This document shows positions 1-64,000 of a stretch of DNA of 64,000 nucleotides, one piece after another; positions within the stretch are counted from its first letter, which is position 1; the number at the start of each line of letters is the position of its first letter. Source of the stretch: a virus; the IMG/VR virus record IMGVR_UViG_3300033998_000198, positions 1-64,000 of that record; one strand, 5' to 3'. Below the pieces are notes generated by a model. That model searched no databases. It had not been told where the DNA came from and worked only from the letters and a program-made list of their open reading frames with translations. The position numbers and the translations under genes are program-made.

Positions 1-12
1 GGTTCATTCTCA

Positions 13-420
13 ATGGAAAACTTAAATGCTTTGGTTGACATGTTTACTGCACAATTATCGTTATTGCTTGTATTGGCAGGAACAGTCGAAAGGGTCACTG
101 AGTATGTAAAGTTGGGTATCACATCTTACACCAAGAAAGAGATACCAGGTTACGTAAAACAGATACTTGTACTTGCAGTCAGTATTCTGTTTTGTCTGAT
201 AACCGAAACGCAGTTCAATGTTGGACTTAAAGTTCCACCGTATGTGAATGAAGTTATCGCCGGTATATTGATCTCTTTCGGTAGTGATACACTCCATTCT
301 TTGCTGAACGTTATAAAATCCATTAAGGATACGAACGAAGCAAAGACAGCCAACATAACATCCTCAACTACTATACTTGTAGATCCCAGTATTAACAATG
401 ACAACAATGCAGTAGGTTAA
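13..420 (+). CDS. Small membrane protein, holin-like
   Basis: A 135-aa protein with three hydrophobic segments (about residues 13-27, 49-63 and 77-91) separated by short charged loops, and a polar, Asn/Thr-rich tail. This size and topology fit phage holins, which form holes in the inner membrane at lysis, but no family signature is visible and no endolysin lies nearby. The frame is open to the left edge and no ribosome-binding site precedes the ATG, so the true start may lie outside the window. It sits 12 bases before the portal gene. It could equally be a membrane-anchored virion or superinfection protein. Confidence 0.5.
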   Translation: MENLNALVDMFTAQLSLLLVLAGTVERVTEYVKLGITSYTKKEIPGYVKQILVLAVSILFCLITETQFNVGLKVPPYVNEVIAGILISFGSDTLHSLLNVIKSIKDTNEAKTANITSSTTILVDPSINNDNNAVG

Positions 421-432
421 GAGAAGGAGTGA

Positions 433-2334
433 GTGAGGGTAATGGGAGTTAAAGTATGGGCTGCAAGAAAACTTTATAATATATTGGTACAAGACGCTCC
501 CGCACCTTCCACTAAGACTGCTTCAAGTGGGTCCGGCAAGGCAAGGGACCTGGTAAAGGGGATTATTAAGAGGTTAGGGTTAAGAACCGGAGAAGCGTCG
601 AATGATTTTGAACCTCCCGAAGATGATTTCTCCGGTATAACCGCCGGATATGCTGCGGATTCGTACATACGTCAAGGCGTGGATAAATACGTAGACCAGA
701 TGTTCAAAGAGGGCTACGAGATATTCGGAAAGAACCAGGAAGCCGTCGATTATCTTAAATTAAGGCTGGCATTCATTGCTGAAGGAACCGGTATTCCTAC
801 CGGACAGCTTCTCCAGGATATTGCAGAAGACATCGTAAAATACTCGAATGCGATCATAGCAAAAGCAAGGATGACAGATCCTGCACAGCTTCCTCCTGGA
901 ATCAAGGTTCAAGGTCTTTACGGATTACAACCCGTAGTCGGATATTTCCCTTTGAATGTCACCACAATGTATGTCAAACGTGACAAAAACGGAACGGTCA
1001 AGGGATGGCAACAGCAATCCTCAAGTGGAAGTGGTACTGTAAACTTTAAGACAACAGACATAATACATATTTGGTACAAGAGGCAAAAAGGAAATGCGTT
1101 CGGAACACCTTTCTTGCTGCCTGTTTTGGATGATGTAAGGGCATTGAGACAAGCGGAAGAAAATGTGTTAAGATTAATGTATAGAAGCATATATCCTTTT
1201 TATCATATTGCAGTCGGTACTGACGAAGAACCCGGCCGCCCAGAAGAAGTAAAAGAAGTACAAGAAACAGTAAACAACATGGATGTTGAAGGTGGTATCG
1301 CAACAACCAACCGTGTTACCATAAAACCGATTGCAAGCGACCAAGTAATCAATGCTGAACCATACCTAAAATACTTTGAAGAAAGGGTATTTTCAGGAAT
1401 GGGAATACCTGCTATAATGTTTGGTAGAGGGAATACCGCTAATAGGAACACCGGGGATAATATGACAACCGAGATGGGTGACAGGGTTAGGGCTATGCAG
1501 TCAACCATCGAGATGTTTGTTACAGAGTTTATGTTCAAAGAACTGTTAATGGAAGGCGGATACGACCCTGTAATGAATCCTGATGATAGAGTCGAATTGG
1601 TGTTCCATGAAAATGATGTTGATAGACAAATTAAAGCCGAGACTCATGCTATATATCAGTATGAGCATAACGCAATTACTGAAGACGAAATGCGTAGTTT
1701 GCTTGGACGTGATCCTATTACAGACAGGGCACGTATGTATCTGCAACTTGTTGAGATACCTAAGGTTGAAGCTCAGGCTCAGGCTGATATAACTGTAGCT
1801 AAAGCTACAGGAAAGACAACAACCGGTACGTCAAGTAAATCTACTGAAGGAACGTCCGCAACTAAGGGGACAAAGGAAACCAACAATAAACAAAAACCTA
1901 CTAACCAATATGGCACCAAAATGTCACCTAAGAAGCAGACGAACCAACAGTACGAGCGTCTGATAGCTGATAGATACCAGATTTTACGTTACGCTATTGA
2001 CGACCTTCTTACCGCATACAATGCCTCGAAGGACCAAGCAAATATTGCTGGTGTCGCACAAGCTATCAAGAACACTTGTAAATATATTTACCAGATAAAC
2101 GACGAAATATACGGTGAAAATGGTGAAATTTCAAAAATATATTACACCAGGTTGTTCAAACAATTACACGACGACATTATGGAATACATAGCGGCTACAC
2201 ACGATATCCAGGAAGCTAAACACTTAATCAGCACAACCCTTGATATCTTTGAAGATAAACTTCATCTTATAGCAAGCAACACCAAACTTTTTGAAGGAAA
2301 GGAGGGCCAAGTTGATGAAGCACATACTGACTGA
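433..2334 (+). CDS. Portal protein
   Basis: About 633 aa, the usual size of a portal, the dodecameric ring through which DNA enters and leaves the head. The core shows the typical portal order: a beta-rich wing, a segment ending near DIIHIWYKR (about residue 210), a helical stem with ALRQAEENVLRL, and a C-terminal part with VFSGMGIP followed by a long helix. Residues about 455-500 are a Thr/Lys/Ser-rich linker and the last 130 residues are helical. The start is GTG 433 just after AAGGAG, or ATG 442; spacing does not decide. The end overlaps the protease gene. Gene order (portal, protease/scaffold, capsid) is standard for tailed phages. Confidence 0.88.
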   Translation: MRVMGVKVWAARKLYNILVQDAPAPSTKTASSGSGKARDLVKGIIKRLGLRTGEASNDFEPPEDDFSGITAGYAADSYIRQGVDKYVDQMFKEGYEIFGKNQEAVDYLKLRLAFIAEGTGIPTGQLLQDIAEDIVKYSNAIIAKARMTDPAQLPPGIKVQGLYGLQPVVGYFPLNVTTMYVKRDKNGTVKGWQQQSSSGSGTVNFKTTDIIHIWYKRQKGNAFGTPFLLPVLDDVRALRQAEENVLRLMYRSIYPFYHIAVGTDEEPGRPEEVKEVQETVNNMDVEGGIATTNRVTIKPIASDQVINAEPYLKYFEERVFSGMGIPAIMFGRGNTANRNTGDNMTTEMGDRVRAMQSTIEMFVTEFMFKELLMEGGYDPVMNPDDRVELVFHENDVDRQIKAETHAIYQYEHNAITEDEMRSLLGRDPITDRARMYLQLVEIPKVEAQAQADITVAKATGKTTTGTSSKSTEGTSATKGTKETNNKQKPTNQYGTKMSPKKQTNQQYERLIADRYQILRYAIDDLLTAYNASKDQANIAGVAQAIKNTCKYIYQINDEIYGENGEISKIYYTRLFKQLHDDIMEYIAATHDIQEAKHLISTTLDIFEDKLHLIASNTKLFEGKEGQVDEAHTD

Positions 2335-3874
2335 CGCTAATGGCAAAACCTTTGAGGTTACTCTCGATCAGCTTCGGGACATGACTTCTGAATTTGCTCC
2401 CGTAGTCGAAAGCGGCGAAGCCAAACCTAACTTCAAGATTTCAGTCAAAGATGCAGACGGCAATGACTTGGATATTGCAAAGATAGCTGATGAAGCTAAG
2501 GCTGATCCGAAGAAAATTCCGGCAGCTATTGACGTAACATTCGAAGCAACACATTCTGGTCAGAACCGAAATAATGTAGTATATCATTCAGATTCAATGG
2601 AGAAGGATGCGGAATCATGGATGAACCCATTTCCAAAACCTCTTATTAAGAATCATGATATATATGAAGAACCAATGGGGCGTGTAATCAGTTACATGTT
2701 CAAAAGGTCCAGCCTTAATCCTGAAAGGGATTGTATCGAAGTAACCTGGAGAGTAACAGACCAGGATGCGATACCAAAGTTCCTCGATGGTAGGTATAGT
2801 ACCATGTCAATCGGAGCGTCCGGTAACCATATAAGCTGCGGTATATGCGGCAAGGACATTCTGAAAGACGGTAAAGTAACATTCTGCGGCCACTGGAAGG
2901 GTGAAGTGTATAACGGACAGAAATGCCTGTGGAATGTTAGAGATATGGAGTACAAAGAAGGCTCCGTCGTAAACGTACCTGCTGACGACTGGGCACAGAA
3001 GACCAACGTTAAAGTAGTTGATCAGAAAGATAGCCAGCAGTCTGATAGCGGGAAAGGAGGTAATCAAATGGATCAATTGAAGGATAAGAGCCAGGAAGGC
3101 GATCTCTTTAACCAGATCGATAACCTTACTGCACCTGAAGCTGATGGCGACCAAACCGAAACTCCACCCGTTGCAGACGGAGACCAGACAGATAAAGGCA
3201 CTGAAAGCAATGATGGTGAAGGCGAAGGAGAAGCCGCAGGAGACGAAGCTGATGGCCAGGATGGCGATGGAGAAGACGTTCAAAAGGACGAAGAACTCGA
3301 AGCTATTAAGGCCGAAAGAGATAGGCTCAAAGCTGAAAATGAAACCTTGAGAGCTGACAATCAGAATTTAACAAATCAGTTGAATGCTGCAAATGACAGA
3401 ATCAAGGAACTTGAGAAGCAGCTTAGTGATGCTAAGGAATCCGAAGACGCTCTCAAGGAAGAAATTAAAGTGGCAGACGAGGAAGCGAAAGCAAATCGCA
3501 AACAGAGCATACAGCTCGCCATGATGAATAAGGACCTGTTAGCACAAAGAGTGGTCGACCATAAGATATTCTTAGGTGAGGCCCAACAGGAAGACAGGGA
3601 AACTTTGGTTGCTGAACTCAAAACCAAATCAGCCAAAGAGTTAAGTGATTCAATAGCAACACTGTCAGCCAAGAAGATTATGAGGCAACCTGCAAGCGTT
3701 AATTCCCCTGGATTGCCAAATCAGGACGACAAACATGTCGTTATTGATGACGACAATCATGGTGATAATAACAAAATACCAAAGGAGCCAACAATGGCCG
3801 ATTTTACAGAAACAGTGATCGATGCACTGACATCGAACAAACGTTTCTCATATAATGACAAGGAGGAATTCTAA
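2315..3874 (+). CDS. Prohead maturation protease fused to scaffold
   Basis: 519 aa from ATG 2315, placed 9 bases after AAAGGAGG; this overlaps the portal end by 20 bases. Residues about 70-230 resemble HK97-type prohead serine proteases: a His in KNHD (H114) followed by GRV, then YSTMSIGAS with candidate nucleophiles S162 and S165. Inserted directly after is a likely zinc site (C175, C178, C191, H193, C204). Residues 252-519 are Glu/Asp/Lys-rich, first disordered and then a long coiled coil (about 345-410), typical of scaffolds that template the shell and are then degraded. An internal start at 3068 can make the scaffold alone. The catalytic assignment is from pattern, not alignment. Confidence 0.8.
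   Translation: MKHILTDANGKTFEVTLDQLRDMTSEFAPVVESGEAKPNFKISVKDADGNDLDIAKIADEAKADPKKIPAAIDVTFEATHSGQNRNNVVYHSDSMEKDAESWMNPFPKPLIKNHDIYEEPMGRVISYMFKRSSLNPERDCIEVTWRVTDQDAIPKFLDGRYSTMSIGASGNHISCGICGKDILKDGKVTFCGHWKGEVYNGQKCLWNVRDMEYKEGSVVNVPADDWAQKTNVKVVDQKDSQQSDSGKGGNQMDQLKDKSQEGDLFNQIDNLTAPEADGDQTETPPVADGDQTDKGTESNDGEGEGEAAGDEADGQDGDGEDVQKDEELEAIKAERDRLKAENETLRADNQNLTNQLNAANDRIKELEKQLSDAKESEDALKEEIKVADEEAKANRKQSIQLAMMNKDLLAQRVVDHKIFLGEAQQEDRETLVAELKTKSAKELSDSIATLSAKKIMRQPASVNSPGLPNQDDKHVVIDDDNHGDNNKIPKEPTMADFTETVIDALTSNKRFSYNDKEEF
3068..3874 (+). CDS. Nested in-frame scaffold protein
   Basis: ATG 3068 lies in frame inside the protease gene and has a near-perfect ribosome-binding site (GGAAAGGAGG, 3051-3060) 7 bases upstream. 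Translation from it would give 268 aa consisting only of the acidic linker, the coiled coil and the C-terminal capsid-binding tail. This is the arrangement of lambda C/Nu3, where the scaffold is an independent product of the protease gene. That the site is used is an inference from signal strength. A second, shorter in-frame ATG with AAAGGAG exists at 3794. Confidence 0.72.
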   Translation: MDQLKDKSQEGDLFNQIDNLTAPEADGDQTETPPVADGDQTDKGTESNDGEGEGEAAGDEADGQDGDGEDVQKDEELEAIKAERDRLKAENETLRADNQNLTNQLNAANDRIKELEKQLSDAKESEDALKEEIKVADEEAKANRKQSIQLAMMNKDLLAQRVVDHKIFLGEAQQEDRETLVAELKTKSAKELSDSIATLSAKKIMRQPASVNSPGLPNQDDKHVVIDDDNHGDNNKIPKEPTMADFTETVIDALTSNKRFSYNDKEEF

Positions 3875-3875
3875 G

Positions 3876-5075
3876 ATGGCACTTTTTGAAGGATTGAAAA
3901 GACAAGAAGGTAGCAGAAGCCATACCGCCCTGGTTAAATCGGGCCATATGTCTCCTGCGGAATACTGGATCTTGGACCCTAAGTTCAAAGATCCCACAAT
4001 GTCCAGCGTATTCAGAGATGGCGTACTCTTTGAGTATCAGTACGGCGGAGCTGGAATGACTGAAGTAGTTATTCCTAAAGGTAGGGTCGTTGGTGTAACC
4101 AACCCGACAAAAGACTTCACAACCAAGAAATTTGTGAACGTAATGACTTTACCTGGTTTGGCTAACGGTGCCAATACAATTGGTATGGTTCCTTACAATA
4201 TCACAAAGAACTGGTTCCAGGAAGACAAATTTGGTGGCAACCAGCCATCAATTATCACTCTTGACTATGTAGAACTTCCTTACATACCTTCAGTTGCTGC
4301 TGACTCTCGTTATGATGTTTCCGGCGTTCTTGCTGAAGAAATGGCACTTTCAGTTAACCTCAAGAATCCATGGGGAGCAGTAATCGGTGAAGGTCTCAAG
4401 TGTGGTGACTATGTAAAGGCAACTCCTTCTGGCCGTCTCACTAAATGGGACAAAGCTACAGATTCACCTATGGATGTTGTTGGTCAGATCCTCGCACAGG
4501 ACTTCAACAGCGAACCTTGGGGCTGGATGAAGTGGGTAATGTGGGATGATTCCCAGAAGTTCCAGGACGACGTTTATGTTAACAAGTCCGGATCAAGCAA
4601 CCTACCTTCTGATGCAGGATATCCTTTCGACCCGGCATACAGAGCCGGTACAAGAGAAATGGACGGCTACCTCAGCCAGTTCACAACCAATCCTACCGGT
4701 ATCCCTGGACTGCATGACGGTTCTGGTAACTATACTGGATATGGAAAGAACGACACAGAATTCAAGGATATGGTCCTTGGAGCTGTCCCTACCGGAGTTG
4801 CTGATGACATTGTACTGACTTACCAGGCAAAAGACTATGCTGGCGGTAATCTTACAAAACTCCAAAATGGCGTTGTTGTTAAGATTGATGGTGTTGAGGT
4901 TGATCCTACCAGAATCACTATTGACTACGTAAGAGGTTTAATCAGCATTAAGCATATAGCTGCTGATGCAGGCAAAGTTGTAACAGCAACTTACAAAGCG
5001 TTCATGTACGGTACTCCTACAGAGTGGGACTTCAAAGGTGTTGTAGGAGCGTTCAGGATTCTGCTCAAGAAATAA
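3876..5075 (+). CDS. Head-associated structural protein, possible capsid decoration
   Basis: 399 aa from ATG 3876 with AAGGAGG 9 bases upstream. The frame extends 21 bases further up, but that start has no ribosome-binding site. No family recognised. It sits between scaffold and major capsid, where decoration proteins are commonly encoded, and it is large and beta-rich with no membrane segment. The last 90 residues form a compact beta module (VKIDGVEVDP, then TRITIDYVRGL, then GKVVTATYK) resembling the module repeated in the fiber proteins of this window. A head-surface or decoration role is inferred from position; a second shell protein is the alternative. Confidence 0.6.
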   Translation: MALFEGLKRQEGSRSHTALVKSGHMSPAEYWILDPKFKDPTMSSVFRDGVLFEYQYGGAGMTEVVIPKGRVVGVTNPTKDFTTKKFVNVMTLPGLANGANTIGMVPYNITKNWFQEDKFGGNQPSIITLDYVELPYIPSVAADSRYDVSGVLAEEMALSVNLKNPWGAVIGEGLKCGDYVKATPSGRLTKWDKATDSPMDVVGQILAQDFNSEPWGWMKWVMWDDSQKFQDDVYVNKSGSSNLPSDAGYPFDPAYRAGTREMDGYLSQFTTNPTGIPGLHDGSGNYTGYGKNDTEFKDMVLGAVPTGVADDIVLTYQAKDYAGGNLTKLQNGVVVKIDGVEVDPTRITIDYVRGLISIKHIAADAGKVVTATYKAFMYGTPTEWDFKGVVGAFRILLKK

Positions 5076-5093
5076 TAACGTGAGATGTAAGAC

Positions 5094-5110
5094 GGGGGAT
5101 CGAATCCCCC
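5094..5110 (+). other. Perfect GC-rich stem-loop before the capsid gene
   Basis: GGGGGAT (5094-5100) pairs exactly with ATCCCCC (5104-5110) around a CGA loop, in the 65-base gap before the major capsid gene. No T-run follows, so it is not a typical intrinsic terminator. It may protect or mark the 5' end of a processed capsid mRNA. Confidence 0.55.
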
Positions 5111-5140
5111 TCTACAGCAATCTAAGGAGGATAAACGCTC

Positions 5141-6340
5141 ATGAAGATATTGGATCAAATCAAAGAACAGGAAAAGCTCATCCAGGACAGAGTTCAGGAA
5201 AAGATGAAGAACGGCAAAGCGTCCGAAATCACTGATGCTGAAGCAGCTCTGTATAAATTGACGGATGAGGATAAAGAAGTAATGGAAGTGTTTAAGAAGA
5301 TCGCCGATGGTATCGACGTTCCCGGCTTCTCATTCAAAGACTTCCTCGCTACTCCACAGGCTTCCATATTGATTCCGAGAGTAATTATCGGAACAATGAG
5401 GAAAGCAGCAGAGCCTATGTATCTCGCTTCTCAGTTCTACAAGAGAATCAGGCTCAAACAGGGTAATGCAATTATGTTCCCGTCCATCGGCGTTATGAAA
5501 GCTCATGACGTAGCCGAAGGTCAGGAAATCCCACAGGAAACCATCGACTGGCAGCTCCACAAATCATCCTTGATTAAGGTTGGTAAGTCTGGAGTTAGAA
5601 TCCAGGTTACAGACGACCTTATCAGGGACGCTGAGTGGGATATCGTTGGAATGCTTCTACAGGAAGCAGGCCGTGCAATGGCAAGGCACAAAGAACAGAA
5701 AGCATTTGTTGAATGGCTTATGCATGGTTGGACAGTGTTCGACAATGCTCTGTACAGACAGAATCCAACTGTTTATAAAGAAGCTCGCACAACCGGCGTT
5801 GACTTCAAGGGGGATTACAATGATACCATGAGTATTGATGACTTCCTCGACCTCATCATCGCTGTATACAATAACGAGTACACTCCTACCGATTTGGTTA
5901 TGCATCCTCTTGCATGGACTGTATTCGCAAAGAATGGTCTGACTGGCAGCCTGGCTGCTCCTATGGACAGAGATGCCAAGAGAGAAACTCCTACAGCTTC
6001 ATTCAAGCTCGGACCTGAAAGCATTCAGGGCAGAATCCCGTTTGCATTTAATGTAAACCTCAGCCCGTTTGCTCCTATCGACAAGATCAACAAGACATTC
6101 GATATGTTCTGTGTAGACAGAAACAATGTCGGTGTTCTGATTGTACAGGACGACCTCAAGACTGAGGAATTCAGAGATCCTGCTCGTGATATCAGAAACG
6201 TGAAGATTGTAGAAAGATACGGCTACGGTACATACAACGAAGGTCGTGCAATTTGTTCTGCGAAGAACATCAGCATGGCTAAGAGCTGGCCGATGCCTGA
6301 AAGGTATATTGCTGTTGATATGCCTACACCTACTCCGTAA
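5141..6340 (+). CDS. Major capsid protein, HK97 fold
   Basis: 399 aa, the usual size. A charged helical N-arm (residues 1-55) precedes a shell domain typical of Firmicutes phage major capsid proteins: a segment around ILIPRVIIGTMRKA (about 80-95), a beta stretch with MFPSIGVMKAHDVAEGQEIP, a KSGVRIQVTDDLIRDAEWD helix region (the spine) and repeated A-domain strands near LVMHPLAWTVFAKNG. ATG 5141 follows AAGGAGG by 10 bases. The protein assembles the icosahedral head on the upstream scaffold. The preceding hairpin is consistent with separate control of this highly expressed gene. Confidence is high from fold pattern and gene order. Confidence 0.9.
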   Translation: MKILDQIKEQEKLIQDRVQEKMKNGKASEITDAEAALYKLTDEDKEVMEVFKKIADGIDVPGFSFKDFLATPQASILIPRVIIGTMRKAAEPMYLASQFYKRIRLKQGNAIMFPSIGVMKAHDVAEGQEIPQETIDWQLHKSSLIKVGKSGVRIQVTDDLIRDAEWDIVGMLLQEAGRAMARHKEQKAFVEWLMHGWTVFDNALYRQNPTVYKEARTTGVDFKGDYNDTMSIDDFLDLIIAVYNNEYTPTDLVMHPLAWTVFAKNGLTGSLAAPMDRDAKRETPTASFKLGPESIQGRIPFAFNVNLSPFAPIDKINKTFDMFCVDRNNVGVLIVQDDLKTEEFRDPARDIRNVKIVERYGYGTYNEGRAICSAKNISMAKSWPMPERYIAVDMPTPTP

Positions 6341-6366
6341 TGATAACCGATAAGGGGGATAAGTAA

Positions 6367-6852
6367 ATGACCAGTTTCAGATTAGGACTTAATAGAGGGT
6401 CCAGTAACTATAGTTTCTTTGATCCCGAGTCTGGAGTTAGCTTATCCATTGGAAATCCGGTTGGTTTTGCCAACCGGATAACTCCAATGATATTGAGAGG
6501 TTTGAAGTACAAAACGATTATTGACCTCGATAATGTCATAGACTTGTCGACAGGCAACTTCAAGACGGCTCAGGAAACTATTACACCTGCTAATGCAGCA
6601 GTACCGCCAGCGGAACCTCAAAAGGATAAAATCCCAAACGAGGAACCGCCGAAGTCAGATGCTACAGAACAGTCGGCTTCGGCAGAATCCAAGGCTCCAG
6701 AAGCTACAGTTGAAACACCTACAGAAGCTCCTGCTGATGAAACTCCGGAAGTTTCAGTAGAGACTGAAGCAACAACTCCTGCTGTAGAAGAAAAGGCGGG
6801 AAATGACGGTGAAGAAAAGAAGACCACTACCAAAAACTCCAAGAAGAAATAA
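6367..6852 (+). CDS. Hypothetical virion protein with Pro/Glu/Ala-rich tail
   Basis: 161 aa. Residues 1-65 look folded (FRLGLNRGSSNYSF, then RGLKYKTIIDLDNVIDLSTGNF). Residues 66-150 are low-complexity Pro/Glu/Ala/Thr/Ser, and the end is Lys-rich (KKTTTKNSKKK). Start ATG 6367 follows AAGGGGGAT. No family recognised. Its position right after the capsid gene suggests a head accessory or head-completion protein with a flexible linker. The Lys-rich end resembles that of the 47-aa protein at 20710. Confidence 0.55.
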   Translation: MTSFRLGLNRGSSNYSFFDPESGVSLSIGNPVGFANRITPMILRGLKYKTIIDLDNVIDLSTGNFKTAQETITPANAAVPPAEPQKDKIPNEEPPKSDATEQSASAESKAPEATVETPTEAPADETPEVSVETEATTPAVEEKAGNDGEEKKTTTKNSKKK

Positions 6853-6863
6853 GGTGAATTCGA

Positions 6864-7871
6864 GTGAATAACAATCTTGTGCTTTATGGATTAGATGTAA
6901 TACAGATAACTCCAAATCCGTTTCAGCCTGATGTAAATGTCAATACTGCAATCAGGTTGGTCTTTAATGGTGAGCTGAATGAGAATACTGTCTTCGGCAA
7001 TATTTTCATTCTGGAGGACCCTGCACACATCTATAAGGGCGATAAGATAATCGATACCACCAAATATCTTCAGGTAAATGGCAGCCTGGTCTGTGGCGAT
7101 AAAGTAGTGTTGTTCACTCCCGAAAAACCTTTGAACAAGGGTAGCCAATACATTGTGTATATACCTGCCCGCTCAATCAAGGATATACTCGGGAAGACGC
7201 TGGAGTTGGATTATGTATCGTATTTCACCACACAGACTGAAGCAAGCCTGCCTCCATGTGAAATCGTATTTCCGACCCCGTCGCTTGTTATTGACAAAAT
7301 AAATGGCATCGTGTGGAAATCACAGAATGCCAGCACATATATCATAGAGATATCGAAGTTTAAGACCTTCGAACATCTTGTGATAAATGAAATGCTTATA
7401 GATCCTTTGTCCGACTCAGATGGAAATGTGTCATTTGACATATCAAACATCAATCTGGCAGAAGGATTGTATTATGTTAGGGTAAGGGCCCTTAACGGAG
7501 CGTTTGGTGAACCGACAATGTTCTTTATCAAGGATCATGAGAGGCTCCCTGTTTCACAAGACGATTCTGAAATAGTAGACATTGCGGAAGAAATACCGGA
7601 CGAAATTGAAGTTCTGGAATTCTTTCCGGAAGACGGATTCTCCAATGTAGCCCTAAACCTTAAAACTATATATGTACGGCTGAACAGAATTCTTACAACC
7701 GAAGAATCGAACTCAATTATCTGTTCTGTTTCAAGCACTTATTCCGATGAAAGTGATTCTGACAACACAGAGGTTAAGGTTCACGGCGAAGTTCGTGGCG
7801 TATGGACAGTAATAAACGACTCTGTATTAAATGAGAGTTACATAGTATTCACGCCGGATAAATTGGCTTAG
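6864..7871 (+). CDS. Virion protein with bacterial Ig-like (Big_5-type) domains
   Basis: 335 aa from GTG 6864 with AAGGTG upstream. Residues about 12-125 fit the Big_5 pattern: pro-rich start, IRLVFNGELNENTV, a long loop, then LNKGSQYIVYIPARSIKDILG and a closing YFTTQ strand. Residues 135-220 are fibronectin-like (IVWKSQNASTYIIEISK). Residues 245-335 start a second Big_5-like unit (FFPEDGFSNVALNLKTIYVRLNRIL). Such domains are extracellular adhesive or spacer folds, so this is probably displayed on the virion. The C-terminus lacks the expected last strands, so the second unit may be completed by another subunit. Confidence 0.65.
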   Translation: MNNNLVLYGLDVIQITPNPFQPDVNVNTAIRLVFNGELNENTVFGNIFILEDPAHIYKGDKIIDTTKYLQVNGSLVCGDKVVLFTPEKPLNKGSQYIVYIPARSIKDILGKTLELDYVSYFTTQTEASLPPCEIVFPTPSLVIDKINGIVWKSQNASTYIIEISKFKTFEHLVINEMLIDPLSDSDGNVSFDISNINLAEGLYYVRVRALNGAFGEPTMFFIKDHERLPVSQDDSEIVDIAEEIPDEIEVLEFFPEDGFSNVALNLKTIYVRLNRILTTEESNSIICSVSSTYSDESDSDNTEVKVHGEVRGVWTVINDSVLNESYIVFTPDKLA

Positions 7872-7883
7872 GGAGGGATTTTA

Positions 7884-8348
7884 GTGGGTGTTAACGTAAG
7901 TTATAACGCCGGTGGTACTATTGATACCATTGGTGAAATTAAAAGGATACACTTTCCCGAAGCCATGTTCCCTGATGCAGATACGGCCAGGATGAAGGGA
8001 TTCAGACTTGACATACCTGCCGGGGTGACCGCTCCTCAGACCGTCGAGACAACTTTTACAATGGACATCTATCTTGTAGATATCGGTGTCGCATGTAGTG
8101 GATATAACGACGGAGATTACTGGGAACTCGAACTGGTAACAGTAAACGGAACCGACGAGCAAACCGAAAAGATGTGCGAAACAATGTATACTAAGGAGCT
8201 ACCGGAGAACATTGCAATAGGGAATTCTCTAAACTTGGCACAGAAGATTCCAGCAGGAACAAAGATTCGGTTCGTATTTTACAATATCAGCGGCACATCC
8301 AAAAAGGTATGGCCGACAATGAGGTATTTATTCAAGAAGGAGGGCTAA
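7884..8348 (+). CDS. Hypothetical structural protein
   Basis: 154 aa from GTG 7884 after GGGAGGG. It is a compact beta-rich protein (RMKGFRLDIPAGV, TFTMDIYLVDIGVACSG, then KIRFVFYNISG) without membrane or coiled-coil segments. No family recognised. It is packed between the Ig-like protein and the 788-aa protein with spacers of 12 and 4 bases, so it is almost certainly co-translated with them. A small jelly-roll-like head or fiber subunit is possible but unproven. Confidence 0.5.
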   Translation: MGVNVSYNAGGTIDTIGEIKRIHFPEAMFPDADTARMKGFRLDIPAGVTAPQTVETTFTMDIYLVDIGVACSGYNDGDYWELELVTVNGTDEQTEKMCETMYTKELPENIAIGNSLNLAQKIPAGTKIRFVFYNISGTSKKVWPTMRYLFKKEG

Positions 8349-8352
8349 GATA

Positions 8353-10719
8353 ATGGCATGGGTTGAAGGTTTAACAAATTCACAGCGTATATTGTTTACT
8401 CTTGCCAATATCCTGACTACTGCCAACAAGAAGTTGGTCGTCAAGTATCGTAAGACTGTCAACGGAACACCGACAGACTTTGAACTTACCGAAGTAACTC
8501 CTGGCGTATGGCGGGACCAAGAGGGTAACACAGTAGACATCGCTGAATATACGAAAGTCATGGTTCCCACGAACGAGGTGGACCCGACAAAGAACTGGGA
8601 GGTTGTTTACGCTACAGGCGGAAGCACTGACCTGGCTCAAATGGAGATCAACCTCATGAGTTCCGAAAAGTGGGAAGTAGTAAATGGCTTTGACGCAAAA
8701 CGTGTCATACTCAGGACCGTAACTACTCCAGTAACTGTTAATGCAGGTTATGACGAGTACAATACAGACCCAGATTCAAAGGTCGACAAGATTGAAATGT
8801 TCCTTGAGATCGTCAAGTACAGATATGCTATCAATCCTGAAGAAAACCTTGAGGAAACGGTAGATCCTGTAACCGGCGACTTACTCAAGATGCCAAACAA
8901 CCACTATATCGAAATAAGATATGGTGATAAAATGAAAATTGACAGACAGTATGTTGTAGACAAAGCCACAAGGACCGAACAGCCTGATAAAGCTGTTTAT
9001 AACGGTGTAATCTGCAATGTAACCATAGACGATCAGACACAACAGCCGGTATATACTCCTATAACCGGTGAGGAACTTGATCTCTATGAGATTGTAACAA
9101 TATACGGTAACCAGTTGCTTACCAAGGAAGAAGGCGGACATCCTTCAGAGTATGCTAAATTCTCCTGGTACTTGGATTACAAGGAAGAACTGGTTGACGC
9201 AATGGACGGAGGTCCTTCTCAGGATGACATATCCAAAGGTATCAGGCTGATGCCACAGATTCTAACCGGTATGAGCGAAACCATTCCTATTCAATTCTGG
9301 ATCAACTGTAATAACGACAGAATATCTATGGTTCTCATGGGTGACCCGACAATTGACTACGACCGTTACCTCACATCATTTGCTTATATCGGAAAGATAG
9401 ACAGCTTTGAAGGTGAAGGTGTTGTCAATGATACAGCAGGTAACTTTGCACTTACTGTAGGATCTTCTACGGTTCCGTGTAAACGTCCTAAGCCTTTACA
9501 GGAACCTATTAAAGGTAAGGTTGAAATTCTTGACTTCCAGGCTGAACTCAAGAATGTTCTTGAGGTATCAAAAGCCAATGACAATGGCATAGTAACTATT
9601 GACAAAACTTCACAGTTTGATGCAACAAAGTATGCTGTACAGGGGTATCATGCATTTACTCCCATACCTACATCTACTCCGTCTGCACCTTATACATCTC
9701 CGACGGATTATGTAGATAAGTTCAGAGTCGGATATAAGTTCGTTTCTTACTCAAAAGACGACGAAACAATGCCAAGCAACAACTTTGATTTCGTATATTC
9801 GAAGGCTTTGATTGATGTAAATAATCCTGGTGTAAAAGGTGTATGTATTGACGGTGACACTCGTACAGGTGGTTTCCAGCCAAAGTGGGAGCCTCAACCT
9901 GAAAAAGCCACAGTCATTGACTGCTCGGAAGGAACGTATACATTTACTCTGAAGATTCCAAAACCGGCTAACAGGTTAAGAATCTTTAAGATTGCCAATA
10001 CAGCAAATACCATCATCAATAATCCATCCCCGCCGGCCCCTTATGTATATGGTGCTTTTGAACCTATGTATGAGATAGCAAGCATTGACCTTAGTGTTGC
10101 AACCGGTATTGTTGACAAAGGTGATTACTATGAGTTTACATGGACTGAAACCGACGTTTCTGCTCCTGTAGATACAACTGACAAATCCAAAATGATGCCG
10201 CTTGTCAAGAGTTCAAAGGCTCAAAAATCAGTTGAACGTGACATGGTTCTAAACTTCGTATTGTCAGTTAAATTCCCTGACACATGGGGTGACGAAACTA
10301 CAGCAACCGGTGTAACCGACATATCCATGTTCAAGACTCGTTCCGGAGTTTACAACCAGAGGCACTATGCTTCGTTCATAACTCCTGAAGAATACATGAG
10401 GAAGGATGCATTTAACCCGTCAAGATGGACCGGCAAGTTCCACTTGTCTCCAACTTACGTTGTACATGGTTACGATGGATACAGAGGCTGGCTGAAAGAT
10501 ACAGTAATCGTTGACAACACCAGTATCGTTCACCTGGATGAACTGATTGTTAACAAGGATTCCAAAGATCCTGAAAAACCACAGGAGATATTCAAATACT
10601 TTAAGCTGAATTCTCCGTTCTGCTTCCTTAACAACTCACCTAACTTCAATTACGGTGTTGGTATCCTGAAGTCCAGAAGCTATATCGACAGCCAGGGTAA
10701 CAGGATAGAATTGTACTAA
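8353..10719 (+). CDS. Large virion structural protein, family unknown
   Basis: 788 aa. AAGGAGG sits inside the end of the upstream gene, 4 bases of gap. Mixed alpha/beta sequence with several apparent domains: 1-150 (a TKNWEVVYATGG strand region), 150-290 (acidic), a segment with QFWINCNNDRISMVLMGDP (about 318-336) that recalls phage tail/virion proteins, a Pro/Ser/Thr linker near 445, and a C-terminal part ending LKSRSYIDSQGNRIELY. No enzyme motif seen. Its size and neighbours indicate a major virion component; I cannot say whether it belongs to the head, collar or fiber apparatus. Confidence 0.5.
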   Translation: MAWVEGLTNSQRILFTLANILTTANKKLVVKYRKTVNGTPTDFELTEVTPGVWRDQEGNTVDIAEYTKVMVPTNEVDPTKNWEVVYATGGSTDLAQMEINLMSSEKWEVVNGFDAKRVILRTVTTPVTVNAGYDEYNTDPDSKVDKIEMFLEIVKYRYAINPEENLEETVDPVTGDLLKMPNNHYIEIRYGDKMKIDRQYVVDKATRTEQPDKAVYNGVICNVTIDDQTQQPVYTPITGEELDLYEIVTIYGNQLLTKEEGGHPSEYAKFSWYLDYKEELVDAMDGGPSQDDISKGIRLMPQILTGMSETIPIQFWINCNNDRISMVLMGDPTIDYDRYLTSFAYIGKIDSFEGEGVVNDTAGNFALTVGSSTVPCKRPKPLQEPIKGKVEILDFQAELKNVLEVSKANDNGIVTIDKTSQFDATKYAVQGYHAFTPIPTSTPSAPYTSPTDYVDKFRVGYKFVSYSKDDETMPSNNFDFVYSKALIDVNNPGVKGVCIDGDTRTGGFQPKWEPQPEKATVIDCSEGTYTFTLKIPKPANRLRIFKIANTANTIINNPSPPAPYVYGAFEPMYEIASIDLSVATGIVDKGDYYEFTWTETDVSAPVDTTDKSKMMPLVKSSKAQKSVERDMVLNFVLSVKFPDTWGDETTATGVTDISMFKTRSGVYNQRHYASFITPEEYMRKDAFNPSRWTGKFHLSPTYVVHGYDGYRGWLKDTVIVDNTSIVHLDELIVNKDSKDPEKPQEIFKYFKLNSPFCFLNNSPNFNYGVGILKSRSYIDSQGNRIELY

Positions 10720-10734
10720 AAAGGATGGTTGCCG

Positions 10735-13700
10735 ATGAAACCGATCATATACAATATGACGGTTGGTACAGCAGATCAAAAATTAGTAAAGAATAGTGTT
10801 AGCAGGGCTTATGCCCTGCTTAACACTAAAGTAAAGAATGGCAAGGTCTTCGGCTTCCAGTACCGGTTCTTTAGCCAGTACAAATCACAGGTTGAGGAGG
10901 AATTCTCCAGAGCGGAGAGGCCAATAGATCAACCGTCAAAAGACTTATCCGGACTGATTCAGGCTGAAGATAACACCATATCAAGGACTCATATTCTTAA
11001 CGGCTCCGATTTGGCTGAATCAGCGGTCACAAAACAATATACCATCTTGAATAACATGAAAACAGGAAGCTCTGGGGTCGACAATGACACAGAGTTATTG
11101 TCGTTGTTTAAAGTTTCTGTAAGCGGAACCGATACTGTAGGAGAACATCTGAAGGTATTTGGTAACGCATCAAATCTTGAATCCATAGCTTACGTAGAAC
11201 CTGTATGTATTCAGGCGACACATAGTATTTCAGGAATATCTGAAATATTCCACACAATGGTAGAGGCGATAAATAAAGAATCCGAAGCTATCAGTCAGCA
11301 TGGATTAAAACTCATGGATGAACTTGATAAGCCTCAAGGTTGTATGCTTGATTTTATCCTGATGGATAAAGGAAATGACAACAATTCATTTATCCAAAAA
11401 GGACACAAGTTGATGGTGAATAGCCCTAATCTGTCAAGAATCACGGGTAACAATATTAAGTTTGCAATTGATAGAGCTGAACTGTCTACACTCCTTCTGG
11501 GTCAGCCGAAATTTGGCTATTGGTACGATGACGAAGGCGTTTTCTTCAAAGAACTCATTCGTGCAAATGCAGATAGCGATATCGACGCTAAGTTCTTTGA
11601 CAAGCTGATTGCTGTTGAAAATGCAAATGCCGACAATATCGCACAGATAGATGCTCTGATTAAATATGCATCAAGACAGTATATCAACAGCATGATACCA
11701 AGAGTTACATTCGGAATGGATAGGATACAAAAACATGCTGAAGACTTTGCCGATCTTATTGCATATGACCGTTCCGGGAAGGATAATTCTATTGTTGTTG
11801 AGAAGACTACATTTGCCAACAGGTACGGAAAAGACAGTCTCATTAACACATATAGTCATATATTTTCTGACAGGCAGATGAAGCCGAGTTCTGTCGTTGT
11901 AAACCACATATTGTTCAATAAGCAGCAACGTCCAGGAAGAATAAACGAAGACCATAAAGATACATACAACCGTGGTGAGCAGATGTTAAGACCTGGCCGT
12001 GTTGTCGAAGATGTTAGTATGGTTGACCGTATCAGGAGAGCGGCGGAAATATTCCCTGATAATGTTATTATATACAGTCACAGAATAAACGACGAAGTAT
12101 ACTGGATGAACCCATATATACTTGCCGCCCAAACGTTCCGCCCTATGATGCGTGTTCACAAGGTACAATACGCCGTAACCCAAAACAGGCCGGTATTCAG
12201 ATTGTTTAACGTGTTCGAACCACGTGCAATGACGAAGGTTATATTTTCAGACAGAGCAAATAAGCCTTTTATGATGCTTCGTAGTTTTGAGCCTGCTGAA
12301 CGTCCGGGAAAAGAATGTATCCTGATAGTAGATATGAGGGTTGCTCTAAACAAAGAGGCTATCGCAGAGATCAAAGAAGAAATCAAATTTGCACTTTCAA
12401 ACGAGGCAGAATCAGTTATCATGATAGGGCTGGTTGAATCCGACAACAGGGAGTCAGAATGTGATATCCTTGTTACTGAGATTGCTGACAGTAAAAACAG
12501 CGTCGATGCATCTGTTGATCTGTTATCTGTAGGATGGAGTAAGGCAGAACACCTTACAGAATTCACTAACGTTATAGACGCAGATAGTGACAGGTTTGGA
12601 GAAGCGGTAAAAGCAGTCTTATCATTAGCTATAGACATAAACAAGAAACGTATGGCATTGAAGGAAGGAATACAGGATATAGGTGAAAGTTTTAGACAAC
12701 ATAACACGCCTGCAATGCACAGCGGATATCTTGTACCTCTTGCAAAAGTAAGAGCTTCATTACAGGGGGACAAACTGAGCGGAATTATAGATGCCGATTG
12801 GGACACAGAATGGAATCAGCTCACAAAAATCTATATAGATTCAAAAGACAGAGATGATAGAATCAAGGTTCCAAACGACGATTACAACTATGAGAAGATA
12901 ACTAAGAACCTATACGACCCAGTGACCGGTATTCCGAAAGATCCGATAGGACCAACAAATAAACCAGAGGTACAGGTAAAATTTCCAAATGCTCATTATA
13001 ATCCTAAGTATAAGGATCTATACCGTGAGATTATACCTGTTGACCTATACTGTTATAAAGATATGATGCTCCTAATCTGGATATTCTGGTGTAAACACAG
13101 GTCAAGCGAGAAGGTTCTTGAAACACTAAAAGAGTTTTACCAGACTGAGAATATCGAAATGACGATGATACAGGAATATGCAAAGATCGTACAGTTTGAT
13201 GCATCAAGAGCAATAAATTATGTTCTCGACAATATAAACCAATGGATACAGCGTACAATTGCCTATTTCGACAAGAACAGAATGAAGCAATACGAGAGGA
13301 TTATGAAACAGGTTCGTTGGTTTGGCGAGAAGATAGCCCATGACATGAGTAAATACATTCTTGTGAGAGAGTATGATCCGTTTGACCTTGACAACTCAAC
13401 ATGGGAAGTAAAGAATCATGTGCTTCCGATAGATGGAGAAGTTATGGTTGAGGCGTTTGTGGCAATCGGCGACAAAGTAAGCCTTTATATAAATGACGAA
13501 GTGAAGTTGGAAATTACAGAACCTGGAGTGTACAGGATATCAAATCCAACCAATTCCGAGTACATAAAACCTGCTCCATCAATACCGCTTGAGGCAGGAA
13601 CATATGATATTAAGCTCATTAAATCTGGAACAGGCACAAGCATTATTTATAAGTGTATCGTGAGCAATTCCGTATTTAAGGGAGCCACGATCCGGTACGA

Positions 13701-13821
13701 GGGTGAGCCCGGGAGAGGTGGGCAAGCTATTGATAAACTTCTCCAAATGATGTATGATTATTATGAGATACATCATAAGAACAAGGCCAAAGGACCGAGA
13801 GAATTCTGGATGTGGTCATAA
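10735..13821 (+). CDS. Very large virion structural protein, family unknown
   Basis: 1028 aa from ATG 10735, 9 bases after AAAGGAT; TTG 10729 is in frame but only 3 bases from the site. The first two thirds are mainly helical (MVEAINKESEAISQHG, KFFDKLIAVENANADN, MRVALNKEAIAEIKEEI). Residues about 775-890 are helical with a Trp-rich patch (LLIWIFWCKH). The last 140 residues are beta-rich (LPIDGEVMVEAFVAIGDKV, then AGTYDIKLIKSG) and resemble a binding or jelly-roll module. No family recognised. With the 788-aa and 129-aa neighbours it forms a tightly spaced set, probably one virion substructure. Confidence 0.5.
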   Translation: MKPIIYNMTVGTADQKLVKNSVSRAYALLNTKVKNGKVFGFQYRFFSQYKSQVEEEFSRAERPIDQPSKDLSGLIQAEDNTISRTHILNGSDLAESAVTKQYTILNNMKTGSSGVDNDTELLSLFKVSVSGTDTVGEHLKVFGNASNLESIAYVEPVCIQATHSISGISEIFHTMVEAINKESEAISQHGLKLMDELDKPQGCMLDFILMDKGNDNNSFIQKGHKLMVNSPNLSRITGNNIKFAIDRAELSTLLLGQPKFGYWYDDEGVFFKELIRANADSDIDAKFFDKLIAVENANADNIAQIDALIKYASRQYINSMIPRVTFGMDRIQKHAEDFADLIAYDRSGKDNSIVVEKTTFANRYGKDSLINTYSHIFSDRQMKPSSVVVNHILFNKQQRPGRINEDHKDTYNRGEQMLRPGRVVEDVSMVDRIRRAAEIFPDNVIIYSHRINDEVYWMNPYILAAQTFRPMMRVHKVQYAVTQNRPVFRLFNVFEPRAMTKVIFSDRANKPFMMLRSFEPAERPGKECILIVDMRVALNKEAIAEIKEEIKFALSNEAESVIMIGLVESDNRESECDILVTEIADSKNSVDASVDLLSVGWSKAEHLTEFTNVIDADSDRFGEAVKAVLSLAIDINKKRMALKEGIQDIGESFRQHNTPAMHSGYLVPLAKVRASLQGDKLSGIIDADWDTEWNQLTKIYIDSKDRDDRIKVPNDDYNYEKITKNLYDPVTGIPKDPIGPTNKPEVQVKFPNAHYNPKYKDLYREIIPVDLYCYKDMMLLIWIFWCKHRSSEKVLETLKEFYQTENIEMTMIQEYAKIVQFDASRAINYVLDNINQWIQRTIAYFDKNRMKQYERIMKQVRWFGEKIAHDMSKYILVREYDPFDLDNSTWEVKNHVLPIDGEVMVEAFVAIGDKVSLYINDEVKLEITEPGVYRISNPTNSEYIKPAPSIPLEAGTYDIKLIKSGTGTSIIYKCIVSNSVFKGATIRYEGEPGRGGQAIDKLLQMMYDYYEIHHKNKAKGPREFWMWS

Positions 13822-13857
13822 CATAAACCGCATTAATATATAAGGGGGATAAACAAA

Positions 13858-14247
13858 ATGGCTAATAACAATAAGATGGGAATAGTCCAGTATTGGGTAT
13901 TTAAAAGACCCAAGAACGCCCGTGGAAGAATCATATATGGAGCCGAGCTTGGGGCAACCAAGGACGATTTCGGCCAGATATTCCAGGGTGAGACACTTCT
14001 TATGAACAACGGGGGAACCATAGAACAGCCGTTATCAACAGACCCGACAAACATCCGCAACACTATTGATGTTGCTCCTGATGCTGTGTGGGAACCTATC
14101 ATAGGGCAACCTTGGATTCTTCACTCCGTTCACTTCGGTGTTGACGAAGCCTTGAAAACAGCTAAACCTTTGATTATAGCAAACGGTGAAGATAACGTTA
14201 AGATCTGCAAAATTCTCAGCCACGAAACTATCGTTCAGATGGCGTAG
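13858..14247 (+). CDS. Hypothetical structural protein
   Basis: 129 aa, ATG 13858 after AAGGGGGAT. It begins with a basic stretch (QYWVFKRPKNARGRIIYG), contains an Asn/Gly-rich loop and ends in a short helix. No membrane segment or known motif. Small and directly upstream of the ConA-like protein; probably a virion component, function unknown. Confidence 0.45.
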   Translation: MANNNKMGIVQYWVFKRPKNARGRIIYGAELGATKDDFGQIFQGETLLMNNGGTIEQPLSTDPTNIRNTIDVAPDAVWEPIIGQPWILHSVHFGVDEALKTAKPLIIANGEDNVKICKILSHETIVQMA

Positions 14248-14262
14248 TAGGAGGAGATATAT

Positions 14263-15435
14263 ATGCCAAGACTTGAAAGAGCAAGAACTGGCGATATATT
14301 CTTCGATGACTTCGATGGACCTACATTGGACGAGAGATGGGTTGTCACCCCATCTCTCGCTTCAAGATATTCACTGTCCGAAAGACCAGGGTATCTTCGT
14401 GTAAAACATGCAGAGTCTTCAACGTACATACTTACTGATATACCTGCCACTAATGAAATGCTGTTTGAGATCAAGAATGATTACAAACCGGTTGTTTCAA
14501 ATGACATTGGCGGTATTGTTGTATATAAGACATCAACAGACAGGGTTGAACTTATAGAATACTATGATCCGATTCTTGATGCAACGAGGAATTATCTTTA
14601 TGTAAGGATGTATAAGAGCGGAGATGTGTTCGATGGATATGGTTCACAGGACGGTATACTGTGGGAGCTTATTGGTAGTGCAAGAATCGAAGATGCAGTT
14701 AAGATCGGTATAGTGTTAAACGGAGTCCCGAATGTGCTTTCTGTTCCTTTGGATGTAGAATATGCAGCTATGTATTCTGACAGGTTTATCTATGTTGAGA
14801 ATCTTGAAGAAGGAATGATTACTAAACTGTTTGACAAGGATAATAACCTGATTGAGGAACAAACAGTACAACCAGGGTTCTCTGTCGTGAAGTTCGATAT
14901 GTTCTCACGTCTATTGCCGTTTGAAGGTTACATCGAATTATATTCGCCGTCTAATGTCCTGCTATACAAGACACCATGCGAACGGCTTTACCCGGGCGAC
15001 GAATTCCAGTACATCATGAATATTGATGTTCGGTTTCAACGAAGGGTGTTTGTCGTTGAATATGATAGTTACGGAACACCTGTATCCAAGCCAAAGTTTA
15101 TCAGTAATGTTGATCTTGAATTGGACCAGGTTACTCACATTGGCGACATGGAAGGTGCTTATGTTGAGGGTATTCTGACAATCAAGAATCTTGATGCTGA
15201 AGACATTATAAACCTTGAAGCGTCGATAGGTCTGTATAGTGAACTGTATGGGACCGGAATGATTCAACTTGCACTTGATAATTACGGAGAACCAGGAAAC
15301 TACCAGGACAAGGTAATCATCAATGTGCCGGCAGGAAGTAGTACAAACATATGGATTAAGATATCGGCTACGTCAATACCGACATTGTCGAAGTACGATG
15401 TGTTCAAATATAAACTCGTATTAAAGAATGTTTAG
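14263..15435 (+). CDS. Virion protein with ConA-like (GH43 C-terminal-type) lectin domain
   Basis: 390 aa, ATG 14263 after AGGAGG. Residues about 12-185 match the pattern of the concanavalin-like beta-sandwich found at the C-terminus of GH43 glycosidases and in DUF1349 proteins: FFDDFDGPTLDERWVV, YSLSERPGYLRV, ILTDIPATNEMLFEIK, then IGGIVVYKTSTDRVELIEYY. This fold commonly binds carbohydrate. Residues 190-390 are a second beta-rich region without a known name. No glycosidase catalytic domain is attached, so a sugar-binding (receptor or wall polysaccharide) role is inferred rather than hydrolysis. Confidence 0.62.
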   Translation: MPRLERARTGDIFFDDFDGPTLDERWVVTPSLASRYSLSERPGYLRVKHAESSTYILTDIPATNEMLFEIKNDYKPVVSNDIGGIVVYKTSTDRVELIEYYDPILDATRNYLYVRMYKSGDVFDGYGSQDGILWELIGSARIEDAVKIGIVLNGVPNVLSVPLDVEYAAMYSDRFIYVENLEEGMITKLFDKDNNLIEEQTVQPGFSVVKFDMFSRLLPFEGYIELYSPSNVLLYKTPCERLYPGDEFQYIMNIDVRFQRRVFVVEYDSYGTPVSKPKFISNVDLELDQVTHIGDMEGAYVEGILTIKNLDAEDIINLEASIGLYSELYGTGMIQLALDNYGEPGNYQDKVIINVPAGSSTNIWIKISATSIPTLSKYDVFKYKLVLKNV

Positions 15436-15449
15436 AGGGGGTGTAAGAA

Positions 15450-16739
15450 GTGATAAGGTTAATGAGATACGGAATTACCGATATGGAAAGTTCCGTTATT
15501 AGTCATAATCTTTTGGTTGATCGTGAAACACCAAACCAACACCCTATCGAAGCAATATCCGGTCTTAGGCTTGAACTGAATGAGAAATATGTAAAACCCA
15601 ATACTGGAATCCCGATATCGGATATGGGCTATAACCCCGCAACACAGGAAGGGCTGATAGCGTTAAGTAATGAGGTTGATGCCAGAATGATTATTCTGAA
15701 CAGCGACCTTACTTCTGTTACAACACATGTAAACGCAATACAGGACTTTCTGAATAATATATTTAAAGATCAAACAACCGGTGTCCCTGGAAACCCTGTT
15801 ATCAATTTCGCTTATCGCAATGGTTTCAGGGAGGAATTCATTTCTGAAGAAGGAGACACCGATTTTTATTTAATCAATACCTTTATCGCAGACGGAAAAC
15901 ATCTAAAGGTATATCGTGACGGTGAATTGCTTGTTCCTGGCGTAGATTATGACGAAGTATCAGACAACAAGGTTGTCTTCAAATATCCTCTTGAAAGTGA
16001 TATTTATTTGTCGTTTATCTGCGAGTCAATGTCTATTGTGGTTTCTCCAATACATGAGGAAATTATAAGCATTGCAAACCAGACAGAATTTACGTTGAAG
16101 AACACCTACAAACCCGGCGATAACGTAATGAACATATTCGTTCAGGGGTTAAGGCTTGAATGCGGGACAGATTATGAAGAAGTCAATCCTTCCACGATAC
16201 GTCTGCTAAGACCACCGTATAGTCCCGGTACAAAACTTATCTTCCGTCAGGAGGGTGTTCAGAATGCCGGAACAGTGTTGTACCATGAAAAAGATTACCA
16301 GCAGAAGACATGGAAATTAAATTATATAGCCGAAAAGAACCAGAGGCGTTTTAATCTTACCGAATCATATATTCCAGGAACAAATATGATTAACGTGTTT
16401 GTCCAGGGGTTGCTTCAATGGCCTGGAGTTGATTTTGACTATGTTGAAATTGACGACAAGACCATAGAGTTTAATTATGAATTGGAAGAAGGAGAGAACG
16501 TATCGGTAGTATGTACGGCAGCTCTATATAATTGGTCAGAACGTTTTGTGTCATTGCAGGGGCAGACAATATATGAATTACAAAACGTTTATTATACCGG
16601 CAGAGATGATATCCTCGTCTATGAGAACGGAATACAGTTAACAGAAGGCGACGATTATATAGAGATAAGCAACAGGGCAATAGAACTTGTTGAAGCCCCT
16701 CCTGTGGGGTCAAAGATAACTGTATTAAAAAGGAGGTAG
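15450..16739 (+). CDS. Fiber protein built of four beta modules
   Basis: 429 aa, GTG 15450 after AGAGGGGG. After an N-terminal attachment region (1-140, with SLTSVTTHVNAIQDF coiled-coil-like), four related units of about 70-80 residues follow (about 145-205, 215-265, 300-355, 365-428). Each contains F/Y-x-L-x-x-x-Y-x-PG, a VFVQGL or VYENGI strand, a GxDYxEV turn and a TI-x-F strand. The same module recurs in at least nine other proteins here. The gene ends in KRR, whose codons contain the AAAAGGAGGT site of the next gene. A tail or head fiber shaft is the likely role. Confidence 0.65.
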   Translation: MIRLMRYGITDMESSVISHNLLVDRETPNQHPIEAISGLRLELNEKYVKPNTGIPISDMGYNPATQEGLIALSNEVDARMIILNSDLTSVTTHVNAIQDFLNNIFKDQTTGVPGNPVINFAYRNGFREEFISEEGDTDFYLINTFIADGKHLKVYRDGELLVPGVDYDEVSDNKVVFKYPLESDIYLSFICESMSIVVSPIHEEIISIANQTEFTLKNTYKPGDNVMNIFVQGLRLECGTDYEEVNPSTIRLLRPPYSPGTKLIFRQEGVQNAGTVLYHEKDYQQKTWKLNYIAEKNQRRFNLTESYIPGTNMINVFVQGLLQWPGVDFDYVEIDDKTIEFNYELEEGENVSVVCTAALYNWSERFVSLQGQTIYELQNVYYTGRDDILVYENGIQLTEGDDYIEISNRAIELVEAPPVGSKITVLKRR

Positions 16740-16744
16740 GCTAC

Positions 16745-17725
16745 GTGAGCAGCAGAACAAAGATAGGTGGAAACCGAATAGCCGATAAGACAATCCGTAC
16801 TGCTCATCTTGCTGATGACTTCATCATTCCGGAAAGAATGGTATTGCTCGAACATCCTACCCATGCCCATCCGAACAAATCGGTTCTCGATATCATCAAG
16901 AACTCGAACCCGGAACTGGTTAAGATAATCGACCTGAAAGATATTTTGCTAACCATTACAGAAGTAGCTGAGGCCAGGGAGCAGGGAAAGACTCTTGCAA
17001 ATACCATAGCAGGTAAAGCACCGAAAGATGTAGTTGATAGCTTTACAAAAGAGGTGCAGGAAGCAAGAGGAGATTTCGCATCACTGTCTGAAGCTCTCAG
17101 GGTTGTTATAACAGAAGCACAGCAGATTATAGATGCACACGCCGGTGTGAAATCTCATCAGGAATTGGATCTTTTATATGCTGAAATACAATCAGCACGT
17201 GGAATATATGAGAGCCTCGGATCAAGACTTGACAATATACTTGGTGGAGGCGGCAGCGGAAACACAAATGTGTCAATGATTACCCCTTGGACATTCAGGG
17301 TAACACTTACAGCCGGCCAGACTGTTATTGATCTTCCTAACTCATATACCGTAGGTGCCAATAATCTTCAGGTATTTGAAGGGCCTACACTACTGTATCC
17401 CGGGAGTGACAATGACTATGTAGAAACATCACCGACACAGATTACACTCAATTATGAACTTCCTGAAGGTACAGAGTTATATATTACAGGCACAGGGTCG
17501 GGAAGATTGTTTGAATGGGTTCTCTACATGATAAGTGAAGACAATCAAATGGAGATCAATTTCATTGATACATACCGTCCAGGTGAAAGGGACCTGATGA
17601 TTTATGAAGATGGCTTGTTGCTTCAACCCGGCAATGACTATGAAGAAGTCGACGACCGTACCGTGCGAATGACAATACCATTCGCCGCTCAAAGCAATAT
17701 AGCAGTATTCAAAAGGAGGTACTAA
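16745..17725 (+). CDS. Fiber protein with HxH-type N-terminus and two beta modules
   Basis: 326 aa, GTG 16745. Residues 1-45 contain NRIADKTI...HLADDF...PERMVLLEHPTHAH, clearly related to the N-terminus of the next gene and likely a trimerisation or attachment domain with a His-x-His metal site. Residues about 75-165 are helical with two ARG-x-x-x-SL motifs (EVQEARGDFASL and EIQSARGIYESLGSRLD). A Gly-rich linker (GGGGSG, about 168) leads to two copies of the beta module (about 180-245 and 262-326). It ends KRRY, whose codons encode the ribosome-binding site of the downstream gene, coupling the two. Confidence 0.66.
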   Translation: MSSRTKIGGNRIADKTIRTAHLADDFIIPERMVLLEHPTHAHPNKSVLDIIKNSNPELVKIIDLKDILLTITEVAEAREQGKTLANTIAGKAPKDVVDSFTKEVQEARGDFASLSEALRVVITEAQQIIDAHAGVKSHQELDLLYAEIQSARGIYESLGSRLDNILGGGGSGNTNVSMITPWTFRVTLTAGQTVIDLPNSYTVGANNLQVFEGPTLLYPGSDNDYVETSPTQITLNYELPEGTELYITGTGSGRLFEWVLYMISEDNQMEINFIDTYRPGERDLMIYEDGLLLQPGNDYEEVDDRTVRMTIPFAAQSNIAVFKRRY

Positions 17726-17727
17726 AA

Positions 17728-20697
17728 ATGGGAGTTAGTAAAATCAAAGGTCACAGAATTGCAGACAAGGCTATAGAAAACAAGCATCTTCATGATAACT
17801 TCAAACTTCCTGAAGACCGTCTTATTCTTAATTATCCTACTCATTCAAATGCCGGTGACCTTACAGAGGCTGAGAAGAATATCCTAACGCAAAGAGGAAA
17901 CGCAGACAGCCTGCATTACCATACCGGAGGTGGCGGCGGACCGAATGGTATATACACAAATGAAGAAAGGGACGTTCAGCTCCTCAAGTTAAGCATGTTG
18001 ATAAACTCAACAAAATACGGCATGGATAAGTCGGTAAAAGATTTGTTTGACGATGATGCATCCATTTATTACGGAATACGTGCAGCAAAAGCTCCTACGC
18101 TTGTCAATATAACTGACGACCCTGCGATAGGAGGATTGTTGCTGCCTAATACTTCATACACTTATGGCATCGTCTATAAGACAATCTACGGTGAAACCGA
18201 CCTTATCAATACTTCTGTTATAACCACAGGAGCCGGTGCATATAATTCTGTTGAGCTTGCATATGAAGACGCTCCGGCAGAAAATACCGGTGCAAAGATA
18301 TTCAGAAGTATAGGCAATGTTCCGAAAATGATTGTCGAGAACGAGAATGTATCAGAGTGGGAAAATCCATATAATTTTGACACATCCATTGACAGTACAG
18401 ATAAAACCAGTGGTCTTGGTTGTTACCGTGTATCTGTTAAAGGATTTAATTCCGGCGGAAACCCGATATACAATGTAACCAATATAGCATTTGGTATCGG
18501 CAAAAGGGCTTTAAATGACGGGCAGCAGTTTAACTCTGTCGTTGGTATCAATGCTCCGTTTGAGTATCTGATCCAGATTAACAACAAGGCGGTAGTCAAT
18601 AAAATGGATATCGTGTGGGACAGCAATCCTGCGAATATTCCTATAGACTATGAAGTCTATTATACAACGGACTTACTGCCTACTGATATAACCAAGATCA
18701 CATGGCATAAGTTTGAGAGGCTTAGTAAATTAAAGAACACTTACAATATACCGTTAAGTGTTTCGACAGACGGTGTGATTAACAACGACTGCATGATAGT
18801 TGGGAACACACGTTCTCTTAATTCATTCTCGTTTAAGTCTGTAAGGAATATTACCGGCATCAGGATTGTTGTAAAGACATTGATGTCAAAATGCATGTTG
18901 ACTGATTTAAGATTGTTTACTGAATTCAATGCAACTAATACAAATATCAACAAAGACTTTGGCGGACCACAAGATTTCAGGGAGTTTAAGACGCTGTGCG
19001 TTGACATGAAATCAAACCTTGCACACAAAGACAACCTTAGAATGGGATTCCTTGCAAGCACCGAGGTTGTTTCATCTGTAGTAAATGAGTGGAGTGTGTC
19101 ACCTAATACTACAGAACAACTGACAGGAAAGATTATAAGACAGTCTATAAGACTTAGCTCACGTAACAGAAACACATATGATAGGATAAGAATTTCATTC
19201 CGGCCAGAACCAAACCAGTACATAAGGATTGAGAATATCTATGTGATGCTGGATACAAGAAATATAGACAACAATACCGGCCTGGCCGATTGTAATGTAG
19301 AAACTATTATCGTTCCTGTCACATTCGATAATGGTTTGCCGTACTTTGATGGCACACCTACAGGTGACATCACGAGCGATTGGGTGTTCATTAAATTCCC
19401 GAATTTGTCGTTCTATACATACAAGGTTACGTTTAAAGTTGTATCTGGTTCGCTGCGTAAGGTAAATCACGCACAGGCTGAGGTTTTCTTGGCTGATGCT
19501 GCACTCTATAGCGGGTATGAAAGTTCGCTTATATGGAACGGATATGTTTCATATACTGCATCATGGGACCAGGCGTATGTGTCAAAGATTGAAATAGGAA
19601 AGAGCAATGCTCAATATCTTGATCTTGACTACTTTGATCCTTCTGTGTCAGAGAAGTGGCACAGGCACTACATTCCTATGCCTACCGGTACTGGAGCTCA
19701 AGATATACGCAAGTTGGTGTTATATTTTAATAACATCCTCAACGACCAGGACGTGTTCCTTGATAATATTAAACTTACAAGGTCAAACAATCTGATTCCT
19801 TCTGCAACTATGACATCAAGTAGTGGATGCTTAAACGAAGATAAGGTAAAGGAAAACAGTAATACTTACTTCTATTCTGACCTGACACCAACAAACGCAG
19901 TACCAAAATCAATTGTTGCTTCGTTTGATACAGCTCAGAATATTAATAAGCTCTTAATTCTGTTTGGAGAAAGGAACAGTGCTGGAAAGAATTATTCGCT
20001 ACAGTACACTGTAGACGGCTCTGCTTCAGCAAACGATCCGTATGATTCACCGAAGTGGCTTCCGATGACAAGCATTATAATTGGTGAAGACGGCATACCG
20101 CAGGAGTTCAAAGGCCGTATCGTAGACAACACGATTTACGATAATAACATCTGGGCAAACCATATAACTCATAAGTTTGCACCGATAACATGCCTAAAAG
20201 TGCGTGTGATTGTCTATGCAACAATTGGTGACCAGCCGTTAAGGATCATGAACATGAAAGTCATGACAGCAGACGATACAGGAGAGATGCATCTTATCCA
20301 TGACAGGAATACTCCGGTAACTGTTGGACAAAAGTTCATTGACGACGGTAAACCTACGCTGCCTGACATTCCAAGCCTGTTTAACACGACAGGAAGTTAC
20401 AATGTCATCTATGATAGTGCTTTAAGGATTGTGAAGCTGATTGACCCAAGCAAGAATGGTGTGCTTCACTTAAAAGAAATAGACTTTGGAGAACTGTTTA
20501 TGAGCTTGATCCTGACATCTCAGTATTCAGGTGAATGTGACTTCTATATAAGTAACAATCACGGCGGCTCATATGTAAAGGTTGACCTTGACAAAGTGTA
20601 TAAGTTCACCACACAATCCCAGCATCTAAGGATCAAGATTGAATTTAAGTCGCCGGATGCAATGGTGAGTGCGATAGCGTTACTATATACTTTATAG
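17728..20697 (+). CDS. Large fiber/adhesin with discoidin-like domains
   Basis: 989 aa. Residues 1-45 repeat the N-terminal domain of the previous protein (HRIADKAI...HLHDNF...PTHSN), followed by LHYHTGGGGG, a likely metal-binding His cluster at about 70. The rest is beta-rich and multidomain: a fibronectin-like region near 125-220, several discoidin (F5/8 type C)-like units (for example residues about 725-855, with FDTAQNINKLLILFGER, then YSLQYTVDG, then LKVRVIVYA) and a C-terminal jelly-roll-like segment. Discoidin folds bind surface glycans. A receptor-binding fiber is the most likely role, inferred from architecture. Confidence 0.66.
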   Translation: MGVSKIKGHRIADKAIENKHLHDNFKLPEDRLILNYPTHSNAGDLTEAEKNILTQRGNADSLHYHTGGGGGPNGIYTNEERDVQLLKLSMLINSTKYGMDKSVKDLFDDDASIYYGIRAAKAPTLVNITDDPAIGGLLLPNTSYTYGIVYKTIYGETDLINTSVITTGAGAYNSVELAYEDAPAENTGAKIFRSIGNVPKMIVENENVSEWENPYNFDTSIDSTDKTSGLGCYRVSVKGFNSGGNPIYNVTNIAFGIGKRALNDGQQFNSVVGINAPFEYLIQINNKAVVNKMDIVWDSNPANIPIDYEVYYTTDLLPTDITKITWHKFERLSKLKNTYNIPLSVSTDGVINNDCMIVGNTRSLNSFSFKSVRNITGIRIVVKTLMSKCMLTDLRLFTEFNATNTNINKDFGGPQDFREFKTLCVDMKSNLAHKDNLRMGFLASTEVVSSVVNEWSVSPNTTEQLTGKIIRQSIRLSSRNRNTYDRIRISFRPEPNQYIRIENIYVMLDTRNIDNNTGLADCNVETIIVPVTFDNGLPYFDGTPTGDITSDWVFIKFPNLSFYTYKVTFKVVSGSLRKVNHAQAEVFLADAALYSGYESSLIWNGYVSYTASWDQAYVSKIEIGKSNAQYLDLDYFDPSVSEKWHRHYIPMPTGTGAQDIRKLVLYFNNILNDQDVFLDNIKLTRSNNLIPSATMTSSSGCLNEDKVKENSNTYFYSDLTPTNAVPKSIVASFDTAQNINKLLILFGERNSAGKNYSLQYTVDGSASANDPYDSPKWLPMTSIIIGEDGIPQEFKGRIVDNTIYDNNIWANHITHKFAPITCLKVRVIVYATIGDQPLRIMNMKVMTADDTGEMHLIHDRNTPVTVGQKFIDDGKPTLPDIPSLFNTTGSYNVIYDSALRIVKLIDPSKNGVLHLKEIDFGELFMSLILTSQYSGECDFYISNNHGGSYVKVDLDKVYKFTTQSQHLRIKIEFKSPDAMVSAIALLYTL

Positions 20698-20709
20698 GGG
20701 TGATGATTT

Positions 20710-20853
20710 GTGGGGTTCCAATTTGAGAAGATAGAGAGCATCGCTACCGTGTTAAAACAGGAGAATGAAGCTCTTAAGGCAGAACTTCAAGCTGCCAAGA
20801 AGCAGGACAGTGGCAATAAAACTACCAAGAGAAAAACCAAAGCTGCAAAATAG
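20710..20853 (+). CDS. 47-aa coiled-coil protein with Lys-rich tail
   Basis: GTG 20710 opens a 47-codon frame that fills the gap between two fiber genes, with GGGGTGAT just upstream. The product has one amphipathic helix (FEKIESIATVLKQENEALKA, leucine-zipper-like heptads) and a basic tail (TTKRKTKAAK). It is probably a small oligomerising accessory of the fiber assembly. No family recognised; support is the ribosome-binding site, tight packing and non-random composition. Confidence 0.6.
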   Translation: MGFQFEKIESIATVLKQENEALKAELQAAKKQDSGNKTTKRKTKAAK

Positions 20854-20865
20854 GGGGAGATGTAG

Positions 20866-21831
20866 ATGAGAACTTCAGGTAGGCCAACCTATATCGATCC
20901 CGCAAAGACAGGTTATGCAAATCTTAGAGAAGAAATCCTGGATTTGCATAGCAAGTCCGAAGCTCAGGAAGCAGCGTTACAAAACACCGCTACCGAGTTT
21001 GAAGTCATAAAACAGGAAATGCAGGATATAAAGAACCTGGATTTAGAGAATATCAATGCTCCTCTGGTTGCCGAGTTACAGGATGCAAGAGGCGTGTTCC
21101 CAACTGTCAATGACAGGCTGAATTCAATGGCTGCCTATAACATCCTTAACGTCCTGGAGAAACTCACTACCAATCGTGAATATGAATACGATAGTGAAGG
21201 CTATATCGTAAAGGAAATTGTACGAGGCGACCTGAATTATGATATCGTCTACCATTACGATTCCCAACGCAATATAAAGCGTGAGGAAAGGTATGACACT
21301 AACGGGGTTCTTCTTGGATATAAGGATTATACATATGACGATCTTGGACAGATAAAAACCATATCAGGTGAAAATGCCGACGATGTAGCTCTTGCAACAA
21401 ATACACATGAAATGGCTGAACTTCGGATTCGCCTGGCCGCACTTGAATCGATAGATTTCGTGAATCTTGCAAACTCTATTAAGGGTTCAGATGTAAAGTC
21501 TTTGCTGAATTCAATCCAGGAGATTTTAACAAGGGTACAGAACCTTGAGATGTATCTTCCTGGTAACGAGAATAGATTGATTGAAATAGGGAGTGTTCTT
21601 GACAGGCTGGATGCTATAGAACGCCGACTTAATACGAATTACGTAACTTATACTTTTGATGTAAAAAGTGATGTCACAGAATACACCATACCAGACAATA
21701 TTACCGGTAATTATGCAATTTACATGGAAGGTATATTGTTAGACGAAGGCGACGACTATATAATAGAAAGTGGAAAAATAAAGTTCCTAATACCGTTAAT
21801 CGATGATTTTACGGTAACTTGTAGGTACTAA
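20866..21831 (+). CDS. Fiber protein with YD-type repeats and terminal beta module
   Basis: 321 aa, ATG 20866 after GGGGGAGAT. Residues 15-90 are coiled coil with an ELQDARGVFPTVNDRLN motif. Residues about 103-168 show tandem YD-like strands (YEYDSEGYIVKEIV, YHYDSQRNIKREE, YTYDDLGQIKTI), the pattern of RHS/YD repeats. Residues 175-250 are helical, and about 265-321 form one copy of the fiber beta module (YMEGILLDEGDDYIIESG). YD repeats are usual in secreted toxins and wall proteins; three in a fiber protein is a small solenoid rather than a toxin shell. Role: fiber shaft segment, inferred. Confidence 0.62.
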   Translation: MRTSGRPTYIDPAKTGYANLREEILDLHSKSEAQEAALQNTATEFEVIKQEMQDIKNLDLENINAPLVAELQDARGVFPTVNDRLNSMAAYNILNVLEKLTTNREYEYDSEGYIVKEIVRGDLNYDIVYHYDSQRNIKREERYDTNGVLLGYKDYTYDDLGQIKTISGENADDVALATNTHEMAELRIRLAALESIDFVNLANSIKGSDVKSLLNSIQEILTRVQNLEMYLPGNENRLIEIGSVLDRLDAIERRLNTNYVTYTFDVKSDVTEYTIPDNITGNYAIYMEGILLDEGDDYIIESGKIKFLIPLIDDFTVTCRY

Positions 21832-21842
21832 GGGGGTCCATT

Positions 21843-24800
21843 ATGCAGAATAAGATATATACCACTCTTGCGAATATATTCAATGAGCTGAAACAAGCCA
21901 AGGGGTCAAGTGCTTCCTTGGCTGAAGCTATTGATGAAAAGGTTAAAGGCCAGCAGGAGATTGTAGAGGCCAGAGATGGATATGCGACTTTAAATGACAG
22001 ACTGGATGATATGAAGGCAAAGACTTCTGTAAACATGTCTGATATTGGCGTTATTAAACATGATGTCGATATGCTAAAGAATCAGCCTGTCAATACAGAC
22101 CCTGCACCGACAATCGTACAGATGAATGGCAATGAAATGATTGTCAGAATAGAAGACAGGATTACATATAAAGAGGATAATTTTGTACTTCTCCCTGGAA
22201 CACAGAAACTGATAGTAAACGACCAACCAAACGTAATCGTCGACGCATACCGAAAGACCCAGGATATTAACGCAGTAAAAGCCGCAATTGAATATACGGG
22301 TGATGATGTTGTAAAGTATGACAAAGAGAGAAACGTATTGTCAAACAATATGGTAATACCTGTTGCAACAAACAATCTATACAAACTGCCTTTCCATACT
22401 GCTAATGTGTTTTTAACAGAGGGACTTGATTCGTGCCTGATTCCTTATGTTGGCACTTGCATTGCCGATTATGCTGCCAGTCAGTTTAATGAAGACGGTT
22501 CACAGAACTGGAGCAACCATCTTATAAATGCACTTGAGGGAAAAGGTGCTATATGGACAATCAAAAGGTCATTCGTTAATGTGACGTTCTCATTGTTCAG
22601 AGCTATAGAGGTTGCAAGAGTTGCGTCGAAGTTTGCATCAAACAGTACAGTCGGCAAAGTTACTATTCAGATATCAAACGACCAGCAAGTATGGACAACA
22701 TTATACACCGGAAGTGACAGGGATCTTGATTATACTTTACCAACAGTACAGACCGCAAAGTATATAAGGTTCTCATACAACATTTTTGACAACCTGAGAA
22801 CAAACTATCAAATCGATGTCAGCAAGATATCGGTATACGCATATGAATATAACAAAGAATCAGGAGTTATCACAACCGTAAATCCGACACCAATTAACGA
22901 CAGAAGCGAAACTTTGAAGATTGTTCAAAAGAGTCCTACAGCAAAGGACCCATTCCTGATTACAAGATTTGCTATTGCAAACAGTAAAGACAATGGAGAG
23001 AACTGGGTAACTTATATCCCGCAAAGACTGACAGTAATGCCGGATGACTTCTATGACGACCTTGGGTATAAATATGTCGGTGACTCTCTTACAAATAACA
23101 TAAAACTTAACGCAACATCAAAATACCTGTTTAGTAACAAGAATGTATATGTTAATCCTTTACCGACAGTTGATGGTGTTCTTGGTACTGCTACAATTTC
23201 CGAACACGCCAGTAGAACGCTTGATTTAACATGGAAGCCTTATAAATACGTATTTATTAGGGCATACATAAAGATTGATGGGATGGAGTATCAGATTCCT
23301 ATAAGTCCGGACAATCTTAATAGAAATATAAGCGTTGCAATTGCAGGTTATAGCCTTGTGTTAAAGATTACACCACTTAGCAACAAAGTGTTGAAACTAT
23401 ATGTTTGGTCTGAACTTGACAAAGTAATCAGGCTCGATGAAGCAAAGGTTGTAGTAGACAGTGCGTATAGGCTATATTACCCTGAATGGTACGACTCGCA
23501 TGACTATGCTGTTATTTATAGTTCTGCAAGTTCAGTTGACGCAAGAAAATACATCAACGGATATCCTATTGATGAGAATGAAATATATACAAATTATGAC
23601 GTTCATAGATATTCAAGGTGGTATGGTCATTCGTCTGACGAAGGGTCATCTGCCTTTAAAGGTAATGAGTATACCAGCATAGCAATTATTCCGAAAGATA
23701 TGTATGGCGGCGGTGCTTTAAGGTCCTCTGTGACAAAGACAAATGATGGACAGTGGATTACACATACTTATATAAGATCCGGAGCTACACTTCCGGTCTC
23801 AATGTATCTATGCGGAGATAAGGCAGATGTGCTTAATCCTGTAATAGAAAGCGATACCGAAGGAATCACAGGTTCGTCGTTACAGCCAAGGTTTGAGTAT
23901 AAGAAAGACTATACTGCAAAAGTATATATTGCAAACAAGAAGATAGTTGGAATTCATTCAATACAAAGCGTATCGGATATCAGTAATATCCAGTACAGTA
24001 TATCTTTTGACGGCACAAACTTCTACACATATAATAACGATACTTTCCGATGGGACGGAATGTTTGACAGGGGAATGACATATACTGAGCTTAATGCGTT
24101 AAATGACAGCCACTTTGAACAATTAAGAGCTGGTGAATGGCTATACATCAAGGTACGGCTTATATCCCCTGACGCAAAAGTAGACAGCATCCAGATTGAT
24201 TTTGAGAACGATACATTTGTAAGTATTCACGAGAGTGAGATCATCGACAAAGGTATGCCGGCAAGGGTCCTTGAAACAATTAACCCAAGTTCACTGTTCT
24301 CGTATATCACAACAAAGCACTCTGCTATTAAACTGGCTACAGCAGCAATGTCTGTATTACCGATATATCAGTATCAATTGGCCGGGTTTGATTTAATGAA
24401 CTACAATGACTCACAGTGGCAGGAGATAGACCCTACAACTGTAATTAAATACTTGCTGCCGAATAACAATTTTATATTCAAGAATATAACAACATCCCCA
24501 CAACACGTAAAAGTAATGAGGAGGATTGTCAGCAACCAGACTGCTGTAATCGATATGGTTGAAGACGCAAAACAGAAACTTGCGGATCTCGAACGGCAGC
24601 AGAACGAATACAAGGTAGAAACTGATGACAGATTTACCTTGATGCAGCAAAGCATTGATTTAATGTACCAGTCAATGCAAGATGGTACTCCGCCTCCGCC
24701 ACTTCCTTCATTTATATTACCGCAGGTAAGAGAAATCGACGTTCCTGATCTTGCCCCACAGGGGTATTACACTGTGGATAAAGTAGGAGAATTAAGAGGA

Positions 24801-25943
24801 GTACAAGTATGGGAACAAAAGACATCGTATGTGCCGTTCACAGAACAGCTCATTTTCACAAAAGGAAACGAAGATTTGTTCGCAACATATGGTGTTGTTC
24901 TTAAAGATACCGGTGCGGAAATCTTTAGAGAATATGACATCACAAATGTATATGAGGTTCCGATAGGATGGGTGACGAGCAATAATTGGTCCCGGATGCA
25001 GGGAACTTATTTTGATGTGACCATCGATTCTAATGGCGTTAGTACAACTTCAGGTTCTGGGATTGTTGGTCTCTTTAATGACAGCTATCCCACTTTCACT
25101 TTTCAATGGTACGGAGTTGAAAATCTTTACGATTTTCATGAAATCTGGACACTACCAGGCGAAGATAAGCGTATGGTTGATATTATATTAGACTTTAGGC
25201 AATTTAGGTATATCAACTATATGACTGCATGTTTTGGTCAATTAAACGGCAGCCAACAGACTTCATTTTGGGCTTCTAAGGACGGATTAGAATTTCAGGA
25301 AGTTGCAAGATACACTGGAGAAAAGAGGTGGCAATCAATACAGTTTAATCGTGAATTACGGTATATCAGGGTAAGACTTGAAATTCCATATAGTGTAAAC
25401 AGAGGTGCTGGTCGTGTTAGTATCGTAAACATGAATATCTTCTGGTCACCTGTAAACTACTCGTGGGGTAAAGAGTATTATATCTATAATAAAACTCCTA
25501 TAAATACAACTCACTGGCTAAACTTTGAAGGAATTACAGCAGACAGATATATCGACCACAACCCTGCCGAAATGAGATTCCTGTTGTCAGACGACCCATC
25601 ACAGAATATATGGAAGTATTGGAATGGTACAAAATGGATAACAACGCAGTATATTAGGCTCGCAGAGGCTATGTCAATTGAAACGTTACTTTCGCTTACG
25701 AAAGAACAGTTAAATCAACTTGAACGTGGCTCGCTTACAATTGCTGCTATAATGAGAACTGACGATCGGTATAAGACTCCTGTACTAAGGAGTGTTAGTT
25801 TTAAGCATGATGTGACCAATGAAGAATTCTACACTCTTACAGACACAGACACCGTTGACTTCAGGTATTATCCTGAAACAGGACAGTTAACAATCGTGAA
25901 CAACTCCAGTGTTTCACGTAAGTTCAAACTAATTCAAATGTAA
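21843..25943 (+). CDS. Giant fiber/adhesin, 1366 aa
   Basis: ATG 21843 after AAGGGGG. The N-terminal 80 residues are coiled coil with two ARG-like motifs (ELKQAKGSSASLAEAID and IVEARDGYATLNDRLDD). Then follow several beta-sandwich units with discoidin-like signatures, for example about 235-330 (VASKFASNSTVGKVTIQIS, WTTLYTG, AKYIRFSYNI) and about 1110-1195 (FWASKDGLEFQEVARYTG, RYIRVRLEIP). A second coiled coil lies at about 895-935 (DAKQKLADLERQQNEYK), followed by a Pro-rich hinge (GTPPPPLP). This is the largest protein of the adhesin block and probably the main receptor-binding fiber. No glycan hydrolase motif was seen. Confidence 0.64.
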   Translation: MQNKIYTTLANIFNELKQAKGSSASLAEAIDEKVKGQQEIVEARDGYATLNDRLDDMKAKTSVNMSDIGVIKHDVDMLKNQPVNTDPAPTIVQMNGNEMIVRIEDRITYKEDNFVLLPGTQKLIVNDQPNVIVDAYRKTQDINAVKAAIEYTGDDVVKYDKERNVLSNNMVIPVATNNLYKLPFHTANVFLTEGLDSCLIPYVGTCIADYAASQFNEDGSQNWSNHLINALEGKGAIWTIKRSFVNVTFSLFRAIEVARVASKFASNSTVGKVTIQISNDQQVWTTLYTGSDRDLDYTLPTVQTAKYIRFSYNIFDNLRTNYQIDVSKISVYAYEYNKESGVITTVNPTPINDRSETLKIVQKSPTAKDPFLITRFAIANSKDNGENWVTYIPQRLTVMPDDFYDDLGYKYVGDSLTNNIKLNATSKYLFSNKNVYVNPLPTVDGVLGTATISEHASRTLDLTWKPYKYVFIRAYIKIDGMEYQIPISPDNLNRNISVAIAGYSLVLKITPLSNKVLKLYVWSELDKVIRLDEAKVVVDSAYRLYYPEWYDSHDYAVIYSSASSVDARKYINGYPIDENEIYTNYDVHRYSRWYGHSSDEGSSAFKGNEYTSIAIIPKDMYGGGALRSSVTKTNDGQWITHTYIRSGATLPVSMYLCGDKADVLNPVIESDTEGITGSSLQPRFEYKKDYTAKVYIANKKIVGIHSIQSVSDISNIQYSISFDGTNFYTYNNDTFRWDGMFDRGMTYTELNALNDSHFEQLRAGEWLYIKVRLISPDAKVDSIQIDFENDTFVSIHESEIIDKGMPARVLETINPSSLFSYITTKHSAIKLATAAMSVLPIYQYQLAGFDLMNYNDSQWQEIDPTTVIKYLLPNNNFIFKNITTSPQHVKVMRRIVSNQTAVIDMVEDAKQKLADLERQQNEYKVETDDRFTLMQQSIDLMYQSMQDGTPPPPLPSFILPQVREIDVPDLAPQGYYTVDKVGELRGVQVWEQKTSYVPFTEQLIFTKGNEDLFATYGVVLKDTGAEIFREYDITNVYEVPIGWVTSNNWSRMQGTYFDVTIDSNGVSTTSGSGIVGLFNDSYPTFTFQWYGVENLYDFHEIWTLPGEDKRMVDIILDFRQFRYINYMTACFGQLNGSQQTSFWASKDGLEFQEVARYTGEKRWQSIQFNRELRYIRVRLEIPYSVNRGAGRVSIVNMNIFWSPVNYSWGKEYYIYNKTPINTTHWLNFEGITADRYIDHNPAEMRFLLSDDPSQNIWKYWNGTKWITTQYIRLAEAMSIETLLSLTKEQLNQLERGSLTIAAIMRTDDRYKTPVLRSVSFKHDVTNEEFYTLTDTDTVDFRYYPETGQLTIVNNSSVSRKFKLIQM

Positions 25944-25955
25944 AGGGGATGCCAT

Positions 25956-27044
25956 ATGAAGAAATTATCAATTCCGTACACAAAAGATATGAAGATTCTT
26001 GATTTACTGGGGGACAACCTCCAGTATGTCAAGGAAATCTACTTTCCTTTGCCGTCAAACATTATGGCTTCAGGAAGACCGTACTTTGAAAGTGAAATCC
26101 CAGAATATGCTGCAAAGTACGATAGTGAAATCAAGAGAGCGAAAGATATGGGATTGGATGTGTCTATACTGTTGTCCAAGACTATCATTGACTTTGACAA
26201 TGGCATGGCTTCACTGGTTATGGCCATAAGGGAAATCCAAAGACTGAAGGAAGCCTACAATATTGACAAGGTAGTTGTAGGAAACAACACATTGCTCAGG
26301 ATCTACGGAGAACAGTTAAAGGGTATTGGAGTAAAAGTAGAGATGACTGTCATGACGGATATCGACTGTGTCGATAAGGTAGAACAGATGGTCGCAATGT
26401 ATCCGTTTATTGACTCCATATGCTTGAACAGTACCTTCCTGTTTAACCTGGATGACATCAAATATCTCAGGCAGAAGTTCCCGAACCTCGAATTGAAGTT
26501 GCTCGTAAATCACGGATGCCTTATAAATTGCATGTCGTTTGTGAGTCATCACCATTACCTGTCAAGCGTACTGATTGATCCGAATATCGGGATAAATGAT
26601 CTTGAAAAGTGGAGACTGTTTAGCAACCAGAATGAGATCTTGCGGACATGCAAGACATGCGATCATTACTTCTTCAGCAAAGGCGACGACTTCAATCCGA
26701 TAAGGGAGATGTCCTATCTGCGTCCTGAAGACCTTCATCTGTACGACGATGTCATTACATTGTTCAAGATATCAGGTCGTGAAAGACCGGCAGAACATGT
26801 AGTACACATGATAAAGGCATTCGGGGAGAGAAGCCTGGATGGAGACATGAGAACCATTATAGATCTTCCATATCCTATCTATTACATGGATAACAAATCA
26901 TTCCCGGAGGATTTCGGAGAACACAGAATAAACTGTGGACACAAATGTCACAAGTGTAATTACTGTGACAGTTTGAAAGAGGCTGTAATCCGGCCTGGAA
27001 AAAATACAGATGATAATATACAACAACCCGTCTTTGATGTATAA
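25956..27044 (+). CDS. U32-family (UbiU/UbiV/RlhA/TrhP-like) Fe-S protein
   Basis: 362 aa, the size of compact U32 proteins. The family pattern is visible: a TIM-barrel-like first half, then LLVNHGCLINC (C188, C192), CKTCDHYF (C232, C235), the block YLRPEDLHLYDDVITLFKISGRERP (about 254-278, equivalent to the family's DL...L...KIEGR), and a C-terminal cluster C327, C331, C334, C337. U32 members bind an Fe-S cluster and act in oxygen-independent hydroxylation (ubiquinone, 23S rRNA, tRNA) rather than as proven peptidases. It lies inside the fiber cluster, 12 bases after the 1366-aa adhesin, so a virion-protein or RNA modification role is possible. The substrate is unknown. Confidence 0.8.
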   Translation: MKKLSIPYTKDMKILDLLGDNLQYVKEIYFPLPSNIMASGRPYFESEIPEYAAKYDSEIKRAKDMGLDVSILLSKTIIDFDNGMASLVMAIREIQRLKEAYNIDKVVVGNNTLLRIYGEQLKGIGVKVEMTVMTDIDCVDKVEQMVAMYPFIDSICLNSTFLFNLDDIKYLRQKFPNLELKLLVNHGCLINCMSFVSHHHYLSSVLIDPNIGINDLEKWRLFSNQNEILRTCKTCDHYFFSKGDDFNPIREMSYLRPEDLHLYDDVITLFKISGRERPAEHVVHMIKAFGERSLDGDMRTIIDLPYPIYYMDNKSFPEDFGEHRINCGHKCHKCNYCDSLKEAVIRPGKNTDDNIQQPVFDV

Positions 27045-27095
27045 TTAAATGAGAACATAATAGGGTAGAGATTAAAATATAAATGGGGTGTCAAA

Positions 27096-28940
27096 ATGGA
27101 TGTTATTTCTATGCAAATAGCAAATAAAGTTCTGAGACGAATGAATACCGAATTTAACGGGGTATATGACAAGTTCGTCGCAACCGCAGGACAGAAGACA
27201 TTCACCACTACGAAAGTGGTAGCTACCGACGGGAATGCTCTAAAAGTATTTGTGGACGGTATCCTGGCTGTAAAAGACATAGATTATACCGTCATAGACA
27301 GTCGAAATATTCAATTTATAAACGGCCTCGAAGCTGGAGCACAGGTTCTACTGACAACTGATGTTGTTGGCGTTCCAAAGTTTGAGATGGTAGCTCCGGC
27401 TTATGACGATACGCAGGTAAAGGCCGATATCAACTCTCTTGCAACAAGAGCTCAGAACTCTGAGAATGCAATTTTTGCATTGCAGACAAGAGTAACCAAT
27501 GCCGAGAGCGAGATCAACAACATCAAATCCGTGTTGGACGAAGACGGTGATGGAAGTATTACAGACACGATAGCCAATATAAAGGCTCAGTGGGAATCTG
27601 CTGACGGCAATCTCACAAACCTGATTAACAACAAGGCTGAACAGTCAGACCTTGAAGCGGTTGAAAACGAGATAGCAGCAGCAAGAGGTCTTAGTTCCGA
27701 CCTTGCAACAGAGCTTAATGCGATCAAATCTTCTATACCCGCTGCATATGATGATTCCGCTCTGTCAGATAGAGTTGCTGATATCGAGGATGAAATCAGT
27801 ACAGCACGGGCAACGCATGCATCCATTGGAGAGAGGATACAAGCAGTTGCTGATCAGATTCCTGTAACTGAAGTTGCAGCCATCAAGAATGAAATAGAGG
27901 CTGCTCGTGGAGGCAAGAACAATCTATCAGAGAAATTATCTGAGATTCAGTTGTCCATTCCTGAAGCATACGATGACTCTGATTTATCGCAGAGAGTCAC
28001 AGCACTCGAATCCAAGAAACTTGATGAATTTGTTCTTGTTGACACGGTAACCGGTTATGAATACAAAATCAAAGTTATAAATGGAGTATTGACTGCTGAT
28101 CTTCTGAAGAAACTTGCTTCAGTTACTGTATTACAGATTGGTACAGGAAACATTTATAAGGGTGACACGGTTGGGTTTACTGCAACTGCCAAGTTTGAAG
28201 ATAATACCGATGCTACATCGAACACTCTGTTTGTATACTCTGTTGATAACGAAACAATAGCAACCATTAATCCTTCAACAGGTGTTCTTACAGCTCTTGA
28301 TGAGGGTAATGTAATTGTAAGTGTAACTGGTACTGCATATGGTGTAAGTAAGTCAAACAATATTGCTATAACCATCATCCTTACAGATTCGCAGGCTGTA
28401 GAGAAGGCTAAAACAAACCTCGATCTTGCCGCATATAACAGCTTGCCAAACCTTGATGCTATAATAGGCAATCTTGTAATGCCGGCCACAATGAACGGCA
28501 CGACTGTAACATGGTCGTCAGATAATGTTTCCGTTATAGCAAACGACGGAACGGTTGTAAGACCTTCCGGACTTGACGGAAATGCAGTTGTAACATTAAC
28601 TGCTACAATCAGCAAAGGAACTGTTAGTGACACCAAGACATTTGTTGCTACAGTAATAGCACTTCCATTGACTGATGCTGAGAAAATTCAGATAGCAAAA
28701 GCAAACCTAACCCTTGGTGACACTTCAGCCGTAATATCTGATCTGACGTTACCGAATACTCAGAATGAAGCAACAGTAACTTGGGTATCAAGCGATCCTA
28801 CTGTAGTGTCTGATACTGGTGTAGTAACAAGACCTGCTGCTGGAAGTGGTGACGCTACAGTAACGCTGACTGCAACTATAACGGTTAACAGTGCAAGTGA
28901 CACTAAAGAGTTCACCGTAACTGTTCTTCAGGAAGAATAA
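27096..28940 (+). CDS. Fiber/adhesin with coiled coils and bacterial Ig repeats
   Basis: 614 aa, ATG 27096 after GGGGTG. Residues about 22-95 are one fiber beta module (VFVDGILAVKDIDYTVI). Residues 105-320 are long coiled coil with an EF-hand-like loop (DEDGDGSITD, 148-157) and three ARG-type motifs (EIAAARGLSSDL, EISTARATHASIGERI, EIEAARGGKNNLSEKL). Residues about 345-425 form a Big_2 Ig domain. Residues about 435-520 and 525-612 are two atrophied Ig (aBig_2-type) repeats: VTWSSDN / VTWVSSD, then VVRPSG / VTRPAAG, then VTLTATI. aBig_2 domains are typical of Paenibacillus and clostridial surface proteins, so host-derived adhesive modules are likely. Confidence 0.72.
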   Translation: MDVISMQIANKVLRRMNTEFNGVYDKFVATAGQKTFTTTKVVATDGNALKVFVDGILAVKDIDYTVIDSRNIQFINGLEAGAQVLLTTDVVGVPKFEMVAPAYDDTQVKADINSLATRAQNSENAIFALQTRVTNAESEINNIKSVLDEDGDGSITDTIANIKAQWESADGNLTNLINNKAEQSDLEAVENEIAAARGLSSDLATELNAIKSSIPAAYDDSALSDRVADIEDEISTARATHASIGERIQAVADQIPVTEVAAIKNEIEAARGGKNNLSEKLSEIQLSIPEAYDDSDLSQRVTALESKKLDEFVLVDTVTGYEYKIKVINGVLTADLLKKLASVTVLQIGTGNIYKGDTVGFTATAKFEDNTDATSNTLFVYSVDNETIATINPSTGVLTALDEGNVIVSVTGTAYGVSKSNNIAITIILTDSQAVEKAKTNLDLAAYNSLPNLDAIIGNLVMPATMNGTTVTWSSDNVSVIANDGTVVRPSGLDGNAVVTLTATISKGTVSDTKTFVATVIALPLTDAEKIQIAKANLTLGDTSAVISDLTLPNTQNEATVTWVSSDPTVVSDTGVVTRPAAGSGDATVTLTATITVNSASDTKEFTVTVLQEE

Positions 28941-28971
28941 CCTGAAGTAGAAGAATAGGAGGTAATGTTAC

Positions 28972-29244
28972 ATGAGAGCGATAGATAGGATGAGACGTCT
29001 CGAAGCAATGACTCTTGGTGTTGCCGCCAACTACGTTGTAGATTATACCTATGACAACAAAGGCAGGGTATCCCAGGAAATTGTAACCGGTGACATCAAT
29101 AAGACAACTACATATACTTATGACGATGCTACCGACAACATTATCACAGAAACAACTGTGGAAAACGGTATAACAATCACCAAGACATACGAATACGATG
29201 AAGCCTCTGGCAATATCGTCAAGGTAACCGTCGTTAAGTCATAA
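28972..29244 (+). CDS. Small YD-repeat protein
   Basis: 90 aa, ATG 28972 after GGAGG. A short basic helix (AIDRMRRLEAMTLG) is followed by three YD-type strands (VDYTYDNKGRVSQEIV, TYTYDDATDNIITE, TYEYDEASGNIVKVTVV). It is nearly a stand-alone version of the YD segment in the protein at 20866. Probably a detachable fiber segment that joins larger fiber subunits; the function is inferred only from composition and position. Confidence 0.58.
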   Translation: MRAIDRMRRLEAMTLGVAANYVVDYTYDNKGRVSQEIVTGDINKTTTYTYDDATDNIITETTVENGITITKTYEYDEASGNIVKVTVVKS

Positions 29245-29262
29245 CAGAAGGGAGGCCATTGT

Positions 29263-29760
29263 ATGGCTGCAAAGCAAGTCGTCAAGGCTGATCAGATAAA
29301 AGGGATGTATGGAGTGTCCCTTGAGGATGACATCAAGATCATTGTCGATAAGGCAATGAATTATGACAAGCCTGTGCAAACCAGAAATGACCTCCCTATG
29401 ACTGATAACCAGGTAGGAGATGTCCGCCTGGTTATGAGCGAAGGAAAGTTCTATCAATGGAACGGAACCGACTGGGAGCCGACTAAGGATATACATATTG
29501 AATCAAGGCAACTTGAATTTACAATTACACAGGACGGCCAAAGCATCATCCCGATAGATATAGAGGTTGGTGTAGTCAATGGAATAGCAAGTATGGACAC
29601 GATACAGCTCCTGGTGAACGGTATCATTCAAAAGAAAAACACAGACTACACAGCAGATATCCAGGACAATAAGGTTGTCATTACATGGATATCACCTGAT
29701 TTTATGCTCGAAACCACTGACTCTGTTCAAGTGGTTTACGATATATTATTACATGAGTAA
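29263..29760 (+). CDS. Fiber protein
   Basis: 165 aa, ATG 29263 after GGGAGG. Residues 35-80 carry the phage fiber pattern NDLP...N-x-VGDVRLV...FYQWNGTDW. Residues about 90-165 are a divergent copy of the fiber beta module (LLVNGIIQKKNTDYTADIQ, then VVITWISPDF). Part of a run of short fiber genes (28972-30868) that look like separately encoded domains of one adhesin. Confidence 0.6.
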   Translation: MAAKQVVKADQIKGMYGVSLEDDIKIIVDKAMNYDKPVQTRNDLPMTDNQVGDVRLVMSEGKFYQWNGTDWEPTKDIHIESRQLEFTITQDGQSIIPIDIEVGVVNGIASMDTIQLLVNGIIQKKNTDYTADIQDNKVVITWISPDFMLETTDSVQVVYDILLHE

Positions 29761-29774
29761 AGGGGAATACCATC

Positions 29775-30512
29775 ATGGCATTGATTAAAGGCAAACAGAT
29801 TCAGTCACTGGCAGCTACCAAGGTAGTTGAAACCAGTGAAAAGCAGTTCATCTCCGCTGCGGAGAAAGCTGCATTTGCTGCCAAACAGGATGCTCTCGGA
29901 TTTGTTCCGATTGATAGTGCTCTTGTAGGTGCAGCTAACGGTGTAGCCGGTCTTGATGCTAACGGCAAGGTGCCATTGTCAGCAATGCCTGACATGTCTC
30001 AGAGCCAAACTTTCGTTAAAACAAACATTGCTGAAAGGGACGCTCTTACGGGGTTAAAGTCCGGAGATAGAGTTATCGTCCTCGACGACGGAGATGGTAA
30101 GAAAGCAGGTTACATATTTGATGGAACTACTTTCTTCAAAGACTTCGACGTTGACTGGGAGAACATCAATCTCCAGTGGAGCAATATTGTTGACGCTCCT
30201 ACTTCAACCACAGCAGAAATTGATGCAGCCGTTGCTAAAACTGCTGAAATCGGTTATGCAAAGACCATCGTTTTGACTGGTATAACTGGTACTACCATCA
30301 ATACCGGTATCAGGACTGATGGAACCGGGGCAAACAAAACCAACAAGACAGACATCGTTCTGGCTGTTAATGGTTATGTTCAGACACCTGGAGCTGACAA
30401 GGATTACACTGTTGCAGAAGTTTCAAACGAACTCGTTGTTACATGGCTTACAAGACACTTCGCTCTTGAGGCTGATGACGAAATCGCAATTACTTTCACG
30501 CAGTTGGCGTAA
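29775..30512 (+). CDS. Tail-fiber-like protein
   Basis: 245 aa, ATG 29775 after AAAGGGG. The N-terminus (MALIKGKQIQSLAATKVV) resembles the attachment start of other fibers. Residues about 52-68 contain the common fiber repeat GVAGLDANGKVPLSAMP. Then come a fold with RVIVLDDGDGKKAGYIFDG and a C-terminal module (IVLAVNGYVQTPGADKDYTV, then LVVTWLTRHFAL) matching that of the previous gene. A host-binding fiber subunit is likely. A hairpin follows at 30528. Confidence 0.66.
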   Translation: MALIKGKQIQSLAATKVVETSEKQFISAAEKAAFAAKQDALGFVPIDSALVGAANGVAGLDANGKVPLSAMPDMSQSQTFVKTNIAERDALTGLKSGDRVIVLDDGDGKKAGYIFDGTTFFKDFDVDWENINLQWSNIVDAPTSTTAEIDAAVAKTAEIGYAKTIVLTGITGTTINTGIRTDGTGANKTNKTDIVLAVNGYVQTPGADKDYTVAEVSNELVVTWLTRHFALEADDEIAITFTQLA

Positions 30513-30527
30513 TCAAAGCAAATGTCG

Positions 30528-30544
30528 GGGGAGCTTGTCTCCCC
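30528..30544 (+). other. Stem-loop after the fiber block
   Basis: GGGGAG (30528-30533) pairs with CTCCCC (30539-30544) around CTTGT, 16 bases after a fiber gene stop. Only a weak T-rich stretch follows (TGATAATTTGA), so termination would be partial at best. Confidence 0.45.
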
Positions 30545-30580
30545 TGATAATTTGACTAATTGATGGTAGGGAGATGACAT

Positions 30581-30868
30581 ATGGCAAGATTAAAGGCGAA
30601 AATGTTGGAAGACATTCCAATCACAAAGATCATACTGAGACAAAGAACACTGACAGATGTTAATGGTACTGTCGACAGTCCACACATTGAAACCATACCG
30701 ATACAAGCTACCGATGATTTTATTGTGCCATATGTTAATGTTCTTATTATGGAAGGCGGTATTTATCGCCAAGCAATTCCAGGAGTAGATTTTATGGTGA
30801 CCTACATTTCACCAAATGAAATGCAGGTTGAACTGTTCTTCTCAGGCAACTGTAAGATCAATTACTAA
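30581..30868 (+). CDS. Small fiber-module protein
   Basis: 95 aa, ATG 30581 after TAGGGAGAT. A basic N-terminus (ARLKAKMLEDIPITKIIL) precedes a beta segment with VLIMEGGIYRQAIPGVDFMVTYI, a stand-alone divergent copy of the module found in the larger fibers. It is the last gene before a likely promoter and the neck genes. Probably a fiber tip or linker subunit. Confidence 0.52.
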   Translation: MARLKAKMLEDIPITKIILRQRTLTDVNGTVDSPHIETIPIQATDDFIVPYVNVLIMEGGIYRQAIPGVDFMVTYISPNEMQVELFFSGNCKINY

Positions 30869-30873
30869 CATAC

Positions 30874-30903
30874 TGGACACATGTGTGTTTTTTATATTAT
30901 AAT
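30874..30903 (+). promoter_or_regulatory. Probable sigma-A-type promoter for the neck/tail genes
   Basis: TGGACA (30874-30879), an 18-base spacer and a perfect TATAAT (30898-30903) lie in the 81-base gap before the gene at 30950. The spacer begins with the palindrome ACACATGTGT (30877-30886, overlapping the -35 box), a possible operator. A similar TATAATTAA sequence occurs at 27040 before the adhesin gene at 27096, there with a weak -35 box. Confidence 0.5.
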
Positions 30904-30949
30904 TAAGATAACGGCTAATGTATAAATTTAGCTTTTGTGGGGGATAGAG

Positions 30950-31768
30950 ATGGCTATAGGGTTCAACGACAGATATGTGGCCACTGAGGGGCAAACCGAA
31001 TTTCATACATCTCGGGATTATATGGTAGGCACGGGTACATTATTTGTTTACGTAAATGGTATCCTTGCTTTTTGTGGCCCTGACCAAAACTACGTAGAAA
31101 CGGACTCCCGCACGGTTACATTCAATTATCCGATGAGCGAAGGAGATGTCGTGGTTCTTACAACCAGCATTGTAAACTCGAACATCGAAATCATTTCTAT
31201 TCAATCCAACCCCTCTCTCCTTACAAAATACGGAGCTGAAAACCGGTTAATAAATAATAACCGGTATACTGTTGAGATCAGGGTTGCAGGAAAGCAACTA
31301 AAATGGTCTTTTACATCACGATATTCACCGCTATACAGCACAGTTCAGAATATTCGTTCCGATCTTGGAGGACTGGCTGATGCGTTTACCAACGACCAAA
31401 TAAACTTTGTCATATACCAGAATAGCAAGGAAGGGTTTGAAATCTATTCGGCAAGATCAGATTATTCCTCTGTAAACGCAATACCGACCTCACTGAAGAA
31501 CTGGGTTCGGTATAAAACCTGTATAGATTTAATATTCGCTGTATATGAAACTATATCGGGAAATGCGGGAAAACGAATGAAAATTATCGGCCCTATGCAG
31601 GTTGACAGAGAAACGAAGATTCCGTTTGTGAACGATATGTTAAAGAAGTTCCAGAGGGCATTTGAAGATGCAGATGTAAAACTTCGTGAGGCGACGAGAG
31701 TGGCTGCATTCGTTAAAGCTGGTACAAGCATGGCTTTCCCGCTCGCATCGAGGGGGTCGTCATTCTAA
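30950..31768 (+). CDS. Probable neck/head-tail connector protein with N-terminal fiber module
   Basis: 272 aa from ATG 30950, preceded by GGGGGAT; the upstream in-frame TTG has no ribosome-binding site. Residues about 1-75 are a beta module of the fiber type (LFVYVNGILAF...NYVETDSRTVTFNYPMSEGD). Residues 90-272 are different: a helical region (WVRYKTCIDLIFAVYETISG, PFVNDMLKKFQRAFEDADVKL) compatible with a head-tail adaptor. The next genes are a neck-like zinc protein and a sheath, so a connector role is inferred. The stop overlaps the next start (TAATG). Confidence 0.5.
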   Translation: MAIGFNDRYVATEGQTEFHTSRDYMVGTGTLFVYVNGILAFCGPDQNYVETDSRTVTFNYPMSEGDVVVLTTSIVNSNIEIISIQSNPSLLTKYGAENRLINNNRYTVEIRVAGKQLKWSFTSRYSPLYSTVQNIRSDLGGLADAFTNDQINFVIYQNSKEGFEIYSARSDYSSVNAIPTSLKNWVRYKTCIDLIFAVYETISGNAGKRMKIIGPMQVDRETKIPFVNDMLKKFQRAFEDADVKLREATRVAAFVKAGTSMAFPLASRGSSF

Positions 31769-32283
31769 TGAAGGTTGATCTTGATTTTAGAGATGAAATG
31801 AATGAATGGATAAGAGATTATGGGGTTACAGTTCTGTACCAGAGAAGCAGCAATTACATAAAGTGTTCATGTGTAGACCCATTATATAAAGCTCCAGATT
31901 CAAGATGCACCAAATGTAATGGTACTGGCAAATTGATTAAAACTCAGAAGTTGAAGATCCTGATGCAGGAGCAATACCCTCCAAACAGAAAAGGACAGAG
32001 AAAAGGACAGTATGATTACTCTCAAGTTGGACAAATATACGCTCCTCAGATAACTTTCTACTTTGTCCATAACGAACCACCTAAAGTAAAAGATATAGTT
32101 TATATAGTCGGTTGGGATAAAGGAAGACCAGTAAATCTTATCAATATGTATGAGATCACGGGATTCCAAGGACATAGAGGGGAAGACGGAAGAATAGAAT
32201 TCTATATGATATCGGCAACAAGCAAGCCAGAACTGATGAGCAGGGGTAAAGAGTATTTAGATAGATTGAGGCGAATGAGATGA
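31768..32283 (+). CDS. Neck/head-closure-like protein with zinc ribbon
   Basis: 171 aa, ATG 31768 coupled to the previous stop. It has a C-x-C-x11-C-x2-C zinc site (C33, C35, C47, C50) ending CTKCNGTG, the DnaJ-type knuckle. A beta-rich part follows (ITFYFVHNEPPKVKDIVYIVG), then NMYEITGFQGHRGEDGRIEFY and a basic end. Zinc-knuckle proteins of this size between portal/capsid and sheath genes are commonly head-completion or neck proteins of Firmicutes myoviruses. The four-base ATGA overlap with the next gene supports joint assembly. Confidence 0.55.
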   Translation: MKVDLDFRDEMNEWIRDYGVTVLYQRSSNYIKCSCVDPLYKAPDSRCTKCNGTGKLIKTQKLKILMQEQYPPNRKGQRKGQYDYSQVGQIYAPQITFYFVHNEPPKVKDIVYIVGWDKGRPVNLINMYEITGFQGHRGEDGRIEFYMISATSKPELMSRGKEYLDRLRRMR

Positions 32284-33830
32284 ATTATGATATCGTATCT
32301 CAGTTAAATACAGTTGAAAATTACGGTAAAGTAATTTACCTTCTTGGTTCCGCAGAAAGCGGGCCTGTCCAAACTCCTGTAAAAGTCAGGACAACGGAAG
32401 TGTTAAAAGATGTCTTCGGCAGCCTCGGTACTATTGTTGAAGCATTCAACCAGATTACAGATGTTGCCGGCAGCAATTGTGAAATATACTGTGTAAAGGT
32501 AACAGGTACGCATGCAACATTGACGATGGATGTAAACGTAAAAGGCCAGAATGTAATCAACGACGGATTTATTATGAAATCCAAATATGCAAATGAGATA
32601 TATAATAACATCTATGTTGCACTTGATAACCAAGGTATGACATTTTATTTTCCAACAGAACTTGGTGGAGGTACAAGACGGTATACTTTCTCCGATTACG
32701 AAATACTCGGCTTGCTAATCAGAGCGATCAATGAAGATACAAAGAAAGGTCTTAACCATGTATGGGTACATGCAACAATAGGACACGGCACACCGCTTGA
32801 TGGATTGCTATTCTCAGTCAATCCATCAATGATGAATTTCTCGGGAGGAAACAGCGGACTGTATTACAGTAAGGACCAATACTGGTTTTGTCTGTGCGAT
32901 ACATATGATTTGCTTGAAAGTGAATATATTGATATAATATTACCATTGGATGCTTTTATGGACGATGTCCATCCGAGATTTTATTACGGTGACCAATTTG
33001 AGTCATCGGTTACATATTCAAGCGACAGAGACTACCTGGATCTTGAGGATTCAGATGGTAGACCGATAACGTTCCATCGGCCGCTTATAGACTTCTGTAA
33101 GAAGCAGATGCGGTTCGGTCTGATTACTCACGGTATCATGGGGTTTAATAAAATTCCAGATATTGAAGAATTGAATAATCAGGCGTATAATTATATTGAT
33201 GTAATAAAAGGAAGTCCGCTCGGAGACCGGATCGGATTCTTGAAAGCACCGGAAACCGACGACGGGTTCTTTATTTCGGTAGTAGCTGGAGAATTGGAAT
33301 ACAGTGATGGTACAATTGCAAACGGCTACACTGGTTATGCTGGCCTTATGGCAAGCACAACAATAGCATCAAGTTTGACAAATAAACCATTGGGAGATAA
33401 GGTCAAGCTGGCAACAACATTCACCAGCGAACAATTAGAGGCTATGGCCAATTTGGGGGTTGTGTCGTTTAGAGACAGTATTTTGAAGGGGTTAGTCGTA
33501 TCGAATGCGGTTACACCTGTAGCTGACATTTCTAATGAACTGCATTACTCATGCAATGTGAGAATGATTCAGTTAACACTATCCTTCATAAAATTACAAC
33601 TCGACAAATTCCTTGGCGAAGATATAAACAAACTCATTGACGACAATGCCATAGACACTACTATCAAAGGTGTGCTTGAGTATTTGAAAGAACAGGATGT
33701 TCTAAAGGATTACACTTACACACAGAATATCGATAGGATAAACGGAGTTCTTCAAATAACTCTCGACCTGAAGACCCTTTACATGGTTGAATCCTGCTCG
33801 GTATCTGCCGAAGCTACATTCAAAGTGTGA
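32280..33830 (+). CDS. Tail sheath-like protein (first of two)
   Basis: 516 aa. The N-terminus has the sheath pattern VIYLLGSAESGPVQTPVKV...VFGSLGTIVEAFNQ, where contractile sheath proteins read G-x-A-x-x-GP...P-x-x-V...FG. The C-terminal half contains GYAGLMASTTIASSLTNKPLGDKV and LEAMANLGVVSFRDSILKG, typical of the region before the sheath C-terminal arm, and a closing strand pair (YTQNIDRINGVLQITLDLKTL). It lies upstream of a second, larger sheath gene. It may be a distal or proximal sheath ring, a sheath initiator, or a divergent paralogue kept for a second structure. Confidence 0.62.
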   Translation: MNYDIVSQLNTVENYGKVIYLLGSAESGPVQTPVKVRTTEVLKDVFGSLGTIVEAFNQITDVAGSNCEIYCVKVTGTHATLTMDVNVKGQNVINDGFIMKSKYANEIYNNIYVALDNQGMTFYFPTELGGGTRRYTFSDYEILGLLIRAINEDTKKGLNHVWVHATIGHGTPLDGLLFSVNPSMMNFSGGNSGLYYSKDQYWFCLCDTYDLLESEYIDIILPLDAFMDDVHPRFYYGDQFESSVTYSSDRDYLDLEDSDGRPITFHRPLIDFCKKQMRFGLITHGIMGFNKIPDIEELNNQAYNYIDVIKGSPLGDRIGFLKAPETDDGFFISVVAGELEYSDGTIANGYTGYAGLMASTTIASSLTNKPLGDKVKLATTFTSEQLEAMANLGVVSFRDSILKGLVVSNAVTPVADISNELHYSCNVRMIQLTLSFIKLQLDKFLGEDINKLIDDNAIDTTIKGVLEYLKEQDVLKDYTYTQNIDRINGVLQITLDLKTLYMVESCSVSAEATFKV

Positions 33831-33840
33831 GGTGCAGACA

Positions 33841-34638
33841 ATGGATATGGGAAACGTCTTCAAGGACGACGAATTGCTTGATAGAGTGTATAATGAATAT
33901 TTCGGAGAGAAGGAAAGCCCTCCGGAAAAAGCTGTACAACAGACTGAAGACCTGAAAGGTTATACATACAGGGAGTACAGCAAACGTAACGGATTAGTTG
34001 AGGGTACCGGCGACATACCTGGTTCAAATAAACAGAGATGGCTTGCGGAAGATAACATAGATGATGTCGATGAACTTGCAGAACACATCAGACTTATACT
34101 GAATGCTGCGTGGGGAGACAATTGGGGAGAGTTTGGTCCTGAGCTGAAAGAGGGTGAAAACCCTGAAGACATTCAGTTACCACAGATAACTTACGACGTT
34201 GTTACGAGGATCATTCCCGACAAGAAACCATTAAAACCTATTCTTATGGATACGGTTCAGGAGATTGTAAACGGGAAGCCCACCGGAGATTATTTTAATC
34301 TCTACCGTCAATGGTTTGACAGCGTAATAGAGTTTAATATCTGTGGAGCGAACAGTCTCGAAACACGACGGCTCATGAAGAAATTCGAGACGATCCTGGC
34401 AACATACACAGGGCATCTCAAGAAAGTCGGAGCAAGCGAAATCCTGTTTCTAAAAGAAGTACACCCAACGCAATCATCAAACTTTCGTGAAGGGATACCG
34501 ATGAAGTGTCTTCTGTACTTAGTCAGGATTGAAAGAATAACAGTAGTCAAGACAAGTACAATCAGGAAGATGGAGTTGGCTCTACAAACAGTTAACAATG
34601 CGGGACAAAATTCCGCACCAAAAACCTATAAACTTTAA
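33841..34638 (+). CDS. Tail completion/terminator-like protein
   Basis: 265 aa from ATG 33841 with TGAGGTG 6 bases upstream; the longer in-frame start overlapping the sheath-like gene has no site. Residues 1-60 are acidic and disordered. Residues about 110-240 are alpha/beta with LPQITYDVVTRIIPDKKPLKP, YRQWFDSVIEFNIC and METILATY-like helix (MKKFETILATYTGHL). That arrangement resembles tail terminator and gp15-like neck proteins that cap the tube and sheath. The assignment rests on position between two sheath-type genes and is tentative. Confidence 0.45.
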   Translation: MDMGNVFKDDELLDRVYNEYFGEKESPPEKAVQQTEDLKGYTYREYSKRNGLVEGTGDIPGSNKQRWLAEDNIDDVDELAEHIRLILNAAWGDNWGEFGPELKEGENPEDIQLPQITYDVVTRIIPDKKPLKPILMDTVQEIVNGKPTGDYFNLYRQWFDSVIEFNICGANSLETRRLMKKFETILATYTGHLKKVGASEILFLKEVHPTQSSNFREGIPMKCLLYLVRIERITVVKTSTIRKMELALQTVNNAGQNSAPKTYKL

Positions 34639-34651
34639 GGAGGAAGCGTAA

Positions 34652-36961
34652 ATGATCGCATTTCGCAACTTATACCCAAATCTTCCAGGTCATCTGGTAG
34701 AGTTCAAGGATGGCGGATTGGCTCTCAGAGTTGAAGCAGATCCACCAAAAACCGACAGTATGCTCATTCTCGGAACCGCAATTGACGGTCCTGTTATGGA
34801 GCCTGTAGCTGTAGATGCAACTACTGCTGAATTGCTGTTCGGTAAGGCAGTAAAGGGTAACGGCGTACCCAATGGATCAACACTGATTCCCGCATTTGAA
34901 GAAGCATGGAACGCTGGATGCCGTGATATTCGTCTTATGAGGATATCTGGTGATTACGCCGTAGCGGAAATCAAAGCTGAAGATTTAACATCAACAACCC
35001 AGAAGCTCAAGACAGAACAGTTAGGAGTTGCCCCAGGTAATGATGAAACAGTTATTACACTGGCAAACAAGCATATCGTTCCTAACTCTGCAAAAGTATA
35101 CGTAAAAGGCACTCAGCTTCTGACAGGCTTTACTGTTGATGAAGCAGCAGGTAAGGTAACCATTGCTGCTGGTGTTGACGATGCTGGGGCGTCAGTATCT
35201 GTAAGTTACAAATACTTCGCTATTGAAGATGTCGCTAACGAAGCGGCTACTGTAGAAGGAGGCAAAGTAACACTTACATATGATATTGACTCTATAGTGT
35301 CCATTAAAGTCAATGGAGATCCTGCAACACCCGTTTATACTGTGTCCGGAAAAGACATTACTTTTGAGTCCGGCGTTGCTGAAGGTGACAACGTAGCTGT
35401 TACATACAAAGGTATCACTACTAACGAAATCACCGCTCAGGAGAACGGAACCGGTACTGATCCTTTCCTTACTGCAACATCTTTGATGGTAGTGCCAATC
35501 GGACAGAGCCCTGTTCCCGGAACAATGCATCTGTATGCTAACGGAACTGAAATCCTCACTTCCGGAGCTTTCACAGTTGACGGTACTGCAAAGACCATCA
35601 GTATAAAGAAGGAAATGGTTTCTAAGGGAGCTCTCCTTGAAATCAGCTACATGTATAACGAAACTGCAACTCAGACTCCTAAGATTGAAATAACATCCAT
35701 ATATGGCGGCGAAGTTTACAATCAGGCAAAAGTTGAAGTTGTAGATGTCAAGGACTCCAGCGGTAATGTAATGGGTAAGAAAGTTATTCTTACCAAACCC
35801 GAATCCAAGAAAGCACAGGTCGCAGAAGAACCTTTGAGCTACAGCTCACTGGATTATCCGAACTTCATGCTCTTGGTACAGGCAATCAACAACGACCCGA
35901 TGAATAATGTGTTCAAGGCTTCAACTAAGTTCAACAACGTTGAAACCTCCAAGTTGTTAACCAAAACCCCAACTTTCTTTCTCGGTGGAGCAGATGGAAT
36001 CAACCTCACAAAAGAGGAATTGTTCGAAGCTCTGTCTGGTAAGAGAAATGAAGCCGGCCTGTTGACTAAACAGGGAGCGTATCAGTTGCTCGAAGATTAT
36101 CAGGTTGACTGGGTCGTTCCTGTTGGTGTTTATGCTGACGACGAACTTCCTGGTAAATTCCAGAACTTTGCATATGAGCTGGCTATGTTCTGTGCGGTTC
36201 TCTCCTACAGGAACAAGATGACCTTCGGTGCAATCAATATGAAGCCTGTAGAAGACACCGGTCTGTCTTCAATTCAGGAACACGCTAAGAAACTTGCTGC
36301 ATTCGAGAACCTCTACTACATGAGAGATTCATACGGCAATATAATCAAAGACAGCAACGGAAACTTTATCGATCTCGGAGGATTCATTAACGTTGTTGCC
36401 GGACCTGAAATAGCTGTTAGAGGCACAAGCCTTGGAACATATAACGCAGATCCTGCGGTTTCATATGTTGCATTCAGTACGACACTGAATCCTCAGTCCG
36501 CAGCAGGCAATAAGACAATACCTAATGGTAGGGGGCTTCGTTACAGATTCTCCAATGCACAGCTCGACAGTATCGTCGCAAGACGTTTAACCGTACTGAA
36601 ACTCAAACAGGACGGCAGCGTTTCTGTAGTAGATGATGCAACCTGTGCAGCTCCTGGTTCTGACTACGCAAGAAGAACCACTGGTAAGGTTGTAAGAGAA
36701 GTCGTCGATCAGATCAGAGAAGTCTGTGATCCTTTCATCGGCGAACCTAACACAATCGAACAGAGAAACGCAATGTCTGCCACCATCAGTAAGAGACTTG
36801 GACAGTTGAAAGATGCTGGAGTAATCCAGGACTATGACTTCCAGGTAGTTGCAACATTGCAGGATCAACTGCTTGGTCAGGCAAAGATCGAGTTAACCCT
36901 CGTTCCACCTCAAGAATTGAGGAAGATCACTACAGTTGTAAGCCTCAAGCCTTCTCTGTAA
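34652..36961 (+). CDS. Tail sheath protein with inserted beta domains
   Basis: 769 aa, ATG 34652 after AAGGAGGAAG. N-terminal sheath pattern: SMLILGTAIDGPVMEPVAV...LLFGKAV...LIPAFEEAWNAGCRDIRLMRISG. Residues about 125-345 are an insertion of three beta modules of the fiber type (KVYVKGTQLLTGFTVDE, VSIKVNGDPATPVYTVSG, MHLYANGTEILTSGAFTVDG). The C-terminal contractile core is clear: SYVAFSTTLNPQSAAGNK, then RGLRYRFSNAQLDSIVARRLTVLK, and the terminal arm RLGQLKDAGVIQDYDFQVVA. Sheath subunits contract to drive the tube through the envelope. The insertion would point outward and could decorate the tail. A strong hairpin follows the gene. Confidence 0.88.
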   Translation: MIAFRNLYPNLPGHLVEFKDGGLALRVEADPPKTDSMLILGTAIDGPVMEPVAVDATTAELLFGKAVKGNGVPNGSTLIPAFEEAWNAGCRDIRLMRISGDYAVAEIKAEDLTSTTQKLKTEQLGVAPGNDETVITLANKHIVPNSAKVYVKGTQLLTGFTVDEAAGKVTIAAGVDDAGASVSVSYKYFAIEDVANEAATVEGGKVTLTYDIDSIVSIKVNGDPATPVYTVSGKDITFESGVAEGDNVAVTYKGITTNEITAQENGTGTDPFLTATSLMVVPIGQSPVPGTMHLYANGTEILTSGAFTVDGTAKTISIKKEMVSKGALLEISYMYNETATQTPKIEITSIYGGEVYNQAKVEVVDVKDSSGNVMGKKVILTKPESKKAQVAEEPLSYSSLDYPNFMLLVQAINNDPMNNVFKASTKFNNVETSKLLTKTPTFFLGGADGINLTKEELFEALSGKRNEAGLLTKQGAYQLLEDYQVDWVVPVGVYADDELPGKFQNFAYELAMFCAVLSYRNKMTFGAINMKPVEDTGLSSIQEHAKKLAAFENLYYMRDSYGNIIKDSNGNFIDLGGFINVVAGPEIAVRGTSLGTYNADPAVSYVAFSTTLNPQSAAGNKTIPNGRGLRYRFSNAQLDSIVARRLTVLKLKQDGSVSVVDDATCAAPGSDYARRTTGKVVREVVDQIREVCDPFIGEPNTIEQRNAMSATISKRLGQLKDAGVIQDYDFQVVATLQDQLLGQAKIELTLVPPQELRKITTVVSLKPSL

Positions 36962-36978
36962 GTGATCTGAGCCGTAAA

Positions 36979-36998
36979 GGGGCGGCCAACACCGCCCC
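36979..36998 (+). other. Stem-loop after the sheath gene
   Basis: GGGGCGG (36979-36985) pairs perfectly with CCGCCCC (36992-36998) around CCAACA, 18 bases after the sheath stop. It is followed by AATATTAAAT rather than a T-run. Stable enough for 3' end protection or partial termination between sheath and tube. Confidence 0.55.
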
Positions 36999-37031
36999 AA
37001 TATTAAATCCTAACTCAAGGAGGAATATGAC

Positions 37032-37838
37032 ATGGCAAGTCCATTCATTCACACTTTAACTTCATTCAGTGGAGCGGACCTGGTTGTTAACTTTGCTAAT
37101 CAGGTAGTAGGTGAGTTGCAACAGATCTCCTGGGCAATCCAGAGAGAAAAAGCTCCTGTATTCACACTCGGTTCCTCTGACCCACGTTCTTTCAGTCGTG
37201 GTAAGAGAGGTATAGCAGGTTCAATGGTGTTCGCTGTGTTCGATAACGACGCAATCGTAAACGCACTATTAAAAGAGTGGCAGAACATAGCACCAAAAGC
37301 AATGTTCTCTGCTGCCGGAAACGTAGCTGTAAGAGGTTCTGAAGACTTTTCAAAAGCTATGGACCTTACAAACTGGAATAAAGCTGCAACAGATGCTGCT
37401 AATTATACTCAGGGTACTACCGGAATAGGTAATGGTTATGGTTATGCCGGAACCCAATCTTTGAGTCCTGGTCAACAGCCTGGATCAAACAACATCCCAA
37501 CAGTTGATACTGAAGGTAACATTATTGGTTGGACTCCATCAACAGACCAGATTTATGTACCTGCCGGATTCTCTCCTATCAGAGGAGACAATATCCTGTA
37601 TGCAGACATGCTGCCTCCATTCGATGTCACTATGACATTTGCAAACGAATATGGTCAGTGTGCATTCCAGAAGATTTATGACGTTGATATCCTGAACGAA
37701 GGTTCCGGTGTATCCGTTGACACAATCGTAATGGAAAGACAGATGACCTATATAGCAAGAAGGATAAGTCCTTTGATCAAGGGTGTATACTCAAGAGATC
37801 AGGGCGGAGCCGTAAAAGGTTTAAGAAATCCTCGCTAA
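37032..37838 (+). CDS. Tail tube protein
   Basis: 268 aa, ATG 37032 after AAGGAGG. The N-terminal 90 residues show the tube pattern VVNFANQVVGELQQISWAIQRE, PVFTLGSSDPRSFSRGKRGIAGSMVF and a helix NDAIVNALLKEW. Then comes an inserted Gly/Asn/Gln-rich loop (about 105-180), then the closing strands MLPPFDVTMTFANEYG and AFQKIYDVDIL. Tube subunits stack as hexameric rings inside the sheath. The insertion would sit at the ring surface. It lies right after the sheath gene, between two strong hairpins, consistent with very high expression. Two diverged paralogues follow. Confidence 0.82.
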   Translation: MASPFIHTLTSFSGADLVVNFANQVVGELQQISWAIQREKAPVFTLGSSDPRSFSRGKRGIAGSMVFAVFDNDAIVNALLKEWQNIAPKAMFSAAGNVAVRGSEDFSKAMDLTNWNKAATDAANYTQGTTGIGNGYGYAGTQSLSPGQQPGSNNIPTVDTEGNIIGWTPSTDQIYVPAGFSPIRGDNILYADMLPPFDVTMTFANEYGQCAFQKIYDVDILNEGSGVSVDTIVMERQMTYIARRISPLIKGVYSRDQGGAVKGLRNPR

Positions 37839-37850
37839 TATGGCTAAAAT

Positions 37851-37885
37851 ATAGAGCCGGGCCGGTGTTATCGGCTCGGCTCTAT
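37851..37885 (+). other. Long stem-loop after the tube gene
   Basis: Bases 37851-37864 pair with 37872-37885 in a 14-bp stem (one G-T wobble) around a 7-base loop; the core is AGAGCCGGGCCG. It is the most stable hairpin I see in the window and sits 12 bases after the tube stop. No T-run follows. Confidence 0.6.
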
Positions 37886-37903
37886 TGATAAAGGAGAATA
37901 TCA

Positions 37904-39430
37904 ATGGCTAACGAAAAGTTAACAGATCAAATACATAAATATTTTAAGTCTTTCAGCGGAGTGGATGCTCTTGCTTTCCTTCTGTTCCCTGAATCCTCAC
38001 CGGTTCTTATTGGTACATTGACAACCATTAGCTACTCCATATTCAGAGAAAAAGTTCCAGTAAAACTCATGAGTAGAGTCAGTGTTCCGGTGTATACCAA
38101 GGGACTTCGTTACTGTGCAGGAACCATGATATTCACCATGATTAACAAGCACTGGGTCAATGAACTTATCGCTCAGGTCCCCTGGCTTAAATATTACGGC
38201 AAGATTAAGGCAGATGAACTTCCAAACTTCGATATTATGATTGTCTGTGCGAACGAGTATGGAGCTTCTGCTTCTATGTACATTTATGCTGCTGAAATAT
38301 CTGATGAATCACAGACCCTTTCGATTGAAGATATTTTTACAGAGAATCAGTTTAGCTTTGTAGCAAAAGATATCGACGTAATGGACAGTGATGACACTGG
38401 AAACATCGTTATCCCTGGACGGTCTACGAGTTTTATCCAGCCTATTGAAAGCATCGTGTCGCTTGATATGGTTGCTCCTACAGAAGGTCAAATCAACAGC
38501 CAGAAACAGAGTGCAACCAAAAGAAATGATGAACTTACAATCTATGTAGATAGTGTTAAGGTTGATATTCCAGCGGAAGAAAAGGAACGTCCACGAATTA
38601 ATGAACATGGCAATGCAATTGCACCAATGCGTTTTGTGTTCAATGCAATGGGATGGAATGTTCAATGGATACGGCCTGAAGACAACGGAGGGATAAGTAA
38701 AGGCGTATTCTATCTTATGGCTCAGGACGGCGATCCTCAGTTTACCCTTGAAATCAACCATAACAACCAGACCGGTGTGTTCTATAAAAGAGATCTTAAC
38801 ACTAATAAGACCACAAAGTATAACATACCGTTTTCAACTCCTCCATTTGTTGAATACGGAAGAACTGTGTGTGAGTTAAGACCGCTGTTTGATTTTCTGT
38901 CGAACCATATAGGTGCATACACTGTAACATGGGGGTATGATTCAAACAGTGTATTTATAGATAGCCAGTCGGTAAAAAACAAACCGACACTCGATGAGAA
39001 CTCAAATTCAAAAGACAACATTGATGAGATACAGAATCTGCAATCCCTTTTGAACGACAATGGGTATAGGCCGACACTTAATATCTCAGGTGTATTTGAT
39101 TATACGACCAAATGGGCTTTGATGACGTTTCAGGCAAACGCAGGTCTCGAACCTACCGGTATTTGTGACAAGGCCACATGGGCCGCACTGTTGAAGCACA
39201 CAAAAATCAATAACGATACATGGCCAAAGACAGGGAAATGTATTACTGCAAGCGGAGCTTATATGCGTAAGGAGCCAAAAATAGACGACAAAAATATCCT
39301 TACAACTATTTTATATAAGAGTTCCGTCAAAGTGTATAGTCATGGCTCCGGAGGGTGGGTTCCTGTGATAACTACCGTCAGAGGTGTTGAGCTAAAAGGC
39401 TTTATGGAAGCGAAAGATTTGAAATTCTAA
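37904..39430 (+). CDS. Tube-like protein fused to CuAO-N-like, PG-binding and SH3 domains
   Basis: 508 aa, ATG 37904 after AAAGGAG. Residues 1-160 are a tube paralogue (ISYSIFREKVPVKLMSRVS, RYCAGTMIFTMINKHWVNEL, ELPNFDIMIVCANEYGASA). Residues about 210-353 match the copper-amine-oxidase N-terminal-like fold common in secreted clostridial proteins (APMRFVFNAMGWNVQW, then CELRPLFDFLSNHIG, then VTWGYDSNSVFI). Residues about 372-432 are PG_binding_1 (EIQNLQSLLNDNGYRP, GVFDYTTKWALMTFQ, LEPTGICDKATWAALL). Residues about 443-508 are an SH3 domain (GAYMRKEPKIDDKN, then GGWVPVIT). The likely role is a tail-tip or baseplate-proximal tube ring that anchors to peptidoglycan. The combination is unusual. 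Confidence 0.75.
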   Translation: MANEKLTDQIHKYFKSFSGVDALAFLLFPESSPVLIGTLTTISYSIFREKVPVKLMSRVSVPVYTKGLRYCAGTMIFTMINKHWVNELIAQVPWLKYYGKIKADELPNFDIMIVCANEYGASASMYIYAAEISDESQTLSIEDIFTENQFSFVAKDIDVMDSDDTGNIVIPGRSTSFIQPIESIVSLDMVAPTEGQINSQKQSATKRNDELTIYVDSVKVDIPAEEKERPRINEHGNAIAPMRFVFNAMGWNVQWIRPEDNGGISKGVFYLMAQDGDPQFTLEINHNNQTGVFYKRDLNTNKTTKYNIPFSTPPFVEYGRTVCELRPLFDFLSNHIGAYTVTWGYDSNSVFIDSQSVKNKPTLDENSNSKDNIDEIQNLQSLLNDNGYRPTLNISGVFDYTTKWALMTFQANAGLEPTGICDKATWAALLKHTKINNDTWPKTGKCITASGAYMRKEPKIDDKNILTTILYKSSVKVYSHGSGGWVPVITTVRGVELKGFMEAKDLKF

Positions 39431-39440
39431 GGAGGCTGTC

Positions 39441-39791
39441 ATGTATAATTTATATCCGTATGATTATGACTATATTACCCCGATTGGGAAGCAAGATGTT
39501 ACTTTTGATAGCCTAAACGCAAAAGACTATGGTATAATATATAGGTGGGCATCCAAAGATTTGAAAGTCAAAGTATACGCCATTGCATATTACCCAGGAG
39601 GTATTTACAAAGAATTTTACGCTGATGTTTTGATACAGCAAAATACAAATGGCGAAATAACAGGAGAATTTGTAGAAGATGCCTTTAAAGAAGCTGAGGA
39701 TTTAATTGTCGGCAAACCGGAGTACATAGAATTTATCATTACACCGTTTAAATGTGCTCCTATGAAATGGATGTTATATATCAAGGGGTGA
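39441..39791 (+). CDS. Hypothetical tail protein
   Basis: 116 aa, ATG 39441 after AAGGAGG. Tyr-rich N-terminus (MYNLYPYDYDYITPIG), then an alpha/beta body (LKVKVYAIAYYPGGIYKEFY, EFVEDAFKEAEDLIVG) and a short basic end. No family recognised. It lies between two tube-like genes with gaps of 10 and 5 bases, so it is probably a small tail-tube or baseplate adaptor. Confidence 0.5.
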   Translation: MYNLYPYDYDYITPIGKQDVTFDSLNAKDYGIIYRWASKDLKVKVYAIAYYPGGIYKEFYADVLIQQNTNGEITGEFVEDAFKEAEDLIVGKPEYIEFIITPFKCAPMKWMLYIKG

Positions 39792-39796
39792 GGTAA

Positions 39797-40603
39797 ATGG
39801 GCGAAACAATCAAGCCGTTAGAGCAACGGTATTCACATAATCCTAACAGCAGAGAATATATCCTGTTCCCTGAAGAATATTTTTCAGGAGCAAGCTGCTC
39901 AATCTTCTTTGGACATAGACCTATCGTTGATATATCTGGACTCCAGTTTATGTTGCAGGAACAAATGAAACCGATATATAGTTATGCTTCAAGAACATTC
40001 GATGAAATGGCCATAGGAAACCGTATCATCACCGGCACATTCAAAGTTGCATTCAAAGAGGCCGGCCTTCTTAATGCCATCCTTGATGAAATTGAGAATT
40101 ATAAGGTAGACGCAAATGCGGCCGCTGCACTGTTCACAGAAGGCGAAGACATACCGGCATGGGTCGGCGAAGCAGGATACACTCCGGAAATACTCCTTGG
40201 TATGGCTATGATGAACAATCCTACTGTTGTAGATTCTGATATATCAGAAGTAAAGATATACTTTCTTGGTAACAGAATCTTCTTTCCACCGGATCAACCT
40301 GCAAGGGTTATTCCAATTGACGGACAGAATGCAGTATGGGTTCCACTTCGTTTTATGTTGGATAACATAGGATATTCTTATATATACGATGATGTGAACG
40401 AAATCCACACATGGTACAATCGTGACAAATCCACTGTAATCAATGTAAACCTGAAGACCAATGAGTTTTTTCTAAACGGCAATAAACTCAATATAAAGAT
40501 GCAGATTATAGATGACAGAACATTTATTCCTATATATACATTGTTTGAAAATCTTGGGTATAAAGTTACCTGGGACAATTCGGGATGTAAAGTTACACTG
40601 TAG
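39797..40603 (+). CDS. Third tube-like protein with CuAO-N-like domain
   Basis: 268 aa, ATG 39797 after AAGGGGTGAGG. Residues about 25-115 resemble a tail tube or tube-like baseplate protein (CSIFFGHRPIVDISGLQF, YSYASRTFDEMAIGNRIITGTF, KEAGLLNAILDEI). Residues about 165-268 are a second copper-amine-oxidase-N-like domain (AVWVPLRFMLDNIGYSY, then FIPIYTLFENLGYKVTWDN), related to that in the gene at 37904. The paired domains suggest neighbouring rings at the tail end. The copper-amine-oxidase label is a fold name only; no catalytic site is implied. Confidence 0.68.
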   Translation: MGETIKPLEQRYSHNPNSREYILFPEEYFSGASCSIFFGHRPIVDISGLQFMLQEQMKPIYSYASRTFDEMAIGNRIITGTFKVAFKEAGLLNAILDEIENYKVDANAAAALFTEGEDIPAWVGEAGYTPEILLGMAMMNNPTVVDSDISEVKIYFLGNRIFFPPDQPARVIPIDGQNAVWVPLRFMLDNIGYSYIYDDVNEIHTWYNRDKSTVINVNLKTNEFFLNGNKLNIKMQIIDDRTFIPIYTLFENLGYKVTWDNSGCKVTL

Positions 40604-40615
40604 GAGGGTGGAGAT

Positions 40616-41746
40616 GTGGCTACTCAGAATTACACAATTAAGTCAGGCGATACATTGAGCGGAATTGCTGCTAAATTTGGCACTTCAGTCAACACTCTCA
40701 TGAGCCTTAACAGTGACAAGATAACAAACCCAAATTACATCCAGGCCGGCTGGGTTATAAAAGTTCCTGTAAGTGGAGGGTCGACGACCAAGGCTTCAGG
40801 AGGAACCAGTCTTAATATAGATACCAGCATAGTTGACTATTGTAAATACATAGGTGTCGATTCAAGTCACAATGCAAGGGCAAAATATGCTGTCGCATAT
40901 GGTATCGTTGCAAGTGCGTCAGCTTATACCGGTTCTTATAACCAGAATGTAAGTCTTCTTTCTGCAATGAAAAAAGACGGAGGAGCGAAAGCAAAAGGTG
41001 AAAGCAGTTCTGGTGGTGGTGGAAGCGATGCAGGAGCAAAACCTCAAGTAGGAGATTATGTTTATGCCACAGGATATGTATACAAAAGTTCTGACGCTCT
41101 TGGCCGCGGAATCCACCTTGATAATCGTCATTGCAAAGTTACGCATACCAATTATGGTCCGTCGTGGTCTGTCAAGCCTGTTCATGTAGCCACACAAGAT
41201 GGTTCGGGCCCTCTTGGGTGGATGGAAGTAGGTGAGGTTAAGATATGTACGCAAAAACATGACGCTCATGGTAATCATATTTCTGATCCGACACCTGCTC
41301 CAAAACCAGAACCTCCTAAGACCAATCCCACGCCAACTCCTGCATCCAACACAAAGGATACCGATGGTATTGACAGGGCAGGAGACAAAAACAGCAAAGC
41401 AGAATTTCAAGACAGCATCAATGATTACACAGCAAAGGTATGGGATGATAACAAGAAAGACACAAGAATGGATAGAAAGTTTGAACCATTCTTCTATGAC
41501 AGTACCAAACCTAATATGAGGGAAAAAGGTTTTGATATAAACATTATATACGGCGGAGCTATTCAGAGCTTGATAGAACTCAATAAGTACGTTAAGACGG
41601 GAAACTCGGCAGCGTTTGAACAATTTAAGCACAATACGATCCGTGCATTGCGTGGTGTATATATAAGATCTGTTGGTCAGGAATTGGATGCCTCTGGCAA
41701 CCCTGTATATGAGATATACGAGTTCGTCGCCAGAGATATCGAATAA
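40616..41746 (+). CDS. LysM tail protein with multiple wall-binding modules
   Basis: 376 aa, GTG 40616 after AGGAGGGTG. Residues 4-52 are a LysM domain ([18 protein letters not shown], then [12 protein letters not shown]). Residues about 68-118 resemble the small wall-binding module of Firmicutes endolysins ([35 protein letters not shown]). Residues about 140-212 are SH3-like ([15 protein letters not shown]...GWMEVGEVK). A Pro-rich linker (about 222-245) leads to a C-terminal tail domain (about 275-376) with [20 protein letters not shown]. LysM proteins next to tube genes in myoviruses usually join tube and baseplate. Here three wall-binding folds are stacked. Confidence 0.72.
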
Positions 41747-41762
41747 ATAAGGGGGTAATTAA

Positions 41763-42359
41763 ATGTTTGATCCAAAACAAGTAGACACGTTAGTAGCTAC
41801 AGCAAGAGAGACTTTGCGTAGACAACAGGAGGAGATGACACCAGGAGAGCCGGAGAATTTCTATCAGGACTTGATAGATGAGCAAAACGGAGAACAGGAA
41901 AAAGTTAAAGTACCTGAGAACGATTATGAAATAAAGAATGCTCCGGATAGTTACGAAGAAAGACCACATATTGCAAACAAACCAAGTGCAGAAGATTATC
42001 AGGAATATCCTAAAATTGATGAATTCGATAAACCAATATTCCCTGGCGGTCCGCTGCAATCTCAAATCAACTCCTGGAAGAAACAGTTCACAGGATATGA
42101 CATTTACGTTACAGAAGTGGCCGGAGAATACTTTGTATTCAGGACTTTGAACCGTTTTGAATACAAACAGATTGTATCTTTGCAAAATACAGATCCTCTC
42201 ATGCGTGAGGAAATTATCTGTGAAACCGTTACACTGTGGCCGGCAGGTTATAAATGGGATAGCATGGCAACGGGGAAGGCCGGCATTCCATCTACTTATT
42301 CTCAGATTATCATGGAGAAATCAGGATTCACTAAAGATTACGCTATCCAAATACTATAA
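41763..42359 (+). CDS. Tail assembly chaperone 1
   Basis: 198 aa, ATG 41763 after AAGGGGG. An acidic, disordered first half (EEMTPGEPENFYQDLIDEQ) is followed by residues about 110-195 (YFVFRTLNRFEYKQIVSLQ, REEIICETVTLWP, MEKSGFT), homologous to the next protein. Position immediately before the giant tape-measure-like genes is that of the G/GT chaperone pair of lambda-like tails, which coat the tape measure during tube assembly. The stop overlaps the next start (TAATG), giving translational coupling. Confidence 0.68.
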   Translation: MFDPKQVDTLVATARETLRRQQEEMTPGEPENFYQDLIDEQNGEQEKVKVPENDYEIKNAPDSYEERPHIANKPSAEDYQEYPKIDEFDKPIFPGGPLQSQINSWKKQFTGYDIYVTEVAGEYFVFRTLNRFEYKQIVSLQNTDPLMREEIICETVTLWPAGYKWDSMATGKAGIPSTYSQIIMEKSGFTKDYAIQIL

Positions 42360-43066
42360 TGGAACAATTACAAGCATTCGATCTTTTGGTATTCAAGGAG
42401 CAGAATGAAGGTCACAGGGTCATGTATATCAATATTTGTAATCGTGAGTTTGTATTTAGGACTCTTGGAAAGAAGGAATACAAGAACATCCTGAATGTTG
42501 CAAATAATGAATTTGATCTCGAAGATATGATATGCCAGATTGCTTTGATATACCCTGAAGACTTTGACTTCAAGGATTGTCCTCTTGGAGGGTTGTCAAA
42601 GACAATTGCTCCTTTGATTACCGAACTTTCCGGATTTACCAATCCTGAGATCGTCCAGGAGACTTACGACCAGTATCGCCTGGAAATGAATAGTTTTGAG
42701 AATAAGGCATATGCCCTCATTAAGATGGCATTCCCCGAATTTACGTTTGAAGAAATGGAAGAATGGACATGGGATAAGGTTCTCAAGGTTGCAACAAAGG
42801 CAGAGTTTATCCTGAATGAAACTCACTTTAGAGATAACCCTATCGAGCTTGTCAAAGTAGACACTACGCCGCAGAAACAAATGGAACGCACTGAGTTTGT
42901 TCAGGAACTGCGGCAACAGGGTATTGACCCGATGAAATATTTCTGGAATGAAATTAATGTCAAGCCTCAATATGTAGACTTTCCGTTAATCGGTGGTGTG
43001 CATTGGCAGAACGAGGGGATATTGAATGAGATCAGACGACAGATGGAGAGAGCATCTAAGAGGTAA
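42359..43066 (+). CDS. Tail assembly chaperone 2
   Basis: 235 aa, starting on the A of the previous stop. Residues about 20-95 parallel the upstream protein (REFVFRTLGKKEYKNILNVA, LEDMICQIALIYP, ITELSGFT). The C-terminal 140 residues are helical (FEEMEEWTWDKVLKVATKAEF, then WQNEGILNEIRRQMERASK). The longer second member of a chaperone pair normally carries the tail-binding part. The two genes are separate frames; no slippery heptamer was found in the 25-base window where a -1 shift could fuse them. Its 3' end overlaps the giant gene by 41 bases. Confidence 0.66.
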   Translation: MEQLQAFDLLVFKEQNEGHRVMYINICNREFVFRTLGKKEYKNILNVANNEFDLEDMICQIALIYPEDFDFKDCPLGGLSKTIAPLITELSGFTNPEIVQETYDQYRLEMNSFENKAYALIKMAFPEFTFEEMEEWTWDKVLKVATKAEFILNETHFRDNPIELVKVDTTPQKQMERTEFVQELRQQGIDPMKYFWNEINVKPQYVDFPLIGGVHWQNEGILNEIRRQMERASKR

Positions 43067-46000
43067 ATATCCAGAGTATCTGGGCAGACAGAGAAAATGG
43101 GCCGAAGATTATGACAGAGACGATACCGTAAAAGACGACAGCATCTTATCAAAACTGCTTATCGCTGCGGCGATAGGTGCTGCCGGATATGGTTTATATA
43201 AAAGCGGTGCATTAAGAAAGGCCATCAGTAAAGGCATTGATGAATTAGGGGAGTATAAAGGCGTTATCCCTGAAGCATTCAATGCCTTAAAAGCATGGAC
43301 TAAAACTGATGTGGATGTTCCAATCGGAAGCATATTCCGTCAGAATTTTTCCTCCTTAAAGTCTGTATCTAACTTTGTAAAGAACAAGGACATTATAAAT
43401 GACACCCTTGCCGATTTACGTGGTCTTCGTGAAATGGTTCAAAAGAGGATCGCACAGGTTAAAGATGAAGCCGACAGGATTACCAAAATGGCTGTCAAGG
43501 AAACAGACTTATTGTTTGAGATAGGTAATCTCAATGAAATGATGGATTCTGTCAAAGCAGACGATATACTGAAACGCCACCAAATGGAAATCGGAAACAA
43601 GGCACTTCAGACACTGATAGAAAAGAGAAGCGAAGGAGCTATGTCAAAGGCTGCCCAAGCAAAGCTCAAACAAAATGGATACAGGCTTCTTACTATAGGT
43701 GATGTTCTCAAGGTAGACACACAGACAAATAAACCGTTGCTTATTAACAGCACAAGCAGGTTCGAAGTAGAAGAACAGACATTAAAAGAACTGACAGATT
43801 TCTTCTCTACCTTTGAGGTAATAGACAAAAAGACCGGGAAGAAGTCTCTTGCAATCAATAACTTTGACATGATCAAAGACATCACATTCGATAGAGGACT
43901 CATGATCAATGAGTTCGGAAAGATTGCAGACATAAGGCGAGCTGACAGACACTTTGCACAGATGATGGTTTCTGCTTCGCTTGATTTTCATATACCGTTA
44001 ATAAAGATACGTCCGTTTGAAATGGTCGGACTGCATAACAAATTCATGCGTCAGGAAGTAAAATACGGTTATCTGTCTGCAAAAACATTTCAGCCAATAC
44101 TTACAGGTAAGCCCGGTCAGGAGTATCTCGGCAAGAGCATGGTGTTCATGCACGGTAATGTATTTGACATAGATAAAAACGGTAACATGAAATTAGTTGC
44201 CCAGGGAGGTAAACTGCTCCATATTCGTGACGACGCAAACGTTGGATATGGAATCAGCAAACACGCCGATATCATAAGAAAAATGGCAAACCTTCAGAAT
44301 GTACACTTCCAGACGTACACAGCCGAGGACGGACGAATCAAGGCGGCTTACTCTAAAGTGATGGAATGGTTCGGGCTTGGTTTCCAGGACAAGAAGATAT
44401 CAACGGAATTTGAACTCTTTAAGCCTTCAACATGGGATTCTCTACTTAATAAATGGCAGCCGTTCAGGCCATACAAATCCTCATTTGTAACAAGACCGCA
44501 GGATTCTTTCGGACATTCTCCGACAGGTCCTACGTATTTGTTTATGTATCAAGGCAAGACATTTAAAGACGTAATGCAAGGCAGCGTATCTATAGAGGAT
44601 TTCTTCAAGCAGTTTGTTGCAGGAAGAAAGAACTTGAAGAATGTAACTACGGCAACAATGGTTCCGTATCATCTTCTTGACCGTCTCAGCAACTCGCTGA
44701 GAGCTGTTAGTGCAGGTGGTATTAGCCTTGGCTTAAAGACAGAAGACCTTGGATCGGTCCAGGATATCTTCAAGAACTTGATGCTAAAGCGTATACTTCC
44801 GGTTTATCTTGGCATACAGGCTTGGATATACATAAATAACAAAGAAGAAGGCAAACAGCCTGAAGACAAGATTGCAAATACTGTTGTAAACCTCGACCTT
44901 GCATGGCATGGAGTAAAAGACAGGCTCGGCCTTACATCTTGGGCAAAACGTGTATCTCAGCTTATGCCAGGAGGAGAGCAGATAAGTGACATTCCCGGTC
45001 TTGGAGTTCTCGATATGACTTCAACCAGGGAGGAAAAAGAACAATGGTACAAGACTGGTATGGAGCCAATTCGTAAAGGGCGTTACTGGAGTCTTGGCAA
45101 TACTCCATTTACTGGAGGCAAGATAGAATATTATGCACCAAATTGGTACAGAAGGGTAATCAGCGATTACAAGTGGACAGATTCACAGTGGGGAAGTCGG
45201 GATGAATACTTTGCAAATGCTCCATTTCCGACTCCAAAATATCCTTTCGCTCCAATACGGCACTTTATTACTGACCCGTATCATTGGGAGAAAAAGCATT
45301 ATCATGACAGACCATATATGCTGTCGTCTCCGGCATTCAGTAATGTACCAATAGTAGGTCCTGTACTCAGTGCAACTCTTGGCCGGCTGTTAAAACCACA
45401 GATTCGCATGCATCCTGAAGCATGGGCACCAAAACTTGAAGGGTATTCGGTCGTGGATCAAGGAACAGGAGATAACACCGGTACTGTTCTTCCTGACCAA
45501 TTGGTTGCAACAAATAGGTTTCCTGGAACTGAAATCACAGTTGTCCCTGAAGCAGAAATGGGACAGAAGCCGCTTGATTCATTGTTTCATTGGAGCAGGA
45601 AACCGAAGACCAATACAAATGATATTATATATGTTACGCCAAGCGGGCAAACAAGCATTGTCAGCATACCTAACAGCATCTCAATCAAGGATTTGAACGA
45701 CCAATTACGTAAAGAATCAATCAGGAAAGTCCGTGGTGCGTCTGAGAAACGTGATGGTGGTCTGATTAAAGATAACGCTGTTGCAAAACAACTCATCAGC
45801 AATATCGAGAATACGTTAAATGACCAATACGATGTATTCTCTGAAATTGGAGGTATATATGGATTCGGTATCAATGCTCTTATAGGTAATGGTTCTGATG
45901 TTGGTGGTGTGGAAATCGAAACACCCGCCTATGCGACATCCTTAAATAAAGCATTCTGGGATCAGGATCTCGGTGGACTTGGTGGAGAATTCTCTGAAAT

Positions 46001-48617
46001 CTATCGTAGGTTTATACCAAAGAGAAGGCGTGAGATTGAATATTACAATCCAATCAGAAACACCATGCCTACATGGATGCCGGGAACAGATTATTTTACA
46101 GACTTCCAGCATGGTGATCCTTACGCCAAGATTAAACGTGGAGAAGCAAGACTTCCTGGAGAAGGGTATGAGAAGCTATATGGAATCAGAGACCCTATGG
46201 AGCTCGGAATAGGTTCGTCGTTTATAGGTAAATCAGTTGATGATATCGTTAAACATTTCTTACACCAGGACGAAATCATAGACGAAGACCAGCTTGATAT
46301 TGTGCAATCTGGTACAGATTTTCATGAGAAAGTTCAGTCGGCATGGAAAAAGAAAGGCTTGCTTCTTGATGCAGAAGTTGAAGTTAATGACAGGAAACAC
46401 AATGTCATTGGATTCTATGATGCACGTATTCTTGATGAATCTTCACCAACAGGCGACGCTATTGCTGAAATAAAGACAATCAACGATAATGGGTTTAAGG
46501 AACTTGACAAAAAAGGGCCAATGGATTACCACCAGAAACAGCTTAACTTCTATCTGTGGGCAACACATAGGCCAAAAGGTTATATTTATTACATCAACAG
46601 GGATCATCCGGAACAGGAAGCAAAAATATTCCCTATGGCATATGACCAGAAGATGATGGAAGAAACATTCAAGAATCTTGAGCAAGCCAGGAAGATCATC
46701 AAAGACAAAATAGCCTTAAATGAGATCCAAAGAGGAGACTTGTACGATTACTTTGACAGGTTCCGCATACTTGCAGATGTAGCACCATACTCAAAAGAGT
46801 TCAAAGAATACAGGGCTTTGATAAGCAAGATGCAGCTAACCAAGGAACAAGAGGCTGAAGCAAAGGAAATACGTAAGCGTGTAATTGAACAAAACAAACC
46901 GCTTAGGATATATCCTTATAAATTCCAGACTTCAAACATAAAAGTACAGACTGTAACTGTAAAACGCAAGATAGACAACGAGAAGTTCCTTACATATGAG
47001 TTCCCTGACAACCCAATAGAGCTTGCCGGCGTTAATCTTCCTAACAGCAAAACTTCCAAAGAAGGGAGGGCAGCAACTCAGTTTATTGACCGGTTTATCC
47101 ATGAAGGAGCCAGGATACAGGTCGGAGTTGATGCAGACCCGTTGAACCTTATACAGGATAACACTTATAAGACGATCAAAGCTGTCGTATACTCAGGCAA
47201 GACAAACATCAACCGCACGGCAATACAGCAGGGAGTAGGAAAGGAAAATGAAGATGACTTCTCGCCTGCCGGTGTTCATGCTCGTTTTACCGAAGGTGAA
47301 ATCAGATTCGGCAAAGTATGGGAGAAATTCGCTCACTTGAATACTATGTTCCATATAAAGTTCTTGCAGGTAAGGTCTGCACTTGAGAGTTATGAACGCA
47401 GGGATTTATACGGCAAAGACTTTCAAAGATGGGAGCATCCTATCCGGGACTTCCTCCGCCCAGCAATCGACCAGAATATAAACAACAAGTATGGAATACT
47501 GGTTGGCGGTTTGGTCGGCTCATTGTTTGGCCGTACACTTTATGGTAAAATTATAGGAGCAACAGTTGGTGTTGCAGTAATTGGTTCAGGTAAGGCATAC
47601 AAGAAAGCATATGAATTAATTTCAGGTGAGAAATGGATACCTGAACGCAGGGAAAAAGAACGTGATTTAAACGAATACATTGACATCCTGAAATTTATCA
47701 AATACAAGCGATTGTATGTTGAGTATGCACAGAAATCAAAACTCAAGGAGAACTTTGATGTTCAGAAGTTCCTTGACGCTCAGAAAGCTCGTGGTGAAAA
47801 AAATAAAGCAAGAATCAAGGATCTTGAAGAAGCAAAGAGGTTAATAAAAATCAAGGGCGACAGTGCAATACGGTCGATGTATAAACAGTATAGACCAAAA
47901 TACGGCACCCCAGGAATGAACGTGGACGAGATGATATCTGCAATCAACAAAGAAATGACAGAACTCATGAATGAACGAAAGGCCGTTAAAGTTCCAAAGA
48001 TTGCACAAAAGGCCATTGCATACTACAACTTATCAGAGAAGACCATGTACGGATACGATGTCGGAGAGCCTATCCAAAACATCCTGGCCGCAATGCCAAA
48101 GAAGGATAGACAGTATCTCAGTTACTTTATGAAAGCTCCGGAAGAAGAACGCATGAAGATTCTTGAGGTGGCTCCACGGTATGTCCGCAGGGTTCTCGAA
48201 CAAACATGGGGGCTGCCTGTTGAGGGCAAACCAGATCTTATTCAGTATTTCAAGCACCATCAACTTCCAGGACCTGACTGGGAAGGATGGGATGAAAACA
48301 TAAACCTGGATCTGGTTAAAGTTAAAATGGTTCGTAATGAAGCCCTTGATATTTCAGATTTTAATATCTGGGAAGACGACGTGCAGCAGGCAAAAGCAAT
48401 GGGACCTATTCCGCTGCCTAAACTATATATAAGTGACTATGCAGAGAAGGTAAAGGCAAAACTCGAAGATCTACTGCACGGAATAGGACTAAACGACGTA
48501 TCTGTAAGCTATTCTCTATCATCAAAGGATATTGATGTAGATATAGACCTGCAAAGAGACAAAAAGAAAGAGATAGAGAGGTACATTAACGAAAAAGGTG
48601 CATCTCTATTCCAATAG
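43026..48617 (+). CDS. Giant tape-measure-position protein with PD-(D/E)XK nuclease
   Basis: 1863 aa, ATG 43026 after GAGGGGAT, inside the end of chaperone 2. A hydrophobic segment (about 40-58, SKLLIAAAIGAAGYGLY) and a glycine-rich pair of segments (about 1490-1530) are typical of tape measures that cross the host membrane; helices surround them. Residues about 1070-1225 are a RecB/Cas4-type PD-(D/E)XK nuclease: GTDFH (H1100), GFYDARI (D1132), AEIKT (E1148, K1150) and the following YHQKQLNFYLWA helix. Residues about 1325-1410 resemble a staphylococcal-nuclease fold (IELAGVNLPNS, EGRAATQFIDRFIHEGARIQVG, then INRTAIQQGVG) but lack the usual catalytic residues. DNA cleavage after ejection is inferred. 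Confidence 0.78.
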   Translation: MRSDDRWREHLRGKYPEYLGRQRKWAEDYDRDDTVKDDSILSKLLIAAAIGAAGYGLYKSGALRKAISKGIDELGEYKGVIPEAFNALKAWTKTDVDVPIGSIFRQNFSSLKSVSNFVKNKDIINDTLADLRGLREMVQKRIAQVKDEADRITKMAVKETDLLFEIGNLNEMMDSVKADDILKRHQMEIGNKALQTLIEKRSEGAMSKAAQAKLKQNGYRLLTIGDVLKVDTQTNKPLLINSTSRFEVEEQTLKELTDFFSTFEVIDKKTGKKSLAINNFDMIKDITFDRGLMINEFGKIADIRRADRHFAQMMVSASLDFHIPLIKIRPFEMVGLHNKFMRQEVKYGYLSAKTFQPILTGKPGQEYLGKSMVFMHGNVFDIDKNGNMKLVAQGGKLLHIRDDANVGYGISKHADIIRKMANLQNVHFQTYTAEDGRIKAAYSKVMEWFGLGFQDKKISTEFELFKPSTWDSLLNKWQPFRPYKSSFVTRPQDSFGHSPTGPTYLFMYQGKTFKDVMQGSVSIEDFFKQFVAGRKNLKNVTTATMVPYHLLDRLSNSLRAVSAGGISLGLKTEDLGSVQDIFKNLMLKRILPVYLGIQAWIYINNKEEGKQPEDKIANTVVNLDLAWHGVKDRLGLTSWAKRVSQLMPGGEQISDIPGLGVLDMTSTREEKEQWYKTGMEPIRKGRYWSLGNTPFTGGKIEYYAPNWYRRVISDYKWTDSQWGSRDEYFANAPFPTPKYPFAPIRHFITDPYHWEKKHYHDRPYMLSSPAFSNVPIVGPVLSATLGRLLKPQIRMHPEAWAPKLEGYSVVDQGTGDNTGTVLPDQLVATNRFPGTEITVVPEAEMGQKPLDSLFHWSRKPKTNTNDIIYVTPSGQTSIVSIPNSISIKDLNDQLRKESIRKVRGASEKRDGGLIKDNAVAKQLISNIENTLNDQYDVFSEIGGIYGFGINALIGNGSDVGGVEIETPAYATSLNKAFWDQDLGGLGGEFSEIYRRFIPKRRREIEYYNPIRNTMPTWMPGTDYFTDFQHGDPYAKIKRGEARLPGEGYEKLYGIRDPMELGIGSSFIGKSVDDIVKHFLHQDEIIDEDQLDIVQSGTDFHEKVQSAWKKKGLLLDAEVEVNDRKHNVIGFYDARILDESSPTGDAIAEIKTINDNGFKELDKKGPMDYHQKQLNFYLWATHRPKGYIYYINRDHPEQEAKIFPMAYDQKMMEETFKNLEQARKIIKDKIALNEIQRGDLYDYFDRFRILADVAPYSKEFKEYRALISKMQLTKEQEAEAKEIRKRVIEQNKPLRIYPYKFQTSNIKVQTVTVKRKIDNEKFLTYEFPDNPIELAGVNLPNSKTSKEGRAATQFIDRFIHEGARIQVGVDADPLNLIQDNTYKTIKAVVYSGKTNINRTAIQQGVGKENEDDFSPAGVHARFTEGEIRFGKVWEKFAHLNTMFHIKFLQVRSALESYERRDLYGKDFQRWEHPIRDFLRPAIDQNINNKYGILVGGLVGSLFGRTLYGKIIGATVGVAVIGSGKAYKKAYELISGEKWIPERREKERDLNEYIDILKFIKYKRLYVEYAQKSKLKENFDVQKFLDAQKARGEKNKARIKDLEEAKRLIKIKGDSAIRSMYKQYRPKYGTPGMNVDEMISAINKEMTELMNERKAVKVPKIAQKAIAYYNLSEKTMYGYDVGEPIQNILAAMPKKDRQYLSYFMKAPEEERMKILEVAPRYVRRVLEQTWGLPVEGKPDLIQYFKHHQLPGPDWEGWDENINLDLVKVKMVRNEALDISDFNIWEDDVQQAKAMGPIPLPKLYISDYAEKVKAKLEDLLHGIGLNDVSVSYSLSSKDIDVDIDLQRDKKKEIERYINEKGASLFQ

Positions 48618-48628
48618 GGGGTTAAAGC

Positions 48629-51600
48629 ATGGCAATTAGACCGGTAATGAGTGCTAATATGAACAGTAACCTGAAGATGAACAGGTATAGTGATTTCTTC
48701 AATGGCATGGATGAAGAAAAGATTGACGCATATAAAAACGTCCGTGGAATGATAGATGAGTTAAAAGGTACTGAAGCCGACGTATCATTAAAGGACTTTT
48801 ATTTCAAGTCATTCAATGCAGGAGTAATGGATTATAACATTCCTGCACTTGAGCAAGGCATGAATATGTTTAATGATATGCTGGACGCCGGTGCCGGTTC
48901 TGTGTACGCAATGGACCTTGAAACTCTCGGCAACCCTTTTGGTGATGCATCAGAAAAGGGTTTGTTTGCCATTACAGAAATGACTCTTACCAAGAAAGAT
49001 CTCGCAACAGGTACTGTCCTTGACGTACAAAACGTCCTGTTCGGCCTTACTGAAGAACAAAGGCTTGCTTACGAAAATCTGATTGCCAGAGCTGAACTCG
49101 GATACAACTCATTGACCAGTTCAGAAAAGGCAACTATAGAACGTCTTGCAAGGTATGGAGCAAAGGATACTAAGATTATTAACAGAGGAGGCAAAGCAAT
49201 ACTTGCCAACCTCGGTATAGCTAATCCTATGGATCTTACCGCAGCAAAGAAGGGTTTAAATAGACTTGTAGATATAGGTCCCGGGCAGGCATGGGGTAGC
49301 CAGTTTGCCCGTGACCAGCTAATCATTGCATCAAATCACTTAAATCAGATAAAAGGCCCAAACAATATTTTGTTCACACACAACGGCAGCAAGTTTGATA
49401 TGCCTGCTTTTAACGAAGCATTACGTATGCATGGTATTAGCAATACAATTAACGACATAAACCATGTTGACTTTCAAGCTGCCATTCATACAGCATATGG
49501 TGGAGATACACTGAATCTTCACTTAACAGCCCGTGAAACAAACGGTGTAAAAGGTAAGATTAAAGGGGCTCTTGAAACTCTTGATAAACTTGCAGAATCT
49601 TTTGGTATAAGGACTCACGCCCATGTTGCCTCAAACGACAACAGGACGTTGATTAACCTTTTAACTGCTCCGTACAGGAAAACTGAGCATGGTACAATCA
49701 ATCTTGGCCAGGACTTAAAGTCCAGACTGAATGCATATTCAGTTCTGTCAAAACACCAGGACATTGATCCAAGCACTGTTGCTGACAAGGTTATATTCGT
49801 AAAGAATGCCGTATATACAAATGGTCTTGACTACATAAAAACAAGTGAAGGAATCAAACCTTACGGAGACTGGCCATTACAAAGGAATAATTTCTATAGG
49901 ATTGAAAATGTCGGGAAAGTAAATATCAAAGACACCGCTTCTTTGCGGAAGATAGGCATAAATGTGCCTGCCGGAAGCACTGGAAGTGATCTTTATTATA
50001 TGACACTACGCAATGTGGCTACCGGTAAAGAAGAAGAAACAATAAATATAGTACGTAGTTCAAGAGAAGAACTTCAGGCATTGTTCCAGAAAAATCTTGA
50101 GGTGTTCCGGTACACTAAAGACCTTAAAGATATAAGTTCAGACCTTGACGCAAAGATGGCATTGCAAAACCAGATTGTAAGCCAGGCAATGATTGATGAA
50201 ACGACAAGGCTTGCCACAAGGGACAATGCAAGACGTAAGTTTGAAGGTATGTTCCAGACTTCAGGTAAAGGGTTTAATTATGCCAAAGGAATGTACCAAA
50301 CCTATAATAATTTATACCAGAACGGCATTACAACAGCGGAAGAAGCGGCACTCTATATCCAAAACAATCCTACAAGTGAATTGTTAAGAGGTCTTCAGTA
50401 TAAAGGAGATATTATACCCGAACGTCGTAGTGATTTCCTTGAGATGTTCAACCTCATCAGAGATACTTCAGACACGATGACTACTGTAATCAACAGAATT
50501 GAATCCAACATCCCAGTCAAAGGAGAAGCTGGAACCGTCAAAAGGACTGTTGCTCTCGGACGTGCGTATGAGAATCTTCAGAATGCAATTATGCAAGCCT
50601 CCGGTGTTGCTGAGAACATAGCAAAGAACAGGAAGCTGATAACCCCATATCCAATGGATATTGACGTTATTAATATAGGTGTTGATGACATTCATAGAAT
50701 CACTGTAAGGGCTCGTTCTGTTGAAGAAGCAAGGATTAACATATTAAATGGAATAGACAAACTGGTAGGTACAGAGAAGAACAAGAGGGCAAGAGAAAAC
50801 AAACGAATGTTCTATCTAAGACGGCTTGCAGAGAATGTCTATGGAAAAGATTCAGAGAAGCTGGAACGTATGTTTGGTCAGCTTGACAGTGCATACTATA
50901 CTGCCGGAGAAATTGCAGGCGACCTTAACAAACAGTTCCTTGACGGAACATTAAATATCGGCCGTGACGAGATATACGCTACAGATCTTGATAGTTATGT
51001 CATCAATTCATCTACATTTGACCAGTTCATGGTTGATAATAACATTAACGTTCTTGGCTTGACCGACGCTGCAAGTGCCCATATCGGGTCTTTAACCGAG
51101 GCTTCTCTTGGCGATACAGTTGTCATGGAAAAAGGCGTGTTTACCATTAAGGATGAAAACCTTAGAAAACTCTTGATGGAGGATTATCACTATAGTGCAG
51201 ATAACGTGCACGACCTTATGAGAGGATTATATGGTAAAAGTCCGGATGGTACTGAATACGGCCTTGTCAATAAACATGGTTTGGTTGCCGAATTGTTTGT
51301 TGACGAAGAAGGGTATCTTTCTATAGCATTGACAGACAAGAAACATGCAACAGAATTATACGAATCTCTGGCAAAGAACGAGGTTCCAAAGAACGCGGCC
51401 ATATCAAGGCTTCCGCAGGTAAGCTATTATGGCGATGACACTGACCTGTTAAAGAAGGTGTCATTTGGAAGCGTTGAGAAACAGGTAACTACTGAACTTA
51501 ATACATATTATTCTCCTGGTTCGAGCGAAAGCTATTATAATAACATCAGGATAGCTGCAAGGGACACAACCAGCGAATCGCTAAACTCCCTTGTTAAACT

Positions 51601-54600
51601 CCACAGGGTTCTTCCTGACCTGATAGAAGCAGGAGAGTACGACAGAGCTTCAAGGCAGCTTACAAATACAATGGCTGCTCCTATATTTGGAGGTTCTGGT
51701 TTCTCAGGAAATACAACAGTAGCAATTGACGATATTCTTGCTGAAAAAGCTCTGCGTCCGAACGTATCCGATATTATCACGGCATCGACCGTAGATATGA
51801 CCGGACTTGTAAACTTCATCCCTGAGCTCTATAAAAGAGACGAAGAAATAAGAAATGACCTTAACCGCATACTTGTAAACAACAAAGCGATCGACGACAG
51901 ATTTATTGATAACTGGATAAGGGATATCCAGGCAGGAAACCTCAAACAATTCAGTGACATGGACATCGAGTTACGTGAATGGTACACGATGAATATGTTT
52001 GAAGGTCATAAGATACTGCATAAAATCCGCGACCTTAAAGCTGAAGGAGGACGTTTATTCCAGAAGGAAGTCTCATTACTTGACAGCTTGATTGCAAATG
52101 GAGCTTCGTTCTTTAACAAGGCTGAAAAAGTATCTGAGGGTATTGCTGTATTGGAAAATCCATTTGAGTATGTAACATATGGATTCATGAATGAGCTTTC
52201 CCGTCCTGTCGCAAGGCAATCACTTGCATTTCACGCCCTTGACCCAAGAGAACTTACAGGTGCTTCAGTTAAGCTCGAAGCGGCCGGTATGAAACTTGGA
52301 CAGACTGTAGTTACAGACAAAATGTATAACAAGTATCTGAAAAAGTATAGGTTTGAAACAGGAATTACCGGTGACATAAAGAATTTGAATGACACCGAGA
52401 TACTTGATGCAATAGAATCTCTTGACAAAGAAGAATTATACAAGAAGTATGGTAGGTCAAGAGTTGATAAGGTTATAAATGAATATAAGACAATCGGTAG
52501 TACATTCCAGCAGCACTCATTGATTAATCCGATGCTGACTGCTGACATATACAACAAACCTGAGCTTATAAAATTTGATGTGACAGGCAATAGTTTTGAG
52601 TTTGCCGAAGGGCTTGGTGTTGGTAAAAAAATCAAATCCGGTTCTTTACTCGGATACGAAATAGACGGAGAAACAAGAAGGGCTGTTGTATACAATGGTC
52701 AGGATGGAATAATCTCTGGATTTATCAACAGAAAGAACGCACAAAAAGTTGTCATAAAACCATTTAATGCACAGATAGATGAAATAAAGCTCATCATGGG
52801 AGGTGTTGAAAAATCTGTTGCATCTGTTGTAAACCGAGATGCCGAAATGCTTCCTATAGCTCAGGAAATCTGGGATAAACTATTTGGTAAGAGTACAGCG
52901 GTCGTAGGGCGATTTGAAATAGGAAAGCACGAAGCTGCAAGCATCGCATACGGTAGCACTATTACCAGAATGGCTGAAAGAGCTCTTGAGCATGGAGAAG
53001 CTGTACAGAATGAATTCGCCAATCTTTTAAACCAGAACCTTCCCGAATGGAATGGCCGATGGGAAGGAAACAAGTTTGTCATTTCAGGGAATCCGAATGC
53101 TGCCGGAGGACATTTCAGCGGCATACGAAACCTTGTTGATGCAATGAGAGATAAGGGTATTTATGATGATATCATAGCCGACTTTGACAATCCGAACACA
53201 AATACGCTGCGTACTTTGATATCTAAAGGTCAGATGTCCGAAATGTTTTCTGTCATGGAAGACGAAGCGGATATTTACGGAAAAGGTCTCAAAATTACAG
53301 ACCGTGAGTTACAGATTGCAGGTATTAGATCTGGAGAACAACCGACGGATTTCTTTTTCCAGGATGCCAACGGTAAATGGCAAAAGAAATTACAACCTGT
53401 TATTGACGCATGGCGTGAGGAAATCACACGAGAAAATATCGAGCTTGAGAACGGTAAATTACTTGAAACCAATTACAGCAAAGCAAAGAAAGACCTTAGA
53501 AATATAACCAACACATACAGTGCATTGCGTGGCGAAACACCGACAGCAGCTATTAAAGAACTTCATTTTGATGATGTAAAACCGATATTAAAAGGTGTTG
53601 ATGCTGCAACACTCGAAGATGCTTTAAAAGGGACTGTGTTTGAAGATGTTGCCGATGTGTTTAAGATTACCCTTCCAAATAATATGAAGGTCTTAAACAT
53701 GGTTACAGGCGAAATGGATGACCATATTTATATACCGTATCTGCACTCATACGATATTGACGGCAAGGTTATTACACATAACGCCCACAGAAAATCAGCA
53801 GACCTTCTAAGGATGCTTGACAGTATTGCCGAAGGCAAACTTCCTAACGGCGTAAGAAGCATGAGTCAATTACAGAGTGCATTAAATGACGCTTATGCTG
53901 AAGCTATGGCCGCATACGGGCGTGAACTGTCTGATGACAAGAACAGTATATTAAAGAGACATCTGGTGTCCGGAAGATTATCACATTCGGGACAGGGACT
54001 TGCTGGTGCTGTTGTTTCACCTGAATTATTCAAAAACGGCGAAGTAGATTCACGGCTTGCCGGAATTGTGCATAGCGATGTTGTAGAGAAGGTCGGAGAT
54101 AAAATACTCTATAAGGATGTTGCTTATACATCTGCTGAGATGCTCGAAGACATGGGTGTTAACTTTGCAGAGATAGGGCGGCAGGTTCTTGAAGACAAGA
54201 AAATACGTTCTCAGATTGGTGACGTGGACGCATTTATTGCAAGATCCGGATTTAACCGCTATGATCTTACAAAGGCACCTATAGACATTGACATGCTCCA
54301 TGAGATCATCAAGCAGAAGATACTGAAAGACAACAATCCTTATACAATAGATGATGCAAGGGAAGCCCTTGAGAACCTCACTCAGCTTGGTAAATATTAT
54401 GCAAGAGAAAAGGGTATCATGAGTATAATGCTTCGTTATCCGTCATTCTTGCAAACATCTCTTGGAGTAACAAATATCAGATTGTCTCCTTACATGCATG
54501 GTCGTAAATTCAACATCATGAGTTGGACGGCAGCAGGATTAAACGCCGACATTGACGCTGATAGACTTTCTGTATGGCTCAATCTTACAAAAACCGGAGG

Positions 54601-57523
54601 ACTTCAAGCTGATACTGAAGTTAAACAGAAAGCACTGATAGATGTATTTAACGCTCAAGCAAGAAACAATGCCAAGCTATTTAAGAAGGCTCTTGAAGAT
54701 TATGCCGACGTAGAGCCTGACGGACTCAAGGCTTATAGTGCAAAAGGCTTCGATGAATTTCTTGTCAAGAAGATTTCAAAGAAGTTAGGGTACACCGGAA
54801 CAGATCAGGAAATCTTCGACCAGTTTGATGCAAGATCCAACAAACTGATGGACCCTGAAAGAAGAATGACAGCCGTAAAGGCCAACTTTGACAAGGCCGG
54901 TATCGGTTATATATCAAACACTAATGTGATTGTAAGGGATATAGCTTTTGAACAATTCAGAGATTCTGGTGATATATATACACTTTCAAACATCCTTGAG
55001 TTTACAGACAAGACAGAGCAGAAACTGATTGACGTTAAGCATATGAAAACAATGGGCGAGGGAAGCGGTAATATTGATGATATCATTATCAAAGCCGGAC
55101 GATACAGAACTGCAATAAACACCCTCGCAACAGGTGATGCAAGGCAAAAAGATGAAGCAATCAACAAACTTCGTGAAATTTTGTTCAATAGTGATGTTTA
55201 CAAGAGAGAGCAGTCCGTAAGGGTTGATGAAGTTCTCAGTTCGCTCCGTCAATTGTTTGACAGCAAGTATGCAAAACAATGGACAAACCCAATCAGAAGC
55301 AAGATGTCAGGAAAAAATTATGCCGAACAGATTAAGGACGTCAATAACTTCCTGAAGAATCCCACAGCATACGGCGGGACTGAGTTAACAAATCTTTCTG
55401 TCAATGAAGTGATTCATGCAAATGATATAGACACTATAAGCATTGACGATACAGCTCTTGTTCCTCCATCAAAAGGAACAGAATATCCCGTCTTGCTAAA
55501 GGACAGTGCTGGCAAAACATCTCCACCAATAGGTGCATATGTATATAGTGGTTCAGGTGTTGGTGCCAATACCAATATGAAGTATGTTGAGCTTGAAGAA
55601 TTCATCACAGATCCTTCTGTAAACAAAGCAAGAAGCAAACGTTACAGGATATACGGCAATACAATGGCTGATATCCAGCGTCAGATGAGAGATGAGTTCA
55701 GAGTAGCAACTGACATCAATGATGTCCAGAATTTGATTGATGTTGAGAAGGGTAGAATCCTTGACTCGGCGATGTCAAGCGGTTTTGAGTTCGAGAAAGA
55801 GCGTATTACGGCTGAATTCTTAAACGGTGGAAGTATTGATGATATTTTGGCCAAATCAACCATAGGGGTAGAGAACCGTCAGGATATCATCGATCATCTT
55901 ACCAATCTTAACCCTACTCAATATCAAAGCGAAGCATACAGGCAATTGGCTTCAGAGTTCTTTGACAACGAAATGACTGGCCGGCCAATGCGTAGATTCT
56001 CTGCCGCAGTATCAGAACTGGCTGAAAGAAATTACATTGGAAACCAGGCAAGTCTTATACAGGCATTTAATAACTATATACGGCAACGTGGTGCTGAAGG
56101 CCCTTCAGACAAATGGAATCCTGCAATGATTTCAGATGTCCATGATGAATTAATCCGAAAGGCATTGTATCAGGTTCCAGGTCTTCCATCAGCACAGATA
56201 GAAGGAATCCTAAACCAGGTTAACACCGTAGCGGACGATATGATAGCCCGTAAAGGAGAAATACGGTTAAGACCTGCTAAAGTACAGAATGTTGCCGAGA
56301 CTATTGCAAGAATACAGGATACTCCATTGTATGACATGAAAAGTGCCTTCTCTCAACTTGAGAACATGGCAAACGATATGTTAGGCAATATAACAAAAAC
56401 TCAACTGGAAAGTTTTGCTGAAGCAACACGGCTTAGTCCCGAAGATGCTATCGCAAAACTTAGGCATACTGTAAAGAACGAGAATATCCAACTTCCATTC
56501 AAGGCAATCACTCAGGCTGAAAGCGTTAAGATAGCTTCGCTTAACCAAATGTATTCAGAGCTTCTTGCGTCAAAGAACCAAGAAGCAATGGATTTCCTTG
56601 GCTGGAAACCTATAAATGAAGTTGTCAACGCATACAACCCAAGTGCGGCAGCAAGAGCTGTAGGTGAAACTTACGACCCAATTGCGGCCATACGTGAAAT
56701 TGGCCAATCCAAAGTTACTTATGGAAGATATGCCGGCATGGAGTTCTCGTCATTATCAATCGGGGAGCTCAAGGAAATTATGAATCTCCGTCCTGAAACT
56801 GCAAAGACCAGAATTGAAGCGGACAATATTGTAGCTCTCAAACAAAGAGTAAATCAATATTTCTCATTGCTTGACCAGAATACATCAGCAGTAAGAGCTG
56901 AAGGAATTAGTATAAATATTCCTGAAGCTGTACGCAAATCGAGGTATGTTGATGTAGATATAAACGAACTTTTAAAGTCCAATGGTATAAAGTTAAAGAA
57001 CTTGGACGATTTATTGGATACAACCAAAAGGGACTTAAAATTTGATATGGCTCGTGGTACAATAAAAGAAGGGGTAGAAAATGCTGTCAAGCGTTCCGAA
57101 GATTTGTTTGGAAGCAGTAAGTTCGGAAAGATAGCTCTTGCCGGTTTGGCTCTTGGTCTTGCAGGATATATTGTTGGACAGATGAGTGCAAAACCAGGAC
57201 CGCTACAACCGGAGCATAGACCTTCAGGCGAAGGAGCTCCCGCACCAGATGGAACTTACGAACCGAAAGTCAACTATAAAACACCACAACCGCAGATGCC
57301 AAAGAAAGCAGTAATGCAGGAAAACAATTCTGGAATGCGGATAAAGATAAGTGCAAAGAATGGAACCAGCATGTCAAACAGTGATGTTGCTGGAGCAGTA
57401 AACAAAGCCATCGCTGATTCCTTGCCAAATAGAATGAATGTCAACGTGGTTTCAAGAGACGACACCAGTGCAGTCAATGACAGTTGGTTGGAAGAACAGT
57501 TTAAGAGGCTTATAGGAGGGTGA
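48629..57523 (+). CDS. Giant virion protein: DEDDh exonuclease plus RNA-polymerase-like core
   Basis: 2964 aa, ATG 48629 after AGGGGG. Residues about 88-350 form a complete DEDDh 3'-5' exonuclease: YAMDLETL (D96, E98), THNGSKFD (D257), HVASND (H332, D337). Residues about 1180-2200 resemble multisubunit-type RNA polymerase. RHLVSGRLSHSGQGLAGAVV (about 1777-1796) then SPEL matches the beta-prime GKRVDYSGRSV region. LRYPSFLQTSLGV then, 24 residues on, LNADIDADRLSVWLNLT (D1974, D1976, D1978) matches RAPTLHRLGIQ...NADFDGDQMAVHVPLT. A conserved-looking LIDVKH follows (K2137, H2138). GETRRAVVYNGQDGIISGF (about 1347-1365) may be the beta barrel. One membrane-like segment (about 2830-2853) precedes the C-terminal tail. 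Probably ejected with the DNA to transcribe early genes. Confidence 0.8.
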   Translation: MAIRPVMSANMNSNLKMNRYSDFFNGMDEEKIDAYKNVRGMIDELKGTEADVSLKDFYFKSFNAGVMDYNIPALEQGMNMFNDMLDAGAGSVYAMDLETLGNPFGDASEKGLFAITEMTLTKKDLATGTVLDVQNVLFGLTEEQRLAYENLIARAELGYNSLTSSEKATIERLARYGAKDTKIINRGGKAILANLGIANPMDLTAAKKGLNRLVDIGPGQAWGSQFARDQLIIASNHLNQIKGPNNILFTHNGSKFDMPAFNEALRMHGISNTINDINHVDFQAAIHTAYGGDTLNLHLTARETNGVKGKIKGALETLDKLAESFGIRTHAHVASNDNRTLINLLTAPYRKTEHGTINLGQDLKSRLNAYSVLSKHQDIDPSTVADKVIFVKNAVYTNGLDYIKTSEGIKPYGDWPLQRNNFYRIENVGKVNIKDTASLRKIGINVPAGSTGSDLYYMTLRNVATGKEEETINIVRSSREELQALFQKNLEVFRYTKDLKDISSDLDAKMALQNQIVSQAMIDETTRLATRDNARRKFEGMFQTSGKGFNYAKGMYQTYNNLYQNGITTAEEAALYIQNNPTSELLRGLQYKGDIIPERRSDFLEMFNLIRDTSDTMTTVINRIESNIPVKGEAGTVKRTVALGRAYENLQNAIMQASGVAENIAKNRKLITPYPMDIDVINIGVDDIHRITVRARSVEEARINILNGIDKLVGTEKNKRARENKRMFYLRRLAENVYGKDSEKLERMFGQLDSAYYTAGEIAGDLNKQFLDGTLNIGRDEIYATDLDSYVINSSTFDQFMVDNNINVLGLTDAASAHIGSLTEASLGDTVVMEKGVFTIKDENLRKLLMEDYHYSADNVHDLMRGLYGKSPDGTEYGLVNKHGLVAELFVDEEGYLSIALTDKKHATELYESLAKNEVPKNAAISRLPQVSYYGDDTDLLKKVSFGSVEKQVTTELNTYYSPGSSESYYNNIRIAARDTTSESLNSLVKLHRVLPDLIEAGEYDRASRQLTNTMAAPIFGGSGFSGNTTVAIDDILAEKALRPNVSDIITASTVDMTGLVNFIPELYKRDEEIRNDLNRILVNNKAIDDRFIDNWIRDIQAGNLKQFSDMDIELREWYTMNMFEGHKILHKIRDLKAEGGRLFQKEVSLLDSLIANGASFFNKAEKVSEGIAVLENPFEYVTYGFMNELSRPVARQSLAFHALDPRELTGASVKLEAAGMKLGQTVVTDKMYNKYLKKYRFETGITGDIKNLNDTEILDAIESLDKEELYKKYGRSRVDKVINEYKTIGSTFQQHSLINPMLTADIYNKPELIKFDVTGNSFEFAEGLGVGKKIKSGSLLGYEIDGETRRAVVYNGQDGIISGFINRKNAQKVVIKPFNAQIDEIKLIMGGVEKSVASVVNRDAEMLPIAQEIWDKLFGKSTAVVGRFEIGKHEAASIAYGSTITRMAERALEHGEAVQNEFANLLNQNLPEWNGRWEGNKFVISGNPNAAGGHFSGIRNLVDAMRDKGIYDDIIADFDNPNTNTLRTLISKGQMSEMFSVMEDEADIYGKGLKITDRELQIAGIRSGEQPTDFFFQDANGKWQKKLQPVIDAWREEITRENIELENGKLLETNYSKAKKDLRNITNTYSALRGETPTAAIKELHFDDVKPILKGVDAATLEDALKGTVFEDVADVFKITLPNNMKVLNMVTGEMDDHIYIPYLHSYDIDGKVITHNAHRKSADLLRMLDSIAEGKLPNGVRSMSQLQSALNDAYAEAMAAYGRELSDDKNSILKRHLVSGRLSHSGQGLAGAVVSPELFKNGEVDSRLAGIVHSDVVEKVGDKILYKDVAYTSAEMLEDMGVNFAEIGRQVLEDKKIRSQIGDVDAFIARSGFNRYDLTKAPIDIDMLHEIIKQKILKDNNPYTIDDAREALENLTQLGKYYAREKGIMSIMLRYPSFLQTSLGVTNIRLSPYMHGRKFNIMSWTAAGLNADIDADRLSVWLNLTKTGGLQADTEVKQKALIDVFNAQARNNAKLFKKALEDYADVEPDGLKAYSAKGFDEFLVKKISKKLGYTGTDQEIFDQFDARSNKLMDPERRMTAVKANFDKAGIGYISNTNVIVRDIAFEQFRDSGDIYTLSNILEFTDKTEQKLIDVKHMKTMGEGSGNIDDIIIKAGRYRTAINTLATGDARQKDEAINKLREILFNSDVYKREQSVRVDEVLSSLRQLFDSKYAKQWTNPIRSKMSGKNYAEQIKDVNNFLKNPTAYGGTELTNLSVNEVIHANDIDTISIDDTALVPPSKGTEYPVLLKDSAGKTSPPIGAYVYSGSGVGANTNMKYVELEEFITDPSVNKARSKRYRIYGNTMADIQRQMRDEFRVATDINDVQNLIDVEKGRILDSAMSSGFEFEKERITAEFLNGGSIDDILAKSTIGVENRQDIIDHLTNLNPTQYQSEAYRQLASEFFDNEMTGRPMRRFSAAVSELAERNYIGNQASLIQAFNNYIRQRGAEGPSDKWNPAMISDVHDELIRKALYQVPGLPSAQIEGILNQVNTVADDMIARKGEIRLRPAKVQNVAETIARIQDTPLYDMKSAFSQLENMANDMLGNITKTQLESFAEATRLSPEDAIAKLRHTVKNENIQLPFKAITQAESVKIASLNQMYSELLASKNQEAMDFLGWKPINEVVNAYNPSAAARAVGETYDPIAAIREIGQSKVTYGRYAGMEFSSLSIGELKEIMNLRPETAKTRIEADNIVALKQRVNQYFSLLDQNTSAVRAEGISINIPEAVRKSRYVDVDINELLKSNGIKLKNLDDLLDTTKRDLKFDMARGTIKEGVENAVKRSEDLFGSSKFGKIALAGLALGLAGYIVGQMSAKPGPLQPEHRPSGEGAPAPDGTYEPKVNYKTPQPQMPKKAVMQENNSGMRIKISAKNGTSMSNSDVAGAVNKAIADSLPNRMNVNVVSRDDTSAVNDSWLEEQFKRLIGG

Positions 57524-57530
57524 GGTCATA

Positions 57531-60500
57531 GTGGCAGACTATAGAAAAAGCACTTCCCTGTTCTCTAAATACAGAGATCCGGGAGGTATTAGCACAGGCG
57601 AGCTATTAGACAGATATTACAACATTCCCGAAGGCAGGACTACAGCTCCCCTGTCTTACCTTGATAATGTCGATTTTCCGCATAGGATATTCGATTTCCA
57701 TTATAACTTCAGACTTGGCGATTGTCAGTTCAAGATCCCTCCGGAATTCATACAGGTAAAGACAATTACCGAAACAAATTCCGTTGTAGGAATTAGACAG
57801 TCTACTTCGCTAAAAACCAAATCCGGGTATAGCCGTAAACAGATCGTTATTACTCTGTTTTTCAACGGACTTAACCAGATCAACGGATATAAATGTGAAT
57901 CGCCTTTTTCATATCCTTACTACATGGACGGTCTCCGGAGTCTTCTTGCTCAATTCAAGAGGACCCCGTTCCTTCCTGTTGTAAATGAACTTATTAATGG
58001 AGTACATGGAATATACAATGTAGCATTATCAAACATTACAATCAACACCGTACAGGGGTTTCCTGAATGTCTCCAGGCGGAACTCACGTTGCTTGACTTT
58101 AACGTCGTACCGTTGATTGAAGCTCCTCCTTTTATGTATCATAACATGATAGACTGGGATATGTTCAGATGGTACTATCAGCAATTACTTCGCCCTGATG
58201 ACAGGGTATACGACAGGAACGAACATGCTACAACAAGACTTCAGCCGATACAGAATACAAACCTTACAGGTAAGTTCGGATTGTATATATTAAGCGAAGA
58301 AGCTCTTGCTGCAATGAACGACGGAAAGTACAAGCCAGACCTAAGCGACAGCAGTAACTATATACTGTGTGTTGACGACGAAACCGGTATACGCCTGACA
58401 GATATATTCTGCGGTTACTCAAACGTGCTTCCTGCAATACAGTTAAGCAAAGAAGGGACGCCTACGTATCAGTATCTTGGAGGTACAGATGCGACGTTTA
58501 CCTTTATATTTGAAACTCAGGACAGAGATGTCGTTACGGCTCTGGTTGACTTAAATGAACGATGCCAGAGGATGGTAAGGGAGTACCGCAAACTTCACGG
58601 CCTCGGCTTCATCAAAATAGAGAACGAATTAGTGCAAATGCTCGGTGCACAGTATGTCATGTTCAATACAATGGACATCACTACTGTGCCCGACTTCCCA
58701 GATTTGTTTAGAATACAGATAGAGGCTGTAAGTTACGATATTGACCAGAGTAAGAAAGAAACATTGACTGGCATGAAGCCTTTCGATGGCGATGGCACAT
58801 TGCTTGCCAGAAAAGTAGGTACAACCTATGATTGGACTGAAGTCGCAGAACCAAACACAACCATCACTAACACTTATATGGGTCTTATCACAAAGATCCG
58901 GCAGGACAATTACATAGAACACAAGATGAAGCTCATGGACCTTTATCCGGACCTTCAGCTACCTACGTTTGAAGAATTGGATGATTTTATCACAACCATA
59001 AGAGAATGGAGAAGGAGTAAGGGGCTTCAGGCATATCCTTTGTCTGGACCGTACCCGAAAGACGACGGTAGAATTAAATTCTCAGATCCTGATTTCTACG
59101 TTTTCTACCCTATTAAATACGGAGACGCACAGAATATTATAACAGGAACCGGAGGAAATGTAGGAGGAGAAACTTACGATCCTGATGACGGTGCAATTTC
59201 AGTTGCCGGTATATTCAAGTCTGGATTGTATGGTGCAACAGAAACTACGCCCGGACAGCACCCAAAGACACAAGAATTGCTTAAACTTCTTGAGAGCAAA
59301 ATAGGATGCGGATATGTATGGGGTGCTGAAGGAGAGATTCTTACTCAGGAAGGTCTTGCTGCCTTAAAGAAGCAATTTGGAGCAAGTCATTATGATTTTG
59401 TTGATGATGATGGCACTCGTGTTCTTGCAAGTAAATGGATAGGTAAACAGGTGTTCGACTGCTCTGGATTTATTAACTGGGGGCTTATCCAGGTTGGAAT
59501 TGCTCCAAAAGGATACAGAACCACACATTCAACTACTTTTAATGACTGGTGTATCGAAATCAAAAAGAGCGAAATACTCCCTGGCGATATAGCCATGAAT
59601 TCAACCCATATCGCAATGATATCTGATCCTGACAAAGATCAAACAATCGAGGCTATGGGTACACGGTACGGTGTTGTTCACGGAAAGATAGGGAATAGAT
59701 TCACAAAGTTTGGAAGACTAAAAGGCGGAAAGACAAAGAGCTCAACAACTCCAACACCGAATGCCGCAACTCAACAGGTTAGCAAGGCACAGACTACAGA
59801 TTACAATGCAAAGCGTGATGCTTATAACCCGACATACCAGGCAATTTACGATTATGCAAACATACAGTGCACAAAGCTCGGCGTTCCAATTCGTCTAATG
59901 TGTGCAATGATGGAGATAGAAAGTAATTGGACACAATGGTGGACGACAGCAGGGAAGAAAGCGGATGGCAAGTACCATAACGCAGGAGATGTTGTAAGGT
60001 CTTACGCAAATGCTGTTGGTATCTGCCAAATTGTGCACCATAGTCCTAACGGTACTCCTGTCAATAATCAATACGATTATGACAAACTGCAAAATGACTG
60101 GAGATATAATATAGAGTGCGGGGCCAAAGAACTTTATGAATGCTATAAGGGGGCATCACAAAGATTTACAAATGAAGAAGACCGAGCAAGAGCTGCATGG
60201 TGTGCATATAACATGGGGCGTTATGCAAGTCAGAGCTATACAAGATGGAGAGATAACCCTAACAGGGATGATATAAAGTTTAAGGAATATTATGAGAAGC
60301 AACCCTGGTTATCGAGAATTGACACCGCAAAGATTCCGACTTCCAATGGGACAGATTACACTGGAAGCGTAGAAGTTCCAGAAACCGACCTTAGTGTTAC
60401 AAACAACTTTGCAAGTCTTAACTTCAACAGGGAGGAATTCGGCAAAGATATACGCAGACTGTCCGACATCCACGGCGGTGTAAAAGAAACCAAGAACTTT

Positions 60501-63161
60501 AACGGCCATAAACAAGACAAATATCCTATTGAGCATATGTGTCATGATATGACCCAGTACAATAAACGTGGAAGACTCCTTAGAGCATTCCCGACATTTA
60601 TATTTATGATGCTTGATGAAAACGGGGATTGGCTTGATGGAAAGAAATTGTGGACTAACTATTATTTCTATAGATCCATTATGGATATCCAGATTCATCA
60701 GGACAGGAAACAGCCCGTACATACTGCTATAATTAAGATCAGCAATGTGTACAACAACCTGGGAAAATCACCACCAAGGGAGTACGACTGGGTAAAAGAA
60801 CAGATGGGTGGAGGTATACAGGGATGGTTGTATGAAACCTTTGGTATTCAGGTTGGAACACCAAAGGCAACACAATCAATGGTTGAGAACAAGAACAAGG
60901 TTTTAAAACATGTTTACCTTGATGCAGGATGTAGAATTCATTTGAGAATTGGATACGGAAATGATGCCGAGATGCTGCCAATAACATTTACCGGCCAAAT
61001 AACCGAAATGGATACTGCTGAAATCATTACATTTGTAGCCCAGAGTGACGGTGTCGAACTTATTAATAGAGCTGTAGGGACAAACAACAAGAGTCAAACC
61101 AACACGCTGTTTAACATAGGCACAGAGCCTTCAAATATCATTAAGTCCTTGCTGTGTGACCGTGAGAGCGATTTCATATCATGGTGTAACCACAAATGGT
61201 ACGAGAACAGCAAGTATGGTATTCAGCATTTTGGAACTCCTACATTGGTTGATGACACCGGTTTTGTCAAGTTTAACATTGACAGGTTTGTTGATGTTAG
61301 TATGAACATGGCTTTTGATACTGAAACAATGAAAATGGTTCAGGCAATTAAGGCCGAGAAAAATCCTATGGCGGCTATAGGAGAATACTTTGAACAGACA
61401 TTTAAAGACTGGAAATGGACAGATCCTTCTACATGGTGGGAATCGTTCAAGAACATGTTCAAAGTTTTAGCCGCACTCACTCTTGAAGCCGGTATGAAGT
61501 TGGAGCTCAGTGTCGGACAGGCGATAGTTGATTTTGTTGCCGGTAACTACAAAAACATGTCGTGGCCTGAGTATTATGACATCATCAAGAACATTTATCT
61601 TGGAGGCATCAAGGGTGATGAAGAAAGGATGGAGGACTATGCCGCTATCCATATGAACCTTAATGGTAAATTGGCGATTGATCCGTTTGACGGCGAGGAA
61701 AATTTACGTGTGTTTATTTATAACAAATGTGTATGGGATATCATGCAGGTTGTAACACAGTCAATTCCTGAATTTGTATGCCAACCAATGTATCATCAGT
61801 TTGAAACAAGAGTATTCTTTGGTCATCCTTTTTGGCTCGCAAAATACAAATACTATTACGATGCCAAAGATAGGAAGATATACGAACATGAGAAACCTTT
61901 TACTCAGTTTCATCTGTATGATTCGTTGAGTGACATTATAGATAACCAAATCAAGGCTGATGGCAGGGGGCTTGCTACTAACATTATTGGTATGTATACA
62001 CTTGGCCATAGCTTAAAGACAACACCCACTATATTCGCAGACAAGACGATTGCGTGGGACTATCAGAAAACAAGGGTTATTGATACATCGTTTGTTCAGA
62101 ACTGGTTTGGGCCGGATATGTTGTACGAGTTTTTTGACGACTATAAGGCAGAGCGTACAGCAATCAGGATATGCACATCAAACCTGATAGACGGCTTCCA
62201 GTGTATTTACAAAGGCCCACTGATAGTAATAGGTGATTCCAGTGTAAAACCGTGCGATATCATAGGAATAACCGATAGCTACACTGGTATGTACGGATTA
62301 GCAGAGGTAAGGGAGGTATCACACTCGTTTAGTGTGGATACAGGATTTGTAACATCCATAACTCCAGACCTATATACAACCGGTGCTGGGTTTATGATGA
62401 AGCAGGATGCTCAGAGCGTATTCTTATCTCTTGCGATGGGATTTGGTGGTATTGTAGCACAACGTTCAGCAGGTATATTTGCTGCAAATACAGCCGTAAG
62501 ATATGCGGCTGCCGGTACTGGAGTTGCTATAGGGCTTGTTGCAATACGGGTTGGTGGACTGATAATCGATGGGTTCAGGACTGGGCGAATACTCCTTAAT
62601 GTCAAGGATTTTGCAGACACATTAAAGACAGCCAAAGAGATAAAGAACCTTACGAAAACGATTAAAGAAGTCAAGAACATAAAAACAGCCGTCAATGTTG
62701 CAAAACAGGCTGGCATGGCAGCAAAGTCAATACAGGCTGAAGCTGCATTGCTCGGCACTGAGATACTCCCAGGTATAGGTACTATCGTCCTGTGGCTTGC
62801 AGCTACGATCGCAACCGAATGTCTATTAAAGGCAGTAGTTGACTTCTTTAGCTATCAGAACTGCATTAAGTGTTTCCCGCTCTTATATAATGGCAAACCA
62901 TTTATAGCAGGAGTTAAAGGACACACACAACTCATACCTGGATACAACGACATGGGTATGCTGGCTGACGACACAAGCAAGCCAATAGAAGAAGGTATTG
63001 AGATTGAAGGCGAATATGCAAACAGCTCTGCCGGCACAGCATCTGGTGGTTATGACGATGGACTTGGTTATACTGAAGGTCCTAAGATGAGCGGCGGCCC
63101 AATTGATGGTGCAAAGCCTGGAGAAGATGGCTATATGCCTGGTGCAGGATTATACGCATAG
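57531..63161 (+). CDS. Giant baseplate hub with NlpC/P60 and lytic transglycosylase domains
   Basis: 1876 aa, GTG 57531 after GGAGGGTGAGG. Residues 1-450 are baseplate/distal-tail-like. Residues about 580-720 are NlpC/P60: FDCSGFINWG (nucleophile C644) and STHIAMISD (H693), a peptide-cutting fold. Residues about 775-910 are a lysozyme-like transglycosylase: MEIESNW (E797) and ANAVGICQI. Residues about 1030-1200 and 1550-1610 match the tail-hub fold (RIHLRIGYGNDAEMLPITFTG; then GPLIVIGDSSVKPCDIIGITD and DTGFVTSITPDLY). Hydrophobic, Gly/Ala-rich helices occupy about 1620-1680 and 1735-1770. The protein probably forms the baseplate centre and opens the cell wall in both glycan and peptide. Confidence 0.85.
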   Translation: MADYRKSTSLFSKYRDPGGISTGELLDRYYNIPEGRTTAPLSYLDNVDFPHRIFDFHYNFRLGDCQFKIPPEFIQVKTITETNSVVGIRQSTSLKTKSGYSRKQIVITLFFNGLNQINGYKCESPFSYPYYMDGLRSLLAQFKRTPFLPVVNELINGVHGIYNVALSNITINTVQGFPECLQAELTLLDFNVVPLIEAPPFMYHNMIDWDMFRWYYQQLLRPDDRVYDRNEHATTRLQPIQNTNLTGKFGLYILSEEALAAMNDGKYKPDLSDSSNYILCVDDETGIRLTDIFCGYSNVLPAIQLSKEGTPTYQYLGGTDATFTFIFETQDRDVVTALVDLNERCQRMVREYRKLHGLGFIKIENELVQMLGAQYVMFNTMDITTVPDFPDLFRIQIEAVSYDIDQSKKETLTGMKPFDGDGTLLARKVGTTYDWTEVAEPNTTITNTYMGLITKIRQDNYIEHKMKLMDLYPDLQLPTFEELDDFITTIREWRRSKGLQAYPLSGPYPKDDGRIKFSDPDFYVFYPIKYGDAQNIITGTGGNVGGETYDPDDGAISVAGIFKSGLYGATETTPGQHPKTQELLKLLESKIGCGYVWGAEGEILTQEGLAALKKQFGASHYDFVDDDGTRVLASKWIGKQVFDCSGFINWGLIQVGIAPKGYRTTHSTTFNDWCIEIKKSEILPGDIAMNSTHIAMISDPDKDQTIEAMGTRYGVVHGKIGNRFTKFGRLKGGKTKSSTTPTPNAATQQVSKAQTTDYNAKRDAYNPTYQAIYDYANIQCTKLGVPIRLMCAMMEIESNWTQWWTTAGKKADGKYHNAGDVVRSYANAVGICQIVHHSPNGTPVNNQYDYDKLQNDWRYNIECGAKELYECYKGASQRFTNEEDRARAAWCAYNMGRYASQSYTRWRDNPNRDDIKFKEYYEKQPWLSRIDTAKIPTSNGTDYTGSVEVPETDLSVTNNFASLNFNREEFGKDIRRLSDIHGGVKETKNFNGHKQDKYPIEHMCHDMTQYNKRGRLLRAFPTFIFMMLDENGDWLDGKKLWTNYYFYRSIMDIQIHQDRKQPVHTAIIKISNVYNNLGKSPPREYDWVKEQMGGGIQGWLYETFGIQVGTPKATQSMVENKNKVLKHVYLDAGCRIHLRIGYGNDAEMLPITFTGQITEMDTAEIITFVAQSDGVELINRAVGTNNKSQTNTLFNIGTEPSNIIKSLLCDRESDFISWCNHKWYENSKYGIQHFGTPTLVDDTGFVKFNIDRFVDVSMNMAFDTETMKMVQAIKAEKNPMAAIGEYFEQTFKDWKWTDPSTWWESFKNMFKVLAALTLEAGMKLELSVGQAIVDFVAGNYKNMSWPEYYDIIKNIYLGGIKGDEERMEDYAAIHMNLNGKLAIDPFDGEENLRVFIYNKCVWDIMQVVTQSIPEFVCQPMYHQFETRVFFGHPFWLAKYKYYYDAKDRKIYEHEKPFTQFHLYDSLSDIIDNQIKADGRGLATNIIGMYTLGHSLKTTPTIFADKTIAWDYQKTRVIDTSFVQNWFGPDMLYEFFDDYKAERTAIRICTSNLIDGFQCIYKGPLIVIGDSSVKPCDIIGITDSYTGMYGLAEVREVSHSFSVDTGFVTSITPDLYTTGAGFMMKQDAQSVFLSLAMGFGGIVAQRSAGIFAANTAVRYAAAGTGVAIGLVAIRVGGLIIDGFRTGRILLNVKDFADTLKTAKEIKNLTKTIKEVKNIKTAVNVAKQAGMAAKSIQAEAALLGTEILPGIGTIVLWLAATIATECLLKAVVDFFSYQNCIKCFPLLYNGKPFIAGVKGHTQLIPGYNDMGMLADDTSKPIEEGIEIEGEYANSSAGTASGGYDDGLGYTEGPKMSGGPIDGAKPGEDGYMPGAGLYA

Positions 63162-63205
63162 CATAACTATAAAATTTATGGTATGATGATTACGGGGGTG
63201 TAATT

Positions 63206-63586
63206 GTGAGTTTAAAAGAATTCATTCAAAAAGAGATTGTTCAACCACAACTCGATAATTACCATCAACCTGTCAAAGCTAAAGTATTAGGCTACAATGA
63301 AGTCATGAACCGTGCGACGATCCAGTACAAGGATTCATTTCAGCCGAACGGTTATACAGTATTAAGTGATGTGCCAGTCCAGTTAGGTTCCGGCGGGGTT
63401 CATTCCGCCGGACCATTCTACGGGGACGAGGTATGGGTAACTTTCCTTGGAGGAGATGTTAAGCGACCAACAATTGTTGCTCTTGTTGATGAAGGTTATG
63501 CACAAAGAACAAGAGCTCAAAGATATAAACATTCACGAAAGGGATCTTATATTGCAGATTCCATATGTGGCAGGGAGGATTGGTGA
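63206..63586 (+). CDS. Baseplate spike OB-fold protein (gpV/gp5-type)
   Basis: 126 aa, GTG 63206 after ACGGGGGTG. Residues about 20-100 follow the spike OB-fold pattern: VKAKVLGYNEVMNRATIQY, then VLSDVPVQLGSGG, then GPFYGDEVWVTFLGGDVKRPTIVAL. This is the domain that joins the trimeric spike to the hub in contractile tails. The usual beta-helix part is absent here and appears to be supplied by the next gene. The 44-base gap before it is AT-rich without a convincing promoter. Confidence 0.75.
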   Translation: MSLKEFIQKEIVQPQLDNYHQPVKAKVLGYNEVMNRATIQYKDSFQPNGYTVLSDVPVQLGSGGVHSAGPFYGDEVWVTFLGGDVKRPTIVALVDEGYAQRTRAQRYKHSRKGSYIADSICGREDW

Positions 63587-63587
63587 T

Positions 63588-64000
63588 ATGGGTGTGTACA
63601 AGTCAAGTAATACAATTCCAGGAACAAGTGACTGGTTGCAACCATCCAGCAACTTAATTCGTGGAAAGGACGATAATCCTTTAGCCGATCTTGACGCAAA
63701 GACTTCCTGGATTGGCCACCATTCACAATCAGAACCCGGTCTTGTCCATCCTTTTACAACATCTGTTGTAAAAATGAGGGATAATGGAATGATTGATATA
63801 TTTGTATCAACAAACCAAGGAATCAGGGTAGATCCAAACACACGTTCTATTACAATTATGGTTGACAACACAAAGATTAGAACACATGATTACAGAGCGT
63901 GGGTTGAGAATCACAGCATCACAAACGTAAGAAAGAACTTTGAAGCCAATGCTGATGTTAATATTAACCTTAATGCAAAGAAGGATATTAACATGAAGGC
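63588..64000 (+). CDS. Spike tip/beta-helix protein, 3' end outside window
   Basis: ATG 63588, one base after the previous stop and preceded by GGGAGG inside that gene. At least 137 residues run off the right edge. The beginning contains SWIGHHSQSEPGLVHPFTT and beta strands (RSITIMVDNTKIRTHDYRAW); the last visible part (ADVNINLNAKKDINMKA) has the alternating pattern of a triangular beta-helix like that of gpV and VgrG spikes. It probably completes the spike begun by the OB-fold protein. The tip and any metal site are beyond the window. Confidence 0.62.
   Translation, partial: MGVYKSSNTIPGTSDWLQPSSNLIRGKDDNPLADLDAKTSWIGHHSQSEPGLVHPFTTSVVKMRDNGMIDIFVSTNQGIRVDPNTRSITIMVDNTKIRTHDYRAWVENHSITNVRKNFEANADVNINLNAKKDINMK

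Follow-up and report, generated by a model that had tools for sequence, protein, structure and literature searches.

Within the adhesin locus of a large myovirus, the window studied here (the whole 64,000-nucleotide stretch analysed, part of the 131,934-base virus record IMGVR_UViG_3300033998_000198) encodes a genuine U32-superfamily barrel protein, an assignment supported by profile, homology and fold evidence. Its chemistry is probably of the hydroxylase type. Our tentative reading of its role is that of a U32-type, Fe-S-dependent oxidoreductase working without O2, a hydroxylase whose likeliest target is the neighbouring adhesin or the glycan that it carries. Hundreds of deposited records already contain phage U32-like proteins, labelled 'peptidase' or hypothetical, and a literature search for phage U32 proteins, U32 proteins of biosynthetic clusters and a role for phage chorismate mutase found no report. 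What appears to be new is the stand-alone U32 gene in the fibre locus of this myovirus lineage, together with the definition of a clade that joins it to several cellular and phage groups. Such a phage-wide clade with distinct clusters offers compact single-domain members for biochemistry.

The U32 gene and its predicted fold

The gene (25956..27044, + strand) is an intact ORF of 362 aa with an ATG start. A Shine-Dalgarno-like AAAGGGG, read directly from the sequence at 25942..25948 (+), overlaps the stop codon that ends the adhesin gene upstream and is separated from the ATG by seven bases. The same gene, with zero nucleotide differences, is present in a second near-identical assembly from another sample (IMGVR_UViG_3300034759_000155), which shares 99.8-99.9% identity with the window record across 17-22 kb. 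This twin was the sole match when viral contigs were searched with the window protein alone. A profile of 30 family sequences, from which the window row had been left out, scored the ORF at 144.6 bits (E 2.9e-44) and matched no other ORF of the window. Shuffling the protein 1000 times gave at most 7.4 bits, so the U32 match is not due to chance.

In a single-sequence search, Pfam U32 (PF01136) scored 13 bits (E 0.061), below the curated cut-off of 22.4, so the U32 assignment rests on profile and fold evidence; single-sequence searches of PDB and NCBIfam returned nothing useful. PF01136 matched 16 of the 31 family members at E<=0.1 (best 4.9e-12), and the phage 'peptidase' family phrog_5757 matched the window protein at 5e-9. 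The family profile matched the solved U32 protein 5d88 at E 5e-16, and in profile-profile comparison the family aligned with E. coli UbiU, RlhA, TrhP and UbiV (98% probability, E 1e-13), with KISGR falling on their KIEGR. Moreover, the AF2 model generated from 31 sequences (pLDDT 78.8, pTM 0.82) exhibited an eight-stranded (beta/alpha)8 barrel, the top PDB match of which was again 5d88 (E 5e-7). The barrel on which the original prediction had staked itself is therefore present in the model.

Cysteines are located at positions 138, 156, 188, 192, 232, 235, 327, 331, 334 and 337. The motifs from which the gene had been recognised were all found in the sequence: the pairs C188/C192 and C232/C235, KISGR, and a C-terminal four-Cys group, C327-x3-C331-x2-C334-xY-C337 (CGHKCHKCNYC), 25 residues before the end of the ORF. 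The core CX3C (C188 and C192 in NHGCLINC; 26517..26531, +) lies directly past barrel strand 7, with a strand at residues 179-183 of the AF2 model preceding it; C188 occurs in every row of the clade alignments, and a single row lacks C192. H198 (26547..26549, +) is kept throughout the clade apart from the RB69-type members, which have Cys there, and E186 of most clade members is His in the window protein. The C232/C235 pair (26649..26660, +) falls in a low-confidence loop of the model, and C235 shares an alignment column with the third core Cys found in clostridial relatives, a residue that shifts position across the clade. In the clade alignments, P257 and D259 of the RPED motif (residues 256-259; 26721..26732, +) are nearly invariant and E258 is kept in at least 90%, while K271 and R275 of KISGR (residues 271-275; 26766..26780, +), past strand 8, are invariant and G274 is not universal. 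The C-terminal CX3CX2CXYC cluster (C327, C331, C334, Y336 and C337; 26934..26966, +), likewise delimited from clade alignments, is also missing from one clostridial subclade. It had been taken for a canonical U32 cluster but turned out to be the hallmark of a different clade, absent from the E. coli U32 enzymes.

Deposited phage relatives carry the names 'peptidase' or 'collagenase-like protease', and the C-terminal four-Cys group could bind zinc. Both would suit a non-catalytic or peptidase-like protein, such as a virion Fe-S/Zn protein with a structural or chaperone role, in line with the old name 'peptidase U32'. We consider this quite unlikely, as the core CX3C, RPED and the K/R pocket are conserved in archaea, bacteria and phages, which argues for catalysis.

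Distance from canonical U32 oxidases

U32 oxidases belong to the small set of known enzymes that introduce oxygen in the absence of O2. The characterised members are needed for hydroxylation and show a genetic need for prephenate, and UbiU and UbiV carry [4Fe-4S] (PMC6747719, PMC6599085, PMC11574389). RlhA and TrhP are needed for the C5 hydroxylation of pyrimidines in RNA, a reaction that requires prephenate (PMC6599085), and prephenate is the oxygen source in anaerobic ubiquinone synthesis (PMC11574389). The window protein resembles UbiU/UbiV, RlhA and TrhP (PF01136; 5d88) in its (beta/alpha)8 barrel, its Cys ligands past strand 7 and its K-x2-GR past strand 8, and differs from them in several respects. 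The four-Cys motif of U32 oxidases is CX6CX15CX3/4C, or CX6CX16CX38C in UbiU (PMC6747719), whereas the window protein has CX3CX39CX2C plus the extra C-terminal CX3CX2CX2C, in which the last intervening pair is XY. The essential Glu, E161 in RlhA and E162 in TrhP (PMC6599085), is unconserved, the aligned residue being K181. Finally, trees placed the E. coli U32 enzymes outside the clade of the window protein with a support of 100/100. Membership of the UbiU/RlhA/TrhP type was rejected on these three grounds, and as canonical Cys spacing and essential Glu are both lacking, that name is unwarranted; what stands of the predicted superfamily fit is the U32 barrel and the conserved Cys clusters.

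The same data bear on the possibility of a host tRNA/rRNA hydroxylase of RlhA/TrhP-like function, used for translation takeover. Superfamily membership and the role of RlhA and TrhP in RNA are in its favour, but the different cluster spacing, the missing aligned catalytic Glu, the position in a fibre locus and the full separation from the E. coli enzymes in the trees make it very unlikely.

An accessory gene in a variable adhesin locus

The U32 gene is part of a same-strand structural run of a large myovirus that includes portal, major head protein, two tail sheaths and fibre-like proteins. Upstream lies a large fibre-like adhesin of 1366 aa with an F5/8-C-like stretch (21843..25943, +), and downstream a Big_2/aBig_2 fibre protein of 614 aa (27096..28940, +). 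Judged by its tail sheath, the closest cultured relative of this virus is a Moorella phage (37%), which bears out the anaerobe-type lineage proposed beforehand, and the host is probably an anaerobic gut-type bacterium. In a sister phage (G001), the main sheath of which is 64% identical, the genes of the fibre cluster are arranged identically: a 1336-aa adhesin is followed directly by a 40% identical homolog of the downstream fibre gene, with no U32 between. No U32 relative was found in the entire 199.8 kb of this sister phage, nor in Moorella phage MTATph1. The large adhesins of both phages showed 20.8% global identity, inside the shuffled range of 18.6-24.1%, and their homology was rejected. 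The sister phage thus keeps the flanking order without U32, and the two adhesins have no recognisable homology; U32 is therefore accessory and, in one pair of phages, varies together with the distal adhesin. The U32-adhesin link consists of gene position and co-variation in this single pair.

Within the window, the U32 gene has the highest GC3 among genes >700 nt (z 2.5). The major capsid gene comes close to it in GC3, and by codon distance the U32 gene ranks fourth, so composition was not decisive for recent horizontal transfer.

In the mechanism that we propose, the U32 protein would probably be made late with the fibres from the variable adhesin locus. Its barrel would bear the core CX3C (plus third Cys) cluster past strand 7, an RPED/KxxxR pocket around strand 8 and the second, C-terminal four-Cys cluster. 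In the anaerobic cell, the enzyme would most likely hydroxylate the adhesin encoded next to it, or an attached sugar, drawing the oxygen from prephenate or a comparable metabolite of the host. Fe-S binding, hydroxylation, late expression and substrate are thus all predictions for the window protein. The adhesin or its glycan is favoured as substrate because of the late-operon position, the way in which gene and adhesin vary together, and the parallel in cyanophages described below. As no chorismate mutase was found in this contig, prephenate would need host supply. The unconserved catalytic Glu (K181), the replacement of E186 by His and the lone long branch formed by the protein, the nearest clade of which is uncertain (88/85), count against the hydroxylase reading. 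A broader version, in which a phage Fe-S hydroxylase modifies its own fibre post-translationally and is exchanged with the adhesin as one cassette, cyanophages doing likewise with a U32-methyltransferase and 2OG oxygenases, seems to us doubtful. If the fibre link is true, phages chemically tailor their receptor-binding proteins, something rarely looked for.

Other features of this region were also noted. The fibre cluster includes a 90-aa protein made mostly of RHS repeats (28972-29244), 53% conserved in the sister phage. Two different tail sheath genes lie near each other (32280-33830 and 34652-36961), as in MTATph1. An 1863-aa late-region protein (43026-48617) shows a weak match to a Cas4-domain exonuclease at residues 1119-1225 (phrog_1990, 1.2e-5).

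The CX3CX2CXYC clade and its known relatives

We defined the CX3CX2CXYC U32 clade by C188, C192, RPED, K271/R275 and a C-terminal CX3CX2CX[YF]C, all of which the window protein has. The clade ranges over Methanosarcinales, gut Clostridia (biosynthetic clusters included), marine and cyanophage contigs and RB69-like phages. About 50 loci with relatives come from mainly Methanosarcinales genomes, and roughly 30 of 391 Clostridia genomes carry clade relatives when only matches scoring clearly higher than canonical U32 proteins (27-62 bits) are counted. The placement of the window protein beside clostridial and marine members is weak (88/85). When viral contigs were scanned again with an alignment of clostridial type, the one addition was a degenerate 306-aa gut-phage relative (L221:7512-8432), in which YIRPED and the C-terminal Cys group are kept and the core CX3C and K-x2-GR are lost.

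The closest BLAST matches are gut-Clostridia proteins (about 25% identity, E about 1e-23). These NSGC-type U32-like proteins, the best single-sequence matches, share C235 and the same C-terminal cluster, but they are chromosomal, have T in place of the G of KISGR, and adjoin an AraC regulator and QueG-like 4Fe-4S proteins, neighbours that suggest small-molecule chemistry instead. Other clade members occur in NRPS, fatty-acid/ACP and radical-SAM clusters. Together with the high GC3 of the window gene, these contexts would fit a small-molecule enzyme captured from a clostridial host as an auxiliary metabolic gene, with a host metabolite or natural-product-like compound as substrate and the fibre position as an insertion accident. 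We hold this to be rather unlikely: at the low identity to the bacterial proteins found, acquisition would be old, the gene has survived undamaged amid the genes of a structural operon, and cyanophages offer a fibre-locus parallel. Five clostridial members (L188, L189, L195, L196 and L197) lie inside NRPS, ACP/ketosynthase and radical-SAM biosynthetic clusters and are candidate anaerobic tailoring enzymes; the clostridial contexts, AraC/4Fe-4S included, are consistent with oxidative tailoring in anaerobes.

The Methanosarcinales U32-like protein shares the clade motifs and aligns over its full length (22-30% identity, E down to 1e-21). It differs from the window protein in being cellular, with a conserved partner gene, DUF5402, and no phage context. 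In the six loci read (L026:7941-9415, L055, L025, L033, L036 and L039), the U32-like gene was in all cases followed by a DUF5402-type gene, and in Methanolobus and ANME-3 it lies near mtr genes.

Among phages, RB69ORF050c (phrog_5757) shares with the window protein the type of C-terminal cluster and RPED/K-GR (21-24% identity, E about 1e-7). It differs in its NEFC...THC.YRDSC core and in its location in a DNA-modification cluster with chorismate mutase, the window gene being in a fibre locus. RB69-type U32 genes lie between arabinose-5-phosphate isomerase/nucleotidyltransferase genes and a TS-superfamily gene. U32 is present in RB69, JS09, 92A1, EcS1 and Thanatos; both U32 and chorismate mutase are missing from the genomes of T4, RB49 and 44RR2.8t. 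Chorismate mutase scored above the Pfam cut-off in 92A1, EcS1, Thanatos-1, PSTCR6, PM2 and R1-RT, and not in RB69, JS09 or F27. In Erwinia phage Virsaitis27 (L220:3492-5697) the order is peptidase (U32), putative chorismate mutase, thymidylate synthase, and a U32-chorismate mutase-TS-superfamily order also occurs in arabinosyl-hydroxy-cytosine-type T4-like phages (L013, L005, L006, L003 and L012). Next to its RB69-type U32 gene, a rumen phage encodes a fused DAHP synthase-chorismate mutase (L120:6291-7343), and in one MAG contig the genome's sole detected CM_2 chorismate mutase (L067:11114-11395) is near its U32 gene. This sister-clade gene order supports prephenate-dependent hydroxylation. 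In RB69-like DNA, arabinose is linked via 5-hydroxycytosine, a base ascribed to the action of a TS-type 5-hodCMP synthase (PMC13390438). For hydroxyl attachment to phage cytosine, the authors of the Thanatos study had no hypothesis (PMC12838424). Judging from the gene order, the C5 hydroxyl of cytosine in RB69-type phages may come from U32 chemistry that depends on prephenate, and the combination of U32, chorismate mutase and a TS homolog makes the Thanatos gap directly testable. Phage record G000 contains three IS605 OrfB/TnpB-type proteins with a Cas12f1-like TNB domain (L009:11258-12454, L010:8889-10061 and L011:5322-6443), an assignment that reflects our reading of which members matched.

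By extension, the window protein could be a DNA-base hydroxylase like the RB69ORF050c clade, providing 5-hydroxypyrimidine for DNA hypermodification. The phage proteins that matched it significantly in single-sequence search are of RB69 type, and their genes are grouped with those for A5P isomerase, nucleotidyltransferase, chorismate mutase and a TS homolog. This role appears unlikely, because the contig, which may be incomplete, has neither a PF00303 thymidylate synthase/dCMP-HMase nor a chorismate mutase, and no glycosyltransferase or sugar isomerase is among the 25 most frequent Pfam families in the rest of it. ThyX, dCMP deaminase and RNR are far from U32, and trees put the protein outside the RB69-type clade.

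A parallel for the reading preferred here, that of a hydroxylase acting on the adhesin, is the U32-methyltransferase fusion of cyanophages and marine T4-like phages (T4-like GC354). It is located downstream of the 'fiber' gene GC346 and adjoins 2OG-Fe(II) oxygenases and structural genes, and the fusion and its sericin-like neighbour are each found in 123 phage records with identical organism counts. The position of the window gene between adhesin-like genes is as first described, but fibre-locus placement of U32 is not unique to this phage, and to that extent it is less unexpected than had been thought. Cyanophage GC354 and the window protein are alike in core (NEGCxxxC in GC354), CX3CX2CXYC cluster and location in a fibre/structural cluster; the former is fused to a Methyltransf_24-type domain and has 2OG-Fe(II) oxygenase neighbours, whereas the window protein lacks the C-terminal methyltransferase-like fusion and stands alone.

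Follow-up and report, generated by a model that had tools for sequence, protein, structure and literature searches.

What does the giant reading frame in the tail module of this virus encode, and could it be an RNA polymerase (RNAP) that the virus carries in its tail? The window, the whole 64,000-nucleotide stretch of DNA analysed here, belongs to a 131,934-bp virus record (G000) that is probably incomplete, because its relatives measure 190–264 kb. G000 encodes a portal, a major capsid protein, two tail sheaths, lytic tail proteins and a hub, and therefore represents a contractile-tailed phage; its right half holds replication and nucleotide genes. A preliminary description had proposed that a 2964-aa protein in the window contains a single-chain relative of multisubunit RNAPs. 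The frame and residue numbers that it gave were exact (Table 1), with SGRLSHSG starting at residue 1781 (53969) and K2137/H2138 at 55037–55042. Elsewhere in G000, a frame that stays open for 3994 aa or more starts at 68019 (+), downstream of the baseplate genes, and three IS200/IS605 TnpB (Cas12f-like) genes lie at 93258–94454 (+), 109889–111061 (-) and 125322–126443 (-). Phage-specific promoter repeats were sought, and IS200/IS605-associated repeats alone turned up: TTAAGCCTTTGGA repeats near the TnpB genes and TTATAACTTTTTATAAG-type repeats near two of them.

Table 1. Features of the giant protein, its genomic surroundings and the separate polymerase genes of relatives (window coordinates unless another record is named).
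Feature	Position	Strand	Basis or remark
Tail sheath (contractile tail)	32280..33830	+	
Second tail sheath protein	34652..36961	+	
Upstream neighbour, 1863 aa, Cas4-type nuclease domain	43026..48617	+	homolog of ME3 gp035, MTATph1 CDS0026, KLEB27-3 gp031+gp033
Giant protein, 2964 aa: exonuclease, RNAP core, C-terminal hydrophobic segment, tail domain	48629..57523	+	
N-terminal DEDDh-type 3'-5' exonuclease domain, residues 85-345	48881..49663	+	alignment A6, profile, Pfam
RNAP core, ~residues 1100-2240	51926..55348	+	homologous end to end to family core
K1387-x7-K1395, candidate DPBB-B (beta-type) basic pair	52787..52813	+	spacing as E. coli beta K1065/K1073
Beta-prime-like block, residues 1769-1800	53933..54028	+	hhalign of family profile A7 to E. 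coli beta-prime segment
R1936-Y1937-P1938, counterpart of beta-prime RAP(T)	54434..54442	+	invariant in family
NADIDAD, predicted metal-binding loop (D1974/D1976/D1978), residues 1972-1978	54542..54562	+	conservation, PF00623, predicted model
K2089..I-G2093, candidate bridge-helix start	54893..54907	+	K, G invariant; in 30-residue predicted helix of relative
EQKLIDVKH (Q2131, I2134, K2137), candidate trigger-region helix	55016..55042	+	Q, I, K invariant
Gly-rich hydrophobic segment, probable transmembrane, C-terminal	57113..57184	+	sequence reading; similar in relatives
Conserved tail domain (MNV...DDT...W), C-terminal	57323..57520	+	region with the greatest similarity to KLEB27-3
Downstream neighbour, baseplate hub / peptidoglycan-hydrolase protein, 1876 aa	57531..63161	+	
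YonO/QDE-1-family RNAP gene	G001:C1:64350-66182	-	1190-aa open frame
YonO/QDE-1-family RNAP gene	pBL141-2 54563-55417	-	1282-aa open frame

As a lone query, the 2964-aa protein had no Pfam match above cut-off, no annotated PHROG and no PDB match, and single-sequence searches of Pfam, PHROGs, PDB and phages yielded nothing useful. Its C-terminal segment gave the first link to Bacillus phage vB_BauM_KLEB27-3, the sole named phage in which a homolog could be detected. That homolog, gp034, has 2434 aa, an N-terminal exonuclease and a canonical RYP...ADYDGD, and was labelled 'structural protein' by its depositors. A 40% identical homolog is encoded by a 199.8-kb metagenomic phage (G001). Far relatives were reached with the DNA pattern RYP-x33/35-[KN]AD.D[GA]D, other searches giving near ones only. 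This pattern added two groups, one KLEB27-3-like (L029, L034) and one comprising elements of ~200 kb from Bacillus (plasmid records, pBL141-2 among them) and from Paenibacillus, Oceanobacillus and Alicyclobacillus; its matches in L023, L032, L033 and L035 were due to chance. The family thus assembled consists of unannotated proteins of 2.2–3 thousand residues from KLEB27-3, phage-like elements of Bacilli and metagenomic phages. All have an N-terminal DEDDh exonuclease and the RNAP core, and the C-terminal hydrophobic segment and tail domain were found where examined.

Across this family, the cores are homologous throughout their length. Profile comparison of the window protein and its G001 homolog with seven relatives gave E=2.8e-20 over 748 columns, and a 989-position family profile covers the whole length of the cores of the window protein, G001, KLEB27-3 and pBL141-2; KLEB27-3, which was no part of the profile, was matched end to end at 6e-149. 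Alignments were built from core slices, as full-length MAFFT misaligned the KLEB27-3 core. Two further IMG/VR records hold other giant frames. L026 (IMGVR_UViG_2860317346, reverse complement 5913–14801) has a frame of at least 2963 aa with RYP...NADFDGD near the N-terminal end and GGNKGMGV far later, possibly beta-prime ahead of beta in one chain. L027 (IMGVR_UViG_3300030107_006356, reverse complement 242–13246) has a 4335-aa frame with RYP...LEADGDGD near the C-terminal end, which may be a further giant protein with an RNAP.

Is the core related to RNAP? The Pfam family PF00623 (Rpb1/beta-prime; Rpb1 domain 2) has one match in all of G000, at 54407–54595 (E=6.1e-4, below the curated cut-off), one in KLEB27-3, in gp034 (E=7e-5), and one in pBL141-2 (E=0.019). 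An Alicyclobacillus element is the one record in which the match (3.1e-6) reaches the curated cut-off, once neighbours in the frame are counted. All four matches lie inside the giant protein; several other family members have none. When a profile of 11 cores (A4) was searched against 177,635 PDB sequences, all 17 matches with E<=10 were RNAPs (beta-prime, Rpb1, Rpo1N or PhiKZ055), the best being PhiKZ055 (E=0.018) and Rpb1 (E=0.025); the weight of this sequence search lies in its specificity, not in its E-values. Family profile A7 matched the single E. coli beta-prime sequence in hhalign with E=4.8e-4 across the active-site barrel, including NADFDGD, against 0.03–0.65 for the controls beta, YonO, gp66, gp96 and an unrelated tail protein (the hub). 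The two-sequence profile of the window protein and G001 matched beta-prime weakly (E=0.087). Scores of the family HMM against gp66, gp96 and YonO were no better than shuffles, and PF05183 (RdRP/YonO) had no match in the giant tail protein of any record searched. A phiKZ-type multisubunit RNAP was also sought in these genomes: PF00623 matched at the giant protein alone, and PF00562 was absent. By sequence, then, the core is closer to beta-prime, Rpb1 and PhiKZ055 than to YonO or crAss gp66. Of the comparisons proposed in the preliminary description, the one with beta-prime was borne out; those with YonO, crAss gp66 and beta were not significant by hhalign.

The residues expected at an RNAP active site are conserved. 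R1936, Y1937, P1938, A1973, D1974, D1976 and D1978 are invariant across relatives at 15–43% identity, as are K2089, G2093, Q2131, I2134 and K2137. The pattern R-x-P-[ST], 25–40 residues and NAD.D.D arose in 1 of 20,000 shuffles of the 2964-aa protein. N-terminal to R1936-Y-P...NADIDAD lies a beta-prime-like ILKRHLVSGRLSHSG...SPEL block. Here the earlier claim of beta-prime-like spacing failed for the exact distances: RYP and NAD are 33 residues apart, compared with ~30 in E. coli beta-prime, and the GKR-type block precedes the first Asp by 193 residues in the window protein, ~116 in E. coli beta-prime and 90–138 in relatives. The metal loop reads DxDAD, not DxDGD, in the window protein and G001. 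This variant is conserved rather than a sequencing slip, since the G001 homolog has NADVDAD, and the class as a whole does not require the Gly, since crAss gp66 has DFDID.

Structure prediction agreed with the sequence comparisons. The AF2 model of the window core was poor (pLDDT 52.8, pTM 0.32), and its best Foldseek neighbours in the PDB were still beta-prime chains (8wa0_C, E=1.6e-3). The model of a relative, L050, was better (pLDDT 70.8, pTM 0.62) and matched 530 PDB chains with E<=0.001, of which the best 50 were all RNAPs (beta-prime/Rpb1). Matches to solved structures span about 250–300 residues. In both predicted models, a helix precedes the Asp loop and a strand follows it, as in DPBB-A, in agreement with the DxDxD metal loop in a beta-prime-type barrel that is expected of the two-barrel RNAP superfamily. 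Sequence profiles, Pfam, Foldseek, synteny and conservation of catalytic residues thus concur on a single-chain relative of multisubunit RNAP, as the preliminary description had proposed.

For the second, beta-type barrel, PF00562 was negative and hhalign to E. coli beta gave no significant match. The best evidence for a candidate DPBB-B is the K1387/K1395-type basic pair. It reads K-x7-[KR], with K/K in the window protein and G001 and K/R in KLEB27-3-type members; the second group of relatives has K-x6-K, seven apart (L051 and L052 by script, others by alignment). Strands are predicted in this region of the L050 model. Towards the C terminus of the core, the K..G and Q..I..K motifs sit in consecutive long predicted helices, from which we infer bridge-helix and trigger-region counterparts. 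The Lys-His pair previously suggested for the trigger region is half conserved: K2137, a candidate trigger-region residue, is invariant, and in the KLEB27-3 group Lys replaces H2138.

In the exonuclease domain, alignment A6 shows D96, E98, D257, H332 and D337 to be invariant, corresponding to the Exo I DxE, Exo II D and Exo III HxxxxD of DnaQ-like enzymes. The exonuclease profile matches family-B DNA polymerase exonuclease (E=2e-7) and TREX1, and the Pfam families found in this region of family members are RNase_H_2, RNase_T and DNA_pol_B_exo2. The invariant residues and the PDB and Pfam matches corroborate an earlier suggestion that this contractile-tailed phage has an exonuclease fused to the RNAP core within one giant protein of its tail module. 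At a guess, the exonuclease might trim nucleic-acid ends during entry or attack host nucleic acid. In Moorella phage MTATph1, CDS0027 encodes the exonuclease and a separate gene, CDS0031, the C-terminal part; genes for a transposase and an IstB-like ATPase lie between the two (L009 19539–21781), and the RNAP core was not found in MTATph1; the parts are therefore modular.

The position of the gene points to the tail. Its upstream neighbour matches gp035 of Acinetobacter phage ME3 (BLAST E=8e-12), and the slot between the ME3-gp035 homolog and the hub is syntenic in the window, KLEB27-3, pBL141-2 and ME3. ME3 fills this slot with gp036 (L054 13173–17984), an unannotated protein of 1603 aa with RxP...DHDQD, whose BFVD predicted structure (A0A172Q021) matches our model with E=6e-11. 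Microcystis phage MaMV-DC and the 'minor tail protein' of ctnpt50 also match. The ME3 record relates gp035 and gp037 to 0305phi8-36 YP_001429636 and YP_001429638 (hub); the tape measure of 0305phi8-36 is orf146 and its hub is orf147 (PMC2147016). By this synteny, and with the numbering step presumed, the RNAP lies within a protein at the tape-measure position. In the upstream neighbour, a nuclease domain of Cas4 type (PD-(D/E)XK) occupies ~residues 1119–1225. The flanks of this stretch align in the MTATph1 homolog and the stretch itself does not, so the tail module may contain a second nuclease.

Six relatives encode another polymerase. PF05183 (RdRP/QDE-1/YonO) matches, above cut-off in each case, a separate ORF of 1130–1280 aa in G001 (E=1.8e-34), pBL141-2 and G004–G007; the same search found none in G000 and G002 (both fragments), KLEB27-3, G003, G008, ME3 or MTATph1. 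Thermus phage P23-45 has both a virion and a non-virion RNAP (PMC10770324), and by analogy the tail RNAP and the YonO/QDE-1-type RNAP of the six relatives suggest such a pair.

Tail-borne single-chain RNAPs are already known. The nearest precedent, which the preliminary description did not mention, is P23-45 gp96, the tape-measure-fused virion RNAP of that phage. Like the window protein, it has a single-chain RNAP with DxDxD inside a giant protein that occupies the tape-measure position; ejection and early transcription have been proposed for it, and the phage has a second, non-virion RNAP. It differs in its long non-contractile tail, N-terminal RNAP and metallopeptidase, and no exonuclease is reported (PMC10770324). 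There was no sequence match between gp96 and the family profile by hhalign. The other known case, gp66 of crAss-like phi14:2 (annotated gp077; PDB 6VR4), is likewise a single-chain virion RNAP, with 2180 aa and DFDID, and adjoins giant structural proteins, but it belongs to a podovirus-type phage and was unmatched by hhalign. We know of no exonuclease described for it. SPbeta YonO, QDE-1 and 0305phi8-36 gp99 (PF05183) are also single-chain two-barrel RNAPs, with DxDGD, but are non-tail enzymes, and their family corresponds to the separate gene of the six relatives rather than to the tail protein. The PhiKZ and AR9 RNAPs are phage two-barrel enzymes with virion and non-virion sets, one of them packaged, and PhiKZ055 is our best PDB profile match; they differ in having several subunits unfused to a tail protein. 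ME3 gp036 shares the syntenic slot, the RNAP-like predicted fold and RxP...DHDQD, but is shorter, has no detectable sequence similarity and shows no exonuclease at its N-terminus. New with respect to P23-45 gp96 and crAss gp66 are the contractile tail, the exonuclease fusion, the beta-prime-like sequence and the family in elements of Bacilli.

We therefore favour, with good though not full confidence, the reading that the 2964-aa protein is a virion RNAP built into a tail protein that a contractile-tailed phage has at the tape-measure position. The middle third of the chain would be a single-chain, diverged relative of cellular RNAP, a beta-like part followed by a beta-prime part with the DxDxD loop. 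The protein would be assembled in the tail, its C-terminus (hydrophobic segment and tail domain) most likely docking at the hub, and sheath contraction would deliver it with the DNA. The C-terminal segment may anchor it in the membrane. The RNAP would remain at the entry pore, or close to it, and read the first phage genes as DNA enters. In relatives, these first genes would include the separate YonO/QDE-1-type RNAP, to which later transcription would be handed over. Packaging is suggested by synteny and by the depositors' label on the KLEB27-3 homolog.

Other readings account for parts of these data. The RNAP fold might have been retained as a structural tape-measure or pilot domain whose polymerase activity is lost, idle or degenerate. 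The setting in a giant tail protein, the DxDAD variant of the window lineage, the beta-barrel unmatched by profile and MTATph1, which has the flanking parts and not the core, would all suit this idea. However, R, Y, P, the three Asp, K..G, Q/I/K and the basic residues of DPBB-B are kept at 15–43% identity, and a structural relic is unlikely to retain exactly the catalytic set; we regard this explanation as unlikely. Slightly less likely still is an active RNAP that is made late, lies in the tail module by chance and serves late transcription or as a primase. It would fit with packaging being deduced from synteny, but against it stand the constancy of the slot in diverse phages, the common C-terminal tail domain and hydrophobic segment, the naming of the KLEB27-3 homolog as a structural protein and the separate YonO-type RNAP that six relatives have for later use.

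The RNAP might instead work chiefly as a motor, pulling the genome into the cell as it transcribes, and the exonuclease would process the ends of the DNA or nucleic acid of the host. N4- and T7-type phages offer a precedent for RNAP-driven genome entry. The entry-pore model proposed for P23-45 gp96 (PMC10770324) also counts in its favour, and we nonetheless hold a primarily motor role to be improbable. Chance resemblance in an alpha-helical tail protein could be argued from the shortness of the motif and from the fact that the window protein alone has no curated database match, but independent models (PDB profile, hhalign, Foldseek and PF00623) all pick RNAP at one site, and the profile and fold searches effectively rule it out.

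An RNAP core and an exonuclease domain in a protein encoded among the tail genes suggest that the virus delivers its own RNAP to the cell as infection begins. Whether tape-measure-position single-chain virion RNAPs are widespread and largely unrecognised in contractile-tailed phages and phage-like elements (of Bacilli, ME3 and perhaps MaMV-DC), with a Bacilli branch that combines the exonuclease with a separate YonO-type RNAP, we judge to be an even question. If so, the coupling of RNAP to exonuclease and its pairing with a YonO-type enzyme in Bacilli would make entry and first transcription one process, independent of host RNAP. Tail-borne RNAPs, with precedents in a Thermus siphophage and a crAss podovirus, would then occur also in contractile-tailed phages and in elements of Bacilli that were deposited as plasmids or genome contigs, in which the genes are listed as hypothetical or structural, and the exonuclease would be a new domain partner for them. 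B. licheniformis pBL141-2-type elements and KLEB27-3 would offer cultivable systems for injection-coupled transcription, and the six relatives with both enzymes a ready-made virion/non-virion pair. A diverged, beta-prime-like single-chain RNAP would also bear on the evolution of RNAPs.
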